From assembly GCA_025963725.1 (NCBI GenBank), contig JAOQAE010000003.1:248001-312000 (forward strand): 64,000 bases of DNA. Reading direction: 5' to 3'. Origin of the DNA: Bacteroidota bacterium. Its GTDB lineage: Bacteria > Bacteroidota > Bacteroidia > 2-12-FULL-35-15. Shown here one piece after another: positions 1 to 64,000 of the stretch; the stretch's first letter is position 1, and every line of letters starts with the position of its first letter. The translations under genes were made by a program, and so were the position numbers. Under the pieces are notes generated by a model. The model saw only the letters and a list, made by a program, of their open reading frames with translations. It was not told the origin of the DNA and searched no databases.

Positions 1-3000
1 CGGAACCAGCAGCAGCGTTAATAATGTGGCAAAGCTAAGCCCGAAGATCATTGTCCAGGATAAAGGCCCCCAGAACACCACGTTATCGCCGCCGAAATAC
101 AGCTGCGGGTTACCGCTTGCAAACAATGTTTCAAAGTCGATGTTCAAACCTACAGCAAGCGGGATCAGTCCGAGGATGGCTGCCGTAGCCGTTAAGATCA
201 CAGGCGTCATACGCGTACGTCCGGCTTCAACAGTGGCTTCGTAAAGCGACATGCCCTCGGCCCTCGACATTTCCGCGAACTCAATGAGCAGGATCCCGTT
301 CCGGACGACCACTCCTCCCAAGGCGATGATCCCTACCATGGTCATGATAATGCTCACGCTCATGTGGAAGATCGCTGTGCCCAGCAACACGCCGATGATG
401 CTGAACAGGATCTCCGACAGGATAATGATCGGCTTGCCCACAGAATTGAACTGCAATACAAGAATGAAAAGCATCAGTCCGAACGACATAAGCAGCGCGC
501 CGTTCAGGAAAGCCTGCGTTTCGGCCTGCTCCTCCTGCTGCCCGGTCATTGCCACTTCCACTTTTCCGTTTGGCTTAAATCCTTTCATCGCCTGCTTCAC
601 TTTATCAACCACAGCATTTTCATTTTTGCTGAACTCCGCGGTTACGCCGGAAGAAATAGTGATCACACGCTTCTGCATCTTACGCTTGATGCCTCCGTAT
701 GTATTGCTGTATTCAACCGTTGCGAAGGATGATAAAGGCACGCTGCGAAGGATCCCGCCCATGTTCATATCGCGGAAGGTGATCTTTAAGTTCCGGAGCG
801 CTTCAATGTTATTGCGCTGGTCATATTTATAGCGGAGCTGGATCGGGTACTGGTCGTTCTCATCGCGGAACTTGCTCACTTCCGCACCAAATACCGCATT
901 CCTGATCTCCATTCCCACTGTTGCGGTGCTGATGCCCTCGCGGTTTGCACGCTCACGGTCGATGTTAAAAACGATCTCCGGCTTGATGGTCTCGAAATCG
1001 GATTTAAGGCCGACAATCCCGTTGATGTTCTGCTGCTCGAGGTAGCGCTTCAGCCTGATGGAGTTGGAAACGATCTCATCAAAATTATCGCCGCGCACCT
1101 CGATGTTGATCGGCTTGGATACCGGCGGGCCGGCCTGTTCCTTCGATACGGTGATCTCGGCGCCCGGTATGTTCCAGTTTAAATCCTGCAGCTTTTTGAG
1201 GTAATCGGAAGTCGACTGCCCATCGCGGTCTTTAAAATCAACGAAGGAGATCGCGATCTTTCCGCGGTTGGTATAATCGCTCTGATCCTGGTCCTGCGGA
1301 TCGGTTGTTCCCTTTGTTACGTTTGTAATAACTGACTTCACCACTTTATTGGAATCGCCGATCACGCTGTTCACACGCTGTTCCGCGATCATCATCACCG
1401 CATTTGTTTTAGCAGGGTCGGTTCCCACCGGGAGCTTTACATATACATATACAAAGTTCGGATCGCCCTGCGGGAAGAACTCTACATTGGGCTTGCTTGC
1501 CACAAATGCGAAGATGGAGATAAAGAAGAGCACAAACACGCCTACCAGCGCCATGCCCGGACGCTTCAGCACTTTTACGAGAAGTGAAGAATAGCCGCGC
1601 TGCACGGCAGGCCACAGCTTGTTCTGGAACTTATCAAATACTTTGTAGAGATAGAATTTATTGAGCAGGGAGAACAGGAGCACGAACAAAACAACATTTG
1701 CCATTGCATGCGAGCCCGAACTGTGCATGAGCACAGCGATCAATCCCAGCGTTACTGCCATGCCTGTTGTTTTGCCCGTCCAGCGCGGCTTATCCGCATG
1801 GTCGCTGTGCGGCTTCATGAAGTCGACGGCAAACACAGGATTAATGATATACGCTACGAACAGCGATGCCACAAGCGAAATGATGAGTGTGATCGGCAGG
1901 TAGAACATGAACTTACCGATGATCCCGCTCCAGAACAATAAAGGAACGAATGGCGCAAGCGTTGTTGCCGTTCCGCTCAGCACGGGCAGAAATACCTCAC
2001 CCACAGCCATTTTCGCGGCCACCTTGATATCACGCTTCCCGTTCTCAAAAAGGCGGTGCGTGTTCTCGATCACAACGATCGCATCATCCACCACGATCCC
2101 GAGCGCAAGTAAGAATGCAAAGAGCACGATCATGTTCATGGTGTAGCTGAAATCGAACACCCCGCCGATGATCGGCATAAAGATGAAGGCGATGAACATC
2201 GATAATGGCACGGATGCCGCTACGAACAGGGCGTTTGTAACACCCATGAAGAACATGAGGATAAACGTTACAAGCAGGAAGCCGATAATGATGGTGTTGA
2301 TGAGGTCGTGCAGCGTGCTTCTTGTTTTTTCAGACTGGTCGCCGGTGATCGTCACTTTCATTTCCTTCGGGAAATCGTTCTCCTGCATTTCCTTCACAAG
2401 CGCAGCGATCTTGTCGGAAGCTTCGATGAGGTTTTCGCCGGAGCGCTTGATCACGTTCAGTGTGATCACATTTTTTCCTTCGAGGCGGGCATAGCTTTCC
2501 TGCTCTTTTGTTCCGTCGATCACGTCGGCGATATCCTTCAGATATACCTTAGCGCCGGAACCGGATGTAACAACAAGGTTGCGGATCTCCTCCACTGTTT
2601 TGAATTCCCCGCGCACGGTTAAGTTCCGCTTCATGCCATCCATCGGCACAAGTCCGCCGGAGATGTTCATATTCTCATACTGCACAGCACGCTGAATATC
2701 ACCCAGTGAAAAATTAGCGGCCTGCATCTTATACATATCGATGTTGATCTGGATCTCCCTTTCGAGGTCGCCCACCATCTGCACCCTCGAGATCTCTTTC
2801 ATTCCCTCGATGCGGTCCTTCATGTCGTCCGCGTATTTTTTCAGCTTGTTCAGGTCCATCTTACCTGCAAGGTTAACGTAGAGGATCGGCAGGTCGGAAA
2901 AGTTCACCTCCATCACATTCGGCTGCCGGGTAAGGTCTTTCGGAAGGTCGCTCGCAGCCTTGTCAACCGCATCCTTCACTTTTTGCTTCACTTCGGGCAC

Positions 3001-3315
3001 CTTCATGTTGGTGTTGAATTCCACGGTGATCACCGAAACATCCTGCAGGGAAGTGGAGTTCAGCTTTTTCACGCCGGCAATTCCTTTCAGCTGCTTCTCG
3101 ATCGGCTTAGTTACGAGGTTCTCAATATTTGTAGGCGAGTTACCGGCATACACTGTATTGATATAAATCGTAGGCACAACGATCTCGGGGAAGCTTTCCT
3201 TTGGAATGCTGTTGTAGCTCCTGATACCTGCTATGCAAATGATCGCCAGGAGAACATAGACAACGGCCTTGTTATCTATTGCCCAACTGGAAGGTTTAAA
3301 TTGTTTAAAGTCCAT
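1..3315 (-). CDS. RND efflux pump inner-membrane permease (AcrB/CusA superfamily), 3' end beyond window
   Basis: Proton-driven inner-membrane pump of a tripartite drug or metal efflux system. The frame starts at an ATG at 3315 (MDFKQFKPSSWAIDNK) and stays open to the left edge, giving 1105 residues; the stop lies outside. After a first membrane helix at about residues 14-32 come a large periplasmic loop and a block of helices. The proton-relay pair is seen in the segment GIVVDDAIVVIEN near residue 407. A second periplasmic loop and second helix block (with GGVVVRNGILLIEFAEM) follow, the duplicated RND layout. It is the last of four co-directional genes (TetR, TolC, adaptor, pump), so it should dock with the adaptor and TolC products. 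The substrate cannot be told from sequence; the VDD rather than a heavy-metal signature makes HAE-type drug or lipid export more likely than metal export, but this is inference. Confidence 0.95.
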   Translation of the reverse strand, partial: MDFKQFKPSSWAIDNKAVVYVLLAIICIAGIRSYNSIPKESFPEIVVPTIYINTVYAGNSPTNIENLVTKPIEKQLKGIAGVKKLNSTSLQDVSVITVEFNTNMKVPEVKQKVKDAVDKAASDLPKDLTRQPNVMEVNFSDLPILYVNLAGKMDLNKLKKYADDMKDRIEGMKEISRVQMVGDLEREIQINIDMYKMQAANFSLGDIQRAVQYENMNISGGLVPMDGMKRNLTVRGEFKTVEEIRNLVVTSGSGAKVYLKDIADVIDGTKEQESYARLEGKNVITLNVIKRSGENLIEASDKIAALVKEMQENDFPKEMKVTITGDQSEKTRSTLHDLINTIIIGFLLVTFILMFFMGVTNALFVAASVPLSMFIAFIFMPIIGGVFDFSYTMNMIVLFAFLLALGIVVDDAIVVIENTHRLFENGKRDIKVAAKMAVGEVFLPVLSGTATTLAPFVPLLFWSGIIGKFMFYLPITLIISLVASLFVAYIINPVFAVDFMKPHSDHADKPRWTGKTTGMAVTLGLIAVLMHSSGSHAMANVVLFVLLFSLLNKFYLYKVFDKFQNKLWPAVQRGYSSLLVKVLKRPGMALVGVFVLFFISIFAFVASKPNVEFFPQGDPNFVYVYVKLPVGTDPAKTNAVMMIAEQRVNSVIGDSNKVVKSVITNVTKGTTDPQDQDQSDYTNRGKIAISFVDFKDRDGQSTSDYLKKLQDLNWNIPGAEITVSKEQAGPPVSKPINIEVRGDNFDEIVSNSIRLKRYLEQQNINGIVGLKSDFETIKPEIVFNIDRERANREGISTATVGMEIRNAVFGAEVSKFRDENDQYPIQLRYKYDQRNNIEALRNLKITFRDMNMGGILRSVPLSSFATVEYSNTYGGIKRKMQKRVITISSGVTAEFSKNENAVVDKVKQAMKGFKPNGKVEVAMTGQQEEQAETQAFLNGALLMSFGLMLFILVLQFNSVGKPIIILSEILFSIIGVLLGTAIFHMSVSIIMTMVGIIALGGVVVRNGILLIEFAEMSRAEGMSLYEATVEAGRTRMTPVILTATAAILGLIPLAVGLNIDFETLFASGNPQLYFGGDNVVFWGPLSWTMIFGLSFATLLTLLLVP

Positions 3316-3370
3316 ATTAGTTTGTTTTTGCCAGGCGCGGACGCAAGGCGTTTGTGTTTCTGTGTATGCT

Positions 3371-3389
3371 CATTTTCCCCGGGTGGGAA
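3371..3389 (-). other. Intercistronic hairpin between adaptor and RND genes
   Basis: A short dyad (ttttccc / gggaaaa with a 5-base loop) lies in the 79-base gap between the adaptor stop and the pump start. It lacks a T-run on the minus strand, so it is more likely an mRNA-stability or attenuation hairpin than a full terminator. Weak evidence only. Confidence 0.3.
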
Positions 3390-3394
3390 AAATC

Positions 3395-4501
3395 TTATTT
3401 TTTGTATTCGATCTTATCACCATCGTTCAGAAGGTCGTAACCCAGCGTAATGAGTATATCGCCTTCCTTTAAGCCGCTGGTGATCTCCGCCTGCCCTTTG
3501 TATTCCTTCCCGATGGTCACCGCCTTTTTGCGTGCGATGCCGTTCTCGGCAACAAATACAAACGACTGGTTGGATTCGTCTTTCTGGATAGTCCTTACAG
3601 GCACTGTGATGGCAGGCTGCGATGATTGATAGTCGTTGATATTGAGGCGCGCCACCATGTTCGGGTGATATTCCTTTTTATCATCGAGCAGCACTTCCAC
3701 GGTAAATGTGCGGCTTGCATTGTTGATCGCACGCGACACGAAGTTCACTTTTGTTACGATGGAATCATCTGTATCAGGGAAATGAACCACCACTTCGCTT
3801 CCTTTCCTGATCTTGGATGCATAGCTTTCAGCCACGTCTGCCTTTACTTTCAGGTTAGAAAAGTTGATCACGCGGATGGCCGGAACCCCGGGTGCAACAG
3901 CTTGTCCAAGCTTTACATCAACCGCATCCACCGTTCCGCTGATCGGGGAAATGATCTTGCTCATGCGTAATTGCTCCTGCAATGCCGACATTTTTTTCTC
4001 CATGCTTTCCTTGTTTGTTTTTGCCTGGAGGAACTGGATCTCTGTCCCGATCTTCTGGTCCCAGAGGTTCTTCTGCTTTTCATACACCTGGTTCACCAGC
4101 GCTGCATTGGTTTGCAGGTCGGATACCTGCTGGCTGAGCGCGCGCGAATCGGTTTCAGCAAGCACTTGTCCTGCATGCACCTCATCGCCTACTTTCACGT
4201 TGATCTTCGTGATGGTCCCCGGCATCTCGGTGCTTAAGGCAATGTTCTCATCCGCATCCACCCTTCCCTGCACATCGATGTAATTCTTAAAAGGAACTGA
4301 CTGCAGGGTTGCAACAGAAACAGAAATGGCCTTCCCCGTAGAGTCGGCTACATTTAATTCCGCTTCCAGCGCTTCGATCTTCACCCTCAGCTCGGCTTCC
4401 TGCTTTTTCAGCTTATCGAGCTCCGCTTTTTTGTCGCCCTCGCCCGAATTACACGCCATGATCGCGATTGCCAGCACCGGTAATAAAAATAATTTTTTCA
4501 T
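3395..4501 (-). CDS. RND efflux periplasmic adaptor lipoprotein (HlyD/AcrA family)
   Basis: Membrane-fusion protein of 368 residues that bridges the RND pump and the TolC channel. It begins with a lipoprotein signal (MKKLFLLPVLAIAIMAC, lipidated Cys 17). A K/E-rich coiled coil follows at about 24-52. The lipoyl-like half motifs flank the hairpin: GTITKINVKVGDEVHAGQVL near 95-115 and the matching half ISPISGTVDAVDVKLGQAV near 190. Beta-barrel and membrane-proximal domains occupy the remainder. The extra coiled coil between lipidation site and barrel is longer than in classical AcrA. The gene sits 41 bases downstream of the TolC stop and 79 upstream of the pump start, all on the minus strand, so one transcript is expected. 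Confidence 0.95.
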   Translation of the reverse strand: MKKLFLLPVLAIAIMACNSGEGDKKAELDKLKKQEAELRVKIEALEAELNVADSTGKAISVSVATLQSVPFKNYIDVQGRVDADENIALSTEMPGTITKINVKVGDEVHAGQVLAETDSRALSQQVSDLQTNAALVNQVYEKQKNLWDQKIGTEIQFLQAKTNKESMEKKMSALQEQLRMSKIISPISGTVDAVDVKLGQAVAPGVPAIRVINFSNLKVKADVAESYASKIRKGSEVVVHFPDTDDSIVTKVNFVSRAINNASRTFTVEVLLDDKKEYHPNMVARLNINDYQSSQPAITVPVRTIQKDESNQSFVFVAENGIARKKAVTIGKEYKGQAEITSGLKEGDILITLGYDLLNDGDKIEYKK

Positions 4502-4542
4502 TTGTTTGTTTATTTAATGTTTGTTGAATGGTTGTCTGTCTG

Positions 4543-5892
4543 TTATTTTATAAGTGTTCCGTTGGCCTTGTCGTAATCGATCTTCGAAACGATCGCGTCG
4601 AACAGGGCATTGAAATAATTGGTCTGCGATTCCTTTAAAGTTGTTTCTGCCGTGATCATTTCGAGGTTGGAGCCGATGCCCTGCTCAAATTTGATCTTAG
4701 CAACGCGGTACACTTCCTCCGCAGTTTTAATATTCTCTTTTTGTGTGGCGAGTGAAACCGATGCGTTCTGCAGGCTTGTTGTGGTGGATGCGAGCTCCAG
4801 GTCGATCGACTGGCGGATCATCTCGAGGTTGTTCTCCGCTTTCATTATGGAAAGCTTCGCCTGCTGGTTGCGTGAATTACGCGCGAGGCCTGTAAAGATC
4901 GGCATCGTGAACTTAGCGCCGATCAGCGCCATCGGGTACCATGGCTTTTGTGTGTCCCAGATATCAAACTCATTGCGGGAAGCCGCTCCCTGCAAGCTGC
5001 CATAAGCAACAGCCGTTGGCAGGTAGGAGAAGCGCTGGCGTTTCAGGTCGAGCTTCGCAAGCTTGTACTGCGTGTCGAACAGGCCGTACTCCACCCTTTT
5101 TGCATAATCGAACTTCTGTGCGCTTACATTCGCCATCGCGTCGAACTTCACATCTTCCAGCTTATCGGTAAGCGTGAGCTCCGTGTTGATCTCCATTCCC
5201 ATCTGGTATTTCAGGAAGTACATTCCAAGCTTTAACAGGCGCTGGATCTTCTCCTGCTCTACCAGTAAATTATTGTAGGTCACCGAAAGCCTGTCGTAAT
5301 CGATCTTTTCCACAAAGCCGTTTTCGTTCAGCGCTTTTGTATCATCCAGCGCTTTCTTGATCCTTGCGATGTTCGCATCCATCAGCTTTGTGCGTTCCTC
5401 GTTGATCAGCACCGTGTAATACGCTTTGCTTACCGCTGCGGCCGTTTCAATTTTAGTGCGCTGCGTGGAGCGCTGGCTCAGCTCAACATACACTTTGGAT
5501 GCTTTCAGGCCGAGGAAATAATCGCCGCTGAAAAGCAATTGCGACGCATCCAGCCCGGCGGTTGCCTGGTATTGCGTTCCGAATTTAACGGCTGCAAATG
5601 TTCCCGGAGGGCCGCCGAAGAATTCAGCGGGGATAAAGGAAGTAGGCAGCTCAAGGAAATCCTTGAAATCGAAGCTTGCATTGATCTGCGGAAGGCCGGC
5701 GCCCTTTATCTCGTTCACCCTTTTCTGCGCGATGGACTCGTCGATCACGGCATTCTGCACGCTTACCTGGTGCTGCATGGCATACTCAATAGCCTGCTGC
5801 AATGTAAAGGAATGAGCTGCACTGTCCTTCACCTGCGCAAAGGTTCCCAGTGCAGTCATGCCCAACCCAATTACTAATACTAACTTTTTCAT
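4543..5892 (-). CDS. TolC-family outer-membrane efflux channel
   Basis: Outer-membrane factor of 449 residues. A cleavable signal peptide (MKKLVLVIGLGMTALGTFAQ) is followed by two OEP-type repeats rich in amphipathic helices, as seen in the segments TLQQAIEYAMQHQVSVQNA (about 30) and the C-terminal KIKFEQGIGSNLEMITAE. The helices build the periplasmic tunnel, and the intervening strands the outer-membrane barrel. The length is typical of TolC homologues. Second gene of the efflux operon, between the TetR regulator (48 bases upstream) and the adaptor (41 bases downstream). Confidence 0.95.
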   Translation of the reverse strand: MKKLVLVIGLGMTALGTFAQVKDSAAHSFTLQQAIEYAMQHQVSVQNAVIDESIAQKRVNEIKGAGLPQINASFDFKDFLELPTSFIPAEFFGGPPGTFAAVKFGTQYQATAGLDASQLLFSGDYFLGLKASKVYVELSQRSTQRTKIETAAAVSKAYYTVLINEERTKLMDANIARIKKALDDTKALNENGFVEKIDYDRLSVTYNNLLVEQEKIQRLLKLGMYFLKYQMGMEINTELTLTDKLEDVKFDAMANVSAQKFDYAKRVEYGLFDTQYKLAKLDLKRQRFSYLPTAVAYGSLQGAASRNEFDIWDTQKPWYPMALIGAKFTMPIFTGLARNSRNQQAKLSIMKAENNLEMIRQSIDLELASTTTSLQNASVSLATQKENIKTAEEVYRVAKIKFEQGIGSNLEMITAETTLKESQTNYFNALFDAIVSKIDYDKANGTLIK

Positions 5893-5911
5893 AGGTCAAT
5901 TTTATTTTATT

Positions 5912-5929
5912 ACCGGCTTTGGGGCCGGT
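5912..5929 (-). other. Hairpin between tetR-like gene and tolC-like gene
   Basis: An accggc/gccggt stem with a 6-base loop lies in the 48-base gap between the regulator stop and the TolC start. The T-run follows it on the plus strand, where no gene would use it. On the operon strand it may be an attenuator or processing hairpin that lowers pump expression relative to the regulator. Inference. Confidence 0.35.
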
Positions 5930-5940
5930 GCTTTTTTTCT

Positions 5941-6555
5941 TTATTCTTCTTCCGTAACCTCTTTGTATTTGTTGATCATCTTGTGGCCTTTCAGCGTGCA
6001 GATCCCGTGAAGGAAGTGATCGATCATGGCCAGCTGCACATCGAGGAGCCTGAACTTATCAGGAGGGAAAACTTCCGAATTGAAGCCCATCTCCACCTGC
6101 TCGATCCGGAGGCGTGCAAGCACCTTTGCATTCAAGTCGGTACGCACAAGCCCTTCGCGGATCCCTCTTTCGATGGAATCCTCCACCATTCTCGCCATGC
6201 AGTTATGCTTGAACTCCTTGAACTGCATCCATGCCTTGGGATGATATTTCTGGAGGTCGTAAAAAATATTGGGGTTTACCTTTGAGAACATGTTGCCCAT
6301 GTGCTTCATCATATTAAACACCTCCACGATCACATTCTCAGAATCCTTCTGGATCTGCTTGAACTCGCATTCGTCTTTTTTAAGCCCGATCGACATCAGC
6401 GTTTCAACCAGCTCGTTCTTATCCTCGAAGTATTGGTAAATGGTCTTTTTGGAAATAGCGAGGTGCCTGGCGATATCGTCCATCGTTACGCTTTTGATCC
6501 CGTACCTGAAAAACAATTCTTCCGCACCTTGCACAATTCTGTCTTTTGTTTCCAT
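5941..6555 (-). CDS. TetR/AcrR-family transcriptional regulator of the efflux operon
   Basis: DNA-binding regulator of 204 residues. The N-terminal TetR helix-turn-helix is clear at about residues 5-50 (IVQGAEELFFRYGIKSVTMD, then DIARHLAISKKTIYQYFEDK). The C-terminal ligand-binding half is unlike any TetR subfamily I can name. It is the first gene of the operon with the TolC, adaptor and RND genes, the common arrangement in which the regulator represses its own transcript until an effector binds. A perfect Bacteroidota promoter and candidate operator repeats lie just upstream (separate entries). The start at 6555 is 23 bases from the promoter -7 element, giving a short leader. Confidence 0.93.
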   Translation of the reverse strand: METKDRIVQGAEELFFRYGIKSVTMDDIARHLAISKKTIYQYFEDKNELVETLMSIGLKKDECEFKQIQKDSENVIVEVFNMMKHMGNMFSKVNPNIFYDLQKYHPKAWMQFKEFKHNCMARMVEDSIERGIREGLVRTDLNAKVLARLRIEQVEMGFNSEVFPPDKFRLLDVQLAMIDHFLHGICTLKGHKMINKYKEVTEEE

Positions 6556-6577
6556 TCGCTTTTTTGAAATTTCGGCG

Positions 6578-6607
6578 CAAAACTATGGAAACATTTTTTA
6601 TTCCCAA
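6578..6607 (-). promoter_or_regulatory. Bacteroidota-type promoter of the tetR-efflux operon
   Basis: On the minus strand, TTG (6605-6607) is separated by exactly 19 bases from TAGTTTTG (6578-6585). This matches the Bacteroidota primary-sigma consensus TTG-N19-TAnnTTTG at every fixed position. Transcription would begin near 6572, leaving a leader of about 17 bases before the ATG at 6555. Confidence 0.8.
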
Positions 6608-6614
6608 CGTTTCC
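6587..6614. promoter_or_regulatory. Candidate TetR operator: inverted repeat over the promoter
   Basis: The half-sites GGAAAC (6587-6592) and GTTTCC (6609-6614) form an exact inverted repeat that brackets the -33 element and spacer of the promoter. A third related motif, GAAACGTTTTTC, lies at about 6669-6680. TetR repressors often bind such dyads over their own promoters. That this one is bound is inference. Confidence 0.4.
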
Positions 6615-6839
6615 TATCAATTATTTTTGGATGATTTAGGTAACGAATTGATAATCAACCCTAAAAAAGAAACGTTTTTCGTGTCCGGAGTTTCCGGGGG
6701 CAAGTGCCTGCCTTCAGGGTTTCCTCTTTTTCCCGTTTATGAATTCACATAATAATCTAAATTTCAGCCTTTTGTTGATTTATAATTCCCCGAAAAGGAC
6801 TAATTTAGCCACCTGCTTAAAAAAAATTAAACACACTTC

Positions 6840-9800
6840 ATGAAACAACCCTTACTTCGCGCCAGCCGTATTTTTCTAATTTTCAGCCTTTTAACAGGAA
6901 GCTTAGCTGCACAGGACCTGTGGACGCCTTCCGAGAAAACCGGCTTCGGGGATAATACCGACTATGCGGCGCGTGCAATGCATGCCTTCAAAGGAAAGAT
7001 CTATGCCGGGGTAGGGCAAAATACCGGCCTTTTATACAGCTCGCCAACGGGAAATATGGGCAGCTGGGCAACTTCCTTCACTGCTCCCTACGTGACCAGC
7101 GTGGATGACATTACCACCACTGCCGACGGTGGAGGATACATCTATATTTCCGCCTTTGCCTATGGCGGGGATGTGCCTAAAGTTTACCGCTCTGCCGACG
7201 GCGCTTCCTGGGCGACATTTTATAACGGGCAAAACGCCATCAACGATATTATCGCGTTTAAAGGCCTCGGCATTACCGACAGCATTTATACATTTGAAAA
7301 TGGCAGCTTCGGAACGGTTATAAAACGCGCACCTTATAATGTAATGGACCCTCTCGATACGCTGGGCACCTGGGATACCGTAATGGATTTCGGCTCAGTT
7401 TCTCCCTATACTTTCGTACAATGCAAAGCGATCCACAACGGGAAGCTGTATATCGGGACCTCCAACGGGGGCAACCTCTGGAGCACCGGCAACGGAACCA
7501 CCTGGCTGCAGAACACTAACGTGGGAACCGGTTTCGGCGATAGCAATAACAATACGATCTCCGCGCTTGAATCATTCGGCGGCTACCTCTACGCCGCTAC
7601 TTTTAATTATGCAACAGGCACGCAGATCTGGCGCTCCAACGATGATGTTACATGGACGATGGTTGCGCAGTATCCCGGCTATGATGAGATCACCGATTTT
7701 GAAGTGGCAGGCGGACAGCTCTGGGCGGGTATGAAGCCGTCATCCACAGGTGTTGCACAGATCGTAAGGACCAGCGACGGATTATCGTACACGCTTTCTT
7801 CCGACACCGGCTTTAACGATCCGAACAACCTTGGAAATTATGCAAACTTCTGCGTGTTCGGGAACAGCATCTATTATGCCTGTGAGAATTACGGGTATAC
7901 CATGCCAAGCACAATAGCCGAAACAAGGGGAATTGGATATTCAACCGGTGCACAGATCTGGAGAAGCTGCCTTGTAACGCCTCCGGCGATCAGCATTGGC
8001 GCCGACCAGGTTGTATGTACGGGAACACCCGCCAGCTTCAACGCTGATCCGGGATTTACCGCTTATCTATGGGATGATGGCAGCACTTCACAATTGCTCT
8101 CCACTACTTTTGCAGGGGCCCATTACGTGATCGCAACCGATGTGAATGGCTGCGATGCAATGGATACGGCGAGCCTTTCGCTTCTTCCCGTACCAAACGC
8201 AACCATCATCAGCCCGGCAGCTTTTTCAACGGTCTGCGCCGGAAACAGCGTAAGCGTAAGCGGTTCAGCAGTATCGAATGTACGCCTGCCGCAGCCGCCT
8301 GTTTCAAGGGTTTGCAACGTTCCGGTCGACTATTCATTAGGAAATACGTTTGATACAATGGCTGTAACGGGACTTACCGAATGCGCCTGCACCTCGCTGT
8401 ATTCGGTGACCATCGACAGTCTTTACCACCCATACGACGGCGATGTTTCGATCGGGCTGTATTCTCCTTCCGGCTATTTCATCAACCTTTTATCCGGTGC
8501 GTACGGAGTAAATTTCATAGGCACGGAGCTCGTGATGAGCGGCACCGGTTACCCGGGAAATATCGGAAGCGCGCCCTTTACAGGGCAGTTCCTTCCGGCT
8601 GATCCCTTCAGCGATCTAACAGGAACGCCAACAGGTAACTGGATCATCCAGCTGAGCGATAGTTACGTTTCCGACAACGGCGTATTAAAAGGATGGACCC
8701 TGAAATTCACCAAAGCGGATTCCATCCTTACCTATTCCTGGAACCCAACCACCGGCGTGAGCATGAGCAGCAGCCTGAACACGGCCATTACGCCACCCGT
8801 TACTTCCAACTACATTTTAACAACAACCAATACCGTTGGCTGTGCCGACTCTGATACGCTGAGCTTTTTTGTGCCTTCCATCATAATTGCCGCATCAAGC
8901 GATTCTATCTGCGCGGGCATGAGCACAACGCTTATGTCTGACGGAACAGTGAACACCTCCTGGATGCCGCCCGGCACACTGAGCAGCAGCACAGGCATCA
9001 GCGTGATCGCTACGCCGCCCGTTACCACCATGTATTATGCTTCCGATGTTATCGGCGGCTGTTTCGCAAGCGATTCGGTGCTGATCACGGTAGATGCCCC
9101 GATCATTGTGAATGCAGGCGCCGACCAGTCGATCTGCTTCGGCGATCTGGCAAACCTTACAGGCACTGCAAGCGGCGGAACAGCGCCCTACAGCTTTCTC
9201 TGGAGCGGCGGTGCCGTTTCTGTACCAGCCTCAACTGCAACGGTGAGCCCTTCGGCGACCACCACCTATAATTTCTTTGCAAGCGATGCTTTCGGCTGCA
9301 CAACCAGCGATTCAAGCAGGGTAAACGTTGCGCCAAGCACCGATGTTTATGGCCATGTTGGCGCTCCCGGCGCTGTGAATGTTGCCGGCAGCAATGTATT
9401 GCTTTACAAATATTACCCGGTGCTCACGCATTTCGATACCGTGCAAACCACCGTTACCGATGCTTCGGGGAACTATCATTTCTCTTCGGTGGATCACAAC
9501 GATTACCTTATTGAAGTGTTCCCGGCAGCATCCTACACTACGCTGGTGCCAACCTATTACGGCAACAAGTTCATGTGGGATTCTGCCACTGTGGTGAATC
9601 ACTTCTGCGCAATAAATGATACGCTTGATATTATGATGATCGCAGAGCTGGGATTAGCCGGCGGCCCGGGCTACCTGCACGGCCGCATTGTTGAAGACAC
9701 AGGATACGTAAGGGTACCGGGCGATCCGGTTCCGGGCGTGGATGTGAAATTAGGGCGTAACCCGGGCGGACAGCTTGTTACAAACGGACAAACAGACAGC

Positions 9801-10268
9801 AACGGCGAATACGAATTCATGAACGTTCCTTACGGCAATTATACGGTGTATGTAGACATCCCGGGATTGGGAAGAGATTCGTCCTACACCTTCACAGTGG
9901 ATTCCGTAAACAGCGTATACAACTACCTCGATTACATCGTGGATTCAACCACCATTTACATTGTGCCGAATGCAGGCGTGGGTGTTCATGACGTTGCAGC
10001 CGCCGCAGAAAAATTCAATGTTTATCCGAATCCTTCAAAAGGCAATGCAACTATTGAATATACAATTGCTTCTGATACTGAAGTATCCCTTGGAATTTAC
10101 AACATGCTGGGCGTAAAGGTCGCCGACCTTGTGAATACGCACCAGCAGGCAGGAACATATAAATACTCTATCAGTGATAAAAGCAGCGGGCTTCGCTCGG
10201 GGGCTTATTTTGTTGCACTGGTAACGAACGGAAAAACAGCAATACACAAGATCATCATCACAGAATAA
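6840..10268 (+). CDS. Large secreted T9SS cargo protein with propeller, P-domain and Ig-like modules (paralogue 1)
   Basis: Secreted or surface-anchored protein of 1142 residues; no enzymatic function can be assigned. A signal peptide ends near residue 25 (SLAAQ). Residues 26-375 hold repeated strands with a WRSxD..TW pattern, resembling a kelch/sialidase-like propeller. A short Ig-like module follows (IGADQVVC). At about 494-622 there is a proprotein-convertase P-domain ending in LTGTPTGNWIIQLSD and GVLKGWTLKF. Further Ig-like modules each start NAGADQSIC or similar. From 834 a CNA-B/SdrD-like domain (DVYGHV... to GDPVPGVDVKLGRNPGG...) is followed by a type A T9SS sorting domain at about 1056-1142 (FNVYPNPSKG, ending KIIITE). 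First of three tandem genes; 16 bases separate it from the next. Probably an adhesin or matrix protein. Confidence 0.9.
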   Translation: MKQPLLRASRIFLIFSLLTGSLAAQDLWTPSEKTGFGDNTDYAARAMHAFKGKIYAGVGQNTGLLYSSPTGNMGSWATSFTAPYVTSVDDITTTADGGGYIYISAFAYGGDVPKVYRSADGASWATFYNGQNAINDIIAFKGLGITDSIYTFENGSFGTVIKRAPYNVMDPLDTLGTWDTVMDFGSVSPYTFVQCKAIHNGKLYIGTSNGGNLWSTGNGTTWLQNTNVGTGFGDSNNNTISALESFGGYLYAATFNYATGTQIWRSNDDVTWTMVAQYPGYDEITDFEVAGGQLWAGMKPSSTGVAQIVRTSDGLSYTLSSDTGFNDPNNLGNYANFCVFGNSIYYACENYGYTMPSTIAETRGIGYSTGAQIWRSCLVTPPAISIGADQVVCTGTPASFNADPGFTAYLWDDGSTSQLLSTTFAGAHYVIATDVNGCDAMDTASLSLLPVPNATIISPAAFSTVCAGNSVSVSGSAVSNVRLPQPPVSRVCNVPVDYSLGNTFDTMAVTGLTECACTSLYSVTIDSLYHPYDGDVSIGLYSPSGYFINLLSGAYGVNFIGTELVMSGTGYPGNIGSAPFTGQFLPADPFSDLTGTPTGNWIIQLSDSYVSDNGVLKGWTLKFTKADSILTYSWNPTTGVSMSSSLNTAITPPVTSNYILTTTNTVGCADSDTLSFFVPSIIIAASSDSICAGMSTTLMSDGTVNTSWMPPGTLSSSTGISVIATPPVTTMYYASDVIGGCFASDSVLITVDAPIIVNAGADQSICFGDLANLTGTASGGTAPYSFLWSGGAVSVPASTATVSPSATTTYNFFASDAFGCTTSDSSRVNVAPSTDVYGHVGAPGAVNVAGSNVLLYKYYPVLTHFDTVQTTVTDASGNYHFSSVDHNDYLIEVFPAASYTTLVPTYYGNKFMWDSATVVNHFCAINDTLDIMMIAELGLAGGPGYLHGRIVEDTGYVRVPGDPVPGVDVKLGRNPGGQLVTNGQTDSNGEYEFMNVPYGNYTVYVDIPGLGRDSSYTFTVDSVNSVYNYLDYIVDSTTIYIVPNAGVGVHDVAAAAEKFNVYPNPSKGNATIEYTIASDTEVSLGIYNMLGVKVADLVNTHQQAGTYKYSISDKSSGLRSGAYFVALVTNGKTAIHKIIITE

Positions 10269-10284
10269 TTTTTTACGAAGCACA

Positions 10285-13200
10285 ATGAAACATCTTTCCC
10301 TTAAAGCAGGCGCATGCATTTTAATGCTTGGCGCTGCCATCGGCCTGCAGGCCCAGAACCCATGGACGCCATCTGTTACCAACGGTTTCGGAAACTCATA
10401 CAACAGCACGGTTTTCGGCATGAACGTGTTCAACGGGCAGCTGTATGCCGCAGTTGGAACCGACAGCGGTTATGTGTACAGGTCGCCGAACGGGAATCCC
10501 GGCTCCTGGACAAAAGTATTTTCGGACCCTCTTTCGAGATCTGTTGAGGCCATCACATCGAGCAGCGTGGGCGGCGGGAATATGTACATCGCTGCTAATG
10601 CCGGCTTTCCCGATTCATCAAGAGTAATGCGCTCTGTGGATGGAACCAGCTGGAGCACTTATTTTACAAGCTCCTCCGCTAAAATAACACACATCATCCC
10701 TTTCAAGGGCTTAGGCTCCGCTGATTCCATCTATGTGGTGGAAAACAACGGCCTTGTACATAAATCATATTACAACAGCAACGATCCGCTGAACCTCAGC
10801 GCTGCATGGGATACCGTTTTTGATGCTAACCTTTTTGCCTCCGGCTCAATGGTTACGGCTATCGGAAAGCACGGCAGCAAGCTGTACCTCGGCGGGCCCG
10901 ATGCTCAGCTCTTCAGCTCGGCTGACGGAAACACCTGGACAGCAAACCCGAATGTGGGCAATGGCTTCGGAGACGCTAACAACCAATCGGTAACAGCCAT
11001 CGGCTCCTTTGGCGGAGAGATCTATGTGGCGATGCAGAATAATTATATCGGCGCGCAACTCTGGAAGTCGGCCGATGAGATCAGCTGGACAATGGTGCAG
11101 CAGTTCGACGGTGCGCATGCGTATGTGAGCAGCCTTACTGTTGCCGACGGCAAACTCTGGGTAACTGTTGCAAGCAATCTGGATGGGGGACTGATCACTT
11201 ACACGGGCGACGGAGTGAACTTCACAGTATCGGACGACGGCGGCTTTGGCGATGCAGGCTATAACGGCTATAATGCCTCTGTGCTCCAGTTCGGGAACAA
11301 TGTATACTGGGGCGGTGAATACTATGGGATGTTTAAAAGATTCCCTCTCATTACGCAAGGCGCATCGGTTTGGAGAACATGCACTGTTACGCCTCCTGCT
11401 ATCAATGCAGGCCCCGACCAAACCGTTTGCCAGGGCATATCCGTTACGCTGGATGCAGGAAGCGGGAATGCTTACAACTCCTGGAGCACAGGCGATACCA
11501 CACAAATGATCTCTGTTTCCACACCCGGCACCTATACTTTAACGGCTGTAGGGGCTAACGGCTGTACAAATACTGATAATGTCCGCGTGTTCAACAACCC
11601 GGCTCCTACCGTGCTTCCGCCAAACGGGGGCGGGACTATTTGCGCCGGAACTTCCGTGCCGCTGTTTCCTCTTGCAGTATCTAACTATTATATTGCCGAT
11701 CCTCCTATTCATACAACAACGAACGATTCGATCAGCGACCTGATCGGTGGGGATGTTTACGATACGATCAACGTAAGCGGCCTGTCAGCAGCATGCTCCT
11801 GCGATGCGTTAATGTCGGTCACCATCGACAGCCTTTACCATACCTTCAGCGCCGATCTTGATATCGGGATCTACGCGCCTGACGGAAGCTACATCACGCT
11901 CAGCCAGAGCAACGGCGGAGGTGCAGGCAATACCTATTTCGGAACGGAGTTCATCCTGAATGCCACTGAATCGATCATGTCGGCCAACACTCCATATACC
12001 GGCTCTTATGTGCCGATGGGTGATTTTCACTCGCTCTCCGGAACCCCGAACGGCAACTGGGTGCTGCGTGTTCAGGATCATGTGGGCGGCGATAACGGAA
12101 CACTGAAAGGCTGGACCATCCGCTTTAAGGTGGACGACACCACCATGACCTTCTCCTGGACACCGGCAACGGGATTATCATCTACCACAACATTGAATAC
12201 CATCGCAACACCCTTAGTTCCTACTACCTACATGTTAACAGCAACCAATGCTATCGGCTGCTCTACAACAACGCCGATCCCGGTGGATGTTGCCGACCTT
12301 GCCTTTGCGCAGGCAGTGGACACGGTATGCTACGGAAGCTCCATCACGCTCAACGTAATTGGCGGAACAGCCAGCACTACCTGGTCGCCAACTACCGACC
12401 TTGATGTTTCCACCGGCCCAACCGTGGTGGCATCGCCATCGGCAAGCACCGTGTATTATGTGGTGGATACGATCGCCGGCTGCCCTGTAATGGATTCCAT
12501 TCACCTTTATGCAAATGCACAGCTGTTCCTCACAGCGCCATCTCCGGTGACGATCTGTAACAACGATACCGCAACCTTCACAGCAACTGCGAACGGCGGA
12601 AGCGCACCATACACCTATGCATGGGATATGGGCGGAACATACCTGTACGGACAAACCATCCAGCCGGTGCTTACAGGCGGGACCTCGTACACGCTTACTG
12701 CTACAGATATTGCCGGATGTACCGTGAACGGCGGATCCACCAGCGCCTTTGTAGTGCCGAGCACCGATATTTACGGACATGTTTCCTACTCGGGCGGAAG
12801 CGTGAACAACAGCGCAGTGGTGCTTTATCGCTATGAGCCGTTCCTGACACTGTTTGACACTGTACAGACAACCTTCACCGATGCTTCCGGCGATTACTTC
12901 TTCCCTTCGGTGGACCACAACAATTACCTTATTGAAGTGTTCCCGGCTGCGTCATATACCACGCTGGTGCCAACCTATTACGGCAATGCTTATCTATGGG
13001 ATTCGGCAGCGTTTGCAAGCCACGATTGCGCCATGAACGATACCTTCAATATTGTGACCGTTGAGGAAACAGGGCTTACTGGCCCCGGCTTCCTGCAGGG
13101 CAGTATACTGGAAGACATCGGGTTCGGAAGGGTTCCGGGCGATCCGGTTCCGGGTGTGGATGTGAAGCTGGGACGTAACCCGGGCGGACAGCTTGTTGCA

Positions 13201-13695
13201 AGCACGCAGACCAACGGCAGCGGAACATACACTTTTGCAGGCGTACCTTACGATTCGTACATTATCTATGCCGACATCCCGGGATTAGGAAGGGATTCAT
13301 CCTACACCATCACAGTGGATGCCTCACACGATACGTATACCGATCTCGATTACCTTGTAAATGACACTGTAATCTTCATTGTTCCGAACACTACAACAGG
13401 CATTACCACGCCGGGAAGCACTTCAGCAGCGGCAAGCACCTTCAGCGTGTTCCCGAACCCCTCGAACGGAAATGCAGCCATTGAATACAGCATTGTGGAC
13501 GATGCAACGGTATCTCTCGGAATTTACAATGTGCTTGGCGTAAAGGTCATCGGCCTTGTAAGCACGAAGCAAATGCCGGGCGTTTATCATTACAGCATCA
13601 GCAGGGAGAAAAACCAGCTGAAGCCGGGAGTGTACTTTGTAACATTGATCACGAACGGGAAAACAGACATTCACCGTTTGGTAATAAGTGAATAA
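10285..13695 (+). CDS. Large secreted T9SS cargo protein, paralogue 2
   Basis: Protein of 1136 residues with the same module order as its upstream neighbour. It has a signal peptide (to about residue 24, GLQAQ), a propeller-like region opening NPWTPSVTNGFGNSYN, Ig-like modules, and a P-domain at about 477-617 ending GTPNGNWVLRVQD / GTLKGWTIRF. A CNA-B-like domain starts near 827 (DIYGHVSYSGG), and a T9SS type A domain runs from about 1052 (FSVFPNPSNG, ending RLVISE). The N-terminal half has diverged, while the stretch ASYTTLVPTYYGN through GDPVPGVDVKLGRNPGG is nearly identical to paralogue 1 at both protein and DNA level. Only 16 and 18 bases separate it from its neighbours, so the three are probably one transcript. 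Function unknown; surface adhesion or matrix is inferred from architecture. Confidence 0.9.
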   Translation: MKHLSLKAGACILMLGAAIGLQAQNPWTPSVTNGFGNSYNSTVFGMNVFNGQLYAAVGTDSGYVYRSPNGNPGSWTKVFSDPLSRSVEAITSSSVGGGNMYIAANAGFPDSSRVMRSVDGTSWSTYFTSSSAKITHIIPFKGLGSADSIYVVENNGLVHKSYYNSNDPLNLSAAWDTVFDANLFASGSMVTAIGKHGSKLYLGGPDAQLFSSADGNTWTANPNVGNGFGDANNQSVTAIGSFGGEIYVAMQNNYIGAQLWKSADEISWTMVQQFDGAHAYVSSLTVADGKLWVTVASNLDGGLITYTGDGVNFTVSDDGGFGDAGYNGYNASVLQFGNNVYWGGEYYGMFKRFPLITQGASVWRTCTVTPPAINAGPDQTVCQGISVTLDAGSGNAYNSWSTGDTTQMISVSTPGTYTLTAVGANGCTNTDNVRVFNNPAPTVLPPNGGGTICAGTSVPLFPLAVSNYYIADPPIHTTTNDSISDLIGGDVYDTINVSGLSAACSCDALMSVTIDSLYHTFSADLDIGIYAPDGSYITLSQSNGGGAGNTYFGTEFILNATESIMSANTPYTGSYVPMGDFHSLSGTPNGNWVLRVQDHVGGDNGTLKGWTIRFKVDDTTMTFSWTPATGLSSTTTLNTIATPLVPTTYMLTATNAIGCSTTTPIPVDVADLAFAQAVDTVCYGSSITLNVIGGTASTTWSPTTDLDVSTGPTVVASPSASTVYYVVDTIAGCPVMDSIHLYANAQLFLTAPSPVTICNNDTATFTATANGGSAPYTYAWDMGGTYLYGQTIQPVLTGGTSYTLTATDIAGCTVNGGSTSAFVVPSTDIYGHVSYSGGSVNNSAVVLYRYEPFLTLFDTVQTTFTDASGDYFFPSVDHNNYLIEVFPAASYTTLVPTYYGNAYLWDSAAFASHDCAMNDTFNIVTVEETGLTGPGFLQGSILEDIGFGRVPGDPVPGVDVKLGRNPGGQLVASTQTNGSGTYTFAGVPYDSYIIYADIPGLGRDSSYTITVDASHDTYTDLDYLVNDTVIFIVPNTTTGITTPGSTSAAASTFSVFPNPSNGNAAIEYSIVDDATVSLGIYNVLGVKVIGLVSTKQMPGVYHYSISREKNQLKPGVYFVTLITNGKTDIHRLVISE

Positions 13696-13713
13696 ACCTT
13701 AACCCATAACAAC

Positions 13714-15927
13714 ATGAAACATACTCTTTCTTACAAGCTGAAACTTGCCTTTGGCGTTCTTTTACTGGCAGGAACAGTACGTTCAGTTGCACAGCCGCTG
13801 GTAGCCAATGCAGGGCTTTCCACCACGATCTGCTCCGGCAGCTCCGCAAGCCTCGGTGGTTCTCCGAGCGCAAGCTACGGTTCCGCACCATATACGTATT
13901 CGTGGGCGCCGGCAACGGGATTAAGCTCAGCAACAGTTTCTAACCCGACAGCAACTCCCGGCACCAACGTAACTTATACGCTTACCGTAACGGATGCTGT
14001 ATCAGCGGTAGCTACTTCAACGGTAACTGTTACTGTGAACCCTACACCCATTATCGTGGTGAACTCTCCTTCGGTTTGTGCGGGGATGTCGGCCTCGCTG
14101 ACTGCTACCGGCGGCAGCGGCTACTTCTGGAGCCCGGGAACTTACCTGAGCTCTGTATCCACAGCAAGCCCAACCTGTATCACACCTGCTGCGACAATTA
14201 CCTATACCGTTAGCGGAACCGCAGGCGGATGCACAGGCACAGCCCTTTCAACCGTAACTGTTGACCCGGTGCCAAGTCCGTATGCCGGTTCAGACCAGAC
14301 TGTATGCACCGGCGACCCTGTTACCTTTTCCGCATCCGGCGGTGGGGGAACCACGTATTCATGGGACTTCGGCGATGGCGTAAACTCTACCCTTCTGAGT
14401 CCCACGCATACCTATGTAGTGCCCGGAACTTACACGGCAACACTCACCTCTGCTACCGGCGCCGGCTGTTCCGGTACCGACAATGTGATCATCACCGTGA
14501 ACCCAAACCCTGTGATCACCATTACATCGGTAACGAATGCCAGCTGCAACGGTGTGTGTGACGGGAGCATGACTGCTGCGGGCAGCGGCGTACCCGGCCC
14601 CTTTAGCTATGCCTGGGCACCCAGCGGAATTTTCGCTGCAGTAGCGCCTTCACTTTGTGGAGGAATAACCTACACGGTAACAGTCACCAGCCCTACCGGC
14701 TGCTCTTCAACGCAGGTTGCCAGCATTACGGAGCCTCCCGCCATTATGGTAAATGCAGGCCCTGACCAAAACGTTTGTACCGGCAGCACTACCACACTGA
14801 ATGGTTTTGCTACAGGCGGCACAGCACCATACACCTTCAACTGGAATGATGGCTCTTCCAATTATCCCGGCCAAAATCTTACAGCCTCACCTGTGTCCGG
14901 AACATCGTATACATTTACCGCTACGGATGCTTCCGGATGCGTTGCAGCTGATTATGCTTCGGTAAGCATCCTTCCCTTAACCGATTTTTACGGCCATGTG
15001 AGCTATTCCGGCGGAAGCCTCTCCTCGGGGACAAACCCTGTGGTGCTTTATCAGTTCAATGCTGCCACCAATGGCTTTGATACGGCAATGGTGAGCACCA
15101 CCGACGCTTCAGGGAATTTCCATTTTGCTTCCGTAGGATCCAATAATTATATCGTTAAAGCATTCAACGACACTGCCGCCTATCCTTTGCTGATCCCGAC
15201 CTATTACGGCGGCGCTTATGTATGGGATTCGGCTACTGTAAGAGTACACGATTGTACCGCAACCGACACCACAGACATCGTAATGCTGGAAGTGCCGCTG
15301 TTGAGCGGGCCCGGGCATGTTGACGGCGCTGTGCTCGAAGGCTCAGGATTTGTAAGGATCCCGGGCGACCCTGTACCGGGCGTTGACATTAAGCTTGGGC
15401 GCAACCCGGGCGGACAGCTGGTTGCAAGCGGACAGACGGATGCTTCGGGCACTTACTCATTTGATAATCTCCCGGTGAACCTTGCCGGTGAAAATTACAG
15501 GCTGTATGTGGACATCCCGGGGCTCGACAGGGTCTCAACCTACGATTTCGTGGTCAGTGGAACAGGCATCACGCAATATTTCGACCTCGACTTTGAAGCG
15601 GATTCCAACTCCGTTTACACCACGCAAACTGCCATAGGCATCAATACCCCTACGGAAAAAGAAAATGCGATGAAGGTGTACCCGAATCCCGCGAAAGAAA
15701 ATGTAACCGTTGACTACACGCTTGCAGCTGATGCGAAAGTATCGCTCGAAGTGTACAACATGCTCGGCCTGAAAGTGGCGGCTCCGTTCAGCAACAGGCA
15801 GTCGGCTGCGGGAAGCTACAACTACACGATCAACACGGCAAACTATAATTTAAAGCCCGGAGTATATTTTATGTCGCTCCGCGTGGATGGCAAAACAACC
15901 GTTCAGCGCGCAGTGATCACTGAATAA
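13714..15927 (+). CDS. Secreted T9SS cargo protein with PKD/Ig-like repeats, paralogue 3
   Basis: Protein of 737 residues. The signal peptide ends near residue 27 (SVAQP). Unlike its two neighbours it lacks the propeller and the P-domain. Instead it has Ig-like modules beginning VANAGLSTTICSG, then a PKD domain at about 190-270 (TYSWDFGDGVNST...SPTHTYVVPGTYTATLT), and another Ig-like module (VNAGPDQNVC). The C-terminal part matches the paralogues: a CNA-B-like domain from about 423 (DFYGHVSYSGG; RIPGDPVPGVDIKLGRNPGG) and a T9SS type A domain from about 650 (MKVYPNPAKE, ending RAVITE). Last gene of the tandem set, followed by a strong terminator. This looks like a shared C-terminal chassis carrying different display modules. 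Confidence 0.9.
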   Translation: MKHTLSYKLKLAFGVLLLAGTVRSVAQPLVANAGLSTTICSGSSASLGGSPSASYGSAPYTYSWAPATGLSSATVSNPTATPGTNVTYTLTVTDAVSAVATSTVTVTVNPTPIIVVNSPSVCAGMSASLTATGGSGYFWSPGTYLSSVSTASPTCITPAATITYTVSGTAGGCTGTALSTVTVDPVPSPYAGSDQTVCTGDPVTFSASGGGGTTYSWDFGDGVNSTLLSPTHTYVVPGTYTATLTSATGAGCSGTDNVIITVNPNPVITITSVTNASCNGVCDGSMTAAGSGVPGPFSYAWAPSGIFAAVAPSLCGGITYTVTVTSPTGCSSTQVASITEPPAIMVNAGPDQNVCTGSTTTLNGFATGGTAPYTFNWNDGSSNYPGQNLTASPVSGTSYTFTATDASGCVAADYASVSILPLTDFYGHVSYSGGSLSSGTNPVVLYQFNAATNGFDTAMVSTTDASGNFHFASVGSNNYIVKAFNDTAAYPLLIPTYYGGAYVWDSATVRVHDCTATDTTDIVMLEVPLLSGPGHVDGAVLEGSGFVRIPGDPVPGVDIKLGRNPGGQLVASGQTDASGTYSFDNLPVNLAGENYRLYVDIPGLDRVSTYDFVVSGTGITQYFDLDFEADSNSVYTTQTAIGINTPTEKENAMKVYPNPAKENVTVDYTLAADAKVSLEVYNMLGLKVAAPFSNRQSAAGSYNYTINTANYNLKPGVYFMSLRVDGKTTVQRAVITE

Positions 15928-15943
15928 TTAAACAGGAACAGCG

Positions 15944-15987
15944 AAAAGGCCATCTTCCAGATTTCGGAAGGATGGCCTTTTTGTTTT
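15944..15987 (+). terminator. Rho-independent terminator after the T9SS triplet
   Basis: A GC-rich stem formed by ggccatcttcc and ggaaggatggcc (one bulge) with a 5-6 base loop is followed by TTTTTGTTTT. It closes the three-gene unit 17 bases after the last stop. Confidence 0.85.
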
Positions 15988-16062
15988 AGGGGACGCATTG
16001 CCAAACCCTAAAAAATTCGTTTTTTTGCATGCCTGAAAAGGCCTTAATTAAAACTCAATACA

Positions 16063-17505
16063 ATGGAAACGGGAAAAAGAACAAAAGTGAAAGAGCTGTT
16101 GAATTCAACGGCGTATGGAAGCGAAGTAACTGTAAAGGGCTGGGTGCGCACATTCCGCAACAACCAGTTCATTGCGGTGAATGATGGTTCTACGATCAAT
16201 AATATACAGGCGGTTGTTGATTTTGCCAACACGGACGAAGCGCTCCTCAAACGCCTTACTACCGGCGCCGCCATCAGCATCACCGGCGAACTGATCGAAT
16301 CCCTTGGCAAAGGCCAGAAGGTGGAAGTGAAAGTGAAGCAGCTGGAGATCCTTGGCGACAGCGACGCAGAGAAATTTCCGCTGCAGCCGAAAAAGCACAG
16401 CCTCGAATTCCTGCGCGAGATCGCTCACCTGCGTTTCCGCACCAACACATTCAATGCTGTGTTCAAAGTGCGTCATGCGCTTGCATTTGCAGTGCACCAG
16501 TTCTTCAACGAAAGAGGGTTCGTTTACCTGCATACGCCGATCATCACCGCTTCGGATGCCGAAGGCGCAGGAGAAATGTTCCGTGTAACAACGCTCGACT
16601 TTAACAACACACCGCGCACAGAGGGCGGCGATGTTGATTACAAGCAGGATTTTTTCGGACGCTCCACCAACCTCACGGTTTCCGGCCAGCTCGAAGGTGA
16701 GCTTGCCGCGATGGCATTGGGCGAGATCTATACCTTCGGGCCAACATTCCGCGCCGAGAACTCGAACACAACCCGCCACCTCGCCGAGTTCTGGATGATA
16801 GAGCCGGAAGTTGCCTTCGCCGACCTTGGCGATAACATGCAGCTGGCGGAAGACCTGTTGAAATACGTGATCGCCCACGCGATAAAGAACTGCGCCGACG
16901 AGCTGGAGTTTTTAAAGAACCGTTTGCTGGAAGAAGAAAAGCTGAAGCCGCAGGATGAGCGTTCGGAGCTGGACCTGATGGCGAAGCTGAACTTCTGCCT
17001 CGATAATAACTTTGAGCGCCTTACCTACACCGAGGCGATCGAGATCCTGCGCAACTCCAACCCGAACAAAAAGAAAAAATTCAAATACCTGATCGACAGC
17101 TGGGGCGCCGACCTGCAGAGCGAGCATGAGCGCTACCTTGTTGAGAAGCATTTTAAAAAGCCGGTGATCCTTACCGATTACCCGAAAGACATTAAATCGT
17201 TCTACATGCGTATGAACGACGATGGAAAGACAGTTGCCGCCATGGACATCCTCTTCCCGGGAATCGGCGAGATCGTTGGGGGCTCGCAGCGTGAGGAGCG
17301 CCTTAACCTACTTGAAAAACGCATGGGCGAAATGCACATCCCGGCAGAAGAATTATACTGGTACCTCGATACAAGAAGGTTCGGGACTGCGCCGCATGCA
17401 GGCTTCGGACTTGGCTTCGAAAGGCTGGTGCTGTTTGTTACCGGAATGACGAACATCCGCGATGTGATCCCTTTCCCAAGGGCGCCGAAAACAGCGGAGT
17501 TTTAA
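16063..17505 (+). CDS. asnS: Asparaginyl-tRNA synthetase
   Basis: Class IIb aminoacyl-tRNA synthetase of 480 residues that charges tRNA-Asn with asparagine in the cytoplasm. The N-terminal OB-fold anticodon-binding domain is at about 15-110 ([20 protein letters not shown]). The catalytic domain follows. Class II motif 2 is seen in [20 protein letters not shown] at about 230-249. Motif 3 is seen in [20 protein letters not shown] near 445-464. Length fits bacterial AsnRS (about 465-480). The PTAEF-like C-terminus and [12 protein letters not shown] are AsnRS rather than AspRS features. Monocistronic, with its own terminator downstream. Confidence 0.97.
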
Positions 17506-17527
17506 TCCCACTCTTAAAGCCTGCATT

Positions 17528-17563
17528 AAACCTCCCCAAATTCATTTGCGGAGGTTTTTTTTA
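17528..17563 (+). terminator. asnS: Rho-independent terminator of asnS
   Basis: Stem aacctcc / ggaggtt with a 14-base loop and a run of eight T. It starts 22 bases after the asnS stop. Confidence 0.8.
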
Positions 17564-17587
17564 TATCTTTATTCACCTTTAAGAACA

Positions 17588-20500
17588 TTGAGAACACTCC
17601 TTAAAATATTTATTGCGGCAGCCGTTTTACTTACGGCTCAACTCAGTGTTTTCGCCCAAACCTACGACTTCCGGAATTTCAACGTGGAGGACGGCCTTGC
17701 ACAGTCGCAGGTGCTTTCTATGTGCCAGGACCGCTACGGCAACATCTGGTTCGGGACCAACAGCGGCGGCGCCAGCAAATACGATGGCAATAAATTCACC
17801 ACGCTCAGCGAGAACGACAGCTTAGCCAACAACGTTGTGTTTTCCATTACGGAGATCAGCAACGGAAAACTTCTTTTCGGCACCAACGGCGGGTTAAGCG
17901 TGTACAATGGAAAAACATTCAGTAATTACAGCGATAAGAACGGGCTTCCGCATAACCGCGTTTTTAAAACCGTTCAGGATGCCAAAGGCAGGATCTGGGT
18001 AGGAACTGCAAAAGGCGTTTGTCTGTTCACAGGCAGCTCTTTTATCCCTTTTGAGGAAGACACTGTATTGAACAATGCAACGGTATATACCATCTATCCT
18101 GATAAAGCGGGCAATATCTGGTTTGGCACGCTGGGCGACGGCGCCATCAAATACAATCCCGACACGAGGCGCTTCAGTCATTTTAATGCAAGCAACGGAC
18201 TACGGAACAATTCCGTAAGGGCTATCAATGAAGACATACAGGGCGACATATACATCGGGACGCTGCAGGGCATCCGCAGGATCACACCGCTGGGCTCCAT
18301 TGAAAAAGTGAACATCATACAAGAGGAGAATGTTGGCTTTACCGACATTATCGCGGATAACAAGAACAACCTGTGGCTGGCGTCCTCCAACGGTGTTTAC
18401 AAATACAACGGCTTTGCCTACCGCAATTACAAGCAGGAAAACGGGCTTGCGAGCAACGATCTTTATTCCGCTTTCCAGGACAGGGAAGGCAATCTCTGGT
18501 TCGGAACGCTGGGCTACGGCGTTTCAAAATTTTCGGGAGAGGCCTTTGTTTATTATGGCACCGACGATGGCTTACCGGGCGATTACATCAATGCTATTTT
18601 TGAAGATTCCAATAAGAACATGTGGTTCGGGATCAAAGGCTATGGCGTGTGCAAGCTGAAGAACAACCAGGTTGCCAATTACAGGCTTGATCCGAGAAAC
18701 GCGGAAGTTTCGCTGGCGGATGATGCGGTGCAGGCAATTGGCGAAGACAAGCAGGGCAATATGTATTTCGGGACCATTTCCGGCCTCAGCATTTACAACG
18801 GCGCCTTTCACAACTATTATAAAAAGGACGGACTGCCGGATGAAAATATTTATTCCATCCTGAAAGATTTCAACGGTACCATGTGGATCGGAACAGCCAA
18901 CGGATTGTGCTATTTCGAGGGGGATAAGATCAAAACGGCGGACGCTGTGGGGAAGTTTGCGAGCGAGCGCGGCACCACTCCCGTGTTCTGCATTTTCGAG
19001 GACAGGGGACACAACCTCTGGCTGGCAAGCGAAGACGGCGTGCTGAAATACAACCGCAAGACAGTGGTGAAGTACAATAAAAGCAATGGCTTTACCGACA
19101 AAAGGGTATTGTCGATCGCGCAGGACAAGAACGGATACCTCTGGTTTGCCACGGGAGAAGGCGTTTTCAGCTATAACTTCAGCAGCTTCGAAAAGATCGA
19201 CCAGAACAAAGGCCTGAGCGCAAACAAAGTTTATCTCGTTACCACCGACAATAACAACAACCTCTGGGCAGGCACTACCAAGGGGATCGACCGCATCAGC
19301 CTCGAAACGTATCATGCAAGCAACAAGATCGACATCAAGCATTTCGGAAAAGATGATGGATTAAAAGGCGTGGAATGCAACAGGAACGCCAAGTTCAAGG
19401 ACAGCAACGGAAACCTTTGGTTCGGCACCATTAAAGGCGTAACGGTTTATAACCCTCATTTCGACAGGATCAACCGCAAGGAAGCGCTGACACGCATTAC
19501 CGGCATCCGCCTGTTCTTCCAGAATGCCGACGAGGACCTTGCAAAGTATTCAAAGGGCATCGACAGCATCAGCCACCTGCCGGTAAACCTTGTGCTGCCT
19601 TATGATAAGAACCACATCACCTTCGATTTCATCGGCGTGTGCATCACCAATCCAAATAAAGTAAAATATCAGTTCAGGCTGGAAGGCGCCGATGAGGACT
19701 GGTTCCCCCCTACCTCTAAAACAGAGGCAACGTATTCATCGCTGCCTGCCGGCGATTATACCTTTCACCTGAAGGCTATGAACAACGACGGCCTCTGGAA
19801 TGAGCATGATGTAACATTTAAATTCAGCGTGCTTTCGCCCTGGTACAAAACCTGGTGGTTCTACACCATCGTGGGTATCTTCGCGCTGGGCTGCATTTAC
19901 CTGTTCATTACCGTACGCACACGCAACCTGCAGAAAGCAAAAATAGAGCTGGAGCAGGAAGTGGAGCTGCGCACCTACCAGCTGCGGCAGGAAAAGGAAA
20001 AAGTGGAAGTGATCAACAAGGAGGTGATAGAGCAGAAGGCGATCATCGAAGCGAAGAACCACGACATCACCGACAGCATCAAATACGCGAAGAACATACA
20101 GGAAGCGCTGCTGCCGCCCTTGCAGAATTTACATTCGGAGCTCAGGGAAGCGTTTGTGCTGTACCAGCCGAAAGATATTGTGAGCGGCGATTTTTACTGG
20201 TTCGCCAAGCGGAACAACAAGCGCTTTGTGGCATCGGTAGATTGTACGGGGCATGGTGTTCCGGGTGCCTTTATGAGCATCATCGGGAATACGCTGCTAA
20301 ACGAGATCGTAACGGAAAAGAATATTATTCAGCCGGCAGAGATCCTCGACGAGCTGCATGCCGGCGTAAAAACAGCGCTGAAGCAAAGCGAGAGTGAGAA
20401 TGAACGCCGCGACGGAATGGACATCGCGCTCTGCTCGCTCAACGAAGAAGGCACGATCCTCGAGTATGCCGGCGCCAACCGCCCGCTCTGGATCTTCCGG

Positions 20501-20839
20501 AAGAACAAGCAGGGTGAAGAAGCCTTCGAAATGACCAAGGCGAATAAGTTCCCGATCGGCGGCATGGAGCTGCATGCAAATGAAAAACGCAAGTTCACAA
20601 ATCACTCCATTCCCGTTGAAAAGGGAGATATGATCTATATTTTTTCCGATGGCTATGCCGATCAGTTTGGCGGCGACAAAGGTAAAAAGTTCATGGTAGG
20701 CAACATGCAGAAGCTGGTTGCCGAGATCTACCACAAGCCTGTTGAAGAGCAGGAAAAGCTCTTGTCCAAAGCCTTTCACGACTGGAAAGGCGGCCTTGAG
20801 CAGATCGACGACGTGCTCGTTATCGGATTCCGCATTTAA
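17588..20839 (+). CDS. Membrane sensor with two-component-type propeller, Y_Y_Y domain and SpoIIE phosphatase
   Basis: Periplasmic-sensing serine/threonine phosphatase of about 1083 residues. I chose a TTG start at 17588, giving a clean signal peptide (RTLLKIFIAAAVLLTAQLSV, then FAQ). The longer frame from TTG 17546 begins inside the asnS terminator. Residues 25-630 hold about a dozen 'reg_prop' propeller repeats of the form D..GNLWFGT..GV..Y.G. A Y_Y_Y domain follows near 680-750 (YQFRLEGADEDW, AGDYTFHLKA). One membrane helix (WWFYTIVGIFALGCIYLFIT) is at about 755-775, then a coiled coil, then a PP2C-like SpoIIE domain at about 830-1083 (DIVSGDFYWF, DCTGHGVPGAFMSIIGN, IFSDGYADQFGG). The usual partners of SpoIIE enzymes are STAS anti-anti-sigma proteins; none is encoded nearby. 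rpoN follows 69 bases downstream. Confidence 0.9.
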   Translation: MRTLLKIFIAAAVLLTAQLSVFAQTYDFRNFNVEDGLAQSQVLSMCQDRYGNIWFGTNSGGASKYDGNKFTTLSENDSLANNVVFSITEISNGKLLFGTNGGLSVYNGKTFSNYSDKNGLPHNRVFKTVQDAKGRIWVGTAKGVCLFTGSSFIPFEEDTVLNNATVYTIYPDKAGNIWFGTLGDGAIKYNPDTRRFSHFNASNGLRNNSVRAINEDIQGDIYIGTLQGIRRITPLGSIEKVNIIQEENVGFTDIIADNKNNLWLASSNGVYKYNGFAYRNYKQENGLASNDLYSAFQDREGNLWFGTLGYGVSKFSGEAFVYYGTDDGLPGDYINAIFEDSNKNMWFGIKGYGVCKLKNNQVANYRLDPRNAEVSLADDAVQAIGEDKQGNMYFGTISGLSIYNGAFHNYYKKDGLPDENIYSILKDFNGTMWIGTANGLCYFEGDKIKTADAVGKFASERGTTPVFCIFEDRGHNLWLASEDGVLKYNRKTVVKYNKSNGFTDKRVLSIAQDKNGYLWFATGEGVFSYNFSSFEKIDQNKGLSANKVYLVTTDNNNNLWAGTTKGIDRISLETYHASNKIDIKHFGKDDGLKGVECNRNAKFKDSNGNLWFGTIKGVTVYNPHFDRINRKEALTRITGIRLFFQNADEDLAKYSKGIDSISHLPVNLVLPYDKNHITFDFIGVCITNPNKVKYQFRLEGADEDWFPPTSKTEATYSSLPAGDYTFHLKAMNNDGLWNEHDVTFKFSVLSPWYKTWWFYTIVGIFALGCIYLFITVRTRNLQKAKIELEQEVELRTYQLRQEKEKVEVINKEVIEQKAIIEAKNHDITDSIKYAKNIQEALLPPLQNLHSELREAFVLYQPKDIVSGDFYWFAKRNNKRFVASVDCTGHGVPGAFMSIIGNTLLNEIVTEKNIIQPAEILDELHAGVKTALKQSESENERRDGMDIALCSLNEEGTILEYAGANRPLWIFRKNKQGEEAFEMTKANKFPIGGMELHANEKRKFTNHSIPVEKGDMIYIFSDGYADQFGGDKGKKFMVGNMQKLVAEIYHKPVEEQEKLLSKAFHDWKGGLEQIDDVLVIGFRI

Positions 20840-20872
20840 ATCCCCCCGGCCTCCTATTTGGTTAAATATTTG

Positions 20873-20880
20873 TATTTTTG
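20873..20880 (+). promoter_or_regulatory. Promoter -7 element upstream of rpoN
   Basis: TATTTTTG matches the Bacteroidota -7 consensus TAnnTTTG and lies 28 bases before the rpoN ATG. No good TTG is found at the ideal 19-21 base spacing, so strength is uncertain. Confidence 0.45.
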
Positions 20881-20908
20881 TCCTGAACAAGAATAGTGCA
20901 GAAGCAAT

Positions 20909-22366
20909 ATGTTAAGGCAGGTACAGACACACAAACTATTACAGAAATTATCACCTCAGCAGATCCAGCTGATGAAGCTGCTGCAATTGCCTACCATTGC
21001 CCTCGAACAGCGAATCAAAGAAGAGATGGAGATGAACCCGGCCCTTGAAGAAGGTGCGGAAACGGACGATGAGCCGCGCGACGAATTTGAGAACGACGAA
21101 TACGAAGAGCCGAACCCAAGCGAAGATAACAAGCGCGACGATTTTGCGCTTACCGATTACATGGATGATGACGAGGGCAGCTCCTACAAGCTGAAGGTGA
21201 ACAACGCCGGCCCCGACGAAGAGCGCAAAGAGATCCCTTTTTCCGTAGGCCTTACCTTCCAGGACATGCTGGAAAGCCAGCTCGGCATGAAAGCGCTGGA
21301 TGACCGCCAGTACCAGATCGCTGATTACCTCATCGGCAACCTCGATGACGATGGCTACCTGAGAAGGGACCTTGGTTCCATTGTTGACGATATCGCATTT
21401 TCCCAGAATATTATTACCACCGAAGCAGAGATGCTCGAGCTCCTGAAAGTGATCCAGGATTTTGACCCGGCAGGCGTTGGCGCAAGGGACCTTCAGGAAT
21501 GCCTGCTGATCCAGCTGCGCAAGCGTGAAGTTCAGACACAGATCGTTGAGCTGGCCACCGAAGTGGTGGAAAAGCAGATGGATGAATTTTCAAAGAAGCA
21601 TTACGATAAGATCCAGAAAAAGCTCGAGATAGATGATGAAACGCTGAAGGAAGTGATCAACGAGATCCTGAAACTCAATCCGCGCCCGGGCAATTCCATG
21701 GCCGACGGACAAAAAAGCTACCAGCAGGTGATCCCCGATTTTACGATCACTGTGGAGGATGGTGAATTATTGCTGGGACTGAATTCACGCAACGCACCCG
21801 ACCTCAAGGTGAGCCGTGAATACAATAAGATGTTCGAGGAGTATTCGAAAACAAAGAACAAGGAAAGCAAGGAAGCATCGATGTTCATCAAGCAGAAGCT
21901 GGATGGCGCACGCTGGTTCATCGACGCGATCCAGCAGCGGAACCAGACGTTGCTTTTCACTATGAATGCCATCATGGAATACCAGCAGGATTATTTTCTT
22001 ACCGGGGATGAAACCCTGCTGAAGCCGATGATCCTGAAAGACATTGCAGAGAAAGTGGGACTGGATATTTCTACGATCTCACGTGTTGCCAACAGCAAAT
22101 ATGTTCAAACGCCTTTCGGAACGTTCCTGCTAAAAACATTTTTCAGCGAATCGCTTTCCACCGACAGCGGAGAGGAAGTATCGACAAGGGAAGTGAAAAA
22201 GATCCTGTCGGACTGCATTGGCGCCGAAAATAAAAAGAAGCCGCTTACCGATGATAAGCTTGCAAAGATCCTGAAAGAAAAAGGATACAACATCGCCCGC
22301 AGGACTATCGCTAAATACCGCGAGCAGCTGGAGATCCCGGTGGCGAGGCTGAGGAAGGAGCTGTAG
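20909..22366 (+). CDS. rpoN: RNA polymerase sigma-54 factor
   Basis: Alternative sigma factor of 485 residues, which directs RNA polymerase to -24/-12 promoters and needs AAA+ activators. The Gln/Leu-rich activator-interacting region I is at residues 5-50 (QTHKLLQKLSPQQIQLMKLL). An acidic linker covers about 50-95. The core-binding domain runs to about 300, followed by the HTH domain. The RpoN box is intact near the C-terminus (ARRTIAKYREQLEIPVARLR). Length is normal for the family. No bacterial enhancer-binding protein is encoded in the window, and I saw no convincing -24/-12 site. A palindromic repeat starts directly after the stop codon. Confidence 0.97.
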   Translation: MLRQVQTHKLLQKLSPQQIQLMKLLQLPTIALEQRIKEEMEMNPALEEGAETDDEPRDEFENDEYEEPNPSEDNKRDDFALTDYMDDDEGSSYKLKVNNAGPDEERKEIPFSVGLTFQDMLESQLGMKALDDRQYQIADYLIGNLDDDGYLRRDLGSIVDDIAFSQNIITTEAEMLELLKVIQDFDPAGVGARDLQECLLIQLRKREVQTQIVELATEVVEKQMDEFSKKHYDKIQKKLEIDDETLKEVINEILKLNPRPGNSMADGQKSYQQVIPDFTITVEDGELLLGLNSRNAPDLKVSREYNKMFEEYSKTKNKESKEASMFIKQKLDGARWFIDAIQQRNQTLLFTMNAIMEYQQDYFLTGDETLLKPMILKDIAEKVGLDISTISRVANSKYVQTPFGTFLLKTFFSESLSTDSGEEVSTREVKKILSDCIGAENKKKPLTDDKLAKILKEKGYNIARRTIAKYREQLEIPVARLRKEL

Positions 22367-22446
22367 GTCAGTTCGAGTTTTCGCCTTTTCGGCGGAAGTA
22401 TCGAGAACCGGTCCTACTTCTCGATACGCTTCGCACTCGAAGTGAC
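22367..22446. repeat. Palindromic intergenic repeat abutting the rpoN stop
   Basis: About 80 bases with nested inverted arms: gtcagttcgag / ctcgaagtgac (one mismatch) outside and tatcgagaa / ttctcgata inside. It begins at the base after the rpoN TAG. It resembles dispersed non-coding palindromes of Bacteroidota genomes and may also act as an RNA 3' hairpin. Confidence 0.7.
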
Positions 22447-22475
22447 CCGTTATTGAAATCATAAATTATCATTCC

Positions 22476-23087
22476 TTGGAAACACGCATTGCCAAAATCT
22501 TCTCTTTGCTCTTTCATCCGCTGCTGATGCCAACGTACGGCTTCCTGCTTATTTTCTGCACCAATAATTACATCGCCACCTTCACTCCTTTTCACCTCAA
22601 GCTGATCATCCTCGGCATTACGTTCCTGTTCACGTTCATTCTTCCAACCATCAATGCGCTGATCCTGCTAAGGGCAAAAAAGATCAACAGCCTGGAGATG
22701 GAAACCACACGTGAGCGCACCATTCCGTACATCAGTACTTCGCTGTATTTCTTTGCGCTGTACTATCTTTTTCACAGTGCCGAGTTCCCGCCGGTATTTG
22801 TGATCCTTATTTTAGGCGCTGCAATTTCTATCCTGCTTACATTCCTTATCAATTTTAAATGGAAGATCAGTGCGCATGCAATCGGCATTGGCGGCATTAT
22901 CGGCGCTGTAATGGGAATCTCCTTCCGGCTGATGATCGATCTCCGGCTGATCCTTGTCCTGTGTATCTTTATTGCGGGATGTGTCGGCTTTGCCCGCTTA
23001 AAGCTGAATGCCCATACTCCTTCGCAGGTATATACGGGATATTTAACGGGCTTTGTGATCGAGCTGGCGCTGATGATTTTTTATTAA
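22476..23087 (+). CDS. PAP2-like integral membrane protein
   Basis: Hydrophobic protein of 203 residues with about six membrane helices. The start is a TTG (METRIAKIFSLLFHPLLMPT); no in-frame ATG lies close by. The order of a basic loop (ETTRERTIPYIST, about 80), a central SAHAIGIGG and a late HTPSQVYTGYLTGF resembles the three phosphatase motifs of the PAP2 superfamily (K...RP, SGH, SR..H...D). Several catalytic positions are replaced, so it may be a divergent or inactive lipid-phosphatase-like protein. Such proteins are common and usually unnamed in Bacteroidota. Separated from rpoN by the repeat, so independent expression is likely. Confidence 0.7.
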   Translation: METRIAKIFSLLFHPLLMPTYGFLLIFCTNNYIATFTPFHLKLIILGITFLFTFILPTINALILLRAKKINSLEMETTRERTIPYISTSLYFFALYYLFHSAEFPPVFVILILGAAISILLTFLINFKWKISAHAIGIGGIIGAVMGISFRLMIDLRLILVLCIFIAGCVGFARLKLNAHTPSQVYTGYLTGFVIELALMIFY

Positions 23088-23123
23088 GGCGGATGTATTC
23101 GGAGGGCAATTAATATTCTCACC

Positions 23124-23205
23124 GTCATCCCGTGCTACGACACGGGATCTGTTCAAAAAGGAACTGCTAACATTTATGAGATCCCGTGTCGTAGCACGGG
23201 ATGAC
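23124..23205. repeat. Long perfect inverted repeat (27-base arms)
   Basis: Arms at 23124-23150 and 23179-23205 are exact reverse complements (gtcatcccgtgctacg... and its complement), with a 28-base loop. It lies between the convergent PAP2-like gene and the outer-membrane barrel gene. It has no coding content. It is the form of dispersed palindromic element found in many bacterial genomes and could serve as a bidirectional terminator. Confidence 0.85.
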
Positions 23206-23223
23206 AAACCAACGAGCAGCTGC

Positions 23224-23913
23224 TTAATACAGCAACAATCCTACACCCACCGAGAAGGGAACCATTCCCGCTTCGCCCTTGCCTTTTAAGAACAATTCGG
23301 ACAGCGCATAAAATGCCTGGATGTTGTAACGGTCGTAGCCGATACGGAACGTAGCGCCATAGCGCCATGGGTTGATATTCCTGATCTTGTACACTTTGAT
23401 CTTCCCGTCGGCATCCTCGTATTTGGTGTGAACGTTATACAGATAGCCGCCTTTCACCCCCAGCGTGACCTTGAAATTATGATTTCCGCGTGTACGCATC
23501 CGCAGCTCCAGCGGTACCTCCACATAATTCAGCGAAAGCTTATTGGTATTAAATTTAGTGCTGATCGGCTGGAAGGAAGTATAGCTGCCATCCATGCTGT
23601 AGGTAATGCGGCCGTTGGTATGCACATCGTGCGTGCTTAAGCCGGCCCCGAATGCAACGCTGAACGGCCCGTAGCCAAAAGGATAATCCCACATCAGGAA
23701 AATGTTTCCGCCCAGCGAGTATGCTTTTTGAGCGATGCCCTGCGGCAGATGAGTGAATGAATCAAAATTAAAATCCACTACGATCCGGTCCTTGGGATCG
23801 AGGATCTTTTTCGCTATTTCCTCCCGCCCCTTCTTAACAAGCGTATCTGTCTGCGCAGTGATGGCACCGGCAGCCATTAAAAAAAAGATAATGTTATATA
23901 CTTGTTTTCTCAT
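23224..23913 (-). CDS. Outer-membrane beta-barrel protein (PorT/OMP_b-brl type)
   Basis: Protein of 229 residues with a signal peptide (MRKQVYNIIFFLMAAGAITAQ). Alternating hydrophobic strands end in an aromatic-terminated barrel C-terminus (VPFSVGVGLLLY). Strands such as GNIFLMWDYPFGYGPFSVAF and HNFKVTLGVKGGYLYNVHTK fit an eight-stranded outer-membrane barrel of the PorT-like class widespread in Bacteroidota. Specific role unknown. Its gene is divided from the upstream REC gene by 68 bases. Confidence 0.75.
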   Translation of the reverse strand: MRKQVYNIIFFLMAAGAITAQTDTLVKKGREEIAKKILDPKDRIVVDFNFDSFTHLPQGIAQKAYSLGGNIFLMWDYPFGYGPFSVAFGAGLSTHDVHTNGRITYSMDGSYTSFQPISTKFNTNKLSLNYVEVPLELRMRTRGNHNFKVTLGVKGGYLYNVHTKYEDADGKIKVYKIRNINPWRYGATFRIGYDRYNIQAFYALSELFLKGKGEAGMVPFSVGVGLLLY

Positions 23914-23981
23914 AAAACCTAAGAGCAGATTTTATACAAATATAACATTATCTCTTTTAAACTTGTGTTGCGGCCTGTCAT

Positions 23982-24362
23982 CTATGTGCTTCCTGTTGGA
24001 GCTAAAGAGAGCATTTCGCCTACCTGCCTGAGCAGCTCATCGAAATCGATCGGCTTTTCAAGGAAGGCATAAGCGCCGAGGTCCATCGCTGAAGCGCCGG
24101 CCTGTTCTTTTCCCAAAGAAGAGATCACGATGACCGGGATCCTGTTAAAATAAAATTGTTTTAATAATGACAATAAACTTAAGCCTGAAATATCAGGCAT
24201 CATTATATCGCTTATCACGCCATCCACCTGGTGCTTATCGATCAGCTCCAGCGCGCTGTATACATCATTCGCTTCAATCACTTCAAAGTTATTCGACTTT
24301 AATTTAAAGGCGATAGCTCTCTGAAGAAGTTTATCATCATCTATTACAAGAATACGTTTCAT
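23982..24362 (-). CDS. Single-domain response regulator (CheY-like receiver)
   Basis: Receiver-only protein of 126 residues. The acidic pocket is seen in LVIDDDKLLQ (residues 4-13), the phospho-acceptor Asp in DGVISDIMMPDISG near residue 53, the conserved Ser/Thr in IPVIVISSL near 82, and Lys in AFLEKPIDFDELL near 103. There is no output domain. It lies downstream of the hybrid kinase on the same strand (78-base gap), so it is a plausible phosphate shuttle or sink for that kinase. Confidence 0.92.
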   Translation of the reverse strand: MKRILVIDDDKLLQRAIAFKLKSNNFEVIEANDVYSALELIDKHQVDGVISDIMMPDISGLSLLSLLKQFYFNRIPVIVISSLGKEQAGASAMDLGAYAFLEKPIDFDELLRQVGEMLSLAPTGST

Positions 24363-24401
24363 TATTTACCCCCTTTTTTATGTAAAGTTACTACTAAAAC
24401 T

Positions 24402-24422
24402 ACCCTATTAACAGGGTTTTTC
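24402..24422. terminator. Weak hairpin after the hybrid kinase gene
   Basis: accct/agggt stem with a 6-base AT loop, flanked by short A and T runs on both sides. It lies between the kinase stop and the start of the receiver gene. A partial terminator is possible. Confidence 0.35.
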
Positions 24423-24440
24423 GATGGTTGGCGTGTATCA

Positions 24441-26525
24441 TCAGACAACTGGCAGCTGTGCGATTATCTTCTGAAGGAGCTCCTGCTCGTCGTAAGGCTT
24501 TGAAATATATTCGTTCATCCCTACACTGAAGCATTTATCCCTTTCCGAGCCCAGGATATTGCCGGTGATGGCAATTACAGGAACATTAATGCCTTTTTTT
24601 CTCACAGCCGTTACTACATCTATTCCGCCCATTTCCGGCATGTGCAGGTCCATCAGCACCACATCGAAATATTCATTGACAATTTTTTCAAGCGCTTCCT
24701 TCCCGTTGCCCGCGGTATCCACATCCACGTTATAGTTCGAAAGGATATGCTGCGCAAGGAACTTGTTCATTTCATCATCATCGGCGATCAGGATGCGTTT
24801 TCCGTTCAGCAAATGCGTATTCTTTATTTCCACCAGCTGCCCCTGCTGCTCATCATTGCCTTCTGGCGGAAGATTATAGGAGATGGTGAAATAAAATACC
24901 GAGCCTTTGCCGGGACTGCTTTTCACCGCGATCTTCCCATTGTGAAGCTCCACCAGCTTTCTTGAAATGGCGAGCCCGAGGCCTGTGCCGCCGTATTTTC
25001 TTGTTACACTCGAATCGGCCTGGGTAAACTGCTCGAAAATATTCTCATGTGCATCTTCCGGGATGCCGATGCCGGTATCCTGCACTTCAAACAGCAGGGT
25101 TTGCAACTGCTCTTCGGTTCGCCATAATTTGCAGCGGATCTCGATGCTTCCCTTTTCCGTGAACTTCACCGCGTTGCCGGTAAGGTTGAGAAGGATCTGC
25201 TTGAGCCGGACAGGATCGCCCAATACTTTCTTTGTCACTGCTTCATCAATGGAGTATTGCAGCGAAACACCTTTTTTTTCTGCTATGCTTTTAAAAGACA
25301 CATGCACATCATCCACCACTTCCTGCACCGAGAAAGGAATGTTCTCGAGGTTGATCACGCCCGACTCCATTTTGGAATAATCCAGGATCTCATTGATCAC
25401 GGTGATCAGGTGCTTGGAAGACCGCTTGATGTTCAGCATGAATTTCTGCTGGTCGTTGCTGAGGTCGGTTTTCAGGAGCTGGTCGGTAAAGCCCATGATC
25501 ACATTCATCGGCGTGCGGATCTCGTGGCTCATGTTGGCAAGGAACTCTTCCTTCGCCTTCGCAAGCTTCTCCGTATTCTTCTTTTCTCTGATGAGCTCCC
25601 TGCGCAGGCGCTCGTTGAAGCTTACTTCCCTGTACACAACAATGATGAACATCAGCATGGCGAGCAGGCCGATGATAATAAGCGATGATAAAATGTTCGC
25701 CGTTTTGTTCGTAGCCTCTTCGGTGAGCTTGTTGATCTTCGCTACCGATTCCTCCATCTCCAGCTTTTCGAGCGCGGTCGACATGGCGCTGATGCTGTCG
25801 TGCATCCGGTCGTCACGGTCGATCATCAGGAAATTTTCGCGGAGGTACTGGTTGGACTTTGCCGTTTCCTTCACCTCTGCCTGCTGTAGCATCTCTTTCA
25901 GGTAACCGGCAGAAAATGATTCATTCTGCACGATGCTTTCCGGCTGTTTTACTGTATCAGCTGCGGCAGCTTTCGACTTGTTCTTTTCCTTCGAGAACAG
26001 GCGTGAGAAGAAGCTGCGCTTTTCTGCAGGCGGCTCCTTCTTCGCTTCGATCACGGGCAGGATCGTTTTCTTTTCCGGCACCGTGATCCGCTGTATAACG
26101 GCCGACAACTCCTTGCCGGAGCTGTACGCGTTTGCCAGCTCGATCCGCTGCCGTGCAATGCTCAGCTTCTGATTGATGAAATCGTTCATCTTTCCGAGCT
26201 TCGCATAATATTCAGGATTGTCGCTTGCCAGGTTGCCAAGCACATACATGTCTTCAGTGATGGAATTGATACAGCTGTCGCAGCGGAACAGGAATTCCTT
26301 GTTCTTATTGATCGTGTATTTCTTAACGTACGCTTCCGTTTCATCCACCTGGCGGATGATCTTCTTCCGGTAAACATATTTCGGGTTAAGCTCGGAAAGC
26401 GTATGAAGGTTAGTCTTCAGCGTATCCAGGTTATTGTAGGTGATCCAGTACGCTGTGGCGAGCAGGCAGGCGGTGATGCTGAAGCCGGTGACTACTTTCC
26501 AGAACACTCCTTTATAGTTTTTCAT
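24441..26525 (-). CDS. Hybrid sensor histidine kinase with C-terminal receiver
   Basis: Membrane sensor kinase of 694 residues. I start it at ATG 26525 (MKNYKGVFWKVV); the frame extends to 26576 but would overlap the HPt gene. A first helix (about 10-30) and a second (about 290-310, SSLIIIGLLAMLMFIIVVYR) bracket a 250-residue helical extracytoplasmic region. That region carries a CDSC pair and a K/E-rich stretch. The cytoplasmic part has HisKA with the phospho-His (FLANMSHEIRTPMNVIMGF), HATPase_c (LTGNAVKFTEKG, DTGIGIPEDAHENIF, GGTGLGLAISRKL), and a C-terminal receiver with Asp in DVVLMDLHMPEMGG. Its HPt partner is encoded 19 bases upstream, giving a His-Asp-His-Asp relay. Confidence 0.93.
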   Translation of the reverse strand: MKNYKGVFWKVVTGFSITACLLATAYWITYNNLDTLKTNLHTLSELNPKYVYRKKIIRQVDETEAYVKKYTINKNKEFLFRCDSCINSITEDMYVLGNLASDNPEYYAKLGKMNDFINQKLSIARQRIELANAYSSGKELSAVIQRITVPEKKTILPVIEAKKEPPAEKRSFFSRLFSKEKNKSKAAAADTVKQPESIVQNESFSAGYLKEMLQQAEVKETAKSNQYLRENFLMIDRDDRMHDSISAMSTALEKLEMEESVAKINKLTEEATNKTANILSSLIIIGLLAMLMFIIVVYREVSFNERLRRELIREKKNTEKLAKAKEEFLANMSHEIRTPMNVIMGFTDQLLKTDLSNDQQKFMLNIKRSSKHLITVINEILDYSKMESGVINLENIPFSVQEVVDDVHVSFKSIAEKKGVSLQYSIDEAVTKKVLGDPVRLKQILLNLTGNAVKFTEKGSIEIRCKLWRTEEQLQTLLFEVQDTGIGIPEDAHENIFEQFTQADSSVTRKYGGTGLGLAISRKLVELHNGKIAVKSSPGKGSVFYFTISYNLPPEGNDEQQGQLVEIKNTHLLNGKRILIADDDEMNKFLAQHILSNYNVDVDTAGNGKEALEKIVNEYFDVVLMDLHMPEMGGIDVVTAVRKKGINVPVIAITGNILGSERDKCFSVGMNEYISKPYDEQELLQKIIAQLPVV

Positions 26526-26544
26526 AACCGCAAAAGCGTTATTA

Positions 26545-26919
26545 TTATTTGTTATTTCCGAACGATACAAGCTCATCCTTCACCTCTTCGATGGCTATGC
26601 CGATCACTGTAAAAACGTGCGAAATGAGCTCCGTTACCTTGTCGAAATCGAGCCGCTGCTTGGCCATGGTCTCCAGCGTATGCATATCAGCCTGCAATAC
26701 ATGCAGCCCTACAAACGTGAGGGAGGGCTTCATTTTATGCGCGATCAGGTGAATGGTATCCCAATCCATTACAACCACAGCCTGTCTCAGCTTCTGAATA
26801 TCTGAGCCCGCCTGTTGAATAAATGTGCCCAGCATCTTTTGCTCAAAGCTTACATTTCCTTTTGAAACCGATCTCAGGTAGCTGAGGTCTGTGTATCGTT
26901 TGCCGTCGTTAAAGTCCAT
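26545..26919 (-). CDS. HPt-domain phosphotransfer protein
   Basis: Protein of 124 residues consisting of a single histidine-phosphotransfer helical bundle. The motif HLIAHKMKPSLTFVG (about 57-71) carries the acceptor His followed by the conserved K and small residues. It is the first gene of the minus-strand unit with the hybrid kinase (19-base gap), and would pass phosphate from the kinase receiver to a downstream regulator. Two receivers lie nearby, the lone REC protein and the LytTR regulator; which is the partner is not known. Confidence 0.88.
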   Translation of the reverse strand: MDFNDGKRYTDLSYLRSVSKGNVSFEQKMLGTFIQQAGSDIQKLRQAVVVMDWDTIHLIAHKMKPSLTFVGLHVLQADMHTLETMAKQRLDFDKVTELISHVFTVIGIAIEEVKDELVSFGNNK

Positions 26920-27052
26920 CTGACTGATCTTATTTCGTTGAACAATAAAAAATTACGCCACCATGAGCGCAGAAGTAACGGATCAAATTTATTTTCAAAT
27001 TAAGAGATACGCAATTTTTTTCGATATGCGGTAACAATGCTTCGATGCTTTG

Positions 27053-27745
27053 CTATATGAGCTTCAGGCGCTGCATCAGCGGCTTGAACTTATTGCGGCT
27101 TACGGGAATGGTGGTTTTATTAACGGTGATGCTGTTGTCCTCGATGGCGGCGATCTTATCCAGCCGCACAATGAACGAGTTGTGCACCCTTGCAAAATCG
27201 TTCGCAGGCAGCGTGGTTTCGATGCCCTTCATGGTGGAATGAATGGTGTATTTATCGGTGGCGGTGTAAATGGTCACATAATCGGCCAGGGCCTCAATGT
27301 ACTGGATATTCTTCAGCTCCAGCTTAATGAAGCGGGAAGCCACCTTTATGAAGATGTGGTCGTCGATGGTATTGATGGTGGTGCCCTTTTTATCGAAGTT
27401 TCGCTTGGCCTTGCTCACGGCCTTGAGGAAGCGTTCGTAGGCAACGGGCTTTACGAGGAAATCGGTCACATCATAATCGAATGCTTCAGCGGCAAATTCC
27501 CGGTTGGACGTGATCATGATAAGCTCGGGGCGGGAAGCGGAAAGTGTTTTAATGAACTCGAGGCCGGTCATGCCGGGCATCATTACATCGAGAAAGATGA
27601 GATCTACATTTTTTGTCATCACGAGATTGGATGCCTCCAGCGCGTTGCAGCAGGAACCGATGAGGTTCAGCGTCATAGTCTGGTTGACCTTTTCTTCCAG
27701 GTCAATGCGGATCATTTCATCGTCGTCTACTATGATGCAATTCAT
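27053..27745 (-). CDS. LytTR-family response regulator
   Basis: Transcription regulator of 230 residues. The N-terminal receiver has DDDEM near residue 8, phospho-Asp in DLIFLDVMMPGMTG near 54, and Lys in DFLVKPVAYERFL near 105. The LytTR DNA-binding domain spans about 130-230 (FIKLELKNIQYIEALADYV, ARVHNSFIVRLDKIAAIE). No LytS-type kinase is adjacent; the nearest phosphodonors are the HPt and hybrid kinase immediately downstream. The 133-base gap to HPt could hold its own promoter. Confidence 0.92.
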   Translation of the reverse strand: MNCIIVDDDEMIRIDLEEKVNQTMTLNLIGSCCNALEASNLVMTKNVDLIFLDVMMPGMTGLEFIKTLSASRPELIMITSNREFAAEAFDYDVTDFLVKPVAYERFLKAVSKAKRNFDKKGTTINTIDDHIFIKVASRFIKLELKNIQYIEALADYVTIYTATDKYTIHSTMKGIETTLPANDFARVHNSFIVRLDKIAAIEDNSITVNKTTIPVSRNKFKPLMQRLKLI

Positions 27746-27794
27746 AGTGTAAAAGTACGCATTTTAGGCAAGCAGAATGTCATTCCGTAGTTTG

Positions 27795-28403
27795 TTACGC
27801 CGCAATCCGCTGCAGGATCACTTTACAGGGCACAGATGATGTTACCTTTACCTCGTGGCCCTGATGAAGCGGGATGGAAAGGTAGTCGCCGGGAACAAGC
27901 TGGTGGGTTTTATCGCCGATCACAATATCGCAGCTGCCTTCCACGATCAGGAACTTTTCATATTCATTGTCGTGCACCTCGTGGGGCGCCATGGAACTGA
28001 TCCAGACAATGGCAGTGGTCATTTCGGGAGTGTAGCCGATGATCTTCGCATAAAGTCCAGCGAAATCGCCAGGACTGCGCAGGTCCTCGCGGTTCAGCCA
28101 TTCGGCATAATCTGCAATTGTTGAATTCTCATTAAGCGCAGGCGGAAAAGCAGGTGGCTCTCCGGCCTGCAGGCGTTCGGAATAGTCGATCGTTGCCATC
28201 AGCAACGGCTTAATGGCAGGATGCGGCGCTCCCGCTTCCTCCTCAGCGTATGCTTTCAGCGCTTTGGTGATCTGCTCCACTTCATCACGCACTTCCGGAT
28301 GGATGGTGATCATCCGCTCCACCTCCGTGCATTCCTCCGGCTCCAGCATGCCCATCACATACAATTCCAGCACTCCCGAATCGATATATTCCTTACTGTT
28401 CAT
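27795..28403 (-). CDS. ChrR-like cupin anti-sigma-type protein
   Basis: Protein of 202 residues. The N-terminal helical segment (YIDSGVLELYVMGMLEPEE, then VERMITIHPEVRDEVEQIT) resembles the sigma-binding region of RskA/ChrR anti-sigma factors. The C-terminal half is a cupin with metal-ligand pattern H-V-H..E...E (APHEVHDNEYEKFLIVEG) and a second motif PGDYLSIPLHQGHEVKV. ChrR proteins hold an ECF sigma factor and release it in response to an oxidant. This family is frequent in Bacteroidota. No sigma factor gene is adjacent, which is unusual. The neighbouring OsmC and DsbA-type genes fit a redox theme. Anti-sigma activity is inferred. Confidence 0.75.
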   Translation of the reverse strand: MNSKEYIDSGVLELYVMGMLEPEECTEVERMITIHPEVRDEVEQITKALKAYAEEEAGAPHPAIKPLLMATIDYSERLQAGEPPAFPPALNENSTIADYAEWLNREDLRSPGDFAGLYAKIIGYTPEMTTAIVWISSMAPHEVHDNEYEKFLIVEGSCDIVIGDKTHQLVPGDYLSIPLHQGHEVKVTSSVPCKVILQRIAA

Positions 28404-28487
28404 TCTTCCTTAGCTTGTTTATCAGAGATGGCTGCGAATTCATTTACCCGCAAAAATAGCCAAAAAAATTTCTGATCCATCTGTAAT

Positions 28488-28537
28488 TTACGGAGATAGC
28501 GGGCTTCCGGATTGCCCAAAAGCCCGCTATTTCGTAA
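28488..28537 (-). terminator. Long hairpin downstream of osmC-like gene
   Basis: Nearly perfect stem of about 18 pairs (ttacggagatagcgggctt against aagcccgctatttcgtaa) with a 13-base loop between the OsmC stop and the next minus-strand start. There is no strong T-run, so it may stabilise the mRNA end rather than terminate. Confidence 0.6.
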
Positions 28538-28565
28538 TCTCAGCAGGAAGCCGGAAGAAGCCTCT

Positions 28566-28982
28566 TTATTCCAGCTCTGCCTGGCACTCTATTGTGGCAT
28601 TGAACAACTTGGAAACAGGGCAATTTGCCTTGGCATCAGCCACCTGCTCGTCAAACTGCTCCTTGCTGATCCCCGGCACTTTTGCTTTCACCTTTAGCTG
28701 CGACAACGAAATTTCTCCTTTGTCGGCATCCAGCGTTACCTCACAGCTTGTATCTATATTCTCAGGCGTAAAGCCCGCTTTTGTAAGATTAAAGCTCAGC
28801 TTCATGGTAAAGCAGCCTGCATGCGCAGCGGCCAGCAGCTCTTCCGGATTAGTGCCAACGCCATCCTCGAAGCGGCTTCCGAAGGCATATTGCGTGTTGT
28901 TCAATACCGTGCTCTGGGTGCTGATGTGCCCTTTGCCTTCTTTTCCTGTGCCCTGCCAGTTTGCTGTTGCGAATCTTTTCAT
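28566..28982 (-). CDS. OsmC/Ohr-family peroxiredoxin
   Basis: Thiol peroxidase of 138 residues that reduces organic hydroperoxides. The two redox cysteines are present: in LAAAHAGCFTMKLSF near residue 57 and in DAKANCPVSKLFNA near 122. The N-terminal Arg (KRFATANWQGTGKEG) and length match OsmC rather than the longer YhfA type. It lies 31 bases downstream of the DsbA/FrnE-type gene on the same strand, so the two probably share a transcript. Confidence 0.92.
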   Translation of the reverse strand: MKRFATANWQGTGKEGKGHISTQSTVLNNTQYAFGSRFEDGVGTNPEELLAAAHAGCFTMKLSFNLTKAGFTPENIDTSCEVTLDADKGEISLSQLKVKAKVPGISKEQFDEQVADAKANCPVSKLFNATIECQAELE

Positions 28983-29013
28983 GGATCTTATTTTAGGTTG
29001 ATTGGTTTCTTAT

Positions 29014-29646
29014 TTATGCTTCACTTGCTTTCCGGAGCACTTCCAGAAAGGCATCGCTTTCCTGCGCTCCTGATACGGCGTATTTCCTGTCGAACACGAA
29101 GAAAGGCACACCGCGCACGCCTACCTGCTGCGATTCGTTAATATCCTCCTGAACATTTTCGGCGAACTTTCCGCTGTCGAGCATTTCCTTTACTTCCGCT
29201 TTCTCAAGCCCGATGGATTCACCGATCTCGATCAATGTTTCCTTATCGGCAATGTTGCTGCCTTCCGTAAAATATGCTTTGAACAGCCGCTCTTCGGCCT
29301 CATCGCCTTTCCCTTTTGTTTTTGCAAGCTGGATGAGCCTGTGGGCGTCGAATGAATTGGCAACTACGGCCTTATCAAAATCATATTTCAGGCCTACGGC
29401 TTCCGCCATCTGCGTTACGCGGGCGTTCATCTCCTTTGCCTGCTCAAGGCTCCAGCCTTTCATTTCCGCAAGGTAGCGGTTGATGTTCATTTCCGGATCG
29501 GTTTTCATATCGGGATTCAACTGGAAGCTCTTCCAGGTGATCTCTACACCGGCCTTGTGCTCAAATTGCTCAAGGGCTTTCTCAAATTTTCTTTTTCCAA
29601 TGTAACAGAACGGACACATGATATCCGACCAGATCTCTACTTTCAT
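29014..29646 (-). CDS. DsbA-family oxidoreductase (FrnE/2-hydroxychromene isomerase type)
   Basis: Thioredoxin-fold protein of 210 residues without a signal peptide, so cytoplasmic. The CPFC active site is at residues 11-14 (EIWSDIMCPFCYIGKRKFE). A helical insertion is followed by the cis-Pro loop VGVRGVPFFVFDRKYAVSGA near 170-190. This is the FrnE-like branch, in which members act in disulfide chemistry or oxidative-stress resistance. Pairing with OsmC supports a redox role. Exact substrate unknown. Confidence 0.9.
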   Translation of the reverse strand: MKVEIWSDIMCPFCYIGKRKFEKALEQFEHKAGVEITWKSFQLNPDMKTDPEMNINRYLAEMKGWSLEQAKEMNARVTQMAEAVGLKYDFDKAVVANSFDAHRLIQLAKTKGKGDEAEERLFKAYFTEGSNIADKETLIEIGESIGLEKAEVKEMLDSGKFAENVQEDINESQQVGVRGVPFFVFDRKYAVSGAQESDAFLEVLRKASEA

Positions 29647-29743
29647 TTTCTTTTTGTTGTTTAAATCAGACTTAAAAAATATACCAGAGGCCTTCTATCA
29701 GAACAACCGATCGGCCGTTTTTGTTTATTCCGTTTTCCTCATA

Positions 29744-29777
29744 AAAAAACGCCCTCACAATTGCGGGGCGTCTTTTT
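29744..29777 (-). terminator. Rho-independent terminator of the desaturase gene
   Basis: Stem acgccc/gggcgt with a short loop, flanked by A7 and T5 runs, so it can work in both directions. It lies 14 bases past the desaturase stop on the minus strand. Confidence 0.75.
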
Positions 29778-29790
29778 ATTCTGATCTGTT

Positions 29791-30867
29791 TCAGGCTCTT
29801 CCGAGCACTTTCAGCATCCGCGTATGCGATGCCACCGCGCTGTAAAAGGAGGGCTGCAGGTTGTAACGCAATCCGAACTCTTTTGCGGTCTGCTCCACGA
29901 TCGGTGAAATGTGCTTGTAGTGAATGTGACAGATATTCGGGAACAGGTGATGCTCGATCTGGAAATTCAGTCCGCCTACAAACCAGCCCAGCACCCTGTT
30001 ATTTCTTGAAAAATTCACAGTGGTGAGCAGCTCGTGGATCGCCCATTCGTTCTCGATATTACCTTCTTCATTCAGCGCAGGCTGATCTGCATTTTCAGCG
30101 ATGTGCGCCATCTGGAACACAACCGCCATGATAGCTCCGCCGGTAACGTGCATGGTTAAGAAACCGAGCAGCACGATCCCCCAGCTGAAGCCGGAAAAGA
30201 TCAGCGGCAGCCCCAGGAATGTAAACACATACAGGCATTTCAGCAAGATCAGCTTAAAGTATTCCCATTTCGGCTTTGCGTTCTGCTGTTTTGTTAAGCC
30301 TGTTTCATTGTATTCCTTCAGCTGCTTAAAATCATTTCCCAGCTTTGCGATGGTCATGAGCGTGTAAAAGAAGAAAGCATAAATGTACTGGAAGCGGTGA
30401 AACTTCTTTAAGGGGTCCTGGTTTGAAAGCCTGATGAAGCCTTTTGTATTGATATCCTCATCAAAGCCGTTGATGTTTGTAAATGTATGGTGCTTCACAT
30501 TGTGCTGGAGGTTCCAGGTAAAGGCGCTGCCGCCGATCAGGTAAATAGTATTGCTCAGTAACTTGTTGAGCCATTTTTGTCCTGTGGAGGAGCCATGCGC
30601 CGCATCGTGCATTACCGACATGCCTACGCCTGCCATGCCTATGCCCATGAGCACCGACAATGGAAACATCATCCAGCCTGCCATCGACATAAACATTATG
30701 AGGAAAAAAGGTATAAGGTACAGGCTGAGCATTACGCCGATTTTCAGCGCAAGCCCGAGGTTACCTTTCTGTGAGATCTTATGTTCGCGGAAATAATTGT
30801 TCACGTTCTTTCTTAAGGTCGTGGTGAACTGTGACCTGTCATTGCTGACAAATTTGATAGTTTTCAT
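29791..30867 (-). CDS. Membrane fatty-acid desaturase (acyl-CoA / front-end type)
   Basis: Di-iron integral membrane desaturase of 358 residues. All three histidine boxes are visible: HDAAHGS at 87-93, HNVKHHTF at 122-129, and QIEHHLFPN near 300-308. The Q rather than H opening the third box is typical of front-end/linoleoyl-CoA desaturases. Two pairs of membrane helices (about 40-80 and 205-245) fit the fold. It introduces a double bond into membrane acyl chains and so tunes fluidity. Single gene with its own terminator; no electron-transfer partner is adjacent. Confidence 0.92.
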   Translation of the reverse strand: MKTIKFVSNDRSQFTTTLRKNVNNYFREHKISQKGNLGLALKIGVMLSLYLIPFFLIMFMSMAGWMMFPLSVLMGIGMAGVGMSVMHDAAHGSSTGQKWLNKLLSNTIYLIGGSAFTWNLQHNVKHHTFTNINGFDEDINTKGFIRLSNQDPLKKFHRFQYIYAFFFYTLMTIAKLGNDFKQLKEYNETGLTKQQNAKPKWEYFKLILLKCLYVFTFLGLPLIFSGFSWGIVLLGFLTMHVTGGAIMAVVFQMAHIAENADQPALNEEGNIENEWAIHELLTTVNFSRNNRVLGWFVGGLNFQIEHHLFPNICHIHYKHISPIVEQTAKEFGLRYNLQPSFYSAVASHTRMLKVLGRA

Positions 30868-31010
30868 GAAATTGAATTGAGCCCTTGTGTAAAAAGGCTA
30901 TATATACTTCCCGAGATAAAAACTGTTGTTGAGTACAGCAGAGGAAGAATTTAAGGTGAGAAACCGGGTTGATATTAATATCCTCTTCTTCGTTACGTTA
31001 AAGGTACCAT

Positions 31011-31030
31011 TAAAAAGGGGATTTAGCCCC
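31011..31030 (-). terminator. Terminator of the glycogen-debranching gene
   Basis: On the minus strand, GGGG-CTAAAT-CCCC followed by TTTTT, placed 34 bases after the stop. Short but well formed. Confidence 0.6.
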
Positions 31031-31063
31031 AGTAGCACTCACAATGTTTGTTAATTGCAGGAA

Positions 31064-33007
31064 TTAAACATCCAGCTTTTCTTTCATAATGAGCAATATG
31101 AGATTGGCAACCGACCATGCCTGCTGAATGCATCCTTTTCCTTCGAGCGGGTGGAGCCCGTCAAACACTTCGGAGATCCCGTGAATGCACTCCGCTTTAT
31201 AGAAATGATCCTTCAGTGCGAGCAGCTGTGATTCCACCTGTCTTTTGGCTTCTTCCGAATGGTCATGCATTTTGAGAAAGGCGATAAAATACTCCGGCAG
31301 CAAAAACGGCCACACTGTGCCCTGATGATATGCCGCATCGCGCGACCATACATCGCCTGAGTATGCCGGCTTGAATTTATAATGGTACGTATCGAGCGTG
31401 CGGAGCCCGTAAGGCGTTAACAAATTTTCGGCGACCGTTTCCAGCACCTGCTTTTCCTGCTCCCTGCTGAGGAGCGAAAAGGGAAGGCTGAGCGCATACA
31501 CCTGGTTGGGGCGGATCGAAGGATCGGGTTCATTGTCTTCCGTTACAAGGTCGTTCAGGTAGCTGTCGGCATTCCAGAACGAACGCTCAAACTGGTGTTT
31601 TACTCTTTCGGAAAGCTCAGCGTACCGCTCTTCTTTTTTTCCAACCCGGCCGGAAATATACTGCATGATCTTCAGCGCATTGTACCACAGGGCATTCACT
31701 TCAACTGCGCAGCCTGCCCTTGCCGTGAACGAATATTCATTGATGCGGGCATCCATCCATGTAAGCGGGATCCCATCTTTTCCGCCGGCGAGCAGGCCAT
31801 TCTCCAGCATGTGAATGTTGTTCTTTGTGCCCTGCATGTGATGGGTTATGATCTCTGCAAGCTTGGGGTAGATCTCCTGCAGGAAAGCGGTATCGTCAAA
31901 TTTAAGGTCGTATTCATACACCGCTACGAACATCCACAGGGTGGCGTCTATCGTAATATACTCGGGAACATCATCCTTGTAATCGGGAAAACGGTTGGGA
32001 ATGATCCCTTCTTCCATATAACCGAGAAATGTCCTCATCACCGAAGCGGCGATCTCCTGCCTGCCGGTGGCAATGCACAAGCCTCTCAGTGCGATCATTG
32101 AATCGCGGCCCCAATCGGTGAACCAGTGATAGCCGGCAATGATGGAATAGCCCCCGGTGGATTTCCGGTCCACGATAAACTGGTCGCCTGCCACCAGAAG
32201 GTCGGCAAGGAAGGGGCTGCTTATGTCTTCGGGCACCAGGCTTTCCAGCCGGTTCAGCTCGTCAGCCTTCAGGTGCTCGGGTGAAGCATCCATAATATTC
32301 TCATCGGTGGAGAACACGAGGTACACCGTGGCGCCGGGCGCCATCATGCAGCTCATGTAACCTGTGCTGTATACATCTTCCCTGTAATCATGCCCGCGTT
32401 CCCTGTCAACAGGATATTCGAGGTTCTCATTCCAGGTCCTGCCTTCCACAAAAACGCCCGCGGTATGCCGGAAATAAACCGCCTCCGAGCCATGATAAGG
32501 ATAGATCACCCGGTAGCGGCTGTTGGCGGCCATGTAAAAATCATTTCGGGCGCGCTCGTGCAGAAGCGCGTGGTAATCCCTTCCCGCATACAGCGGGTTG
32601 AGCCAGAGCTGATAGCCGATATTGGAAGTGTTCTTATATTCTATAACTGTGGTATTGGAGCCATGCACCATAAACATTGTTTTCTGCAAGCTTGCTCCCG
32701 GCACTTCAAAAAAGGTGATGGGCATCGGAACCCTGCTGAACTCTGTAATATAGCGGTAGCCTTCGGGGTAAACCTTACCCGGGTACTGGTTGGTGGAAAG
32801 CTGGAATTCGCGGTTATTGAAAATGATCCGCTCCTCCACTTTGGCAACCATTACTTTGCGCTCTGTAGGCGGATTAAAGGAAGCCACAAGCACACCGTGA
32901 TAGCGGCGGCTGTTTGCCCCAATGATCGTGGAGGATGCATATCCTCCTATTCCATTCGTGATGATCCACTCTTTTGACAATAAATTGTCGAGATTCGTTT
33001 TCTTCAT
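31064..33007 (-). CDS. Glycogen debranching enzyme (amylo-alpha-1,6-glucosidase, bacterial GDE)
   Basis: Cytoplasmic enzyme of about 647 residues that hydrolyses alpha-1,6 branch points of glycogen. I start at ATG 33007 (MKKTNLDNLLSKEWIITNGI); the frame continues upstream to 33055, but family members start near this motif. The N-terminal GDE_N-type beta domain contains SSTIIGANSRRYHGVLVASF. The C-terminal (alpha/alpha)6 GDE_C domain holds GYHWFTDWGRDSMIALRGLC at about 300 and VWSRDAAYHQGTVWPFLLPE near 585, which include the acidic catalytic residues of this GH133-like family. Its neighbour upstream is a secreted GH26 enzyme, but no glycogen synthase or branching enzyme is near. Confidence 0.93.
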   Translation of the reverse strand: MKKTNLDNLLSKEWIITNGIGGYASSTIIGANSRRYHGVLVASFNPPTERKVMVAKVEERIIFNNREFQLSTNQYPGKVYPEGYRYITEFSRVPMPITFFEVPGASLQKTMFMVHGSNTTVIEYKNTSNIGYQLWLNPLYAGRDYHALLHERARNDFYMAANSRYRVIYPYHGSEAVYFRHTAGVFVEGRTWNENLEYPVDRERGHDYREDVYSTGYMSCMMAPGATVYLVFSTDENIMDASPEHLKADELNRLESLVPEDISSPFLADLLVAGDQFIVDRKSTGGYSIIAGYHWFTDWGRDSMIALRGLCIATGRQEIAASVMRTFLGYMEEGIIPNRFPDYKDDVPEYITIDATLWMFVAVYEYDLKFDDTAFLQEIYPKLAEIITHHMQGTKNNIHMLENGLLAGGKDGIPLTWMDARINEYSFTARAGCAVEVNALWYNALKIMQYISGRVGKKEERYAELSERVKHQFERSFWNADSYLNDLVTEDNEPDPSIRPNQVYALSLPFSLLSREQEKQVLETVAENLLTPYGLRTLDTYHYKFKPAYSGDVWSRDAAYHQGTVWPFLLPEYFIAFLKMHDHSEEAKRQVESQLLALKDHFYKAECIHGISEVFDGLHPLEGKGCIQQAWSVANLILLIMKEKLDV

Positions 33008-33079
33008 ACTCTGCCCTAACATAGTAAAAAATTGCGCCTGCGAACAATTCTCCACAGTTTCGGCAAAAACCTTTCGGCC

Positions 33080-34966
33080 TTATCCTTCCTCCCGCGCTTT
33101 TACAACCTTTATCCGTTTTGTAAAACCTGCTGTTTTCAGCTCAACAATATAGATCCCCGCAGCAAACCCAGCCCCGGCCTGTATGCTTTCATGAAGCCCT
33201 GTGCCTTTCCATTCAAACACCTTTTTTCCGAAGAGATCGTAAATTGTCACTGCATACTCCGCAGTGGAAACAGGAAAGCTTTCAAGCCCGATGCTGATCT
33301 CGCGGCTAAAAGGGTTGGGATATACGGAAAAAGAGATCTCTTCTCCGTTGCTGCCGGGCGTGCCTGCAGGCTTACCAAAATAACCGTTGTCCCAGATACA
33401 GGAGCGAACCGCAGCAAGTGCCTCTCCCGATGAATTCACCCGCCAGTCGTGCTCCTTCACCGTGCTGAAAAAAACCAGCGCCCGTGTTTTGCTGAAATAG
33501 GATTGCAGGTCCCTGCTCATCTGGCAAATCCATTCCCCTTTCGATTGCGAGGTAACGGGTTCACCCGGATACCGCTCGCGGCTTGCCACTTCACAGATGT
33601 AAAACGGCTTGCCCGGAAAATACGTGGTAAGGTAATAATAGCTTTCCGCAAGCGTATAGCGGAACGATTTCCAGGCGGGAACACCAAGGTCGGGATGGTT
33701 GTAGACATCCGTTGCAACAATGTCCACATAGCTGTCGCCGGGATATGCGCTGATGATCCAGTTGTAATCCACGTACGGCCTCGGCTCTGCATTCACGCAC
33801 CACATCCATTGCACATTGTTGGCGCCGCGTGCGCGGAACCGGTCTACCACATGCCGCCAGGCGCTGATGTATATCGCCGGATCGGAATAATTTTCCGTCA
33901 GCGACCAGCAATACCAGTTGCCTTCAAACTCATGGAAGATCCGGATGATCACTGTGTTGCCATACGTTTTTACCTGGTCTGCAAAAGCATCGATGTAAGC
34001 ATCGAAGGAGCCGTCAAGGATCTTGTTAAGCCGCGGCTGCACAGGATCCAGGCGGGGATACGATTCATACATCATCTCCCAGGTAATGATGGGCGTGTAG
34101 CCATCTTCAAGCAACCGTGTAACCTCGCTGCCGGGATAATTATTGGCTATGGTGCCTGTGCGGGAATAGTCCATGAACCAGTTCACGTACGTCATGCGAT
34201 TCGGCAACAGGGCGTTCATTGTATCGGGCGTTGTATCCGGGTAGTCATTATTGGCGAGCGCTCCCAGCAGGCAGTGATCGTAGGCAGCTTTCGGGGGAAG
34301 GTCGAGAATACCTGCGCCTGTCGGCAATGCGCCCTCCGAAAAGCAGATCATGTCGATGAAGTATTGTGCGGTGCTGCTTGCCGCACTTGTGTGAATAAAT
34401 ACAAAGCTGACTGAAAAAAGCATGCTGCCGGTACCCGCATATCCCGCATCAAAAATACCGTTGCCCCCGGGGTTACCATCCGTAAAAGCCGACAGGGGAA
34501 GGGAAATGAGCTGCCAGCCTGCCTGCCGGTGGATCACGATGGTATCCACCCATTTATCATCCGCTGCATACTCGTACAGGTTGTTGCTGTTATCATCCTC
34601 GGTGATCACCACTTCAAGAAGGGAATCTGCGCTGTTCGCAAGCGCATTGTAAAAATAAAAGTTCAACCTGTCGCTTGTACGGTTGAGGTCGATAAAACGT
34701 GATACGGCCTTTCCGAACTCGCCAGTGCCGCCGGACCAGTTCAGGTTAAGCTGCAGGGCGCGGTCGCCGAGCACATCGCTGTTCACAAGCGGCGTTGCTG
34801 CCACCTGGTAACTCATATCGCCGTTGCGGTAATCTCCGTCGGGCAGGTCGGTTGCGCCAATATCAAGCCCGTCGAAATCATAGATTACCGATTTCAAGCG
34901 CGATGTTTGTGCGGCGCACATACCGTGCAGCAGAAGAAATAAAATAAAAAATACAGTTCTTCCCAT
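33080..34966 (-). CDS. Secreted GH26-like beta-mannanase with T9SS sorting domain
   Basis: Exported glycosidase of about 628 residues. I start at ATG 34966, which gives a signal peptide (MGRTVFFILFLLLHGMCAAQ); the open frame to 35080 lacks one. Residues 25-220 form a beta-sandwich like a carbohydrate-binding module. The GH26 barrel follows at about 225-525. It has the acid/base Glu in IRIFHEFEGNWYCWS near 345 and the nucleophile Glu in KPFYICEVASRERYPGE near 465. A type A T9SS domain is at about 545-628 (SVYPNPFSREISIGL). GH26 enzymes cut beta-1,4-mannan, or in some members mixed beta-glucan or xylan. It lies just upstream of the glycogen-debranching gene (72-base gap) on the same strand. Confidence 0.88.
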   Translation of the reverse strand: MGRTVFFILFLLLHGMCAAQTSRLKSVIYDFDGLDIGATDLPDGDYRNGDMSYQVAATPLVNSDVLGDRALQLNLNWSGGTGEFGKAVSRFIDLNRTSDRLNFYFYNALANSADSLLEVVITEDDNSNNLYEYAADDKWVDTIVIHRQAGWQLISLPLSAFTDGNPGGNGIFDAGYAGTGSMLFSVSFVFIHTSAASSTAQYFIDMICFSEGALPTGAGILDLPPKAAYDHCLLGALANNDYPDTTPDTMNALLPNRMTYVNWFMDYSRTGTIANNYPGSEVTRLLEDGYTPIITWEMMYESYPRLDPVQPRLNKILDGSFDAYIDAFADQVKTYGNTVIIRIFHEFEGNWYCWSLTENYSDPAIYISAWRHVVDRFRARGANNVQWMWCVNAEPRPYVDYNWIISAYPGDSYVDIVATDVYNHPDLGVPAWKSFRYTLAESYYYLTTYFPGKPFYICEVASRERYPGEPVTSQSKGEWICQMSRDLQSYFSKTRALVFFSTVKEHDWRVNSSGEALAAVRSCIWDNGYFGKPAGTPGSNGEEISFSVYPNPFSREISIGLESFPVSTAEYAVTIYDLFGKKVFEWKGTGLHESIQAGAGFAAGIYIVELKTAGFTKRIKVVKAREEG

Positions 34967-35225
34967 TCGTTTTTTTGCTTGGAAAACAACAATATTGTTG
35001 CCAGCTAAAATTGCGCTGAATGCTGCAGGACCGGGGCTAAGGCGGTTGAATTTTTTCCTCAGTTTTTCGTCATGATCCACATTAACACAGGAATCTTTTC
35101 TTTCGTTTAAGGAACTTGCAGGACAAAAGCACGATCTTGCAGATTATTCCCCTGGATTGACATAATGCATTTTTATTACGTTAACAGGTGATCTACTTTT
35201 GGGCAGTATTCATTAATCCTACATC

Positions 35226-36278
35226 ATGAAAAAAATTGTTATTGCCTTCCTGCACCTTGGGTATTGGTTCATGTACCTGTTTTTACTGCTGATGATCATG
35301 GGCATGCTGATAATGCCCCAGCTGGAAAGCGGCCGTTCGTTCCAGTGGGAAGGCCTCTTTTACTTCTTTTCCGTATTTGCGCTTATTCCCGGTCTGCTAA
35401 CATTTTACTCATTCTACACTTTTATATTTACCAGGTTTCTTGCCCGGAAAAAGATCGGGCAGATGATCGCGTATGGTCTCCTCACTGCTATTCTTTCAGC
35501 ATTGCTTGGAAGCCTGTATTTCTTTATTATCAATCACGGGCACTTGGTGTCGTTTACCGAGGCTCACGGAATAGATTATATTTTCATTGCCGTTATGGCC
35601 TTTAACGCACTTTTGAACGGCATTCTCGGGCTGGTGATGAGAGGCTTTATCACTTCTTACAGCGACATCAGGCTAAAGGAAGAGCTGAATAAAAAGAATT
35701 ACGAAACGGAGCTGGCGCTGGTAAAATCGCAGATCAACCCGCATTTCCTGTTCAACACGATCAACAACATCGATGTGCTGATCAGCAGGGATCCGGCACT
35801 GGCATCGGCTTACCTCAACCAGCTTTCCGACATCATGCGCTTTATGCTGTACGAGGTGAAAACCGAAAAGATCCCTTTAACGAAAGAGCTTACTTACATT
35901 GAAAAATACATCGCGCTGCAGAAGATCAGGAGCTCCAACCCCGATTATGTAAGCTATGCGGTACAGGGCGATTCGGCATCGCTGAGCATTGCTCCCATGC
36001 TGTTTATCCCTTTTATTGAAAATGCTTTCAAGCATGCGAATAATAAGAAAACGGAAAATGCGATCACGATCCGCATCAGCATTGAGAAAGAAAAAATTAT
36101 ATTTGAATGTGAGAACCGGTATAGCAGGGATGCTGAAGCAATGCCGGACCAAAGCGGGATCGGGAATGAGCTGATCAGGAAGAGGCTCTTATTGCTTTAT
36201 CCCGGCTCTCATACGCTGAACGTAACTGATAAGGACAATTCATACAAGGTAAACCTGCTGCTTGAAAATGCACATTAG
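35226..36278 (+). CDS. LytS-type sensor histidine kinase (His_kinase family)
   Basis: Membrane kinase of 350 residues. Four hydrophobic helices lie at about 5-30, 45-70, 82-105 and 118-140. The His_kinase domain carries the phospho-His in VKSQINPHFLFNTINNIDVL at about 166-185. A degenerate HATPase with APMLFIPFIENAFKHANNKK near 255 completes it. No extracytoplasmic domain is visible. The gene overlaps its LytTR partner by 11 bases, so they are co-translated. Confidence 0.93.
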   Translation: MKKIVIAFLHLGYWFMYLFLLLMIMGMLIMPQLESGRSFQWEGLFYFFSVFALIPGLLTFYSFYTFIFTRFLARKKIGQMIAYGLLTAILSALLGSLYFFIINHGHLVSFTEAHGIDYIFIAVMAFNALLNGILGLVMRGFITSYSDIRLKEELNKKNYETELALVKSQINPHFLFNTINNIDVLISRDPALASAYLNQLSDIMRFMLYEVKTEKIPLTKELTYIEKYIALQKIRSSNPDYVSYAVQGDSASLSIAPMLFIPFIENAFKHANNKKTENAITIRISIEKEKIIFECENRYSRDAEAMPDQSGIGNELIRKRLLLLYPGSHTLNVTDKDNSYKVNLLLENAH

Positions 36279-36960
36279 CTGTATCATAGTTGAGGATGAG
36301 CCACTGGCGCTCGAACGCACCAAAAGCTATGTGCTGAGGCTGCCCTACCTGCGCCTTCTTGCAACCTTCGATAATGGCATCGACGCGATGATCTTTCTCA
36401 AAGGAAATAAGACGGACCTTATTTTCCTCGACATCAATATGGGAGAGTTTTCTGGCATCCAGCTTCTTGAAGCCACCAATACCGGCAGCGAGGTGATCAT
36501 TACCACGGCCTACAATGAGTATGCGCTGAAAGGCTTTGAGCTGAATGTGGTCGATTATCTTATGAAGCCCTATACCTTCGAACGTTTTATACAGGCCGTG
36601 GATAAAGTGCAGGAGAAGCTGCAGAGAAAGGAAAGCATTGAGAAAAAATTCATTTTCGTCAAGACAGAATACCGCCTCGAAAAGCTGTTGCTGAGCGACC
36701 TGGTATACATTGAAGGCATGCGTGATTACCGGAGAATTCATACGCTCAGCAAAAAGATCATGACCCTCAAAACTTTTAAGGACCTCGAGCAGGAGATCCC
36801 CGAAAGTAGTATGTGCAGGGTGCATAAATCATACATGGTGGCGCTGGATAAGATCGATTCCGTGGAACGGGACCGGATCAGGATCGGAGAGCTCATCATT
36901 CCCATTTCGGAAACCTATAAAAAGAACTTTTTCGCACTGATCAACCAGTCACCCAAATAA
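36268..36960 (+). CDS. LytTR-family response regulator, partner of the upstream LytS kinase
   Basis: Regulator of 230 residues starting at ATG 36268 (MHISCIIVEDEPLALERTKS); a TTG two codons earlier is less likely. The receiver has VEDEP near 8, phospho-Asp in DLIFLDINMGEFSG near 55, and Lys in DYLMKPYTFERF near 105. The LytTR domain spans about 130-230 (EYRLEKLLLSDLVYIEGMRD, CRVHKSYMVALDKIDSVE). The 11-base overlap with the kinase gene points to translational coupling. Targets unknown. Confidence 0.93.
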   Translation: MHISCIIVEDEPLALERTKSYVLRLPYLRLLATFDNGIDAMIFLKGNKTDLIFLDINMGEFSGIQLLEATNTGSEVIITTAYNEYALKGFELNVVDYLMKPYTFERFIQAVDKVQEKLQRKESIEKKFIFVKTEYRLEKLLLSDLVYIEGMRDYRRIHTLSKKIMTLKTFKDLEQEIPESSMCRVHKSYMVALDKIDSVERDRIRIGELIIPISETYKKNFFALINQSPK

Positions 36961-36963
36961 AAA

Positions 36964-37000
36964 ACAGAAGCACAACATTTCTGCTGTGCTTCTGATCTTT
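36964..37000. terminator. Bidirectional terminator between lytTR gene and acidic small protein
   Basis: Stem agaagcaca / tgtgcttct with a 10-base loop, with TTTT on the plus side and AAA on the other. It separates two convergent genes. Confidence 0.75.
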
Positions 37001-37016
37001 TAATTCAAGCTATCCG

Positions 37017-37295
37017 TTAAGGAGCCGTACTGTCGTTGTCGTCATCGTTGCCGGTTTTATCGGCACCGGTGTCGGGGCCCGACTTATCATTGTCATTCTC
37101 CCGCTTTGGCTGGTCCCAATCGGGATCCTGCTTTGTTGTATCGGGATCTGTTTCCCTTCCGGGCTTGTCATATTTATTCTCCAAAGGGTTTTTGGATGCT
37201 TCATCATACCCGTTTGTTACATGTTCGTTCGCCACTGCTTCGCTATGGTTAACGACCGCCTCATCTTTGGGGCTATTGTTATATTCTGTTTTCAT
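37017..37295 (-). CDS. Small hydrophilic, disordered acidic protein
   Basis: Predicted protein of 92 residues, with almost no hydrophobic residues and no signal peptide. It is rich in D, N, K, P and G (for example DDDNDSTAP at the end and repeated DxDx(K/T) patterns), so it is expected to be disordered. No family recognised. Similar low-complexity, stress-type proteins occur in Bacteroidota. It has a clear shared terminator downstream, which supports it being a real gene, and it lies opposite two small basic-protein genes. Confidence 0.55.
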   Translation of the reverse strand: MKTEYNNSPKDEAVVNHSEAVANEHVTNGYDEASKNPLENKYDKPGRETDPDTTKQDPDWDQPKRENDNDKSGPDTGADKTGNDDDNDSTAP

Positions 37296-37477
37296 CTTAT
37301 CTATTTTAGGAATTATTTCTACTTCTCTATTCTATTCTTCTACTACAAATTTACTTTATATAGAAATGTCACCCGGGGCTTAATCGTTGAACGCACCTTT
37401 TAGTGGCCTGAACGGATAGTTGTGGAACAGGCAGAACTGGCATGCTATTTAAGCCATCTAAATAAAAAAGAGAAATT

Positions 37478-37738
37478 ATGAAAACTATCATTCACTATAT
37501 GCTGCCCTTTATACTGGCAATTGCTTTTGCAATGCCGGCAGCAGCACAAACATCCAGTTCCGGCGCAGAGCAGGCACAATCGGAAATGAAATCAGAGCAA
37601 AAGCGCGAGAAGAAAAGAAGGAAGCGCGCCGCTAAATCTGAAAGGCGCTCCGAACAGGTAAGCACCAGCCCCAGACATGGCTGGCTGTTCTCAAAGAAGA
37701 GAAGAAAGAACGTTCCGAAATCGGAAAGCACACATTAA
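37478..37738 (+). CDS. Small secreted basic protein
   Basis: Protein of 86 residues. A signal peptide (MKTIIHYMLPFILAIAFAMP, cleavage near AAAQ) is followed by a short Ser/Glu linker and strongly basic clusters (KREKKRRKRAAKSERR, KKRRKNVPK). No domain recognised. The mature part is a polycation that could bind envelope polyanions or nucleic acid; this is inference. A 33-residue basic protein gene starts 19 bases downstream. Confidence 0.6.
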   Translation: MKTIIHYMLPFILAIAFAMPAAAQTSSSGAEQAQSEMKSEQKREKKRRKRAAKSERRSEQVSTSPRHGWLFSKKRRKNVPKSESTH

Positions 37739-37756
37739 TAATTTAAGCGATTCAAT

Positions 37757-37858
37757 ATGCCAAAGAAAAAAGCACCATTGAAGAATGCTCCCAGCAAAAA
37801 GGCCGGGAGATCTTCCGGAAAAAAGCGGGCGAATAATCCCCCGAAACCTAAAAAATGA
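37757..37858 (+). CDS. Very small basic protein (33 aa)
   Basis: ATG at 37757 to TGA at 37858 encodes 33 residues beginning MPKKKAPLKNAPSKKAG and ending PPKPKK. About 40% of residues are Lys or Arg, with Pro, Ser and Asn, and there is no signal peptide. It sits between the 86-residue basic protein gene (18-base gap) and a strong terminator, as if it were the last gene of a two-gene unit. No family recognised; could be a nucleic-acid-binding peptide. Confidence 0.5.
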   Translation: MPKKKAPLKNAPSKKAGRSSGKKRANNPPKPKK

Positions 37859-37862
37859 AATG

Positions 37863-37889
37863 AAAAGGCCTGTGTATGCAGGCCTTTTT
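37863..37889 (+). terminator. Terminator after the small basic-protein genes
   Basis: Stem aaaaggcctg / caggcctttt with a 6-7 base loop and a T5 run, four bases after the 33-residue reading frame. Confidence 0.8.
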
Positions 37890-38018
37890 ACTGAATCGCA
37901 ATGGTGCTTTATTCATGGGGGTGTTTTTACGGGGGAGGATTTCGGGTAATACGGTATCGAAATAATTGCGTGGTAATGTTTTATGGTTTTCATTTGCGGA
38001 AACCAAAAAACCGTAACT

Positions 38019-38849
38019 ATGAAAAAGGTAGTACAAATTTTCGTTGTGCCAATTATTCCAATTATCGTATTTCTATTTTTTACAATAAGTTGCACTGGCC
38101 AACGTGGTAGAATCAAAGCATCAAAAGTTGAAGATTCTATCCAGTTGGAAGGTCATCAAGTAATAAGGGCTGCCGGAGAATCACAAATGGATTTGTGCCA
38201 TGAACGTATTAAAATGGATTCTACTTTTTCCCTTCCTCATCACGCTGCTGGAATTCGGGCCAAAGCTTTTGATACCTTAGAAGAAATTGCATATTCATTC
38301 GGACCAGCTTCCGCACACTATATTCTTGCACTAAAAATTAACTACGGTTTAGATACTACAAATAAAACCATGTCTTTGTTATATCAACCCTTACTTCTCG
38401 ATAAAGATTCTACTACAACCGGAAGATACTTGCCAAAAGGCAATTCAACCTACTATAAATACAATACTACGTTCAAAAGATTTGAAGTGGCTACTGACAT
38501 CAGTTGTTTACAGCTCTATAAGGATCGCATCACTTTTAAACGACCGGGGCAAAAATATTTTTCCGTGTTCGATACGACTAATGACATTACTGGTGATGTG
38601 GAATCGCTTGTGTTTTCTTTCCAGGAAATTAAAAAGATAATTGATGAAAATAAAACTGAAATATTATATCTGTGTAATGCTGCGGAGTATGTTGAAGATA
38701 AAGATAAAGTAGATATTAAACATTCAATATTGCTAGGGCCGGATGAAATAACCAAAACTTTGATTTTTTATCGAAAATTTGCAAATTTATCTCATCTATG
38801 TCCACCAAGCTGTAATGAACATTTTTATGATCTTATACATCCTCACTAA
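38019..38849 (+). CDS. AT-rich orphan lipoprotein gene
   Basis: Predicted lipoprotein of 276 residues from ATG 38019 (MKKVVQIFVVPIIPIIVFLF, then lipobox FTISC). I prefer this start over one 12 codons upstream because it opens the signal peptide directly. The mature part has no domain I recognise; it contains several Cys and His residues (LCPPSCNEHFYDLIHPH at the end). Codon use is visibly AT-rich compared with neighbours (many TTT, AAA, ATA), which suggests foreign origin. Lies directly after a terminator and 54 bases before a membrane-protein gene. Confidence 0.65.
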   Translation: MKKVVQIFVVPIIPIIVFLFFTISCTGQRGRIKASKVEDSIQLEGHQVIRAAGESQMDLCHERIKMDSTFSLPHHAAGIRAKAFDTLEEIAYSFGPASAHYILALKINYGLDTTNKTMSLLYQPLLLDKDSTTTGRYLPKGNSTYYKYNTTFKRFEVATDISCLQLYKDRITFKRPGQKYFSVFDTTNDITGDVESLVFSFQEIKKIIDENKTEILYLCNAAEYVEDKDKVDIKHSILLGPDEITKTLIFYRKFANLSHLCPPSCNEHFYDLIHPH

Positions 38850-38903
38850 AATTATTACAAAAAGCCATAGAGGCAGAATTATAAATTACTATATATTTAT
38901 AGT

Positions 38904-39581
38904 ATGGTAAGTATCATAAATGAAGCCTTAAGTTTATCAATTGCATTAAGCGCCGGCATTTACGCTTTTAGATATATGAATCGCTTCACGCGGATTCTAT
39001 TCTATCAGTTAATTACCTGGATCTGCTTTTACCTTGGTTCTTATGCCTTAACAACGTATCAGGAAAATTCTAACATTGAGCCAAATGATCATTGGCTATT
39101 GAATATCCATTTACTGCTGGAGGCTTTATGGTTAACCGTAGCGGCTTATAATTATTCGAATGCTAAAACAAGAAAATCCCTCGCACTGATCCTGTATGGA
39201 GTGTTTCTCATCGTATTCACAATTCAGGTCAGCGTGTCAGGATTTTCTTGTTTTGCGAATCTTGGAATGGCTGCAGCAGGCCTGATGATTACCATTTTGT
39301 ACCTGTTCATCTTATACGATGCATTCAGATCAAAAGCGGGATTGTGGTATACATCTCCGGAAATATGGGCATGCATTGGATTGGTCATCTATTTCGCCTG
39401 CAACGTTCCTTATTTTAGCCTGTTTACGTATTTGAACGATCACTATCCTATCCTAAGCGGGCGCCTCTTCTCTGTCATTACCGATGTTCTTGCCAACATC
39501 CGCTATTTTTTTCTTGCTATTGCATTCTTCATAGCTGCGCGAACAAAAGCCGTTTCAACCGTCAATCCACATGGTCGATAA
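38904..39581 (+). CDS. Seven-helix membrane sensor-like protein
   Basis: Integral membrane protein of 225 residues with about seven predicted helices, evenly spaced, and no cytoplasmic output domain. No named family, but its size and position directly before a kinase gene (11-base overlap) suggest that it supplies the membrane sensing part of a split kinase. The first half is AT-rich like the preceding lipoprotein gene. Confidence 0.65.
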   Translation: MVSIINEALSLSIALSAGIYAFRYMNRFTRILFYQLITWICFYLGSYALTTYQENSNIEPNDHWLLNIHLLLEALWLTVAAYNYSNAKTRKSLALILYGVFLIVFTIQVSVSGFSCFANLGMAAAGLMITILYLFILYDAFRSKAGLWYTSPEIWACIGLVIYFACNVPYFSLFTYLNDHYPILSGRLFSVITDVLANIRYFFLAIAFFIAARTKAVSTVNPHGR

Positions 39582-40371
39582 AGATATCATCTTCGCTATT
39601 GTTAGCTCCACACTGCTTATCCTGTTGCTTATTGCCATTCTCGTTATTGTATTCTTTATTTCAGGGAAGCAGCGCATCAAACAGGAAATGGAAATGGCGG
39701 AGGCAAAGCTTTCCTTTGAGCGAGAGCTGCGGCAGGTGGAAACGGAAGTAAGCGAACACGTGATGAGCCAGTTCGCGCAGGAAATTCACGATAACATCGG
39801 GCAGCTGCTCACTGCTATGCACATCCAGATCCAGAACCAAAAACTGGATCATCCTCAGCTGGCAGAAGAATTCCGGCCTACGGAAATATACCTCGGGGAG
39901 GTTTCGCAGCATTTGCGCCTGCTTAGCCGCACACTTAACAACGATTACATCGGGCACATCGGGCTGCTGGGTGCCATACAAACGGAAGTGGAGAGGCTCC
40001 GCGCCCTGAAGCGCTTCGAAGTGCATTGGCTACCGGTGAAAGGAAAGTCAAATCTCGGCAAGGACCAGGAATTAATGGTGTTCCGCATTTTCCAGGAGCT
40101 TACACAAAACGCATTGCGCCATTCCGCCGCCAAGAACCTTTACATTGAGATCGATACTAAAAACGGACAGTTTGAATTAAGCCTTCGCGACGATGGCTGT
40201 GGGTTTGTGCATGAACAGGTGCAGGCATCACGCAAGGCTTCCGGACTGCGGAACATTGCAAAGCGCGCTCAGCTGGCCGGACTGGAATGCAGCATAAGCT
40301 CATCGCCGGGCAAGGGATGCGAATTCAAATTAAAAAAACCGGCAACTCACAATGGCAGCCAAAAGCAATAA
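39571..40371 (+). CDS. NarL-type sensor histidine kinase (HisKA_3)
   Basis: Kinase of 266 residues. One N-terminal membrane helix (about 7-30) and a coiled coil (35-65) lead to the dimerisation/phospho-His segment FAQEIHDNIGQLLTAMHIQ at about 70-88. The HATPase_c domain has FQELTQNALRHSAAKNLY near 175, LRDDGCGF near 208 and SGLRNIAKRAQLAGL near 225. It lacks a sensory domain of its own. Overlaps the 7TM gene by 11 bases and the response-regulator gene by 20 bases, so the three are coupled. Confidence 0.92.
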   Translation: MVDKDIIFAIVSSTLLILLLIAILVIVFFISGKQRIKQEMEMAEAKLSFERELRQVETEVSEHVMSQFAQEIHDNIGQLLTAMHIQIQNQKLDHPQLAEEFRPTEIYLGEVSQHLRLLSRTLNNDYIGHIGLLGAIQTEVERLRALKRFEVHWLPVKGKSNLGKDQELMVFRIFQELTQNALRHSAAKNLYIEIDTKNGQFELSLRDDGCGFVHEQVQASRKASGLRNIAKRAQLAGLECSISSSPGKGCEFKLKKPATHNGSQKQ

Positions 40372-41026
40372 GAAAAACATCGTTCTTGTGGATGATCATG
40401 TTATCATCCGCAACGGCCTGAAGGAGCTGATCGAAAAGATCGGTCCTTACAGGATCTCCGCGCAGTTTAATACCGGAAGCGCGTTTCTGGAAGCGTTGCC
40501 GCTGGATCCTGCACCCGACCTTATTCTCATGGATATCTGCATGCCGGGAATGAACGGCGACCAGGTGATGCAGGTGCTCAATGAACGGAACATAAAGATC
40601 CCGGTGCTGATCCTTACATTGAGTGAGGATGAGGAACTCGTGATCAGGCTGTTCCGGCTGGGCGTTCGCGGCTACCTGAAAAAGGATTGTACCGCCGATA
40701 CTATGGAAGAAGCCCTTAACACCATCCTTGAAAAAGGATTTTATCACAACGATTTCTTAACCTTTTCCCTGCAGACCAACCCTGATGCGGTTAAAAAGAG
40801 TGAGCGGGAAGTGGTCTATGAGCGGCTCACAAACAGAGAGCGGGAATTCCTTAAGCTGGTATGCGATGAAAAGGAATATACCTACGATCAGATCGCCCAC
40901 AGGATGATCGTAAGCGTACGTACCGTGGACGGCTACAGGGAAGCCATCTTTGAAAGATTCGGCATCAGGTCGAAAACCGGGCTGGTGCTGTTTGTGCTGA
41001 AGCACCGCTTAATGGAGCTGTTGTAA
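40352..41026 (+). CDS. NarL/LuxR-family response regulator
   Basis: Regulator of 224 residues. The receiver has VLVDDHVIIRNGLKELI at 9-25, phospho-Asp in DLILMDICMPGMNG near 60, and Lys in RGYLKKDCTADTME near 111. The C-terminal LuxR-type HTH (LTNREREFLKLVCDEKEYTY, then DQIAHRMIVSVRTVDGYREA) is at about 155-205. Partner of the upstream HisKA_3 kinase, sharing a 20-base overlap. Targets unknown. Confidence 0.93.
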   Translation: MAAKSNKKNIVLVDDHVIIRNGLKELIEKIGPYRISAQFNTGSAFLEALPLDPAPDLILMDICMPGMNGDQVMQVLNERNIKIPVLILTLSEDEELVIRLFRLGVRGYLKKDCTADTMEEALNTILEKGFYHNDFLTFSLQTNPDAVKKSEREVVYERLTNREREFLKLVCDEKEYTYDQIAHRMIVSVRTVDGYREAIFERFGIRSKTGLVLFVLKHRLMELL

Positions 41027-41132
41027 ATGCCTGCAGCTGGCATCCTCAATAATAAATCTCCCAGCCCTTTGTTAATTCCCCTTAAATCTGTAATTTCGCC
41101 TCCCTGAATTGTAATACGCAGGTAATGCAATC

Positions 41133-41209
41133 GGGCCTATAGCTCATTCGGTTAGAGCAACAGACTCATAATCTGTGGGTGCTTGGTTCGATTCCAAGTG
41201 GGCCCACCA
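41133..41209 (+). tRNA. tRNA with anticodon CAT (Met or Ile2)
   Basis: A 77-base cloverleaf including an encoded CCA. The acceptor stem is gggccta / tgggccc with one G-T pair. The D-arm is gctc...gagc, the anticodon loop is CTCATAA, and the T-arm is cttgg TTCGATT ccaag. The anticodon CAT fits elongator tRNA-Met or lysidine-modified tRNA-Ile2, which sequence alone does not separate. The acceptor pairs 1-72 and 2-71 are G-C, so it is not an initiator. Confidence 0.95.
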
Positions 41210-41210
41210 A

Positions 41211-41248
41211 AACCGGAATACTTATTAATGAGTATTCCGGTTTTTTTT
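41211..41248 (+). terminator. Terminator of the tRNA gene
   Basis: Stem aaccggaatact / agtattccggtt (12 pairs), a short AT loop and eight T, starting two bases after the CCA end. Confidence 0.9.
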
Positions 41249-41287
41249 CTCCAAATTTTACTGCTGGCGGGCAAATCCCAAAGATCC

Positions 41288-42169
41288 TTAAAGCTTAAGA
41301 ACAATTCCGGTATTAAAAGCAGAAGTTCTGAAATAACCAGCTTCAATTACAAAACCAAAATTGCGGGAGATCATAAAATTACACCCGACACCGAATCCTC
41401 CGTATGGCAGGATGGTTTCTGAAGGCGATGCACCATAAAATGTTTTTGTGCCATTAGGGTTTATAACAGCAATGGTATTATAGGTTTGAAAGCCTGCAAC
41501 ACCAATGGTTGCAATTACATAAGGCTGAATAATTTTTATGGGCAGCGGTGCATAATAATTTACAGTGATTCCTCCGCCGTAAATAGATGTGCTGAAATCA
41601 GTATCTTCATTGTTATCGCCATCCCTGCCTTCAAGATTTTTAAAATTTGCGCGTACGCCGATACTAATACCTCTTAAAAAAACATTTTTCCTGGGGAACC
41701 GGATATCTATCCCCACGAACGGGCTGGCTAATCCCGGGCCAAGCAGCCATCCGTTTCCTGCATAAAACCTGAAACCGCGATCAGCGTCCTGCACTTCCCT
41801 TACCTTGTCGATATAGCTGTATTTTGTTTTAGCGCCCGCATCTTTGGGCGCCTTAGCTTCCGCTTTTACAGGTTCGGCTGAGGGCTTATCGGCTACAGGT
41901 TCTGCTTTCTTTTCCTCTATTGAATTTAATATGTCTTTTGTTCCGTCTTCGTATTTGATCATAAATACGTCTTTCTTTTCAATGACATACGTGGGCCCGT
42001 TTTGCTTTTCAAATTTTTTATACTTTATTTCCGTTGTTCCTACTTCCACAACTTTTGCCTTAATTTCCTCCCCATTCCTTTTTATAATATTGTCTTGTGC
42101 AAAAGCCGGCTGAATGGAAATCATAATCAATAATAAAAGAAGGATGCGTATCATAATGCTTGTTTTCAA
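41288..42169 (-). CDS. Outer-membrane beta-barrel protein with N-terminal beta domain
   Basis: Exported protein of 293 residues. The signal peptide ends near residue 25 (IQPAFAQ). Residues 26-82 form a small beta domain (IIKRNGEEIKAKVVEVG, TTEIKYKKFEKQNGP) of a kind often found at the start of Bacteroidota envelope proteins. A Lys/Ala/Pro linker (KPSAEPVKAEAKAPKDAG) precedes a C-terminal barrel at about 125-293 with aromatic-ended strands (FGFVIEAGYFRTSAFNTGI). Function unknown. Confidence 0.7.
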   Translation of the reverse strand: MKTSIMIRILLLLLIMISIQPAFAQDNIIKRNGEEIKAKVVEVGTTEIKYKKFEKQNGPTYVIEKKDVFMIKYEDGTKDILNSIEEKKAEPVADKPSAEPVKAEAKAPKDAGAKTKYSYIDKVREVQDADRGFRFYAGNGWLLGPGLASPFVGIDIRFPRKNVFLRGISIGVRANFKNLEGRDGDNNEDTDFSTSIYGGGITVNYYAPLPIKIIQPYVIATIGVAGFQTYNTIAVINPNGTKTFYGASPSETILPYGGFGVGCNFMISRNFGFVIEAGYFRTSAFNTGIVLKL

Positions 42170-42264
42170 ATTAGGTTAGCGCTCAATATAGGGTTAATAT
42201 CTCCGGTAAGGGGAATTTATTTTTTACCGACAAGATCAAATCAGCGCCACAGGCCAAAAACAAG

Positions 42265-42294
42265 AAAAGGGCTGCATGTAATGCAGCCCTTTTA
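42265..42294. terminator. Terminator beyond the cysteine-rich small protein
   Basis: aaaagggctgcat / atgcagccctttt, 13 paired bases with a 4-base loop; symmetrical A and T runs allow use on either strand. It lies 23 bases after the minus-strand stop at 42317. Confidence 0.8.
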
Positions 42295-42316
42295 TCAAGA
42301 CAGAAGTCCGAAAAAT

Positions 42317-42646
42317 TTAATACACGATCAGGCAGTCAACCGCAGTTACTTTTGTTCCGCAGATCGTCACCTTTGCAAACGGCGCGTATCTCACGTACGG
42401 AGCCTCCTGCGGATTTACTTTGCGCGTTACCATCACTTCATACAGGTCACACGTTGTTCCGTCCTCGCAGGTGCATGTTCCGATCACGCTGGAAGATGTT
42501 TCAAGTCCGCCGTGGTAATCGCCCAGGCAGCCCGCATCCTTTGCTGCTTTTTTAGCAAGCGTTTCTACATTGGATTGTGCAAATGATACATTCGAGATCA
42601 GCGCGAACGCAAAGAACAGGATAGATGCTAATGTTAGTTTTTTCAT
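42317..42646 (-). CDS. Small secreted cysteine-rich protein
   Basis: Protein of 109 residues with a signal peptide (MKKLTLASILFFAFALISNV, cleavage near SFAQ). I use the ATG that opens MKKLT rather than one two codons earlier. The mature part has six Cys (AGCLGDY, GTCTCEDGTTC, TICGT, DCLIVY), enough for three disulfides. No family recognised. A well-formed terminator follows. Confidence 0.6.
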   Translation of the reverse strand: MKKLTLASILFFAFALISNVSFAQSNVETLAKKAAKDAGCLGDYHGGLETSSSVIGTCTCEDGTTCDLYEVMVTRKVNPQEAPYVRYAPFAKVTICGTKVTAVDCLIVY

Positions 42647-42809
42647 GGTCATGGGGTTTTTAATTGTTTATAAACAGAAAATTAGTGAAACTTTCGATTC
42701 AACTAACATACCAGCCATTTTTGGGTAAAAATACCCATTCGCTAAAACGGCATCGTCACAAGCCAATGGTAAGAATAAAAGTATTTACGCCTCTCCCGTG
42801 GTAATTTGC

Positions 42810-42817
42810 TAATTTTG
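42810..42817 (+). promoter_or_regulatory. Promoter -7 element for the HAD phosphatase gene
   Basis: TAATTTTG matches TAnnTTTG and lies 23 bases before the ATG; the -33 element is not obvious. Confidence 0.45.
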
Positions 42818-42840
42818 CGCCCTGTCTTAAAATCCCCGGT

Positions 42841-43470
42841 ATGCCTCTTGACCTGAATAACTATAAAAACATCATTTTCGATTTTGGCGGAGTGATCATT
42901 AACATCGATTACAACCTCACTACTGCCGCCTTCCAGGAGCTGGGGCTGAGCAACTTTGATAAGCTGTTCTCCCAAGCCAGGCAAAACCAGCTGTTCGACC
43001 TGTATGAGAAAGGGCAGATCACATCACACGAGTTCCGCACCGAGCTAAGGTCGGCCTTTAATATGAAGCCCTCTGCAGAGCTTGTGACCAACGCCTGGAA
43101 CGCGATGCTGCTCGACCTGCCCCACGAACGACTCGACCTCCTGGAGAAGCTGAAAAGCACACACAGGACCTTCCTGCTGAGCAATACCAACGAGCTGCAC
43201 ATCGAGGCGATCTTCAGCGCCCTCGAAAAGAATATGGGGATCCCTGACCTCTCGGTATATTTCGAGAAGATGTACTTCTCCTATAAAGTGAAAATGAGAA
43301 AGCCTGATGCGGAGATCTTCCGCCTGGTATTAAAGGAAAACGGGCTGCAGGCGAAAGAAACGCTTTTTATAGATGATTCCCCGCAGCACATAGAAGCCGC
43401 GAAACGACTGGGAATCCAGACCTACCTGCTGGATGTGACGAAAGAAAGTATTTTGGATATATTCGGGTAA
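42841..43470 (+). CDS. HAD-superfamily hydrolase (YihX/epoxide-hydrolase-like phosphatase)
   Basis: Protein of 209 residues. HAD motif I is IIFDFGGVIINID (about 11-23). The second Asp of the usual DxD is Gly, as in the haloacid-type DFGGV phosphatases such as YihX. Motif II is TFLLSNTNELH near 111, the motif III Lys is in KMRKPDAEIFRL near 150, and motif IV is ETLFIDDSPQHIEAA near 173. Helical cap between motifs I and II. Likely a sugar-phosphate or nucleotide phosphatase; substrate unknown. A repeat region follows. Confidence 0.88.
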   Translation: MPLDLNNYKNIIFDFGGVIINIDYNLTTAAFQELGLSNFDKLFSQARQNQLFDLYEKGQITSHEFRTELRSAFNMKPSAELVTNAWNAMLLDLPHERLDLLEKLKSTHRTFLLSNTNELHIEAIFSALEKNMGIPDLSVYFEKMYFSYKVKMRKPDAEIFRLVLKENGLQAKETLFIDDSPQHIEAAKRLGIQTYLLDVTKESILDIFG

Positions 43471-43480
43471 GGCCCCGCAC

Positions 43481-43600
43481 GTTCTCGACTTCTCCCGATA
43501 GCTATCGGGACGAACTGACAAACTCTATCCACCTCAGGGCTTAGCGGCCTCTGCGCCCTTCTCCGCGTTCTCTGCGGTTAAAATACGTTCGCCTCCAACC
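43481..43600. repeat. Compound intergenic repeat
   Basis: The first part (43481-43519) is gttctcgac...gaactgac enclosing the perfect palindrome cccgatagctatcggg (43494-43509). The second part (about 43525-43590) reads like the 'cctctgcg...ctctgcggttaaa' spacer repeat. Both have the look of dispersed Bacteroidota repeats. No reading frame. The region fills the gap between the convergent HAD and epimerase genes. Confidence 0.55.
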
Positions 43601-43606
43601 TCCTCC

Positions 43607-44008
43607 CTACTTCATTTCCTGGCATAGCTCGATCAGCACGCCATTCGTGCCTTTCGGATGCAGGAAGCAGATGAGCTTATTATCGGCACCCTTCTTCGGC
43701 TGCTCGGAAAGAAGCGTAAACCCTTCGCCCTGCAGCCTTTTCATCTCCGAGTGGATATCATCCACCTCAAATGCGATATGATGAATGCCTTCGCCTTTTT
43801 TCTCGATGAATTTAGCTATCGGGCTATCGGGATTGGTGGCCTCCAGCAATTCGATCTTGCTGTCTCCCATCATGAAGAAGGAGGTGGAAACGCCTTCGCT
43901 CTCCACCTTTTCCAGCTTATACGCCGCTTTTCCGAAGAGCTTTTCAAACAAGAGGTTCGACTGCTCCAGGCTCTTCACTGCAATTCCTAAATGCTCGATC
44001 TTTAACAT
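43607..44008 (-). CDS. mce: Methylmalonyl-CoA epimerase
   Basis: Glyoxalase-fold enzyme of 133 residues that interconverts (R)- and (S)-methylmalonyl-CoA in propionate metabolism. The metal-binding residues are in place: His in KIEHLGIAVKSLEQ (residue 6), Glu in SKIELLEATNPDSP, His in GEGIHHIAFEVDDI, and the late Glu in VLIELCQ. The length and two-module layout match the family. No methylmalonyl-CoA mutase is in the window. Confidence 0.93.
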   Translation of the reverse strand: MLKIEHLGIAVKSLEQSNLLFEKLFGKAAYKLEKVESEGVSTSFFMMGDSKIELLEATNPDSPIAKFIEKKGEGIHHIAFEVDDIHSEMKRLQGEGFTLLSEQPKKGADNKLICFLHPKGTNGVLIELCQEMK

Positions 44009-44033
44009 GGGAAGGTATTTTTTAGAGTTGTTG

Positions 44034-44068
44034 CAAAAAAATAATCCCGATCAAAGAACCGGGATTAT
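44034..44068 (-). terminator. Terminator downstream of the gene at 44109-44909
   Basis: On the minus strand, ataatcccg / cgggattat (9 pairs, 10-base loop) followed by TTTTTTT. It lies 40 bases after the stop. Confidence 0.8.
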
Positions 44069-44108
44069 CTATGTATTGTTATTCTTAGCCTGAGCTGAAG
44101 GATCTGTT

Positions 44109-44909
44109 TTATTTCTTAATGAACTCGCCCATTTTATTGTCGTAGTTCAGGTAATAGGCGCCTTTTGGAAGGTTGGACGCATCTACCACCGACGCAAATC
44201 CGCGCTTTACAATGTTTCCGAACTGGTCGTAGATCTCGAACATGGTTTCAGTAGGTGTGCTTCCTGCGGTAAAGGTGATCTCCTTCGATACTTTTGCAGG
44301 GCTGAACGAGATCTCCGGGGAAGTTGACATGTAATCAACCGCTTTGGATACTTTCGGCTGGCCGGTGTAATCCACCTGCTTTACGCGGTATTGGTTCTTG
44401 CCTGAGTGAGGCGATACTTTAAAAGAATAATTGTTTTCGTCAGGTGTTCCGTTACCTTCCACTTCTCCAACCTTTACCCATTTATTCCAGCGGAACTGCT
44501 CGATCGTGTATGTTAATTTTCCTGTTTCTCCTTTTGTTGCCCATTTGAAAGTAAGGTCTTTGTCAACGATCATCGTAGTTACCTCAAAGGTGCTTTTTGG
44601 CTTCAGAACTTCCGGGTTCAGCACTTTCGGCTTGCAATCGTCCTTATGCGTGATCTTCACCTCTACTTTATCCCCGAGCTTCAATTGTAAATTCCTGAAA
44701 TCAATTTCGAATGCGCTTGATGCGATCTCATCTGTGGTAACATTTCCGTTTACGCGTACTTCCTGAACACAAAAACCAACACCCGAGCCGGCAAACGGAT
44801 TCTGAACATACAGATTCTTTCCCTGATAGTTTCCTTCCAAGACAATCACTCCTGTTGAAAAACCGGCAGTTGAAACTAAACTTAATATCGCAAAAAGTAA
44901 TTTTTTCAT
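44109..44909 (-). CDS. Exported protein with T9SS-like C-terminus
   Basis: Predicted exported protein of 266 residues. I use ATG 44909 (MKKLLFAILSLVSTAGFSTG); the longer frame to 44996 puts non-signal sequence first. Beta-rich throughout: an N-terminal domain (VIVLEGNYQGKNLYVQNPFA), a fibronectin-like middle (NQYRVKQVDYTGQPKVS), and a C-terminal stretch TMFEIYDQFGNIVKRG ... LPKGAYYLNYDNKMGEFIKK. This last part matches the pattern of a type A T9SS sorting domain, though it lacks the usual YPNP opening. Function unknown. Confidence 0.7.
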   Translation of the reverse strand: MKKLLFAILSLVSTAGFSTGVIVLEGNYQGKNLYVQNPFAGSGVGFCVQEVRVNGNVTTDEIASSAFEIDFRNLQLKLGDKVEVKITHKDDCKPKVLNPEVLKPKSTFEVTTMIVDKDLTFKWATKGETGKLTYTIEQFRWNKWVKVGEVEGNGTPDENNYSFKVSPHSGKNQYRVKQVDYTGQPKVSKAVDYMSTSPEISFSPAKVSKEITFTAGSTPTETMFEIYDQFGNIVKRGFASVVDASNLPKGAYYLNYDNKMGEFIKK

Positions 44910-45103
44910 TTTATCTTTAATGTTAAAAACAAGAACTTGTTTTGGGTGGTTCCGTATTTTCGAACGCAATATTATAATCTTATTTACTGAATTCAAAATA
45001 AAATTACATTATTTTTATAATTAGTCGCAAATTTATACAAATTTATCTCCCTTATTACATTATCCGTGATTTTTTGAGCCTCCCGTGAATTTTGTATATT
45101 TAT

Positions 45104-45134
45104 TTGTATATTCGTGAAAGTTGCCGTAATCTTG
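45104..45134 (+). promoter_or_regulatory. Promoter of the solute-binding protein gene
   Basis: TTG (45104-45106), 20-base spacer, TAATCTTG (45127-45134), one mismatch from TAnnTTTG. It lies in a 199-base AT-rich gap, 61 bases before the ATG. Another TAATTTTG at 45138-45145 lacks a TTG at good spacing. Confidence 0.55.
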
Positions 45135-45195
45135 CAATTAATTTTGAACTTAAATTAAGAAGTTTTTTTATCAAACCAGATATCTATTTTCAGTT

Positions 45196-46959
45196 ATGAA
45201 AAAATCGTTGTTTTTTATTCTTTCATTGGCAGTGTTCTACACTTCATGCTCCAATTCTGGCAATGGCAGCGGATCCGACAGGGTTGCCAAAGGAGATAAG
45301 GTGTATGGAGGCTCATTGCGCATCAATGAAACCGAGCAATATCAAACCCTGTATCCTTTTTCCATTACCGACATCGGCTCGGCGCACATCGCCAACCAGA
45401 TCTATGAAGGGCTTGTTAAATTCAACACAAAAGACCTCTCCATCATCCCCAGCTTAGCGGAAAAATGGGAGATCGACCCGGCCGGAACAACCTACACTTT
45501 TCACCTGAAAAAAGGCGTAATGTTCCAGGATAACGATTGCTTTGCAGAAGGAAAAGGAAGAGAAGTGAAAGCATCCGATTTTAAATATTCCTTCGAGCTT
45601 TTATGTACTGATACCAAAGACAATTCAAACTTCTCAGCTACCTTCAAAGACCGCGTCCTTGGCGCAAATAAGTTCTTCGAAGCCAGCAAAGGCAAGCCAA
45701 ACGGCGAGATCGAAGGCATAAAAGTGGTGGACGACTACACCCTTAAGATCATCCTTACCGAGCCAAGCAGCTCGTTCCTTTACATCCTTGCATCGCCTGC
45801 CGTTACTGTAATTCCGAAGGAAGCAGTTGAAAAATACGGCGTTGATGCAAAAGTGGGAACAGGGCCGTTCGTATTTGTGGAAAATTCCGGAAACGACAAA
45901 GCGATCCTGAAACGCAACAACAACTACCACGGAACCGATTCACTGGGCAACCAGCTGCCTTTCCTGGATTCTATCATCATCACTTTTTTACCGACCAAAA
46001 AACAGGAGCTGGATAACTTCCAGAACGGAGACCTCGCAATGGTGATCGGCTTACCGTCGGAATCCATCAAGGATATGGTTGAAAGCCAGATCGCTGATTT
46101 CCAGAACAAGCCGCCAAAATATGTGCTGGAGCGCTCGCCTGAAATGGCAAGCCAGTACTACGAATTTAACCTAACCAAAGAGCCTTTCAACAATGTAAAG
46201 GTGCGCCAGGCATTTTCCTACGCTATCGACAGGAACAAGATCATTGAAGAAGTACTGAAAGGCGAAGCATACGGCCCGGGAACAAACGGACTCTGCCCTC
46301 CTTCCTTCAAAGGCTACGACATCACCAAGATCACCGGCTACGATTTCGATGCTGCAAAAGCAAAAAAATTACTCGCTGAAGCCGGTTACCCTAACGGCAA
46401 AGGCTTCCCGAAAGTGAAGATCGAGCTGAACAGCGGCGGATCCAAAAATGCAAACGTTGTGCTCGAGATCCAGAAGCAGCTGATGGAAGTGCTCAATGTA
46501 AATGTTGACTTTGAAGTTGTTCCCCAGAAACAAAAGCTTGAAGATGCGAAATATGCACGCGCCGACCTGTTCCGCGCAGCATGGATCGCCGATTTCCCAA
46601 GCCCGGAGAACTTCCTGTGGACCATGTACGGAGGCTCTGTTCCAAGCGACCTTACCCAGCCTTCCTACCCGAATACGCCACGCTACAAAAGCGCTGAGTT
46701 CGACAAGCTGTTCGATGCAGGAAAATCTGCAAAAACACAGGAAGAAGCATACGAGAATTTCCTGAAGGCAGAGCAGGTGCTCATGAACGATGCACCGGTA
46801 ATGATGCTCTGGTATGATGAAAACTACCGCCTGATCAAATCCAATGTGCGCAATTTCTTCTCAAACCCTATGCGCTACAGGGATTATTCTGAAGTGTACC
46901 TGAAAGAGGTAACCCAGCCAATGGGCGGAGCCGAAGCGAAAAAAGAAGAAGGAAAATAA
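45196..46959 (+). CDS. ABC transporter substrate-binding lipoprotein, family 5 (peptide/opine type)
   Basis: Extracytoplasmic solute-binding lipoprotein of 587 residues. The lipobox ends at Cys 18 (FYTSCSNSG). The SBP_bac_5 fold is recognisable from LYPFSITDIGSAHIANQIYE near 53, TYTFHLKKGVMFQDND near 98, LKIILTEPSSSFLYILASPA near 185, and VRQAFSYAIDRNKIIEEV near 337. The family delivers oligopeptides, dipeptides or other small ligands to an ABC importer; no permease or ATPase gene is adjacent, common for this group in Bacteroidota. Its own promoter and terminator make it monocistronic. Confidence 0.92.
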   Translation: MKKSLFFILSLAVFYTSCSNSGNGSGSDRVAKGDKVYGGSLRINETEQYQTLYPFSITDIGSAHIANQIYEGLVKFNTKDLSIIPSLAEKWEIDPAGTTYTFHLKKGVMFQDNDCFAEGKGREVKASDFKYSFELLCTDTKDNSNFSATFKDRVLGANKFFEASKGKPNGEIEGIKVVDDYTLKIILTEPSSSFLYILASPAVTVIPKEAVEKYGVDAKVGTGPFVFVENSGNDKAILKRNNNYHGTDSLGNQLPFLDSIIITFLPTKKQELDNFQNGDLAMVIGLPSESIKDMVESQIADFQNKPPKYVLERSPEMASQYYEFNLTKEPFNNVKVRQAFSYAIDRNKIIEEVLKGEAYGPGTNGLCPPSFKGYDITKITGYDFDAAKAKKLLAEAGYPNGKGFPKVKIELNSGGSKNANVVLEIQKQLMEVLNVNVDFEVVPQKQKLEDAKYARADLFRAAWIADFPSPENFLWTMYGGSVPSDLTQPSYPNTPRYKSAEFDKLFDAGKSAKTQEEAYENFLKAEQVLMNDAPVMMLWYDENYRLIKSNVRNFFSNPMRYRDYSEVYLKEVTQPMGGAEAKKEEGK

Positions 46960-46975
46960 AAGAACTGTTTTTTAA

Positions 46976-47006
46976 AGGACCCCCGCTTCTTAGCGGGGGT
47001 TTTTTG
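46976..47006 (+). terminator. Terminator of the solute-binding protein gene
   Basis: acccccgc / gcgggggt stem, 6-base loop, T6 run, 20 bases after the stop. Confidence 0.9.
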
Positions 47007-47015
47007 TTTCATTGA

Positions 47016-48020
47016 ATGGCATTCACAAACTATTATATTGTACTTGGCGTACCGAACACCGCAAGCTTTGAAGAGATAAAAGCGGCATACCGCGAGCTGG
47101 CAAAAAAGTTCCATCCCGATAAAAACCCCGGCAACAAGGCCGCCGAAGATTTTTTCAAAGAGGTGCAGCAGGCATACGCCGTGCTTTCAAATCCCGAAAA
47201 AAGAAAGAAATTCGACCTGAAGTTCAGCTACGGCACCACACGGCCCGAAGCGTCAACAAAGAAAGCAAGCTACACTCCGCCCTACAGCGGCAATGCGTAC
47301 CAGTATGCACAGCAGCAGGCGCAGTACAGGCAGCAGCAACACGCGCGGCCCAACCCGCAGCCGAAGCCAAAAGCAAAGCCCGATAAATCGGAGAATCATT
47401 ACATCCTCATCAGCGTGGGAATTGCCCTTGTGCTGCTCTACTTTATCATTTCCTATTCGAGCAGTAAGCCGCAGCCCTCCGGCAAGCTCTCGCCAAAAGA
47501 TTCCGCAATGCTCTACCGCACATTTACAGAACCAGCCGAAAGGGAAGAATCTGTAAAAATAGATGAGCCGATCAGCACGTTCGAATCGCCCTACACCACT
47601 TATTTCGGCGAGGAAAGGTACGATACCGACAGCAAGAACAGCATCAGCATCAGCAACAGCGGCAACTCGGAAGCGGTGGTATGCCTTGTCGACAGCAAAG
47701 CGCCGCACCGCACCCTGCGCAACCAGTACATCCCGCTCGGCGGCACCTTTAAAATGAACAACATTCCGGATGGAAGCTATTTCCTGCGCATCTATTTCGG
47801 CAACGGCTGGGATCCCGGAAAAACCTTTCACGATATCAGCATCAAGGGAGGCTTTAAGAAAGGCCTCGGCTTTTTTACAATGAATAACGGCAGGGAAAGC
47901 CTCGTGATGCACCAGCAGCAGGTAGGCACCAGCACCTCGTATTCATCGTTCGAGATCAGCATCAACCCCTATGAGGAGGAGGACCTCAAGCCGATCACGG
48001 AGGAGGAGTTCTTTAAATAA
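47016..48020 (+). CDS. Membrane-anchored DnaJ-domain protein
   Basis: J-domain protein of 334 residues. The J domain is at residues 3-70 ([20 protein letters not shown]), with the HPD motif in [11 protein letters not shown] near 33, so it should stimulate a DnaK ATPase. A Gln/Pro/Lys-rich linker (about 75-122) leads to one membrane helix ([20 protein letters not shown], about 126-146). A C-terminal domain of about 190 residues follows ([38 protein letters not shown]) that is unlike zinc-finger or substrate domains of classical DnaJ. The C-terminal part would lie outside the membrane if the J domain is cytoplasmic. Role unknown. Confidence 0.85.
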
Positions 48021-48027
48021 GAGCTGT

Positions 48028-48155
48028 ACCACCCCAACCCTCCTAAGAGGAGGGAGCTCATTCTGCAAACATTTTAAAAGAAATTCCTCTTAACAATTTC
48101 CTCACAATTATTCCAACAGAGCATTCCCCTCCTCCCAGGAGGGGTCAGGGGTGGT
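48028..48155. repeat. Palindrome-ended intergenic repeat, copy 1
   Basis: About 128 bases. It opens accaccccaaccctcct and closes aggggtcaggggtggt, which are imperfect inverted copies of each other. The interior is AT-rich with gcaaacattttaaaagaaat. It resembles a non-coding MITE-like element. A second copy follows after 17 bases. Confidence 0.75.
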
Positions 48156-48172
48156 TAAACGAATGCTTCAAT

Positions 48173-48301
48173 ACCACCCCCAACCCTCCTACAAGGAGGG
48201 AGTTGATCGTGCAAATATTTTAAAAGAAATTCTGATTAAAAATCCCGCTCAAATTATTCCAACGGAGCATTCCCCTCCTCCCAAAACAGGTCAGGGCTGG
48301 T
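48173..48301. repeat. Palindrome-ended intergenic repeat, copy 2
   Basis: About 129 bases in the same orientation as copy 1, sharing the ends and interior blocks (gcaaatattttaaaagaaat; attattccaacggagcat). The right end is worn (ccaaaacaggtcagggctgg instead of ccaggaggggtcaggggtgg), which suggests that it is older. Together the copies fill the gap between the DnaJ-like gene and the thioesterase gene. Confidence 0.75.
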
Positions 48302-48308
48302 TAACGGA

Positions 48309-48761
48309 TCACTTCTTCAACTCCATTTTTGCCTTCGAAACAATACTGCAGGTAAATCGGCTGATGCAGGCCAGGTCGCCTGCATCGTTATAGATCCTGA
48401 TCTCCCAGATATGGTTCATTCCTTTGATGTGCACAGGCTTGCAAACGCCCGTCACTTCGCCTCCCTTCACCGCTTTGATATGATTTGCATTGATCTCGAT
48501 CCCTACCCCGATAAATAATTCGGGGTTTACCACCAGCCAGGAAGCAATGCTGCCGAGGGTTTCCGCCAGCGCTACGGAAGCGCCGCCATGCAGGAGCCCG
48601 AAAGGCTGCTTCGTGCGCCCGTCAACAGGCATCGTGCCTTTTAGGTAGTCGTCACCTATTTCGGTTACCCGGATGTGAAGCGAATCGGCAAGCGTATTGG
48701 CGTTCATCCATTCCAGGTCTTGTGCTTTCGGCTCCCCGAACCATATTTTTCCCGTGTTCAT
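48309..48761 (-). CDS. Hotdog-fold acyl-CoA thioesterase (PaaI/YdiI type)
   Basis: Thioesterase of 150 residues. The hotdog signature PFGLLHGGASVALAETLGSI at about 53-72 includes the catalytic Glu after HGG. The second half, IGVGIEINANHIKAVKGGEV, is typical of the YdiI/MenI branch that hydrolyses aromatic or short acyl-CoA, including DHNA-CoA in menaquinone synthesis. No men genes are nearby, so the substrate is open. Confidence 0.9.
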   Translation of the reverse strand: MNTGKIWFGEPKAQDLEWMNANTLADSLHIRVTEIGDDYLKGTMPVDGRTKQPFGLLHGGASVALAETLGSIASWLVVNPELFIGVGIEINANHIKAVKGGEVTGVCKPVHIKGMNHIWEIRIYNDAGDLACISRFTCSIVSKAKMELKK

Positions 48762-48868
48762 GTTGTATGTATTGCTGTTATTAAGGTTTAGCGTATATAA
48801 ATATAGCTTTCCGGTCGGTTTCCGGATAATATACGGACTTTGAAGGCTGAACTTACAGAAAAAATGAC

Positions 48869-48876
48869 TACTTTTG
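48869..48876 (+). promoter_or_regulatory. Promoter -7 element of typA
   Basis: TACTTTTG, an exact TAnnTTTG, 50 bases before the ATG. The leader carries a small hairpin (cttcttt-gaaa-aagaag, 48882-48897). The -33 TTG is not at ideal spacing. Confidence 0.5.
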
Positions 48877-48925
48877 CACCCTTCTTTGAAAAAGAAGATT
48901 AAAATAAACAGTTATAATTTTTGAA

Positions 48926-50737
48926 ATGAAAAACATCAGAAACATTGCAATCATTGCCCACGTCGATCACGGGAAAACAACCCTGGTAGATAAAATTTTA
49001 CACACCGGGAAGCTTTTCCGTGAGAACCAGGAATCAGGGGAGCTGATCCTGGACAACAATGACCTTGAGCGTGAGCGTGGAATTACCATTTTGGCAAAGA
49101 ACGTATCCGTTAGATATAAAGGAACAAAGATCAACATTATTGATACCCCGGGCCACGCGGATTTCGGCGGCGAAGTAGAGCGCGTGCTGAACATGGCGGA
49201 TGGCGTTGTATTGCTGGTGGATGCCTTTGAAGGGCCGATGCCGCAAACACGTTTCGTAACCCAGAAAGCGCTTGCGCAGGGAAAACGCGTTGTGCTTGTG
49301 ATCAATAAAGTGGACAAGCCAAACTGCCGTCCGGATGAAGTGCATGACCAGGTATTCGACCTGTTCTTCAACCTTGATGCAACAGAAACGCAGCTGGATT
49401 TCAAAACGGTTTACGGTTCATCCAAACAAGGATGGATGGGGCCCGACTGGAAAACCCCAACAAACGATATCACATATCTTTTAGATACGATCATTGATTT
49501 CTTCCCGGAAGCTCCGAGGCAGGAAGGTACCCTGCAAATGCAGATCACATCGCTGGATTACTCTTCCTTCGTGGGACGTATCGCAGTAGGCCGTATACAG
49601 CGCGGCGAAGTGAAAGAGAACATGCCTATTTCGCTTGTGAAGCGCGATGGCACCGTGATCAAATCACGCGTAAAGGAATTATTCACATTCGAAGGACTTG
49701 GAAAAGTAAAGGCCACCGATGCTATTAAATCAGGAGAGATCGTTGCGATCACGGGGATCGACGGCTTTGAGATCGGTGATACTGTTGCTGATTTTGAAAA
49801 CCCGGAAGGCTTAACACCGATCGCGATCGATGAGCCTACCATGAACATGCTCTTCTGCATCAATAACTCTCCTTTCTTCGGGAAGGAAGGTAAGTTCGTA
49901 ACATCGCGCCACCTGCGCGACCGCCTTTACAAGGAGCTTGAAAAGAACCTTGCACTGCGCGTTGAAGAAACAAACTCTGCCGATTCGTATCTTGTATTCG
50001 GACGCGGAATTCTTCACTTGTCGGTACTGATCGAGACCATGCGCCGCGAAGGCTATGAGCTCCAGGTTGGACAGCCACAGGTTATCATTAAAGAGATTGA
50101 CGGCGTGAAATGCGAGCCGATCGAATATTTAACAGTTGACGTTCCTGAGCCAGTTTCAGGAAAGGTGATCGAGTACGTGAGCCAGCGTAAAGGCGACATG
50201 CTGCTAATGGAGCCGAAAGGCGACCTGCTGCACCTGGAGTTTGAAATTCCTTCACGCGGGATCATCGGGTTACGTAACAACATTTTAACTGCAACTGCAG
50301 GTGAGGCGATCATGGCGCACCGCTTTAAGGCATTTGAGCCATGGAAAGGCCCGATCCCAAGCCGTAACAACGGCGTGCTTATTTCCGGCGAACAGGGAAC
50401 TGCCATCGCTTACTCTATCGATAAGCTGCAGGACCGCGGCAAGTTCTTCGTGGAAGCAGGCGAGCCGATCTACACCGGACAAGTGATCGGTGAGAACAAC
50501 CGCCAGGATGATATCGTAGTGAACATCACCAAAGAGAAAAAATTAACCAACATGCGTGCCTCCGGTACGGATGATAAAATGCGCATCGCACCGAAGATCA
50601 ATTTCTCGCTTGAAGAAGCGATGGAATACATCCAGGCCGATGAGTATGTAGAGATCACCCCGGGATCGATCAGGATGCGTAAAGTGATCCTTGACGAAAC
50701 GGAGCGTAAGCGCCAGGAGAAAAAGCTGGTTGGATAA
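48926..50737 (+). CDS. typA: Ribosome-associated GTPase TypA/BipA
   Basis: Translational GTPase of 603 residues related to EF-G and LepA; it acts on the ribosome under cold or other stress. G1 is AHVDHGKTTLVDKIL at 10-24, G2 in ERGITILAKNVS near 48, G3 in DTPGHADFGGEVERV near 73, and G4 in VINKVDKPNCRPDEV near 127. Domain II, two EF-G-like alpha/beta domains and the BipA-specific C-terminal domain follow (RMRKVILDETERKR at the end). Length normal. Own promoter and terminator. Confidence 0.97.
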   Translation: MKNIRNIAIIAHVDHGKTTLVDKILHTGKLFRENQESGELILDNNDLERERGITILAKNVSVRYKGTKINIIDTPGHADFGGEVERVLNMADGVVLLVDAFEGPMPQTRFVTQKALAQGKRVVLVINKVDKPNCRPDEVHDQVFDLFFNLDATETQLDFKTVYGSSKQGWMGPDWKTPTNDITYLLDTIIDFFPEAPRQEGTLQMQITSLDYSSFVGRIAVGRIQRGEVKENMPISLVKRDGTVIKSRVKELFTFEGLGKVKATDAIKSGEIVAITGIDGFEIGDTVADFENPEGLTPIAIDEPTMNMLFCINNSPFFGKEGKFVTSRHLRDRLYKELEKNLALRVEETNSADSYLVFGRGILHLSVLIETMRREGYELQVGQPQVIIKEIDGVKCEPIEYLTVDVPEPVSGKVIEYVSQRKGDMLLMEPKGDLLHLEFEIPSRGIIGLRNNILTATAGEAIMAHRFKAFEPWKGPIPSRNNGVLISGEQGTAIAYSIDKLQDRGKFFVEAGEPIYTGQVIGENNRQDDIVVNITKEKKLTNMRASGTDDKMRIAPKINFSLEEAMEYIQADEYVEITPGSIRMRKVILDETERKRQEKKLVG

Positions 50738-50751
50738 AAATTCAATGTAAC

Positions 50752-50784
50752 AAAAACGCCTTCCATTACAGGAAGGCGTTTTTG
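50752..50784 (+). terminator. typA: Terminator of typA
   Basis: aaaaacgccttcc / ggaaggcgttttt, 13 pairs, 6-base loop, T-rich tail, 15 bases after the stop. Confidence 0.9.
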
Positions 50785-50831
50785 TTTATGGATGTTTTGC
50801 TTTATATTAGTATGATCACAATTATTTCATA

Positions 50832-51386
50832 ATGGCATCAGCATTCGGGCATGCATACATGGCTTACGCGATCGGGTCGGGTTACGATGACAGGATCCGC
50901 AACGGGAAATTCCTTTTCCTCGGCATCCTCTGCTCTATTCTCCCCGATGCCGATGTGATCGGCTTTCAGTTCGGCATTGCTTACGATTCGTTCTGGGGAC
51001 ACCGCGGCTTCACTCACTCTATTCTGTTTGCGCTGCTGCTGGGAATTTTCGTCAGCTTCCTGTTCTACAAAAACCGGATCACAACAAAAGAAGGGCTGCG
51101 CTGCATCTTCTTCTTCTTTTTCTGCACGCTTTCTCACAGCCTGCTCGATGCTATGACCAGCGGCGGACTCGGTGTTGCATTTTTTTCTCCCTTTAACAAC
51201 GGGCGCTATTTCTTTCCATGGCAGCCCATTCAAGTTTCGCCCATTGGCGCAGCTAAATTTTTCGGGGAGCGCGGACTGCGTGTGATCGTGAGTGAAGCAT
51301 TGTGGATCGGGATTCCCTGCAGCATTTACATAGTTGTTGTGAAGATTTATCGGAGAATAAAAAGAACAAACAGCAGGCAGGTATGA
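50832..51386 (+). CDS. Membrane metal-dependent hydrolase (YdjM/DUF457 type)
   Basis: Integral membrane protein of 184 residues. The conserved metal-binding set is visible: His in SAFGHAYMAYAIG (residue 7), Asp in LPDADVIGFQFG, the HRGFTHSILFALLLG block near 57, and HSLLDAMTSGG near 105. About four helices. The family is annotated as an inner-membrane hydrolase related to YdjM; the substrate is unknown. Its stop overlaps the start of the next gene (ATGA). Confidence 0.85.
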   Translation: MASAFGHAYMAYAIGSGYDDRIRNGKFLFLGILCSILPDADVIGFQFGIAYDSFWGHRGFTHSILFALLLGIFVSFLFYKNRITTKEGLRCIFFFFFCTLSHSLLDAMTSGGLGVAFFSPFNNGRYFFPWQPIQVSPIGAAKFFGERGLRVIVSEALWIGIPCSIYIVVVKIYRRIKRTNSRQV

Positions 51387-52864
51387 AAGGCCTGAAAAGC
51401 GCATTGATGAGACTCCCGGTGCTGCAAATCCTTTTTGCAGCGATCATCCTTTTCCAGGCAATGGTAATTATTGCGCTTCCGCTGATCCCCAGCATGAACG
51501 ATTCCGCATGGTATTACATGAATGTGCATTATGTAAAAACAGGCGCTTACATCTGCGAAAGCATGTACCCTTCCTTTCATGAGCCGAGCCAGTATTATCC
51601 GGTGCTGGGCTACAGCCTCTTTCTTTTCTGCTGCGATGCGGTCGCAGGCCTGCTGCATGCCGACTGGGCCACACTTGCGAAGTTCCTGCAATTCCTGTTT
51701 TATATCCTTTCCGCATTTCTTGTGAAGGCACTGGTTATAAAACAAACGGGCAGGGTTCATCTCAGCTACCTTATCGCGATCATTTATCTTTTATATTATC
51801 CTCATTTCAACTACTGCAATTTTGTAATGAGTGAAACCTATGCAGGCTTCCTTCTCCTGCTCATGGCATACCTGTTCATCAGTCTGCAGAAGAATTATAA
51901 AACATCCCGGGCCGTAATGCTGTTCCTTGCCGCGGGATGCTCCATGCTTGTGAAACCGGTGTTTCTTGTCATCGTGCTTCTATTGCTTTTATTTTTTTCC
52001 CTCGAAGCCATCCGCCTGAAAAGATACAGCCGCCTTGCCTGCATGCTGAGCGTGCTTGTTTTTCCCATTTCCCAATCAGTGTTCAGCAAAACGCATTATG
52101 GAAATTATTCCCTGCAAACAGGGCTCGGATGGCATTTATGGGACAGGGTGATCCATTACGACAAGCTGATCCCAACCAACTCCGCCGCTTTGCAGGAACT
52201 GCAGGAAATACATGCCCGGCATGGCAAGGCGCTGAGCTACGGCTTCTGGTGGGATATTACAAAGAGCCTGAGCGAGCTTGGCTACACCGAGCAGCAAACG
52301 CAGAAGATCTGCAAGGATGTTTCCCTCGACGGGATCAGTGAAAACATTTTCCCTTACGCGCTGAATACATTTCACCACAGCGGCACTACTTTTCTTACTG
52401 CTCCCTTAAGCGGCGATGTGTATGCCGGCACGGAAGGATACCGCAATAAGATCCTCGGTTTTTCAGGAGAGCCGCAGCATGCTCCGCTTACAGTCCGGCT
52501 GCTGGAGCAGGGCTGCTTCAAAACGCCTTCCGCATTCAGGGATGGCCTGCTCAGGATCAATTACAGGATCTCACAGCTGAGCGATCCGCTTTCTGTTATT
52601 TTTCACAACGGGCTGATCCTGTTTCTTTACCTGCTGGCAGGAATTTTTAATCTGTACCTGCTGGTAAAAAGCAGGCTCCGGAAGCATGCAGGCTTGTTCA
52701 TTATATGGTTCATACCTTTTGCAACCTGCGTGTGCTCCAACATGCTGGAATATTCCCAGCCCCGCTTTTTGATCCCGGCATTCATCTTCGTGATCATGTC
52801 GCTCACATGTACAAGTGCTCACATCCTGGAAACCATTAAACAGGATAAAATAAAAAAGCAATGA
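51383..52864 (+). CDS. Polytopic membrane protein, GT-C glycosyltransferase-like
   Basis: Membrane protein of 493 residues from ATG 51383, which overlaps the upstream stop by four bases. About ten to twelve helices. An acidic first periplasmic loop (PSMNDSAWYYMNVHYVKTGA, about 30-49) and NFVMSETYAGFLLLLMAYLF near 150 resemble the Asp- and Glu-bearing loops of dolichol-phosphate-mannose-type GT-C transferases. Likely moves a sugar from a lipid carrier, but no specific family is certain. It overlaps the next gene by four bases as well, so the three form a tight operon. Confidence 0.65.
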   Translation: MKGLKSALMRLPVLQILFAAIILFQAMVIIALPLIPSMNDSAWYYMNVHYVKTGAYICESMYPSFHEPSQYYPVLGYSLFLFCCDAVAGLLHADWATLAKFLQFLFYILSAFLVKALVIKQTGRVHLSYLIAIIYLLYYPHFNYCNFVMSETYAGFLLLLMAYLFISLQKNYKTSRAVMLFLAAGCSMLVKPVFLVIVLLLLLFFSLEAIRLKRYSRLACMLSVLVFPISQSVFSKTHYGNYSLQTGLGWHLWDRVIHYDKLIPTNSAALQELQEIHARHGKALSYGFWWDITKSLSELGYTEQQTQKICKDVSLDGISENIFPYALNTFHHSGTTFLTAPLSGDVYAGTEGYRNKILGFSGEPQHAPLTVRLLEQGCFKTPSAFRDGLLRINYRISQLSDPLSVIFHNGLILFLYLLAGIFNLYLLVKSRLRKHAGLFIIWFIPFATCVCSNMLEYSQPRFLIPAFIFVIMSLTCTSAHILETIKQDKIKKQ

Positions 52865-53730
52865 AAGAAACCATTGAAAATGACCGGCTGCGTGTGGAGA
52901 TCGCCCATGCAGGCGCAGAGCTGAGCTCCATCTTTCACAAGCAGCAGCAGAAGGAATATCTCTGGCAGGGCAGCAGCGACTGGTGGCCGCGCAGGGCGCC
53001 CGTGCTTTTTCCTGTTGTGGGAAAGCTGAACGATAACACCTACCGCATCAGCGGAAAAGTATATTCACTCCCTCAGCATGGCTTTGCAAGGGACATGGTA
53101 TTTTCTGTTGAACAGCAGGAAAAAAAACAAAAGATCGTCTTTGTGCTTCGCTCCGGCGAAAGCACATTGGGCAATTATCCTTTTGAGTTCGAGCTGGGGA
53201 TCACTTATGAGTTGCAGGGAACCAGCCTTTCTGTGAGCTATGAAGTAACGAACCCTGCAAAGGAGGTCCTTTATTTTTCCATCGGGGCACATCCCGGGTT
53301 TAACTGCCCTTTGAATGCGGACGAACAGTTCTCTGATTATTACCTTGAATTTGAGAAAAAAGAAACGCTCGACCGGCAGCTGCTGGATGGTGGCGTGTTC
53401 AACGGTGAAACAGAGCGCGTGATGACCGATACCAACATCCTTCCGCTCGAAGAAGCGCTTTTTAAAAAGGATGCGATCGTGTTTAAAAATATGAGCTCGG
53501 AATCCATGACCCTTAAAAGCAGGCGTTCGGATCACTCGTTGAAATTCTCTTTCCGTGATTTTCCGTATTTCGGCATCTGGACAAAGCCCGGCGCGCCTTT
53601 CATCTGCCTCGAGCCATGGTGCGGAATAGCGGATAATAAAAGCTTCGATGGCGATCTCCAAAACAAGGAAGGAATTGTTGCCCTGCAGCCGGAAGAACAT
53701 TTTATACGCTTCTGGTCGGTAACGCTCTGA
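52861..53730 (+). CDS. Aldose 1-epimerase family protein (LacX-like)
   Basis: Galactose-mutarotase-fold protein of 289 residues. It starts MKETIENDRLRVEIAHAGAE; WWPRRAPVLFPVVGKLNDN near 42 is the LacX-type signature with the substrate-binding Arg. The conserved His is in YFSIGAHPGFNCPLNADEQF near 140-159, and the catalytic Glu region is IWTKPGAPFICLEPWCGIAD near 239. Probably interconverts sugar anomers; the exact sugar is unknown. It is the third gene of the tight operon, and its TGA directly abuts the opposite-strand stop of the MFS gene. Confidence 0.9.
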   Translation: MKETIENDRLRVEIAHAGAELSSIFHKQQQKEYLWQGSSDWWPRRAPVLFPVVGKLNDNTYRISGKVYSLPQHGFARDMVFSVEQQEKKQKIVFVLRSGESTLGNYPFEFELGITYELQGTSLSVSYEVTNPAKEVLYFSIGAHPGFNCPLNADEQFSDYYLEFEKKETLDRQLLDGGVFNGETERVMTDTNILPLEEALFKKDAIVFKNMSSESMTLKSRRSDHSLKFSFRDFPYFGIWTKPGAPFICLEPWCGIADNKSFDGDLQNKEGIVALQPEEHFIRFWSVTL

Positions 53731-54957
53731 TCATTCTTTCCGCTTTCGTTCGGCAGCATCCTTTTTGCCCAGGAATGCAAATCCGGCAGCAGCGAGCAGG
53801 CTGAGAGCAATGAAAAAACCAAACATGGAATCAAAGCCGTACCTGCTGGCAATTCCCAAACCAAGCAGAGGGGCTGCAATGTTCGCAAGTCCGTACGAAA
53901 TGGAATACAAGGCGGAATACTGTCCCTGCCGTTCCGTTCCCGGCCTCGACAAGGCATAGTTCATCATAAAGGGCATTGCAAAGATCTCCGACATGGTAAT
54001 GATGAACGTATACACAATTGCCCAGATCATCATGCCTTTTCCCAAATACAGGATCAGCAGCGCAACCGGGATGCACAGCGTGCCCGCAAGGATGAAGCGA
54101 AAGATCCGCTGCTCCTTTTCGAGCGCTGCCACCAGAGGCATCTCGATGAGCACCACGAGCAATCCATTCAGCCCAAGCAGCAGCCCGATCGTATCTTCAT
54201 GAAAATGACATTCCCTGCTGAAGTATTGCGGGATGCTGGCGAAGAGCTGAAAAAAGCAAACACCGTATAGCGCCACCATCAGGATGAAAAGAAGATAAGG
54301 GCGGTCGCGGTATGCTGACGTGCTGCGGTCGTTCAGCACTGCGGTTGTTTCAGCGCTCTTGGGTTCGTCCTTTTGTCGCGGCAGGTAAATGAACAGCATA
54401 AGCGCCGCGGCAAATCCCGTGCATGAATCGATCACGAACAGCCATTTGTAGCCGAGGTACAAAGCAATGAAGCCGCCAATAGCCGGGCCCACGGAAAAGC
54501 CAAGATTGATGGCGAGCCTCACCAGTGAAAGGGAGCGCGTCCTGTTTTCAGGGATGCTGTAGGCTGCAATAGCTTTCGAGTTGGCCGGGCGGAACAGGTC
54601 GGCGGTGAATGCATAAGCGAAGATGATGCAGGAGATGAGAACAGGATCGGTTGTTACCAGGAGCAGCAGCAGGATGAAGCCGCTGATGATCAGTGAAAGC
54701 ACCATGATGTCGAAAAAGTTGCGGCGGTCGGTAAGCCATCCGCCGGCATAGGAGCCAAGCACGCTGCCGATGCCGTAAAAGCTGAGGGCAAGTCCGGCCT
54801 GCCCAATGCTGAAGTGCAGGTCGCGCGTAAGGTACAGCGAGGTGAACAGCAGCACCATGGATCCGCTCCTGTTGATGAACATGGCAAGTGCAAGAATCCA
54901 GATGTTGCGCTGGATGTTGCTGAAAGCTCCGCGGTATAGGCTGAGAATACGGTACAT
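53731..54957 (-). CDS. Major facilitator superfamily transporter
   Basis: Twelve-helix transporter of 408 residues. The MFS A-motif-like loop is GSYAGGWLTDRRNFFDI near 70 (G-x-x-x-D-R). The central loop at about 195-215 is charged (PRQKDEPKSAETTA). Drug:H+ antiporter 1-like; the substrate is unknown. Convergent with the aldose-epimerase gene with no spacing between stops. Confidence 0.9.
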   Translation of the reverse strand: MYRILSLYRGAFSNIQRNIWILALAMFINRSGSMVLLFTSLYLTRDLHFSIGQAGLALSFYGIGSVLGSYAGGWLTDRRNFFDIMVLSLIISGFILLLLLVTTDPVLISCIIFAYAFTADLFRPANSKAIAAYSIPENRTRSLSLVRLAINLGFSVGPAIGGFIALYLGYKWLFVIDSCTGFAAALMLFIYLPRQKDEPKSAETTAVLNDRSTSAYRDRPYLLFILMVALYGVCFFQLFASIPQYFSRECHFHEDTIGLLLGLNGLLVVLIEMPLVAALEKEQRIFRFILAGTLCIPVALLILYLGKGMMIWAIVYTFIITMSEIFAMPFMMNYALSRPGTERQGQYSALYSISYGLANIAAPLLGLGIASRYGFDSMFGFFIALSLLAAAGFAFLGKKDAAERKRKE

Positions 54958-54975
54958 GCTTTTTGCTATTTTATA

Positions 54976-55013
54976 TTAAAAAAAAATGCCCCGCTGTTGC
55001 GAGGCATTTTCCG
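54976..55013 (-). terminator. Terminator of the lipoprotein gene at 55036
   Basis: On the minus strand, aaaatgcctcgc / gcggggcatttt (12 pairs with one G-T) and a T9 tail, 25 bases after the stop and just upstream of the MFS gene. Confidence 0.9.
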
Positions 55014-55035
55014 GACCAACCTGGCCATTGGGTTC

Positions 55036-55554
55036 TTATGCACTCGGCTTAGCGCCTTCTTTTGCCTTTAATGTTTTTGCAGCATCGATCATTGTTTGTG
55101 CCGCTTTTTCGTTGAAGACCTCTCCTTTGATGTCCTCCACCACGTAGGAAGCGGTTCCTGCTTTCACCACCGTGTAAAAGTGATATTCAGGTTCTGTGAT
55201 CTCCGACTCCCAGAATACAAGGGTAGGCTCATCCTTCACAAAGCGCTTGAACTTATTTACATCGTTTCCTGCTATGTCGCTTTTTGTAAGGGCTACATCG
55301 CCTTCACCTTCGGAAACGGAGATCTGGAAATCCTTGCCCACCTTTATTTCGGTAGCGCCCCACGATTGCTCCACTACTTCGAGCTTGCCTCTGGTTGAAT
55401 CGGGAACCATGATCGACAGCTGGTTGCCGTTCACTGTAATGGTTGTTTCGGTCATGCCCGGTAAGCTGGCAGTGGACTCATCTGTTTTTGTTCCGCCGCA
55501 GGATGCAATAAAAAGCATTGCAGGGGCAGCCAGTAATAAAACTAATTTTTTCAT
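55036..55554 (-). CDS. Small lipoprotein of unknown function
   Basis: Lipoprotein of 172 residues with lipobox ending at Cys 19 (MLFIASCGGTK). The mature part is beta-rich and hydrophilic (TTITVNGNQLSIMVPDSTRG, VEQSWGATEIKVGKDFQISV). No domain recognised. Has a strong terminator and stands alone. Confidence 0.65.
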   Translation of the reverse strand: MKKLVLLLAAPAMLFIASCGGTKTDESTASLPGMTETTITVNGNQLSIMVPDSTRGKLEVVEQSWGATEIKVGKDFQISVSEGEGDVALTKSDIAGNDVNKFKRFVKDEPTLVFWESEITEPEYHFYTVVKAGTASYVVEDIKGEVFNEKAAQTMIDAAKTLKAKEGAKPSA

Positions 55555-55690
55555 TTGTCTGTTGGGTTTGTTTTAGTAAAGCAAATATAAATTATATAGT
55601 TGACACTACACAACACTTTGTTTTCAGAAACAATCAACAAGTTTCGGCAGCTTCATTATTCATTATAATTTAGGGGCACAATCTATAACC

Positions 55691-56746
55691 ATGAAGCTCT
55701 CTTTCGAACCGCATACCCTCTACTTTATCCATCCCTTCAGGATCGCGCATGGCGTACGCAGCTCCACGCCCGTTGTGATCACGCAGCTCGAATGCCATGG
55801 AGTGATCGGCTACGGCGAAGCGAGCATGCCGCCTTACCTCGGCGAGAGCCATGAAAGTGTTCTGGCTTTTTTAAAGAAAGCGGCAGCTTACCTGGAAACG
55901 CTGAGTACTCCTGAACATATTCCTGCTATTTTAAAAACAATCGATGCGATGGAGCCGGGAAATACCGCTGCAAAAGCGAGCATCGACATTGCGCTGCACG
56001 ACCTTTGCGGCAAGCGGGAGAATACGCCCTGCTGGAAAATGTTCGGGGCGGAGAAAACGCAGGCGCCTTTCACCACATTTACGCTCGGCATCGATGAGCC
56101 GGTGATGCTGAAGCAGAAGATCGCTGAAGCGGAAGCGTTCAGGGTTTTAAAAGTAAAGCTGAACGGCATCGACGACCGGCAGATGATCGATACGATACGA
56201 AGCGTGACCGACAAGCCCATTGCAGTGGATGTGAACCAGGGATGGAAAACGAAAGAGCATGCGCTGGAGATGATAGAATGGCTGAAGGAGAAGAATGTGC
56301 TGTTCGTTGAGCAGGCCATGCCGAAGGATGATATTGATGCGGCACACTGGCTGTATGAACGGAGCCCGCTGCCTTTGTATGCTGATGAAAGCGTGCAGCG
56401 CTTAAGCGACATCGCACAGCTGAAGGATTGTTATCATGGCATCAACATCAAGCTGATGAAATGCACCGGGCTGCATGAAGCGAATGAAATGATCAGGCTC
56501 GCGCGGACGCTTCAGCTGAAAGTGCTGATAGGCTGCATGAGTGAAACTTCCTGCGCGGTTTCTGCCGCTGCACAATTAACACCCTTTGCGGACCATGCCG
56601 ATCTCGACGGGCCAATGCTTATTAAGAACGATCTGTTTAAAGGGATAGAATTTATAAATGGAAAGATCACGCTGAATGACCTGCCGGGGATCGGTGTTCT
56701 GCCGGTAGCATCAAGTGGACATCAGGTGAGCTGTATGTCATCCTGA
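55691..56746 (+). CDS. Dipeptide epimerase (L-Ala-D/L-Glu epimerase, enolase superfamily)
   Basis: Enzyme of 351 residues that epimerises the second residue of dipeptides such as L-Ala-D-Glu from murein turnover. The catalytic Lys pair lies in FRVLKVKLNGIDD near 158 (KxK) and in NIKLMKCTGLHEA near 256. The metal ligands are in AVDVNQGWKTKE (Asp), LFVEQAMPKDD (Glu) and LPLYADESVQ (Asp). GCMSETSCAVSAAAQ near 280 is typical of the muconate-lactonising/AEE branch. The final codons and the stop fall within an intergenic palindromic repeat (separate entry), so the natural C-terminus may have been altered. Confidence 0.93.
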   Translation: MKLSFEPHTLYFIHPFRIAHGVRSSTPVVITQLECHGVIGYGEASMPPYLGESHESVLAFLKKAAAYLETLSTPEHIPAILKTIDAMEPGNTAAKASIDIALHDLCGKRENTPCWKMFGAEKTQAPFTTFTLGIDEPVMLKQKIAEAEAFRVLKVKLNGIDDRQMIDTIRSVTDKPIAVDVNQGWKTKEHALEMIEWLKEKNVLFVEQAMPKDDIDAAHWLYERSPLPLYADESVQRLSDIAQLKDCYHGINIKLMKCTGLHEANEMIRLARTLQLKVLIGCMSETSCAVSAAAQLTPFADHADLDGPMLIKNDLFKGIEFINGKITLNDLPGIGVLPVASSGHQVSCMSS

Positions 56747-56824
56747 GCGAAGCGAATGGATCTTCTTGATCATGCTGCGTGACGGATGAGATTCTTCGCT
56801 ACACTGCGTTGCGCTCAGAATGAC
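56737..56824. repeat. Palindromic repeat overlapping the epimerase stop
   Basis: Starts gtcatcctgagcgaagcg and ends gcgctcagaatgac, imperfect inverted arms of about 17 bases with a further inner dyad. The TGA stop of the epimerase gene is the 'tcctga' of the left arm. A related element is at 60906-60980. Confidence 0.75.
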
Positions 56825-56912
56825 AAAAGCACCGGAGCACGGGATGACGATTACAATAAGATAGTATAGGAAGGTGAAAGAAGAGAAGAGGAGGGAGAGG
56901 AAAATAAAGATC

Positions 56913-56946
56913 AAAAAAAAAGCCCTTCCGTTTGGAAGGGCTCTTT
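56913..56946 (-). terminator. Terminator of the histone-like gene
   Basis: On the minus strand, agcccttcc / ggaagggct with a 4-base loop and a T9 tail, directly after the stop at 56949. Confidence 0.9.
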
Positions 56947-56948
56947 TC

Positions 56949-57086
56949 TTACTTTTTCTTTTTAGCTGCTTTTTTAGCTGCTTTTTTCGGAGCTGCTTTT
57001 TTTGCTGCTTTTTTAGCTGCCTTTTTTGGAGCTGCTTTTTTCGCAGCTTTTTTTGGAGCTGCTTTTTTTGCTACTTTTTTTGCCAT
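56949..57086 (-). CDS. Histone H1-like lysine/alanine-rich protein
   Basis: ATG at 57086 to TAA at 56949 encodes 45 residues made almost only of Lys, Ala and Pro: MAKKVAKKAAPKKAA followed by repeats of KKAA and KKAAPKKAA, ending AAKKKK. Such tails bind DNA non-specifically, like the C-terminus of eukaryotic H1 and the bacterial Hc1/HctB proteins. The longer open frames on the opposite strand (Phe/Cys/Ala runs) are mirror images of this repeat. A perfect terminator directly after the stop supports expression on the minus strand. Likely a nucleoid-associated protein; role is inferred. Confidence 0.8.
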   Translation of the reverse strand: MAKKVAKKAAPKKAAKKAAPKKAAKKAAKKAAPKKAAKKAAKKKK

Positions 57087-57487
57087 GGTTTTTTTGGTTA
57101 TTAAATTATTTGATACGAAGTAAGAAAAATTATCAACATGAAAAAAATAAATGCGCTTTATTTTATTAACATCTAAATGTTGATATTGTTAATATCGTTT
57201 TTTATGCTACACCTCTTTTGAAAAATACTTCTGCTGCTTTTTTCATTCATGACCGTGAATTTATTTTATTCATCATTTCACCCGCCGCTCTGAACATCCA
57301 CATAAATTAATACTTTCAGGACTTCAACATTTTTCATTCAATGAACGTGCATGCAAGATACTGTTTTTTTATTCATGCCCATATCATGCATTCTTTATCA
57401 CCTTCTGCAAGAGCTTTTCTCCTGAAATAAAAATCCATAATAATTTGCAGCGCTTCGCTTCTTCAGTGAAAAACGCGCTTCGCGGCA
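57087..57487. other. AT-rich intergenic region without identified gene
   Basis: About 400 bases between the histone-like gene and the methyltransferase gene. It should hold the promoter of the histone-like gene (minus strand). A short dyad, gatatt-gtt-aatatc followed by a T-run, lies at about 57181-57204. No reading frame longer than 15 codons, RNA gene or repeat was convincing. Confidence 0.5.
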
Positions 57488-58720
57488 TTATTTGACGCGT
57501 TCGAGCAATGCCATGTAAAAGCCATCGGCATGATGAACTTCCGGCAAATAACGTTTCTCCCCGATAAAGTTCCAGCGATCACCCGCTTCGGAAAGAAACC
57601 ATTTTACCTGCTCTTCACCTTCACTCGGAAGAATGCTGCATGTTGCATACACCATCTTTCCTCCGGGCTTCACCATCTCGGGGAAGCTGCTTAAGATCTC
57701 ACGCTGGATCTTCTTCACGCGCTCGATCTCCTCCGGCGTTAATTTCCATTTGCTGTCGGGATTCCTTCTTAACACACCAAGCCCGGAGCATGGAACATCC
57801 AGTAGCAGGCGGTCGGCCGAATCCTTCAGGCGCTTGATCACTTTGGAAGAATCGATGGTGCGGATCTCAACAATGTTCACCTCCGCACGTGTTGCACGCT
57901 TCTTCAGCTCAAGCAGCTTTTTCTCTTTTGTATCGAGCGCGATGATGCGCCCTTTGTTTTTCATCAGCGCGGCAAGGTGAAGCGTTTTGCCCCCTGCACC
58001 TGCACATCCGTCGATCACACGCATGCCCGGTGCAACGTTCAGGTATTCCGATACCATCTGCGAAGCGGCATCCTGCACTTCAAACAATCCCTGGTGAAAC
58101 GCTTCGGTCCTGAACACATTGCGCGGGTACTTCAGCTCCACTGCATCGGGCGACCAGACGATCAGCGATGTTTCAGTAATGTTCTCCTCCTCTTCAAGCG
58201 CCTTCTGCAATTCCTTTGTGCTCGTGCGAAGCGAGTTTGCGCGCAGCACCATGCTCGGACGCTGGTTGAGCGCACGCAGTGTTTTATCCCAGCTCTTGCC
58301 CAGCTCTTTTTCGCCAAGCACATCCAGCCAGTCGGGAACCGATTCCCTGATCTTCCTGATCTTGCTGAACTTTTCCAGCTGCGAGATCACTTTCTTCTCG
58401 CTCAGGTTTCCGAAATACTGGCTTTCGGGCAGGTCATAGCCATCAAATACAAGGTAAGTACCGAAGATCATCCACAGCTGCTTATCGCTGAGCTTGCCCT
58501 CCACACCCGCGGAAGTACACAGCAGGCGCCAGTTGCGGATCATGTCGTATGTTACATCCGACACAAAGCTGCGCTCTTTCACATCCCATTTCTTATTGGC
58601 GCGCATTACCTTTTCAATTGCCTTATCGGCGAACACCCCGTTTTCAAAAACATCCTTCAGGGCCGTAAATATTGCCTTTATATGAAAGATGTGGTGCTTT
58701 AAATAAAATCGTTTTATCAT
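57488..58720 (-). CDS. RsmB/NOP-family class I SAM-dependent RNA methyltransferase
   Basis: Protein of 410 residues that should methylate cytosine-5 in rRNA or tRNA. The N-terminal NusB/RsmB-like helical region is at about 15-150 (FADKAIEKVMRANKKWDVKE). The methyltransferase core has the SAM motif I MRVIDGCAGAGGKTLHLAAL near 235. Motif IV with Cys is LLLDVPCSGLGVLRRNPDSK near 303, and motif VI with the nucleophile Cys is MVYATCSILPSEGEEQVKWF near 358. Both Cys residues are present. Length is close to RsmB. Confidence 0.93.
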   Translation of the reverse strand: MIKRFYLKHHIFHIKAIFTALKDVFENGVFADKAIEKVMRANKKWDVKERSFVSDVTYDMIRNWRLLCTSAGVEGKLSDKQLWMIFGTYLVFDGYDLPESQYFGNLSEKKVISQLEKFSKIRKIRESVPDWLDVLGEKELGKSWDKTLRALNQRPSMVLRANSLRTSTKELQKALEEEENITETSLIVWSPDAVELKYPRNVFRTEAFHQGLFEVQDAASQMVSEYLNVAPGMRVIDGCAGAGGKTLHLAALMKNKGRIIALDTKEKKLLELKKRATRAEVNIVEIRTIDSSKVIKRLKDSADRLLLDVPCSGLGVLRRNPDSKWKLTPEEIERVKKIQREILSSFPEMVKPGGKMVYATCSILPSEGEEQVKWFLSEAGDRWNFIGEKRYLPEVHHADGFYMALLERVK

Positions 58721-58798
58721 ACTGCAAAAGTACTATTAATTCAGTGAACAGCTGCGGCTATCCGGAATTTGTATTAAACCAAAAAGGTTTCAGGTGAA

Positions 58799-58881
58799 CG
58801 TCATTGCGATCCGCCTTCGCGGAGAAGCAATCTGCCAAAAAGGAAGAGATTGCTTCTCCGCCGGGGCGGATCGCAATGACG
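58799..58881. repeat. Nested palindromic repeat (17- and 14-base perfect arms)
   Basis: Outer arms cgtcattgcgatccgcc (58799-58815) and its exact complement (58865-58881). Inner arms cggagaagcaatct (58820-58833) and its exact complement (58847-58860). It lies in the 259-base gap between divergent genes and resembles the widely dispersed 'gtcattgcga' palindromes of many bacterial genomes. No coding content. Confidence 0.85.
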
Positions 58882-58967
58882 ATTCTATTAAACACTTTAG
58901 TAAATCCTCCAGATAGTCCTAAAAACAAAAACCCTCCTTTTTGCAATCGCAGTTTTTCAAAAAATCA

Positions 58968-58975
58968 TAATTTTG
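58968..58975 (+). promoter_or_regulatory. Promoter -7 element for a possibly leaderless gene
   Basis: TAATTTTG, exact match to TAnnTTTG, ending only four bases before the ATG at 58980, so transcription would begin at or next to the start codon. No TTG at ideal spacing. Confidence 0.4.
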
Positions 58976-58979
58976 CATA

Positions 58980-59630
58980 ATGATCGACACCACCCTTACC
59001 ATCGGCGACTTTGCCATTCATGAACCTGTAACAGTATTCACAGATTACATCATTACCATACTTGCCTTCATTTATTACTGGAAGCTTCCTTCCACAAATG
59101 AAGTGGTGAAGAACTGGCGCCTGTTCTTCCTTTTCATTTCCTTGTCCACTTTCTTCGGCGGATCATCACATGCGCTTTTTGCCGTGCATGAAGGATGGAA
59201 ATACAAAAGCCTCTGGCTGCCCATGCAGTTCATAAACGGGCTTGCGGTGTATTATGCTCAGAAAGCAACATTATTATCGGTGCTGAAAGATTCTGAAAGA
59301 TACAATGCCTGGAAGCTGAGCTACATCATCCAGCTGGTGGCATACTTCATTGTGCTGAGCATTGTGCAGAAATACACCGTTACCATCATCGACAATGCAA
59401 TAGGACTTATCCCTATCATGCTCCTGCATTTAAGCGCGAAGGTAAAAGAAGAGTACTATAAGTATATCGGGTATGGAATTGCCGTTTCCTTCCTCACGGC
59501 CATTGTGCATGGAATAAAGTTCTCCCTGCATGATTACTTTAATTACAACGACATTGCCCATGTGTTCATCATGGTCAGCCTTACGGTGATGTTCCTCGGC
59601 GTACGGAAAAAGGCTACCTCCTTATTATAG
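58980..59630 (+). CDS. Seven-helix membrane protein with conserved histidines
   Basis: Integral membrane protein of 216 residues with seven predicted helices. Polar residues within helices stand out: FFGGSSHALFAVHEG near 58-73 and AIVHGIKFSLHDYFNYNDIAHV near 170-192. A Ser/His pair early and Asp/His later is the pattern of the CREST superfamily of membrane metalloenzymes (alkaline ceramidase, PAQR, hemolysin III-like). This is a resemblance, not a proven relation. Its last 17 bases overlap the 3' end of the opposite-strand membrane gene. Confidence 0.6.
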   Translation: MIDTTLTIGDFAIHEPVTVFTDYIITILAFIYYWKLPSTNEVVKNWRLFFLFISLSTFFGGSSHALFAVHEGWKYKSLWLPMQFINGLAVYYAQKATLLSVLKDSERYNAWKLSYIIQLVAYFIVLSIVQKYTVTIIDNAIGLIPIMLLHLSAKVKEEYYKYIGYGIAVSFLTAIVHGIKFSLHDYFNYNDIAHVFIMVSLTVMFLGVRKKATSLL

Positions 59631-60621
59631 CCTTCAGCTCTTTGCCGATGCCAATGAAGGTGTGGTGGTTAAGGGGAAATTCGAAGAATACATGCAGCAG
59701 GCTGAGGAGGAACAGCGCATAGAAGCCGATCTCGTAGCTTACCGCATACAATACTACCGACAGGATCCAAAGACCTACGATCAGCGACATTCTTGTTCTG
59801 GAAACCTGGTTCCATTTGATCACCGAAGTTTTAGAGAACCAGTTGAGATAATGATAAGTGTATGCAAAAGCGATAAAGCGCATGATCTTTACGGAGTTCT
59901 CATTGCTGAACATCGCCTGGTCGCGGAAGCCCATCTCGCCATAGCCAAACAGGCTGTACAAAGTTGTATTCAACACCTTGAAATTATAATACGCCTTCTG
60001 CGCATACTGGCTTACAAAGGATGGGAGCCCCTCCGGCGTGTACACAAAAAAGCTGACCGCGCATAAAATGAATACGCCAAGCGAGACCATCCCGGAAACA
60101 CTTTTTGTTTTCAGCGCGCCATAAAGAATAAAGGCCCCGGTGAAAATAAATACATGGATGATGGTGGGCAGCCATACGGCGAAGAGCAGGAAGATCACAT
60201 CCGGGTAATTGTTCACATTAAAGATGAGCGAAGCAATGAAAGTGAGGAAGATCAATAAAAGCTTCAGCGCGGTTTTCTCCACGAACAAAATGATGAGCGC
60301 ATAAACAAATCCCGAGAACAGGATGCTCCCGAGATAATGATTGATCCGCGAGCCGCCATTGAACATCCCGATGGTGATGAGGATCACCAGCACCACGAAG
60401 AGCCAGATGTCCTTCTTCGATTTTACAAAATAGTTTTTCTTGTCGAGCCAGGAGATCTCCGTAAGATAATGCAGCGGGCCAAGCACCGCGTACGAGAACA
60501 GGAACACTTCGAAGGGAAGAATGTATGCTGCCACGAGGCTCAGTACCATCAGGCCGATGTTCAGGTAATTAATGCCGTTCTCCGAGCTGATCCCGGAGAT
60601 TAAACTTTTTGATCCGTTCAT
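59614..60621 (-). CDS. Polytopic membrane protein of unknown function
   Basis: Protein of 335 residues with about ten helices. Conserved-looking polar motifs are SYAVLGPLHYLTEISWLDK near 50, FAYTYHYLNWFSKTSVIKW near 260 and FFEFPLNHHTFIGIGKEL near the C-terminus; the His residues sit at helix ends, as in membrane metalloenzymes. I cannot name a family. The start ATG (60621) overlaps the relic stop of a monooxygenase pseudogene, so both were once one operon. Confidence 0.65.
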   Translation of the reverse strand: MNGSKSLISGISSENGINYLNIGLMVLSLVAAYILPFEVFLFSYAVLGPLHYLTEISWLDKKNYFVKSKKDIWLFVVLVILITIGMFNGGSRINHYLGSILFSGFVYALIILFVEKTALKLLLIFLTFIASLIFNVNNYPDVIFLLFAVWLPTIIHVFIFTGAFILYGALKTKSVSGMVSLGVFILCAVSFFVYTPEGLPSFVSQYAQKAYYNFKVLNTTLYSLFGYGEMGFRDQAMFSNENSVKIMRFIAFAYTYHYLNWFSKTSVIKWNQVSRTRMSLIVGLWILSVVLYAVSYEIGFYALFLLSLLHVFFEFPLNHHTFIGIGKELKAIIRR

Positions 60622-60813
60622 TTGCTTAGTTCATAATCACGTTCCACGAGACAGATCCGGGTCTTGCGCCGATTCTATTCCTAAATATCCTTCCTGTCCC
60701 TGTGCAAGCTCTACCATGCGCGCGGCGGTATCTTCGTATCCTTCTAACTCTCCGGTTCGCTCGGAAGTGAAGATCACGGCGTAGTATGGCGGTGGTGGTG
60801 TGTTGGCTATCAT
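60618..60813 (-). pseudogene. Antibiotic-biosynthesis-monooxygenase (ABM) gene with internal frameshifting deletion
   Basis: The 5' part reads MIANTPPPPYYAVIFTSERT, GELEGYEDTAARMVELAQGQ, EGYLGIESA, the typical opening of small ABM/ferredoxin-like-barrel proteins of about 100 residues. The frame then runs out at TGA 60637 after 58 codons. In the +1 frame, starting near 60663, the sequence reads KTRICLVERDYELSK and stops at 60618; this matches the family's C-terminal R-I-x-x-V-E-R-D-Y motif. About 40 residues (the middle of the barrel) are missing, and the frame changes at the junction. The relic TGA overlaps the ATG of the next gene as in an intact coupled operon. Likely non-functional; a 58-residue product could still be made. 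Confidence 0.75.
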
Positions 60814-60870
60814 GTGTTTTATCCTAACAAATATAAAGAAACAAAATGATTACCGGCTGAGGTCCGCCCA

Positions 60871-60980
60871 CTTTCTCGACTCCGCTCGAAATGACAGCGC
60901 GCTTTGTCATGCTGAGGAACGAAGCATCTCATTCTTATGGAGAAGATCCTTCGACTGCACTACGTTTCGCTCAGGATGAC
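60871..60980. repeat. Palindromic repeat cluster before the macroglobulin gene
   Basis: A partial arm (ctcgactccgctcgaaatgac, 60875-60895, given here as a 21-base block by position) is followed by a full element at 60906-60980 that starts gtcatgctgaggaacgaag and ends tttcgctcaggatgac. The full element is related to the one at 56737. The cluster occupies the gap of 191 bases between the ABM relic and the stop of the macroglobulin gene. Confidence 0.65.
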
Positions 60981-61004
60981 ATACTGCCCGCAAGTAGCAT
61001 CCTG

Positions 61005-64000
61005 CTATTTCCCAACCTTCACCCTGATCCCTTCCGAATGGCTTGCAAACTCCGGTGCGTACATGCACTGGATCGAAGTGATGCCATTTGAGAAATCACC
61101 ATTGTGCGAAACCACCATCGGGTACTCGAACACATACGTTCCTTTCGGGAAATAGGCGAAGAAGAAATTGGTTGCGGCATCGCGGGTGCTTTCATAATAG
61201 CCAAGCCCATCCTGCCACCTGTATCCCGAGATCACGTTTGTAGGCTCAAAGCCGGAAGCGCGCATGTCCTTCATCTGCACATATTCCATATCACGGTCAA
61301 CCCGCAGCTCCATGCGCACCGTTATTTTATCGCCCACCTTTAATATTGTTTTTTCAGTGATCAGCTCGATCACCGGCCCGGCAGCGGTATTCTTCTGCAG
61401 GAACAATTGCTTCTTCAGGTTCAGCGGCGTTTTTGCCGGCGTGATCTTATCAAGCTGCTCAAAGTACTGCCAGTAAACGGAACCCCAGCTTACGCCTTCA
61501 TCGCGCTTCGTGATCGTGACCTTGCCCATCTCCGGTTTTATATCGCTGCCGCTCCAGGATGTTTTGAAATAGCCGGTCCCTGCTTCCTGTTTTGTATCGG
61601 GAAGATTTTTCGGATCTACCTTAACAGAACCCATCGTGATCTCTACATTGCTTTCAGTTGCCAGCCAGTCGGTTCCCCTCAGCAGCAATGCATAGCATGC
61701 TTCGGTGGTAGCTTTTGTTGTGCTCCAGTTCTGCGTTTGCTTCGATTTCAGGAGCCATACCTTCAGGTCATCCACCGATTTCCTGTCGTTCATCACCTCA
61801 TCAAAAGCTTCGATGAGCAGCGCCTGCGATTCAATCGGCGCCTGGTACCAGTAATAGCCTTCGTAATTCTCTTTCCAGTACATTCCCATCTCTTCGCTGT
61901 ACAAGGCATTTTCCTTCAGCGACCTCATGACCGCCTGCGCTGTTGACTTATCGCCATACCTGTTGAGCGCGAGCGCGATCATTCCCTGCATGTACCTGCT
62001 GTCGCCCAGCCAGTATTTCTTCGCCTGCGCTTTGTAATAATCAAACGCTTTCTGGTTGCGGCTGTCCACCGGTACATCCTTAAAGTAGCTGCGTGCGTAT
62101 AAATACTGGATCTGCAGATAGCCTAAATGATCCTCATCAATGTGCGCCTTGTCGTATTTGAGGATCCATTCGTAATCTTCACGGATCCGCTCATCCAGGT
62201 ACACTGCGCCCGACTGCACCATTGCCCATACATCTTTATCTTCGCGGATATTTTTCACGCCCAAATGATCGAGGTGACCCATTCCCGTGATGATGTGCTG
62301 TGTAATGTAACGGTCGTCGGGCATTCCCTCAAACCACGGCCATCCGCCGTTGGACACCTGCATCTTCTGTAATTTTTTTAATGCGTGCCCGAGCTCGCTG
62401 CTCATCTTATTAAGGTCGAATAACAGGCCCACACGCTTTTTACGCTCGGTCTCATTCTTTGCATCCAGCACCCAAGGTGTTTCTTCCAGCATCAGCGATT
62501 TCAGCTCCTGGTTCTTCTCAAGGTTGGAGAGCAGCGCTTTGGAGCCGGGAGTATTTTTCCAGGATTCGAACACCGCTTTTATTTTGGGTGATGAATTTGC
62601 AATGTGTGAAGCGATGCTGTTCGCGTAAAAGCGGGAGAAGGTCTGCTCGGCGCATTCATAAGGGTATTCCATGAGGTATGGCAGCGACTGCACAGCATAC
62701 CATGCCGGGTTGGAAGTAAACTCCAGCGTGAGCTTATGATTGCGCAGCGTTGTTGAATTGTTGCTTTGCGTGATCAGCTTCTCGAAGAGGTAAGTATGTG
62801 TTTCCAGTCCGCGGATCGGCAAGGGCATTGTTTCGGTCACCAGCATTTTGTTGGTCAGCACCGGGATCGCCATTTCTTCACCATCCGTAAAATTGCCGGC
62901 TTTCGCAACCACCTTATATGTGATCGCGCCTATGCCTTCCGGGATGCTGATGTTCCAGTTTACCAATGCGCTTTGTCCTTTTTTAGACGTAAAGGATTTA
63001 TTATCCGTTTCAGGCTTTGTAAAGATCTGAACCGGCTGCATCGTGGTTGCATCGTAGAAAAAGATCTGAGCGGTGCCTGCAAGGTCCTTGTCCGAAAGGT
63101 TGGAGATCTTCGCTGAAAATTCCATCTGGTCGTTCTCACGGAAGAAGCGCGGAGGGTTTGGAACCACCATCAGGTCCTTTTGCGTCTGTAGTTCTTTTTC
63201 AATGCTGCCGAAGCGCAAGTCCTTGGTATGCGCGAATCCCATCATCTTCCATTTTGTAAGCGCTTCGGGAATAGTAAACTTGATGATCACTGTTCCATCC
63301 TTGTCGGTTTCCATCTGCGGATAAAAGAATGCTGTTTCCGCAAAGTTGGAGCGAACGGCCAGCTTCGAAAGATCTTCGCCTGATTTCCCGCCGGCCTTTG
63401 ATTGCTGCAGCGCTGTGGTTTCGGCTGCTGCATCAGGCGGAGGAGGAGGCGCATCGGCATCGCCCAGGAACCTTACGTTTGCATTGCCTTTTGCTTTTCC
63501 GTCGCTGTTCTTGTCTTCCTTCTTCGAACTGTCCTTTTCACTTTCCTCATCCGTCACCGAACTGTCCGTTACGACGGCTGCATACGTTGACATGCCTGTT
63601 GCTTCCACGGAATTCCCGCCAAAGATCCTGTCGAACATTTCGCCGCCATGCCTCCAGTAATATCCACCACCAAAGCCGAACCAGTTGAGATAATCGTATT
63701 CACGGCGGGATGCGGAGGGATAAACATTCCATTCGCGCTCATACAGCTGCGCGTTTGCGGCGCCGAATGCCTGGTCGCTTTCCCAGTACATGTTCGAATA
63801 GTAGCTGTTGTAAATATTGAAGTACCAGTAGTTGGGACGGAAGGCATCCAGCGAAGCGTCATAAAGCGTGGCTACCATTTCCGCGGCTACTTTATCGCCT
63901 TTTTTATCTTTGATCTTCACTTTCCATTCTTCCATTTGTCCGGGCTGCAGCTTGTTGCGGAACGTTTCAAACTGCAGGTCCAGCTCCTTGTTCGTATACG
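61005..64000 (-). CDS. Alpha-2-macroglobulin family protein, 5' part beyond window
   Basis: Open from the right edge to a TAG at 61005; 998 residues are visible, and the N-terminus (signal peptide and first MG domains) lies outside. The visible part holds MG-type beta domains and a disordered acidic/Ser/Lys segment rich in D, E, P (about residues 155-190, a candidate bait or linker region). An A2M domain follows (FFYPQMETDKDGTVIIKFTI, PEALTKWKMMGFAHTKDL). The thioester motif is intact: YPYECAEQTFSRFYANSIA, with Cys-Ala-Glu-Gln. The alpha-toroid helices (GGWPWFEGMPDDRYI, HITGMGHLDHLGV) and a receptor-like C-terminal domain complete it. Bacterial members trap or block proteases in the periplasm. 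Confidence 0.92.
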   Translation of the reverse strand, partial: YTNKELDLQFETFRNKLQPGQMEEWKVKIKDKKGDKVAAEMVATLYDASLDAFRPNYWYFNIYNSYYSNMYWESDQAFGAANAQLYEREWNVYPSASRREYDYLNWFGFGGGYYWRHGGEMFDRIFGGNSVEATGMSTYAAVVTDSSVTDEESEKDSSKKEDKNSDGKAKGNANVRFLGDADAPPPPPDAAAETTALQQSKAGGKSGEDLSKLAVRSNFAETAFFYPQMETDKDGTVIIKFTIPEALTKWKMMGFAHTKDLRFGSIEKELQTQKDLMVVPNPPRFFRENDQMEFSAKISNLSDKDLAGTAQIFFYDATTMQPVQIFTKPETDNKSFTSKKGQSALVNWNISIPEGIGAITYKVVAKAGNFTDGEEMAIPVLTNKMLVTETMPLPIRGLETHTYLFEKLITQSNNSTTLRNHKLTLEFTSNPAWYAVQSLPYLMEYPYECAEQTFSRFYANSIASHIANSSPKIKAVFESWKNTPGSKALLSNLEKNQELKSLMLEETPWVLDAKNETERKKRVGLLFDLNKMSSELGHALKKLQKMQVSNGGWPWFEGMPDDRYITQHIITGMGHLDHLGVKNIREDKDVWAMVQSGAVYLDERIREDYEWILKYDKAHIDEDHLGYLQIQYLYARSYFKDVPVDSRNQKAFDYYKAQAKKYWLGDSRYMQGMIALALNRYGDKSTAQAVMRSLKENALYSEEMGMYWKENYEGYYWYQAPIESQALLIEAFDEVMNDRKSVDDLKVWLLKSKQTQNWSTTKATTEACYALLLRGTDWLATESNVEITMGSVKVDPKNLPDTKQEAGTGYFKTSWSGSDIKPEMGKVTITKRDEGVSWGSVYWQYFEQLDKITPAKTPLNLKKQLFLQKNTAAGPVIELITEKTILKVGDKITVRMELRVDRDMEYVQMKDMRASGFEPTNVISGYRWQDGLGYYESTRDAATNFFFAYFPKGTYVFEYPMVVSHNGDFSNGITSIQCMYAPEFASHSEGIRVKVGK

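Follow-up and report, generated by a model that had tools for sequence, protein, structure and literature searches.

Our analysis of a 64,000-nucleotide stretch of Bacteroidota DNA (the window) points to a site at which exchangeable heads are carried on a constant chassis and sorting tail, and we hold it somewhat probable that this site, between tetR and asnS, has been varied through duplication and deletion of genes and through recombination in the chassis. Three adjacent genes, A, B and C, occupy the site (Table 1). They share one strand and, as the original prediction stated, are separated by gaps of only 16 and 18 bases, and they are probably co-transcribed as one operon. The hairpin 3' of C is possibly a terminator by prediction; the terminator scan requires a loop of 3-8 nucleotides, and this hairpin is not in its list. 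The product of the gene at the left edge is presumably a TetR-like regulator, and asnS at the right edge is taken to encode asparaginyl-tRNA synthetase.

Table 1. Features of the chassis-gene array and its edges, in positions of the window.
Feature	Position	Strand	Description	Basis
tetR-like regulator gene (presumed)	5941..6555	-	left edge of variable site	
gene A	6840..10268	+	1142 aa; beta-propeller, P-domain, Ig/SprB-like, chassis, T9SS type A tail	ORF, Pfam, model
chassis of A	9339..10019	+	CarboxypepD_reg/SdrD_B-like double beta-sandwich; runs from TDVYGHV up to the T9SS tail	
A-B tract, A side	9669..9935	+	excess shared codons; putative gene-conversion tract	
T9SS type A C-terminal sorting domain of A	10020..10268	+	stop included	
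gene B	10285..13695	+	1136 aa; architecture as in A	ORF, Pfam, identity comparison
chassis of B	12763..13446	+		
A-B tract, B side	13087..13353	+	excess shared codons; putative gene-conversion tract	
T9SS tail of B	13447..13695	+	stop included	
gene C	13714..15927	+	737 aa; PKD/SprB-like passenger, chassis, T9SS type A tail	ORF, Pfam
chassis of C	14980..15675	+		
T9SS tail of C	15676..15927	+	stop included	
hairpin 3' of C	15944..15981	.	18-nt arms (83% complementarity) around 2 nt, with A/T ends	
asnS (presumed)	16063..17505	+	right edge of variable site	
SpoIIE phosphatase gene	17546..20839	+	Reg_prop propeller, Y_Y_Y, SpoIIE phosphatase	

The heads are of different types, in agreement with the early reading of a propeller and P-domain in A and B and a PKD/Ig-like part in C. 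Pfam matches exceeded the cut-off for P_proprotein in A and B and for PKD_4 in C. The propeller of A is supported by a predicted model, built from an alignment of A, B and two genes of the related genome G009, whose first approximately 330 residues have block pLDDT values mostly of 75-93 and which has propellers among its PDB matches; with A as the query, no solved relative was found by sequence at E 0.01. The chassis is the shared two-sandwich region of approximately 230 residues between the passenger and the type IX secretion (T9SS) tail. Both CarboxypepD_reg and SdrD_B exceeded the cut-off in A, CarboxypepD_reg alone did so in B and neither in C (SdrD_B 40.2, 26.8 and 27.9 bits in A, B and C, respectively; Pfam cut-off 29.7). 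Likeness to SdrD B/CNA-B and carboxypeptidase-regulatory-like domains is seen in the Pfam matches and in the Foldseek matches of the chassis model (SdrD B1-B2, streptococcal pilins and other beta-sandwich proteins), but the matches of B and C lie partly below cut-off and the model is of low confidence (pLDDT 63, pTM 0.38). The tails of A, B and C scored 42.0, 33.1 and 46.8 bits with Por_Secre_tail (cut-off 27) and 41.1, 33.3 and 39.4 bits with TIGR04183 (cut-off 23), and the translations begin with what reads by eye as a signal peptide: a basic start, a hydrophobic stretch and small residues before AQ. The 20-residue motif GDPVPG...GGQLV was located at 9720-9779, 13138-13197 and 15364-15423, with one residue differing in C. 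The motif and T9SS signal ascribed to all three proteins were recovered, and the CNA-B-like domain over cut-off in A and B. The genome also encodes T9SS machinery (SprA_N, 574.8 bits; PorV family, four of six matches over cut-off) and at least 150 sorting tails (150 scored out of 263 candidates).

Variation of the site is seen among relatives. Among the 36 genus genomes covered, 18 have tetR and asnS as neighbours on a single contig; five of these sites are empty, the two genes lying about 305-773 bp apart, and the other 13 hold one to four chassis genes each. Of the chassis genes, 33 were scanned with Pfam; the heads of relatives include YCF48/BNR, NHL, FG-GAP, PKD and Ig-like repeats. Relatives indeed differ in copy number and module sets. 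G009 has orthologues of A and B with matching architecture and gene order. The chassis tree, which also includes L065, a fourth and divergent chassis gene from this genome (left out of the pair counts), likewise pairs A and B each with its G009 orthologue. This lends no support to recent head swapping here, and the heads change slowly in this lineage. In the nearest genome by asnS (G018, 96%) the sequence breaks off at the site. The proposed swapping on a constant scaffold is supported in the relatives, with their changed heads and copy numbers, and is not supported as a recent event in this genome.

Head, chassis and tail were compared in 32 successive chassis-gene pairs from 23 loci (chassis matches below 40 bits left out), all 32 on the same strand and with gaps of -41 to 3557 bases. 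Amino acid identity was higher in the chassis than in the N-terminal part in 29 of the 32, and a synonymous excess of z > 3 was observed in the chassis of 10 pairs, the N-terminal part of two and the tail of five (Wilcoxon, chassis versus N-terminal part p = 0.039, tail versus N-terminal part p = 0.0039). Four gene pairs were profiled; in three (G015.2/.3, G029.1/.2 and G003.1/G048.1) amino acid identity rises from approximately 0.2-0.5 to 0.8-1.0 in a stretch of about 20-60 residues where the chassis begins, a step absent in the pair from G002. Synonymous sites of G015.2/.3 and G029.1/.2 are alike in chassis and tail, with the heads at chance level, and tail identity reaches 0.74-0.79 in some relatives' arrays. 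For 15 first-type genes, the passenger and chassis trees rejected each other (AU p 9.6e-5 and 0.0047). Close orthologues diverge evenly, the excess in head, chassis and tail being 0.73, 0.76 and 0.88 for G007/G049 and 0.67, 0.64 and 0.88 for G006/G044. These boundaries might also have arisen if whole chassis-plus-tail units were copied onto unrelated secreted proteins by fusion or capture, rather than heads exchanged between existing genes, an origin that we consider possible but doubtful. The several fold families among relatives' heads and the joint likeness of chassis and tail in G029 and G015 would fit such copying, but the tail of G003.1/G048.1 departs from the chassis (amino acid identity 0.52 versus 0.88) and related head types recur at matching array positions.

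Among A, B and C, the DNA at the motif is, as first noticed, more alike (identity 91.7% for A-B and 80% for both A-C and B-C) than the N-terminal parts (0.51, 0.46 and 0.43 for A-B, A-C and B-C, respectively); divergence along the genes is thus not uniform, which favours swapping. Of the 20 motif residues, 16 share their codon in A-B, 10 in A-C and nine in B-C. Outside the chassis A and B have about 40% amino acid identity, and the three tails 0.46-0.61. Over the whole chassis, A and B use the same codon at 86 of 143 shared residues versus 59.8 ± 5.8 expected, a value reached in none of 1000 shuffles; the corresponding figures are 62 of 114 versus 47.8 ± 5.1 for B-C (four of 1000 shuffles) and 51 of 108 versus 47.2 ± 4.9 for A-C (243 of 1000). 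Gene conversion across all three genes was rejected, with A-C codons at expectation and the B-C excess weak; as read from the sequences, the A-C likeness and most of that between B and C is ordinary protein conservation. In the A-B tract of approximately 265 bp, codons are identical at 42 of 59, more than in all 12 comparisons with orthologues or relatives, namely A with G009.1 (33/74), B with G009.2 (24/52) and ten further ones (20/65 to 25/52); the tract test of codon sharing covered three gene pairs, with p-values uncorrected for this number. Since the tract is more shared between A and B than by either gene with its orthologues, gene conversion between them is likely there. The homogenised chassis postulated for the triplet is consequently reduced to one A-B tract, with none for A-C and a weak case for B-C. 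At codon positions 1 and 2 the A and B chassis still group by orthology (25 sites versus 13). The third-position A-B excess in the chassis (26 versus 11 and 12) is mirrored less strongly in the heads (58 versus 57 and 37), an indication that shared codon usage contributes to it.

The codon data bear as well on an explanation without recombination, in which A, B and C are three old duplicates with the chassis under stronger purifying selection and DNA likeness simply tracks protein likeness. The expected codon sharing of the A-C chassis would agree with it, as would the 22 of 32 array pairs without a chassis excess of z > 3 and the conservation of the chassis, with 38 positions at ≥80% in 53 sequences and the family carried by 59 of 149 sampled genomes of the class. 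A synonymous excess is also found in chassis pairs across genomes (z > 3 in 19 of 45 pairs, median 0.17, close relatives included; the 45 were picked for highest chassis similarity, matches below 90 bits left out), so slow codon change accounts for part of the synonymous signal. Nevertheless, the codon sharing of the A-B tract exceeds every orthologue or relative comparison, the G015 and G029 pairs are synonymously alike in chassis and tail with heads at chance, and the passenger and chassis trees conflict; we therefore regard this explanation as unlikely. A phase-variable antigen system, in which some cassettes are expressed and others silent, akin to the variable surface display once suggested, is very improbable: it would fit a constant part with variable heads in tandem, but A, B and C are all intact with their own starts and short gaps, no silent or broken cassette is present among these ORFs, promoter-like sites are fewer than in shuffles (6 versus 10.7), and the flanks searched (6400-6900 and 15900-16100) hold only short, imperfect inverted repeats, three pairs of 77-83% complementarity in the former.

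Under the preferred reading of exchangeable heads on a constant chassis, A, B and C would be T9SS cargo composed of a passenger head, the two-sandwich chassis and a sorting tail. Beside the observed domain anatomy, we infer surface display, in which the tail would carry the protein through the outer membrane and the chassis would most likely remain as a cell-proximal stalk. Chassis genes would be gained and lost between tetR and asnS, with tandem duplication and deletion driving array evolution. The recombination step would use conserved chassis DNA as a homology arm; crossovers in the chassis could set new heads on an old stalk, and conversion tracts may homogenise chassis pairs such as A and B. 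Glycans or matrix proteins are a guess for the ligands of the heads. With 0-4 genes per site, conflicting trees and boundaries at one domain edge, the site offers a natural series for surface change in environmental Bacteroidota.

A scheme with varying heads is not unprecedented, the closest known systems being the KLIKK proteases of Tannerella and the adhesin rearrangements of Porphyromonas. The KLIKK proteases of T. forsythia combine different catalytic parts with a nearly identical T9SS-type C-terminal domain, the extension including a region of 140-160 residues that differs between most members; their six genes lie in two clusters, are absent from a close relative, and fusion or capture was proposed for their origin (PMC4404884). 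Both systems thus comprise several secreted proteins with different heads and a T9SS-type C-terminal part. However, the KLIKK heads are proteases, whereas A, B and C match no protease family in Pfam or NCBIfam (the metallopeptidase matches in NCBIfam are confined to the tail and score far below the cut-off). KLIKK proteins end in KLIKK (PMC4404884), A, B and C in IITE, VISE and VITE; the KLIKK C-terminal domain is nearly identical among members, against the 0.46-0.61 of the array tails, and the constant part of the array includes the double sandwich, which many genomes of the class carry. T9SS surface proteins of P. gingivalis are likewise diversified by domain rearrangement and allelic exchange (PMC5266723). 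This was shown between strains of one species (PMC5266723), whereas chassis genes differ between species and families and have the C-terminal stalk at the centre.

A further idea, which we put forward as quite improbable, is that the chassis marks a class-wide family of surface receptors with exchangeable heads, each acting together with the SpoIIE-type sensor phosphatase encoded next to it. The partner would read the chassis or its state and stay unchanged as recombination at the chassis changes the heads; if the link to SpoIIE genes holds, it would suggest a function for some of the many unexplained phosphatases. In the open-access literature, no paper was found that connects SpoIIE to type IX secretion or to propeller regulators in Bacteroidetes, while five turned up on type IX secretion and gene conversion, most subscription journals being outside this scope. 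The genome studied has 45 SpoIIE-family matches and no general excess near T9SS genes: 13 of the 45 have a sorting tail at most 5 kb away versus 10.9 expected (p 0.31) and seven have one at most 3 kb away versus 7.0, measured start to start to the 150 listed tails with contig sizes partly estimated. Hence any such link may be confined to the chassis family. SpoIIE-type phosphatase genes adjoin chassis genes in seven of 23 loci outside the genus versus about one expected, in a non-random set picked for tandem arrays and family spread, with four loci on short contigs. The neighbours in G029 and G035 had been noticed beforehand, and the SpoIIE model was built from nine proteins that included theirs; with both excluded, five of 21 loci remain versus about 0.87 expected (p about 0.002, calculated by hand). 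In the window, a gene of this type follows just past asnS and is a candidate functional partner of the chassis proteins.

The three neighbouring genes A, B and C genuinely form an array; they encode T9SS surface-type proteins whose C-terminal part is constant and carries signs of recombination. They are arranged head to tail with spacings of 16 and 18 bases, and the reading frames and Pfam matches bear out the original prediction of a tandem triplet with differing N-terminal parts, a common C-terminal region and a T9SS tail. Pfam placed a propeller-like front, a P-domain and Ig/SprB-like repeats in both A and B, some matches being below the cut-off, and PKD_4 with SprB-like repeats in the N-terminal part (head or passenger) of C. 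The common region of ~230 aa, here called the chassis, is matched by CarboxypepD_reg and SdrD_B, and profile matches place a type A T9SS sorting tail at the C-terminus of each protein. The genome (4.79 Mb in seven contigs, with the window at C3:248001-312000) encodes at least 150 T9SS sorting tails, and the T9SS components SprA and PorV were matched in it; T9SS genes are part of the basis for assigning it to the Bacteroidota. Its fourth chassis gene, divergent with a score of 43 bits (L065:7184-9976; G000:C3:657471-658040), adjoins further sorting-tail genes. AlphaFold modelling of the C-terminal 310 residues of A gave strands throughout at modest confidence (pLDDT 63, pTM 0.38), a model that may be read as three successive beta units, namely two chassis domains and the tail. 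Its best Foldseek matches were mixed beta-sandwich proteins with low TM scores of about 0.2-0.3, including a B. anthracis surface protein, SdrD B1-B2 and streptococcal pilins. The front ~330 residues of A, modelled with block pLDDT mostly 75-93 and with many propellers among the PDB matches, are predicted to be a propeller.

Features of the array and its surroundings (tetR and asnS putative)
Feature	Position	Strand	Description
tetR	5941-6555	-	left edge of variable site
A	6840-10268	+	ORF
B	10285-13695	+	ORF
C	13714-15927	+	ORF
Hairpin	15944-15981		A/T ends, 3' of C
asnS	16063-17505	+	right edge of variable site
SpoIIE gene	17546-20839		Reg_prop propeller, Y_Y_Y and SpoIIE phosphatase domain; next after asnS

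Gene conversion or domain swapping had been proposed among all three genes, and nucleotide-level comparison supports gene conversion for A and B. Their 60-nt motif has 91.7% identical bases and 16/20 codons the same, versus 80% in A-C (10 codons) and B-C (9 codons). In the chassis of A and B, 86/143 residues common to both have an identical codon, a value reached in 0/1000 synonymous shuffles, while codon sharing in their N-terminal parts is near expectation (149/328; 50/1000 shuffles). The chassis excess is weaker for B-C (4/1000) and was not detected for A-C (243/1000). In a best-segment scan, the excess for A-B mapped to 9669-9935 / 13087-13353 (p 0.001, uncorrected for the three pairs tested); for A-C and B-C the top segments were marginal (p 0.064 and 0.040) and fell at other positions. 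In this tract A and B have 42/59 codons the same, compared with 33/74 for A and its orthologue in the related genome G009, 24/52 for B and its own, and 20/65 to 25/52 in ten further comparisons. On these orthologue comparisons, the most economical interpretation is an exchange of the tract between A and B, later than the divergence from G009. Exchange of the whole chassis would agree with its third codon positions, which favour A-B grouping (26 vs 11 and 12), but is opposed by positions 1+2, which favour orthology (25 vs 13), by the heads, whose third positions also group to some extent by genome (58 vs 57 and 37), and by the chassis protein tree, pairing A and B each with its G009 orthologue.

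A survey of the chassis, asnS and tetR across the genus (36 available genomes) showed that copy number varies from 0 to 4 chassis genes at the tetR-asnS site. The two flanks adjoin on one contig in 18/36 genomes. Five of these sites are empty, with about 305-773 bp between the flanks and gene order confirmed by tblastn (G016, G019, G012, G023, G045), and the other 13 hold one chassis gene (G003, G006, G044, G049, G007), two (G042, G043, G048, G010, G041), three (the window and G001) or four (G009). In the remaining 18 genomes the flanks are on different contigs, far apart (about 50 kb in G002) or one was not found; among them, chassis arrays lie beside asnS in G015 and G024, and within the fetched stretch asnS occurs without tetR in G020, G051, G004 and G014. 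TPR-repeat genes stand between array and asnS in G009 and G042 (L046:15746-18666, L076:3929-5329), and none in the window.

Head types also differ between genomes. The tetR-side gene has a P-domain at 7/9 occupied sites scanned (not in G010 and G048), and at seven of eight multi-gene sites the last gene bears PKD, SprB or Ig-like repeats, that of G001 having no recognised head. Elsewhere, the chassis bears YCF48/BNR propellers, an NHL propeller or FG-GAP repeats. Where the chassis begins, identity climbs steeply, across about 20-60 residues, in three of the four profiled pairs (G015.2/.3, G029.1/.2 and, between species, G003.1/G048.1), with no such step in G002. For 15 genes of the tetR-side type, each part's alignment rejected the tree of the other (AU p 9.6e-5 for the chassis tree on the passenger alignment, 0.0047 for the reverse), a conflict to which the long G010/G048 passenger branch may add. 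The G015 array also contains, between chassis genes, an 801-aa collagen-repeat and Kelch protein (L050:7183-9588) adjoining an ORF of 164 aa that encodes a sorting tail.

Across the class, the chassis was found at E 1e-8 in 59/149 sampled genomes, 13 of the 59 having at least two matches within 7.3 kb (counted by eye). All 32 successive chassis-gene pairs in 23 fetched loci are on the same strand, and in 29 of them conservation is higher in the chassis than in the head. Synonymous excess (z > 3) was observed for the chassis in 10 pairs, for the head in 2 and for the tail in 5 (chassis vs head p 0.039; tail vs head p 0.0039). Such excess also occurs in 19 of the 45 most similar cross-genome chassis pairs; slow codon change or a shared choice of codons therefore accounts for part of the signal. 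Within arrays the conspicuous cases are G029.1/.2 (excess 0.65), G015.2/.3 and G002 (0.48), A-B (0.35) and G043 (0.32). Five consecutive chassis genes of G114, from another family (L107:6136-18916), showed no synonymous excess in the chassis and have dissimilar tails (0.19-0.27 aa identity).

The original prediction likened the array to variable surface displays. Since A, B and C are intact and tightly packed, it is probably not a switching system; we infer one transcript from which the three proteins are made together, partly on account of the hairpin after C. Promoter-like sites (6 vs 10.7, by models other than the Bacteroidota promoter type) and terminator-like sites (7 vs 12.9) were fewer than in shuffled sequence. 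The hairpin, its loop shorter than the scan allows, is missing from the terminator list, and this slightly lowers our confidence in the overall explanation, a T9SS operon with constant chassis and recombining heads, which we still somewhat favour.

This kind of system is already known from KLIKK proteases (PMC4404884) and P. gingivalis adhesins (PMC5266723). The class-wide chassis, variable tetR-asnS site and phosphatase neighbour were not found in the published literature searched. Outside the genus, 7/23 loci have a SpoIIE gene no more than 5 kb from the chassis genes, versus 0.99 expected (p 8e-5), in a non-random sample of one locus per genome with two cases known before the test. Six of these genes are 94-241 bp away and the seventh 836 bp; five have the Reg_prop/Y_Y_Y/SpoIIE architecture (G035, G121, G063, G033, G078) and two TPR/SpoIIE (G029, G062), spanning six families (G035 and G121 share one). 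T9SS genes at large showed no SpoIIE-neighbour excess in this genome, and we regard the association as a lead. In the window, a sigma-54 (RpoN) gene (20909-22366) immediately follows the SpoIIE gene, and further on a gene for a glycogen debranching enzyme (31064-33055) adjoins one (33080-35080) whose product is a glycosyl hydrolase 26 protein carrying a T9SS sorting tail.
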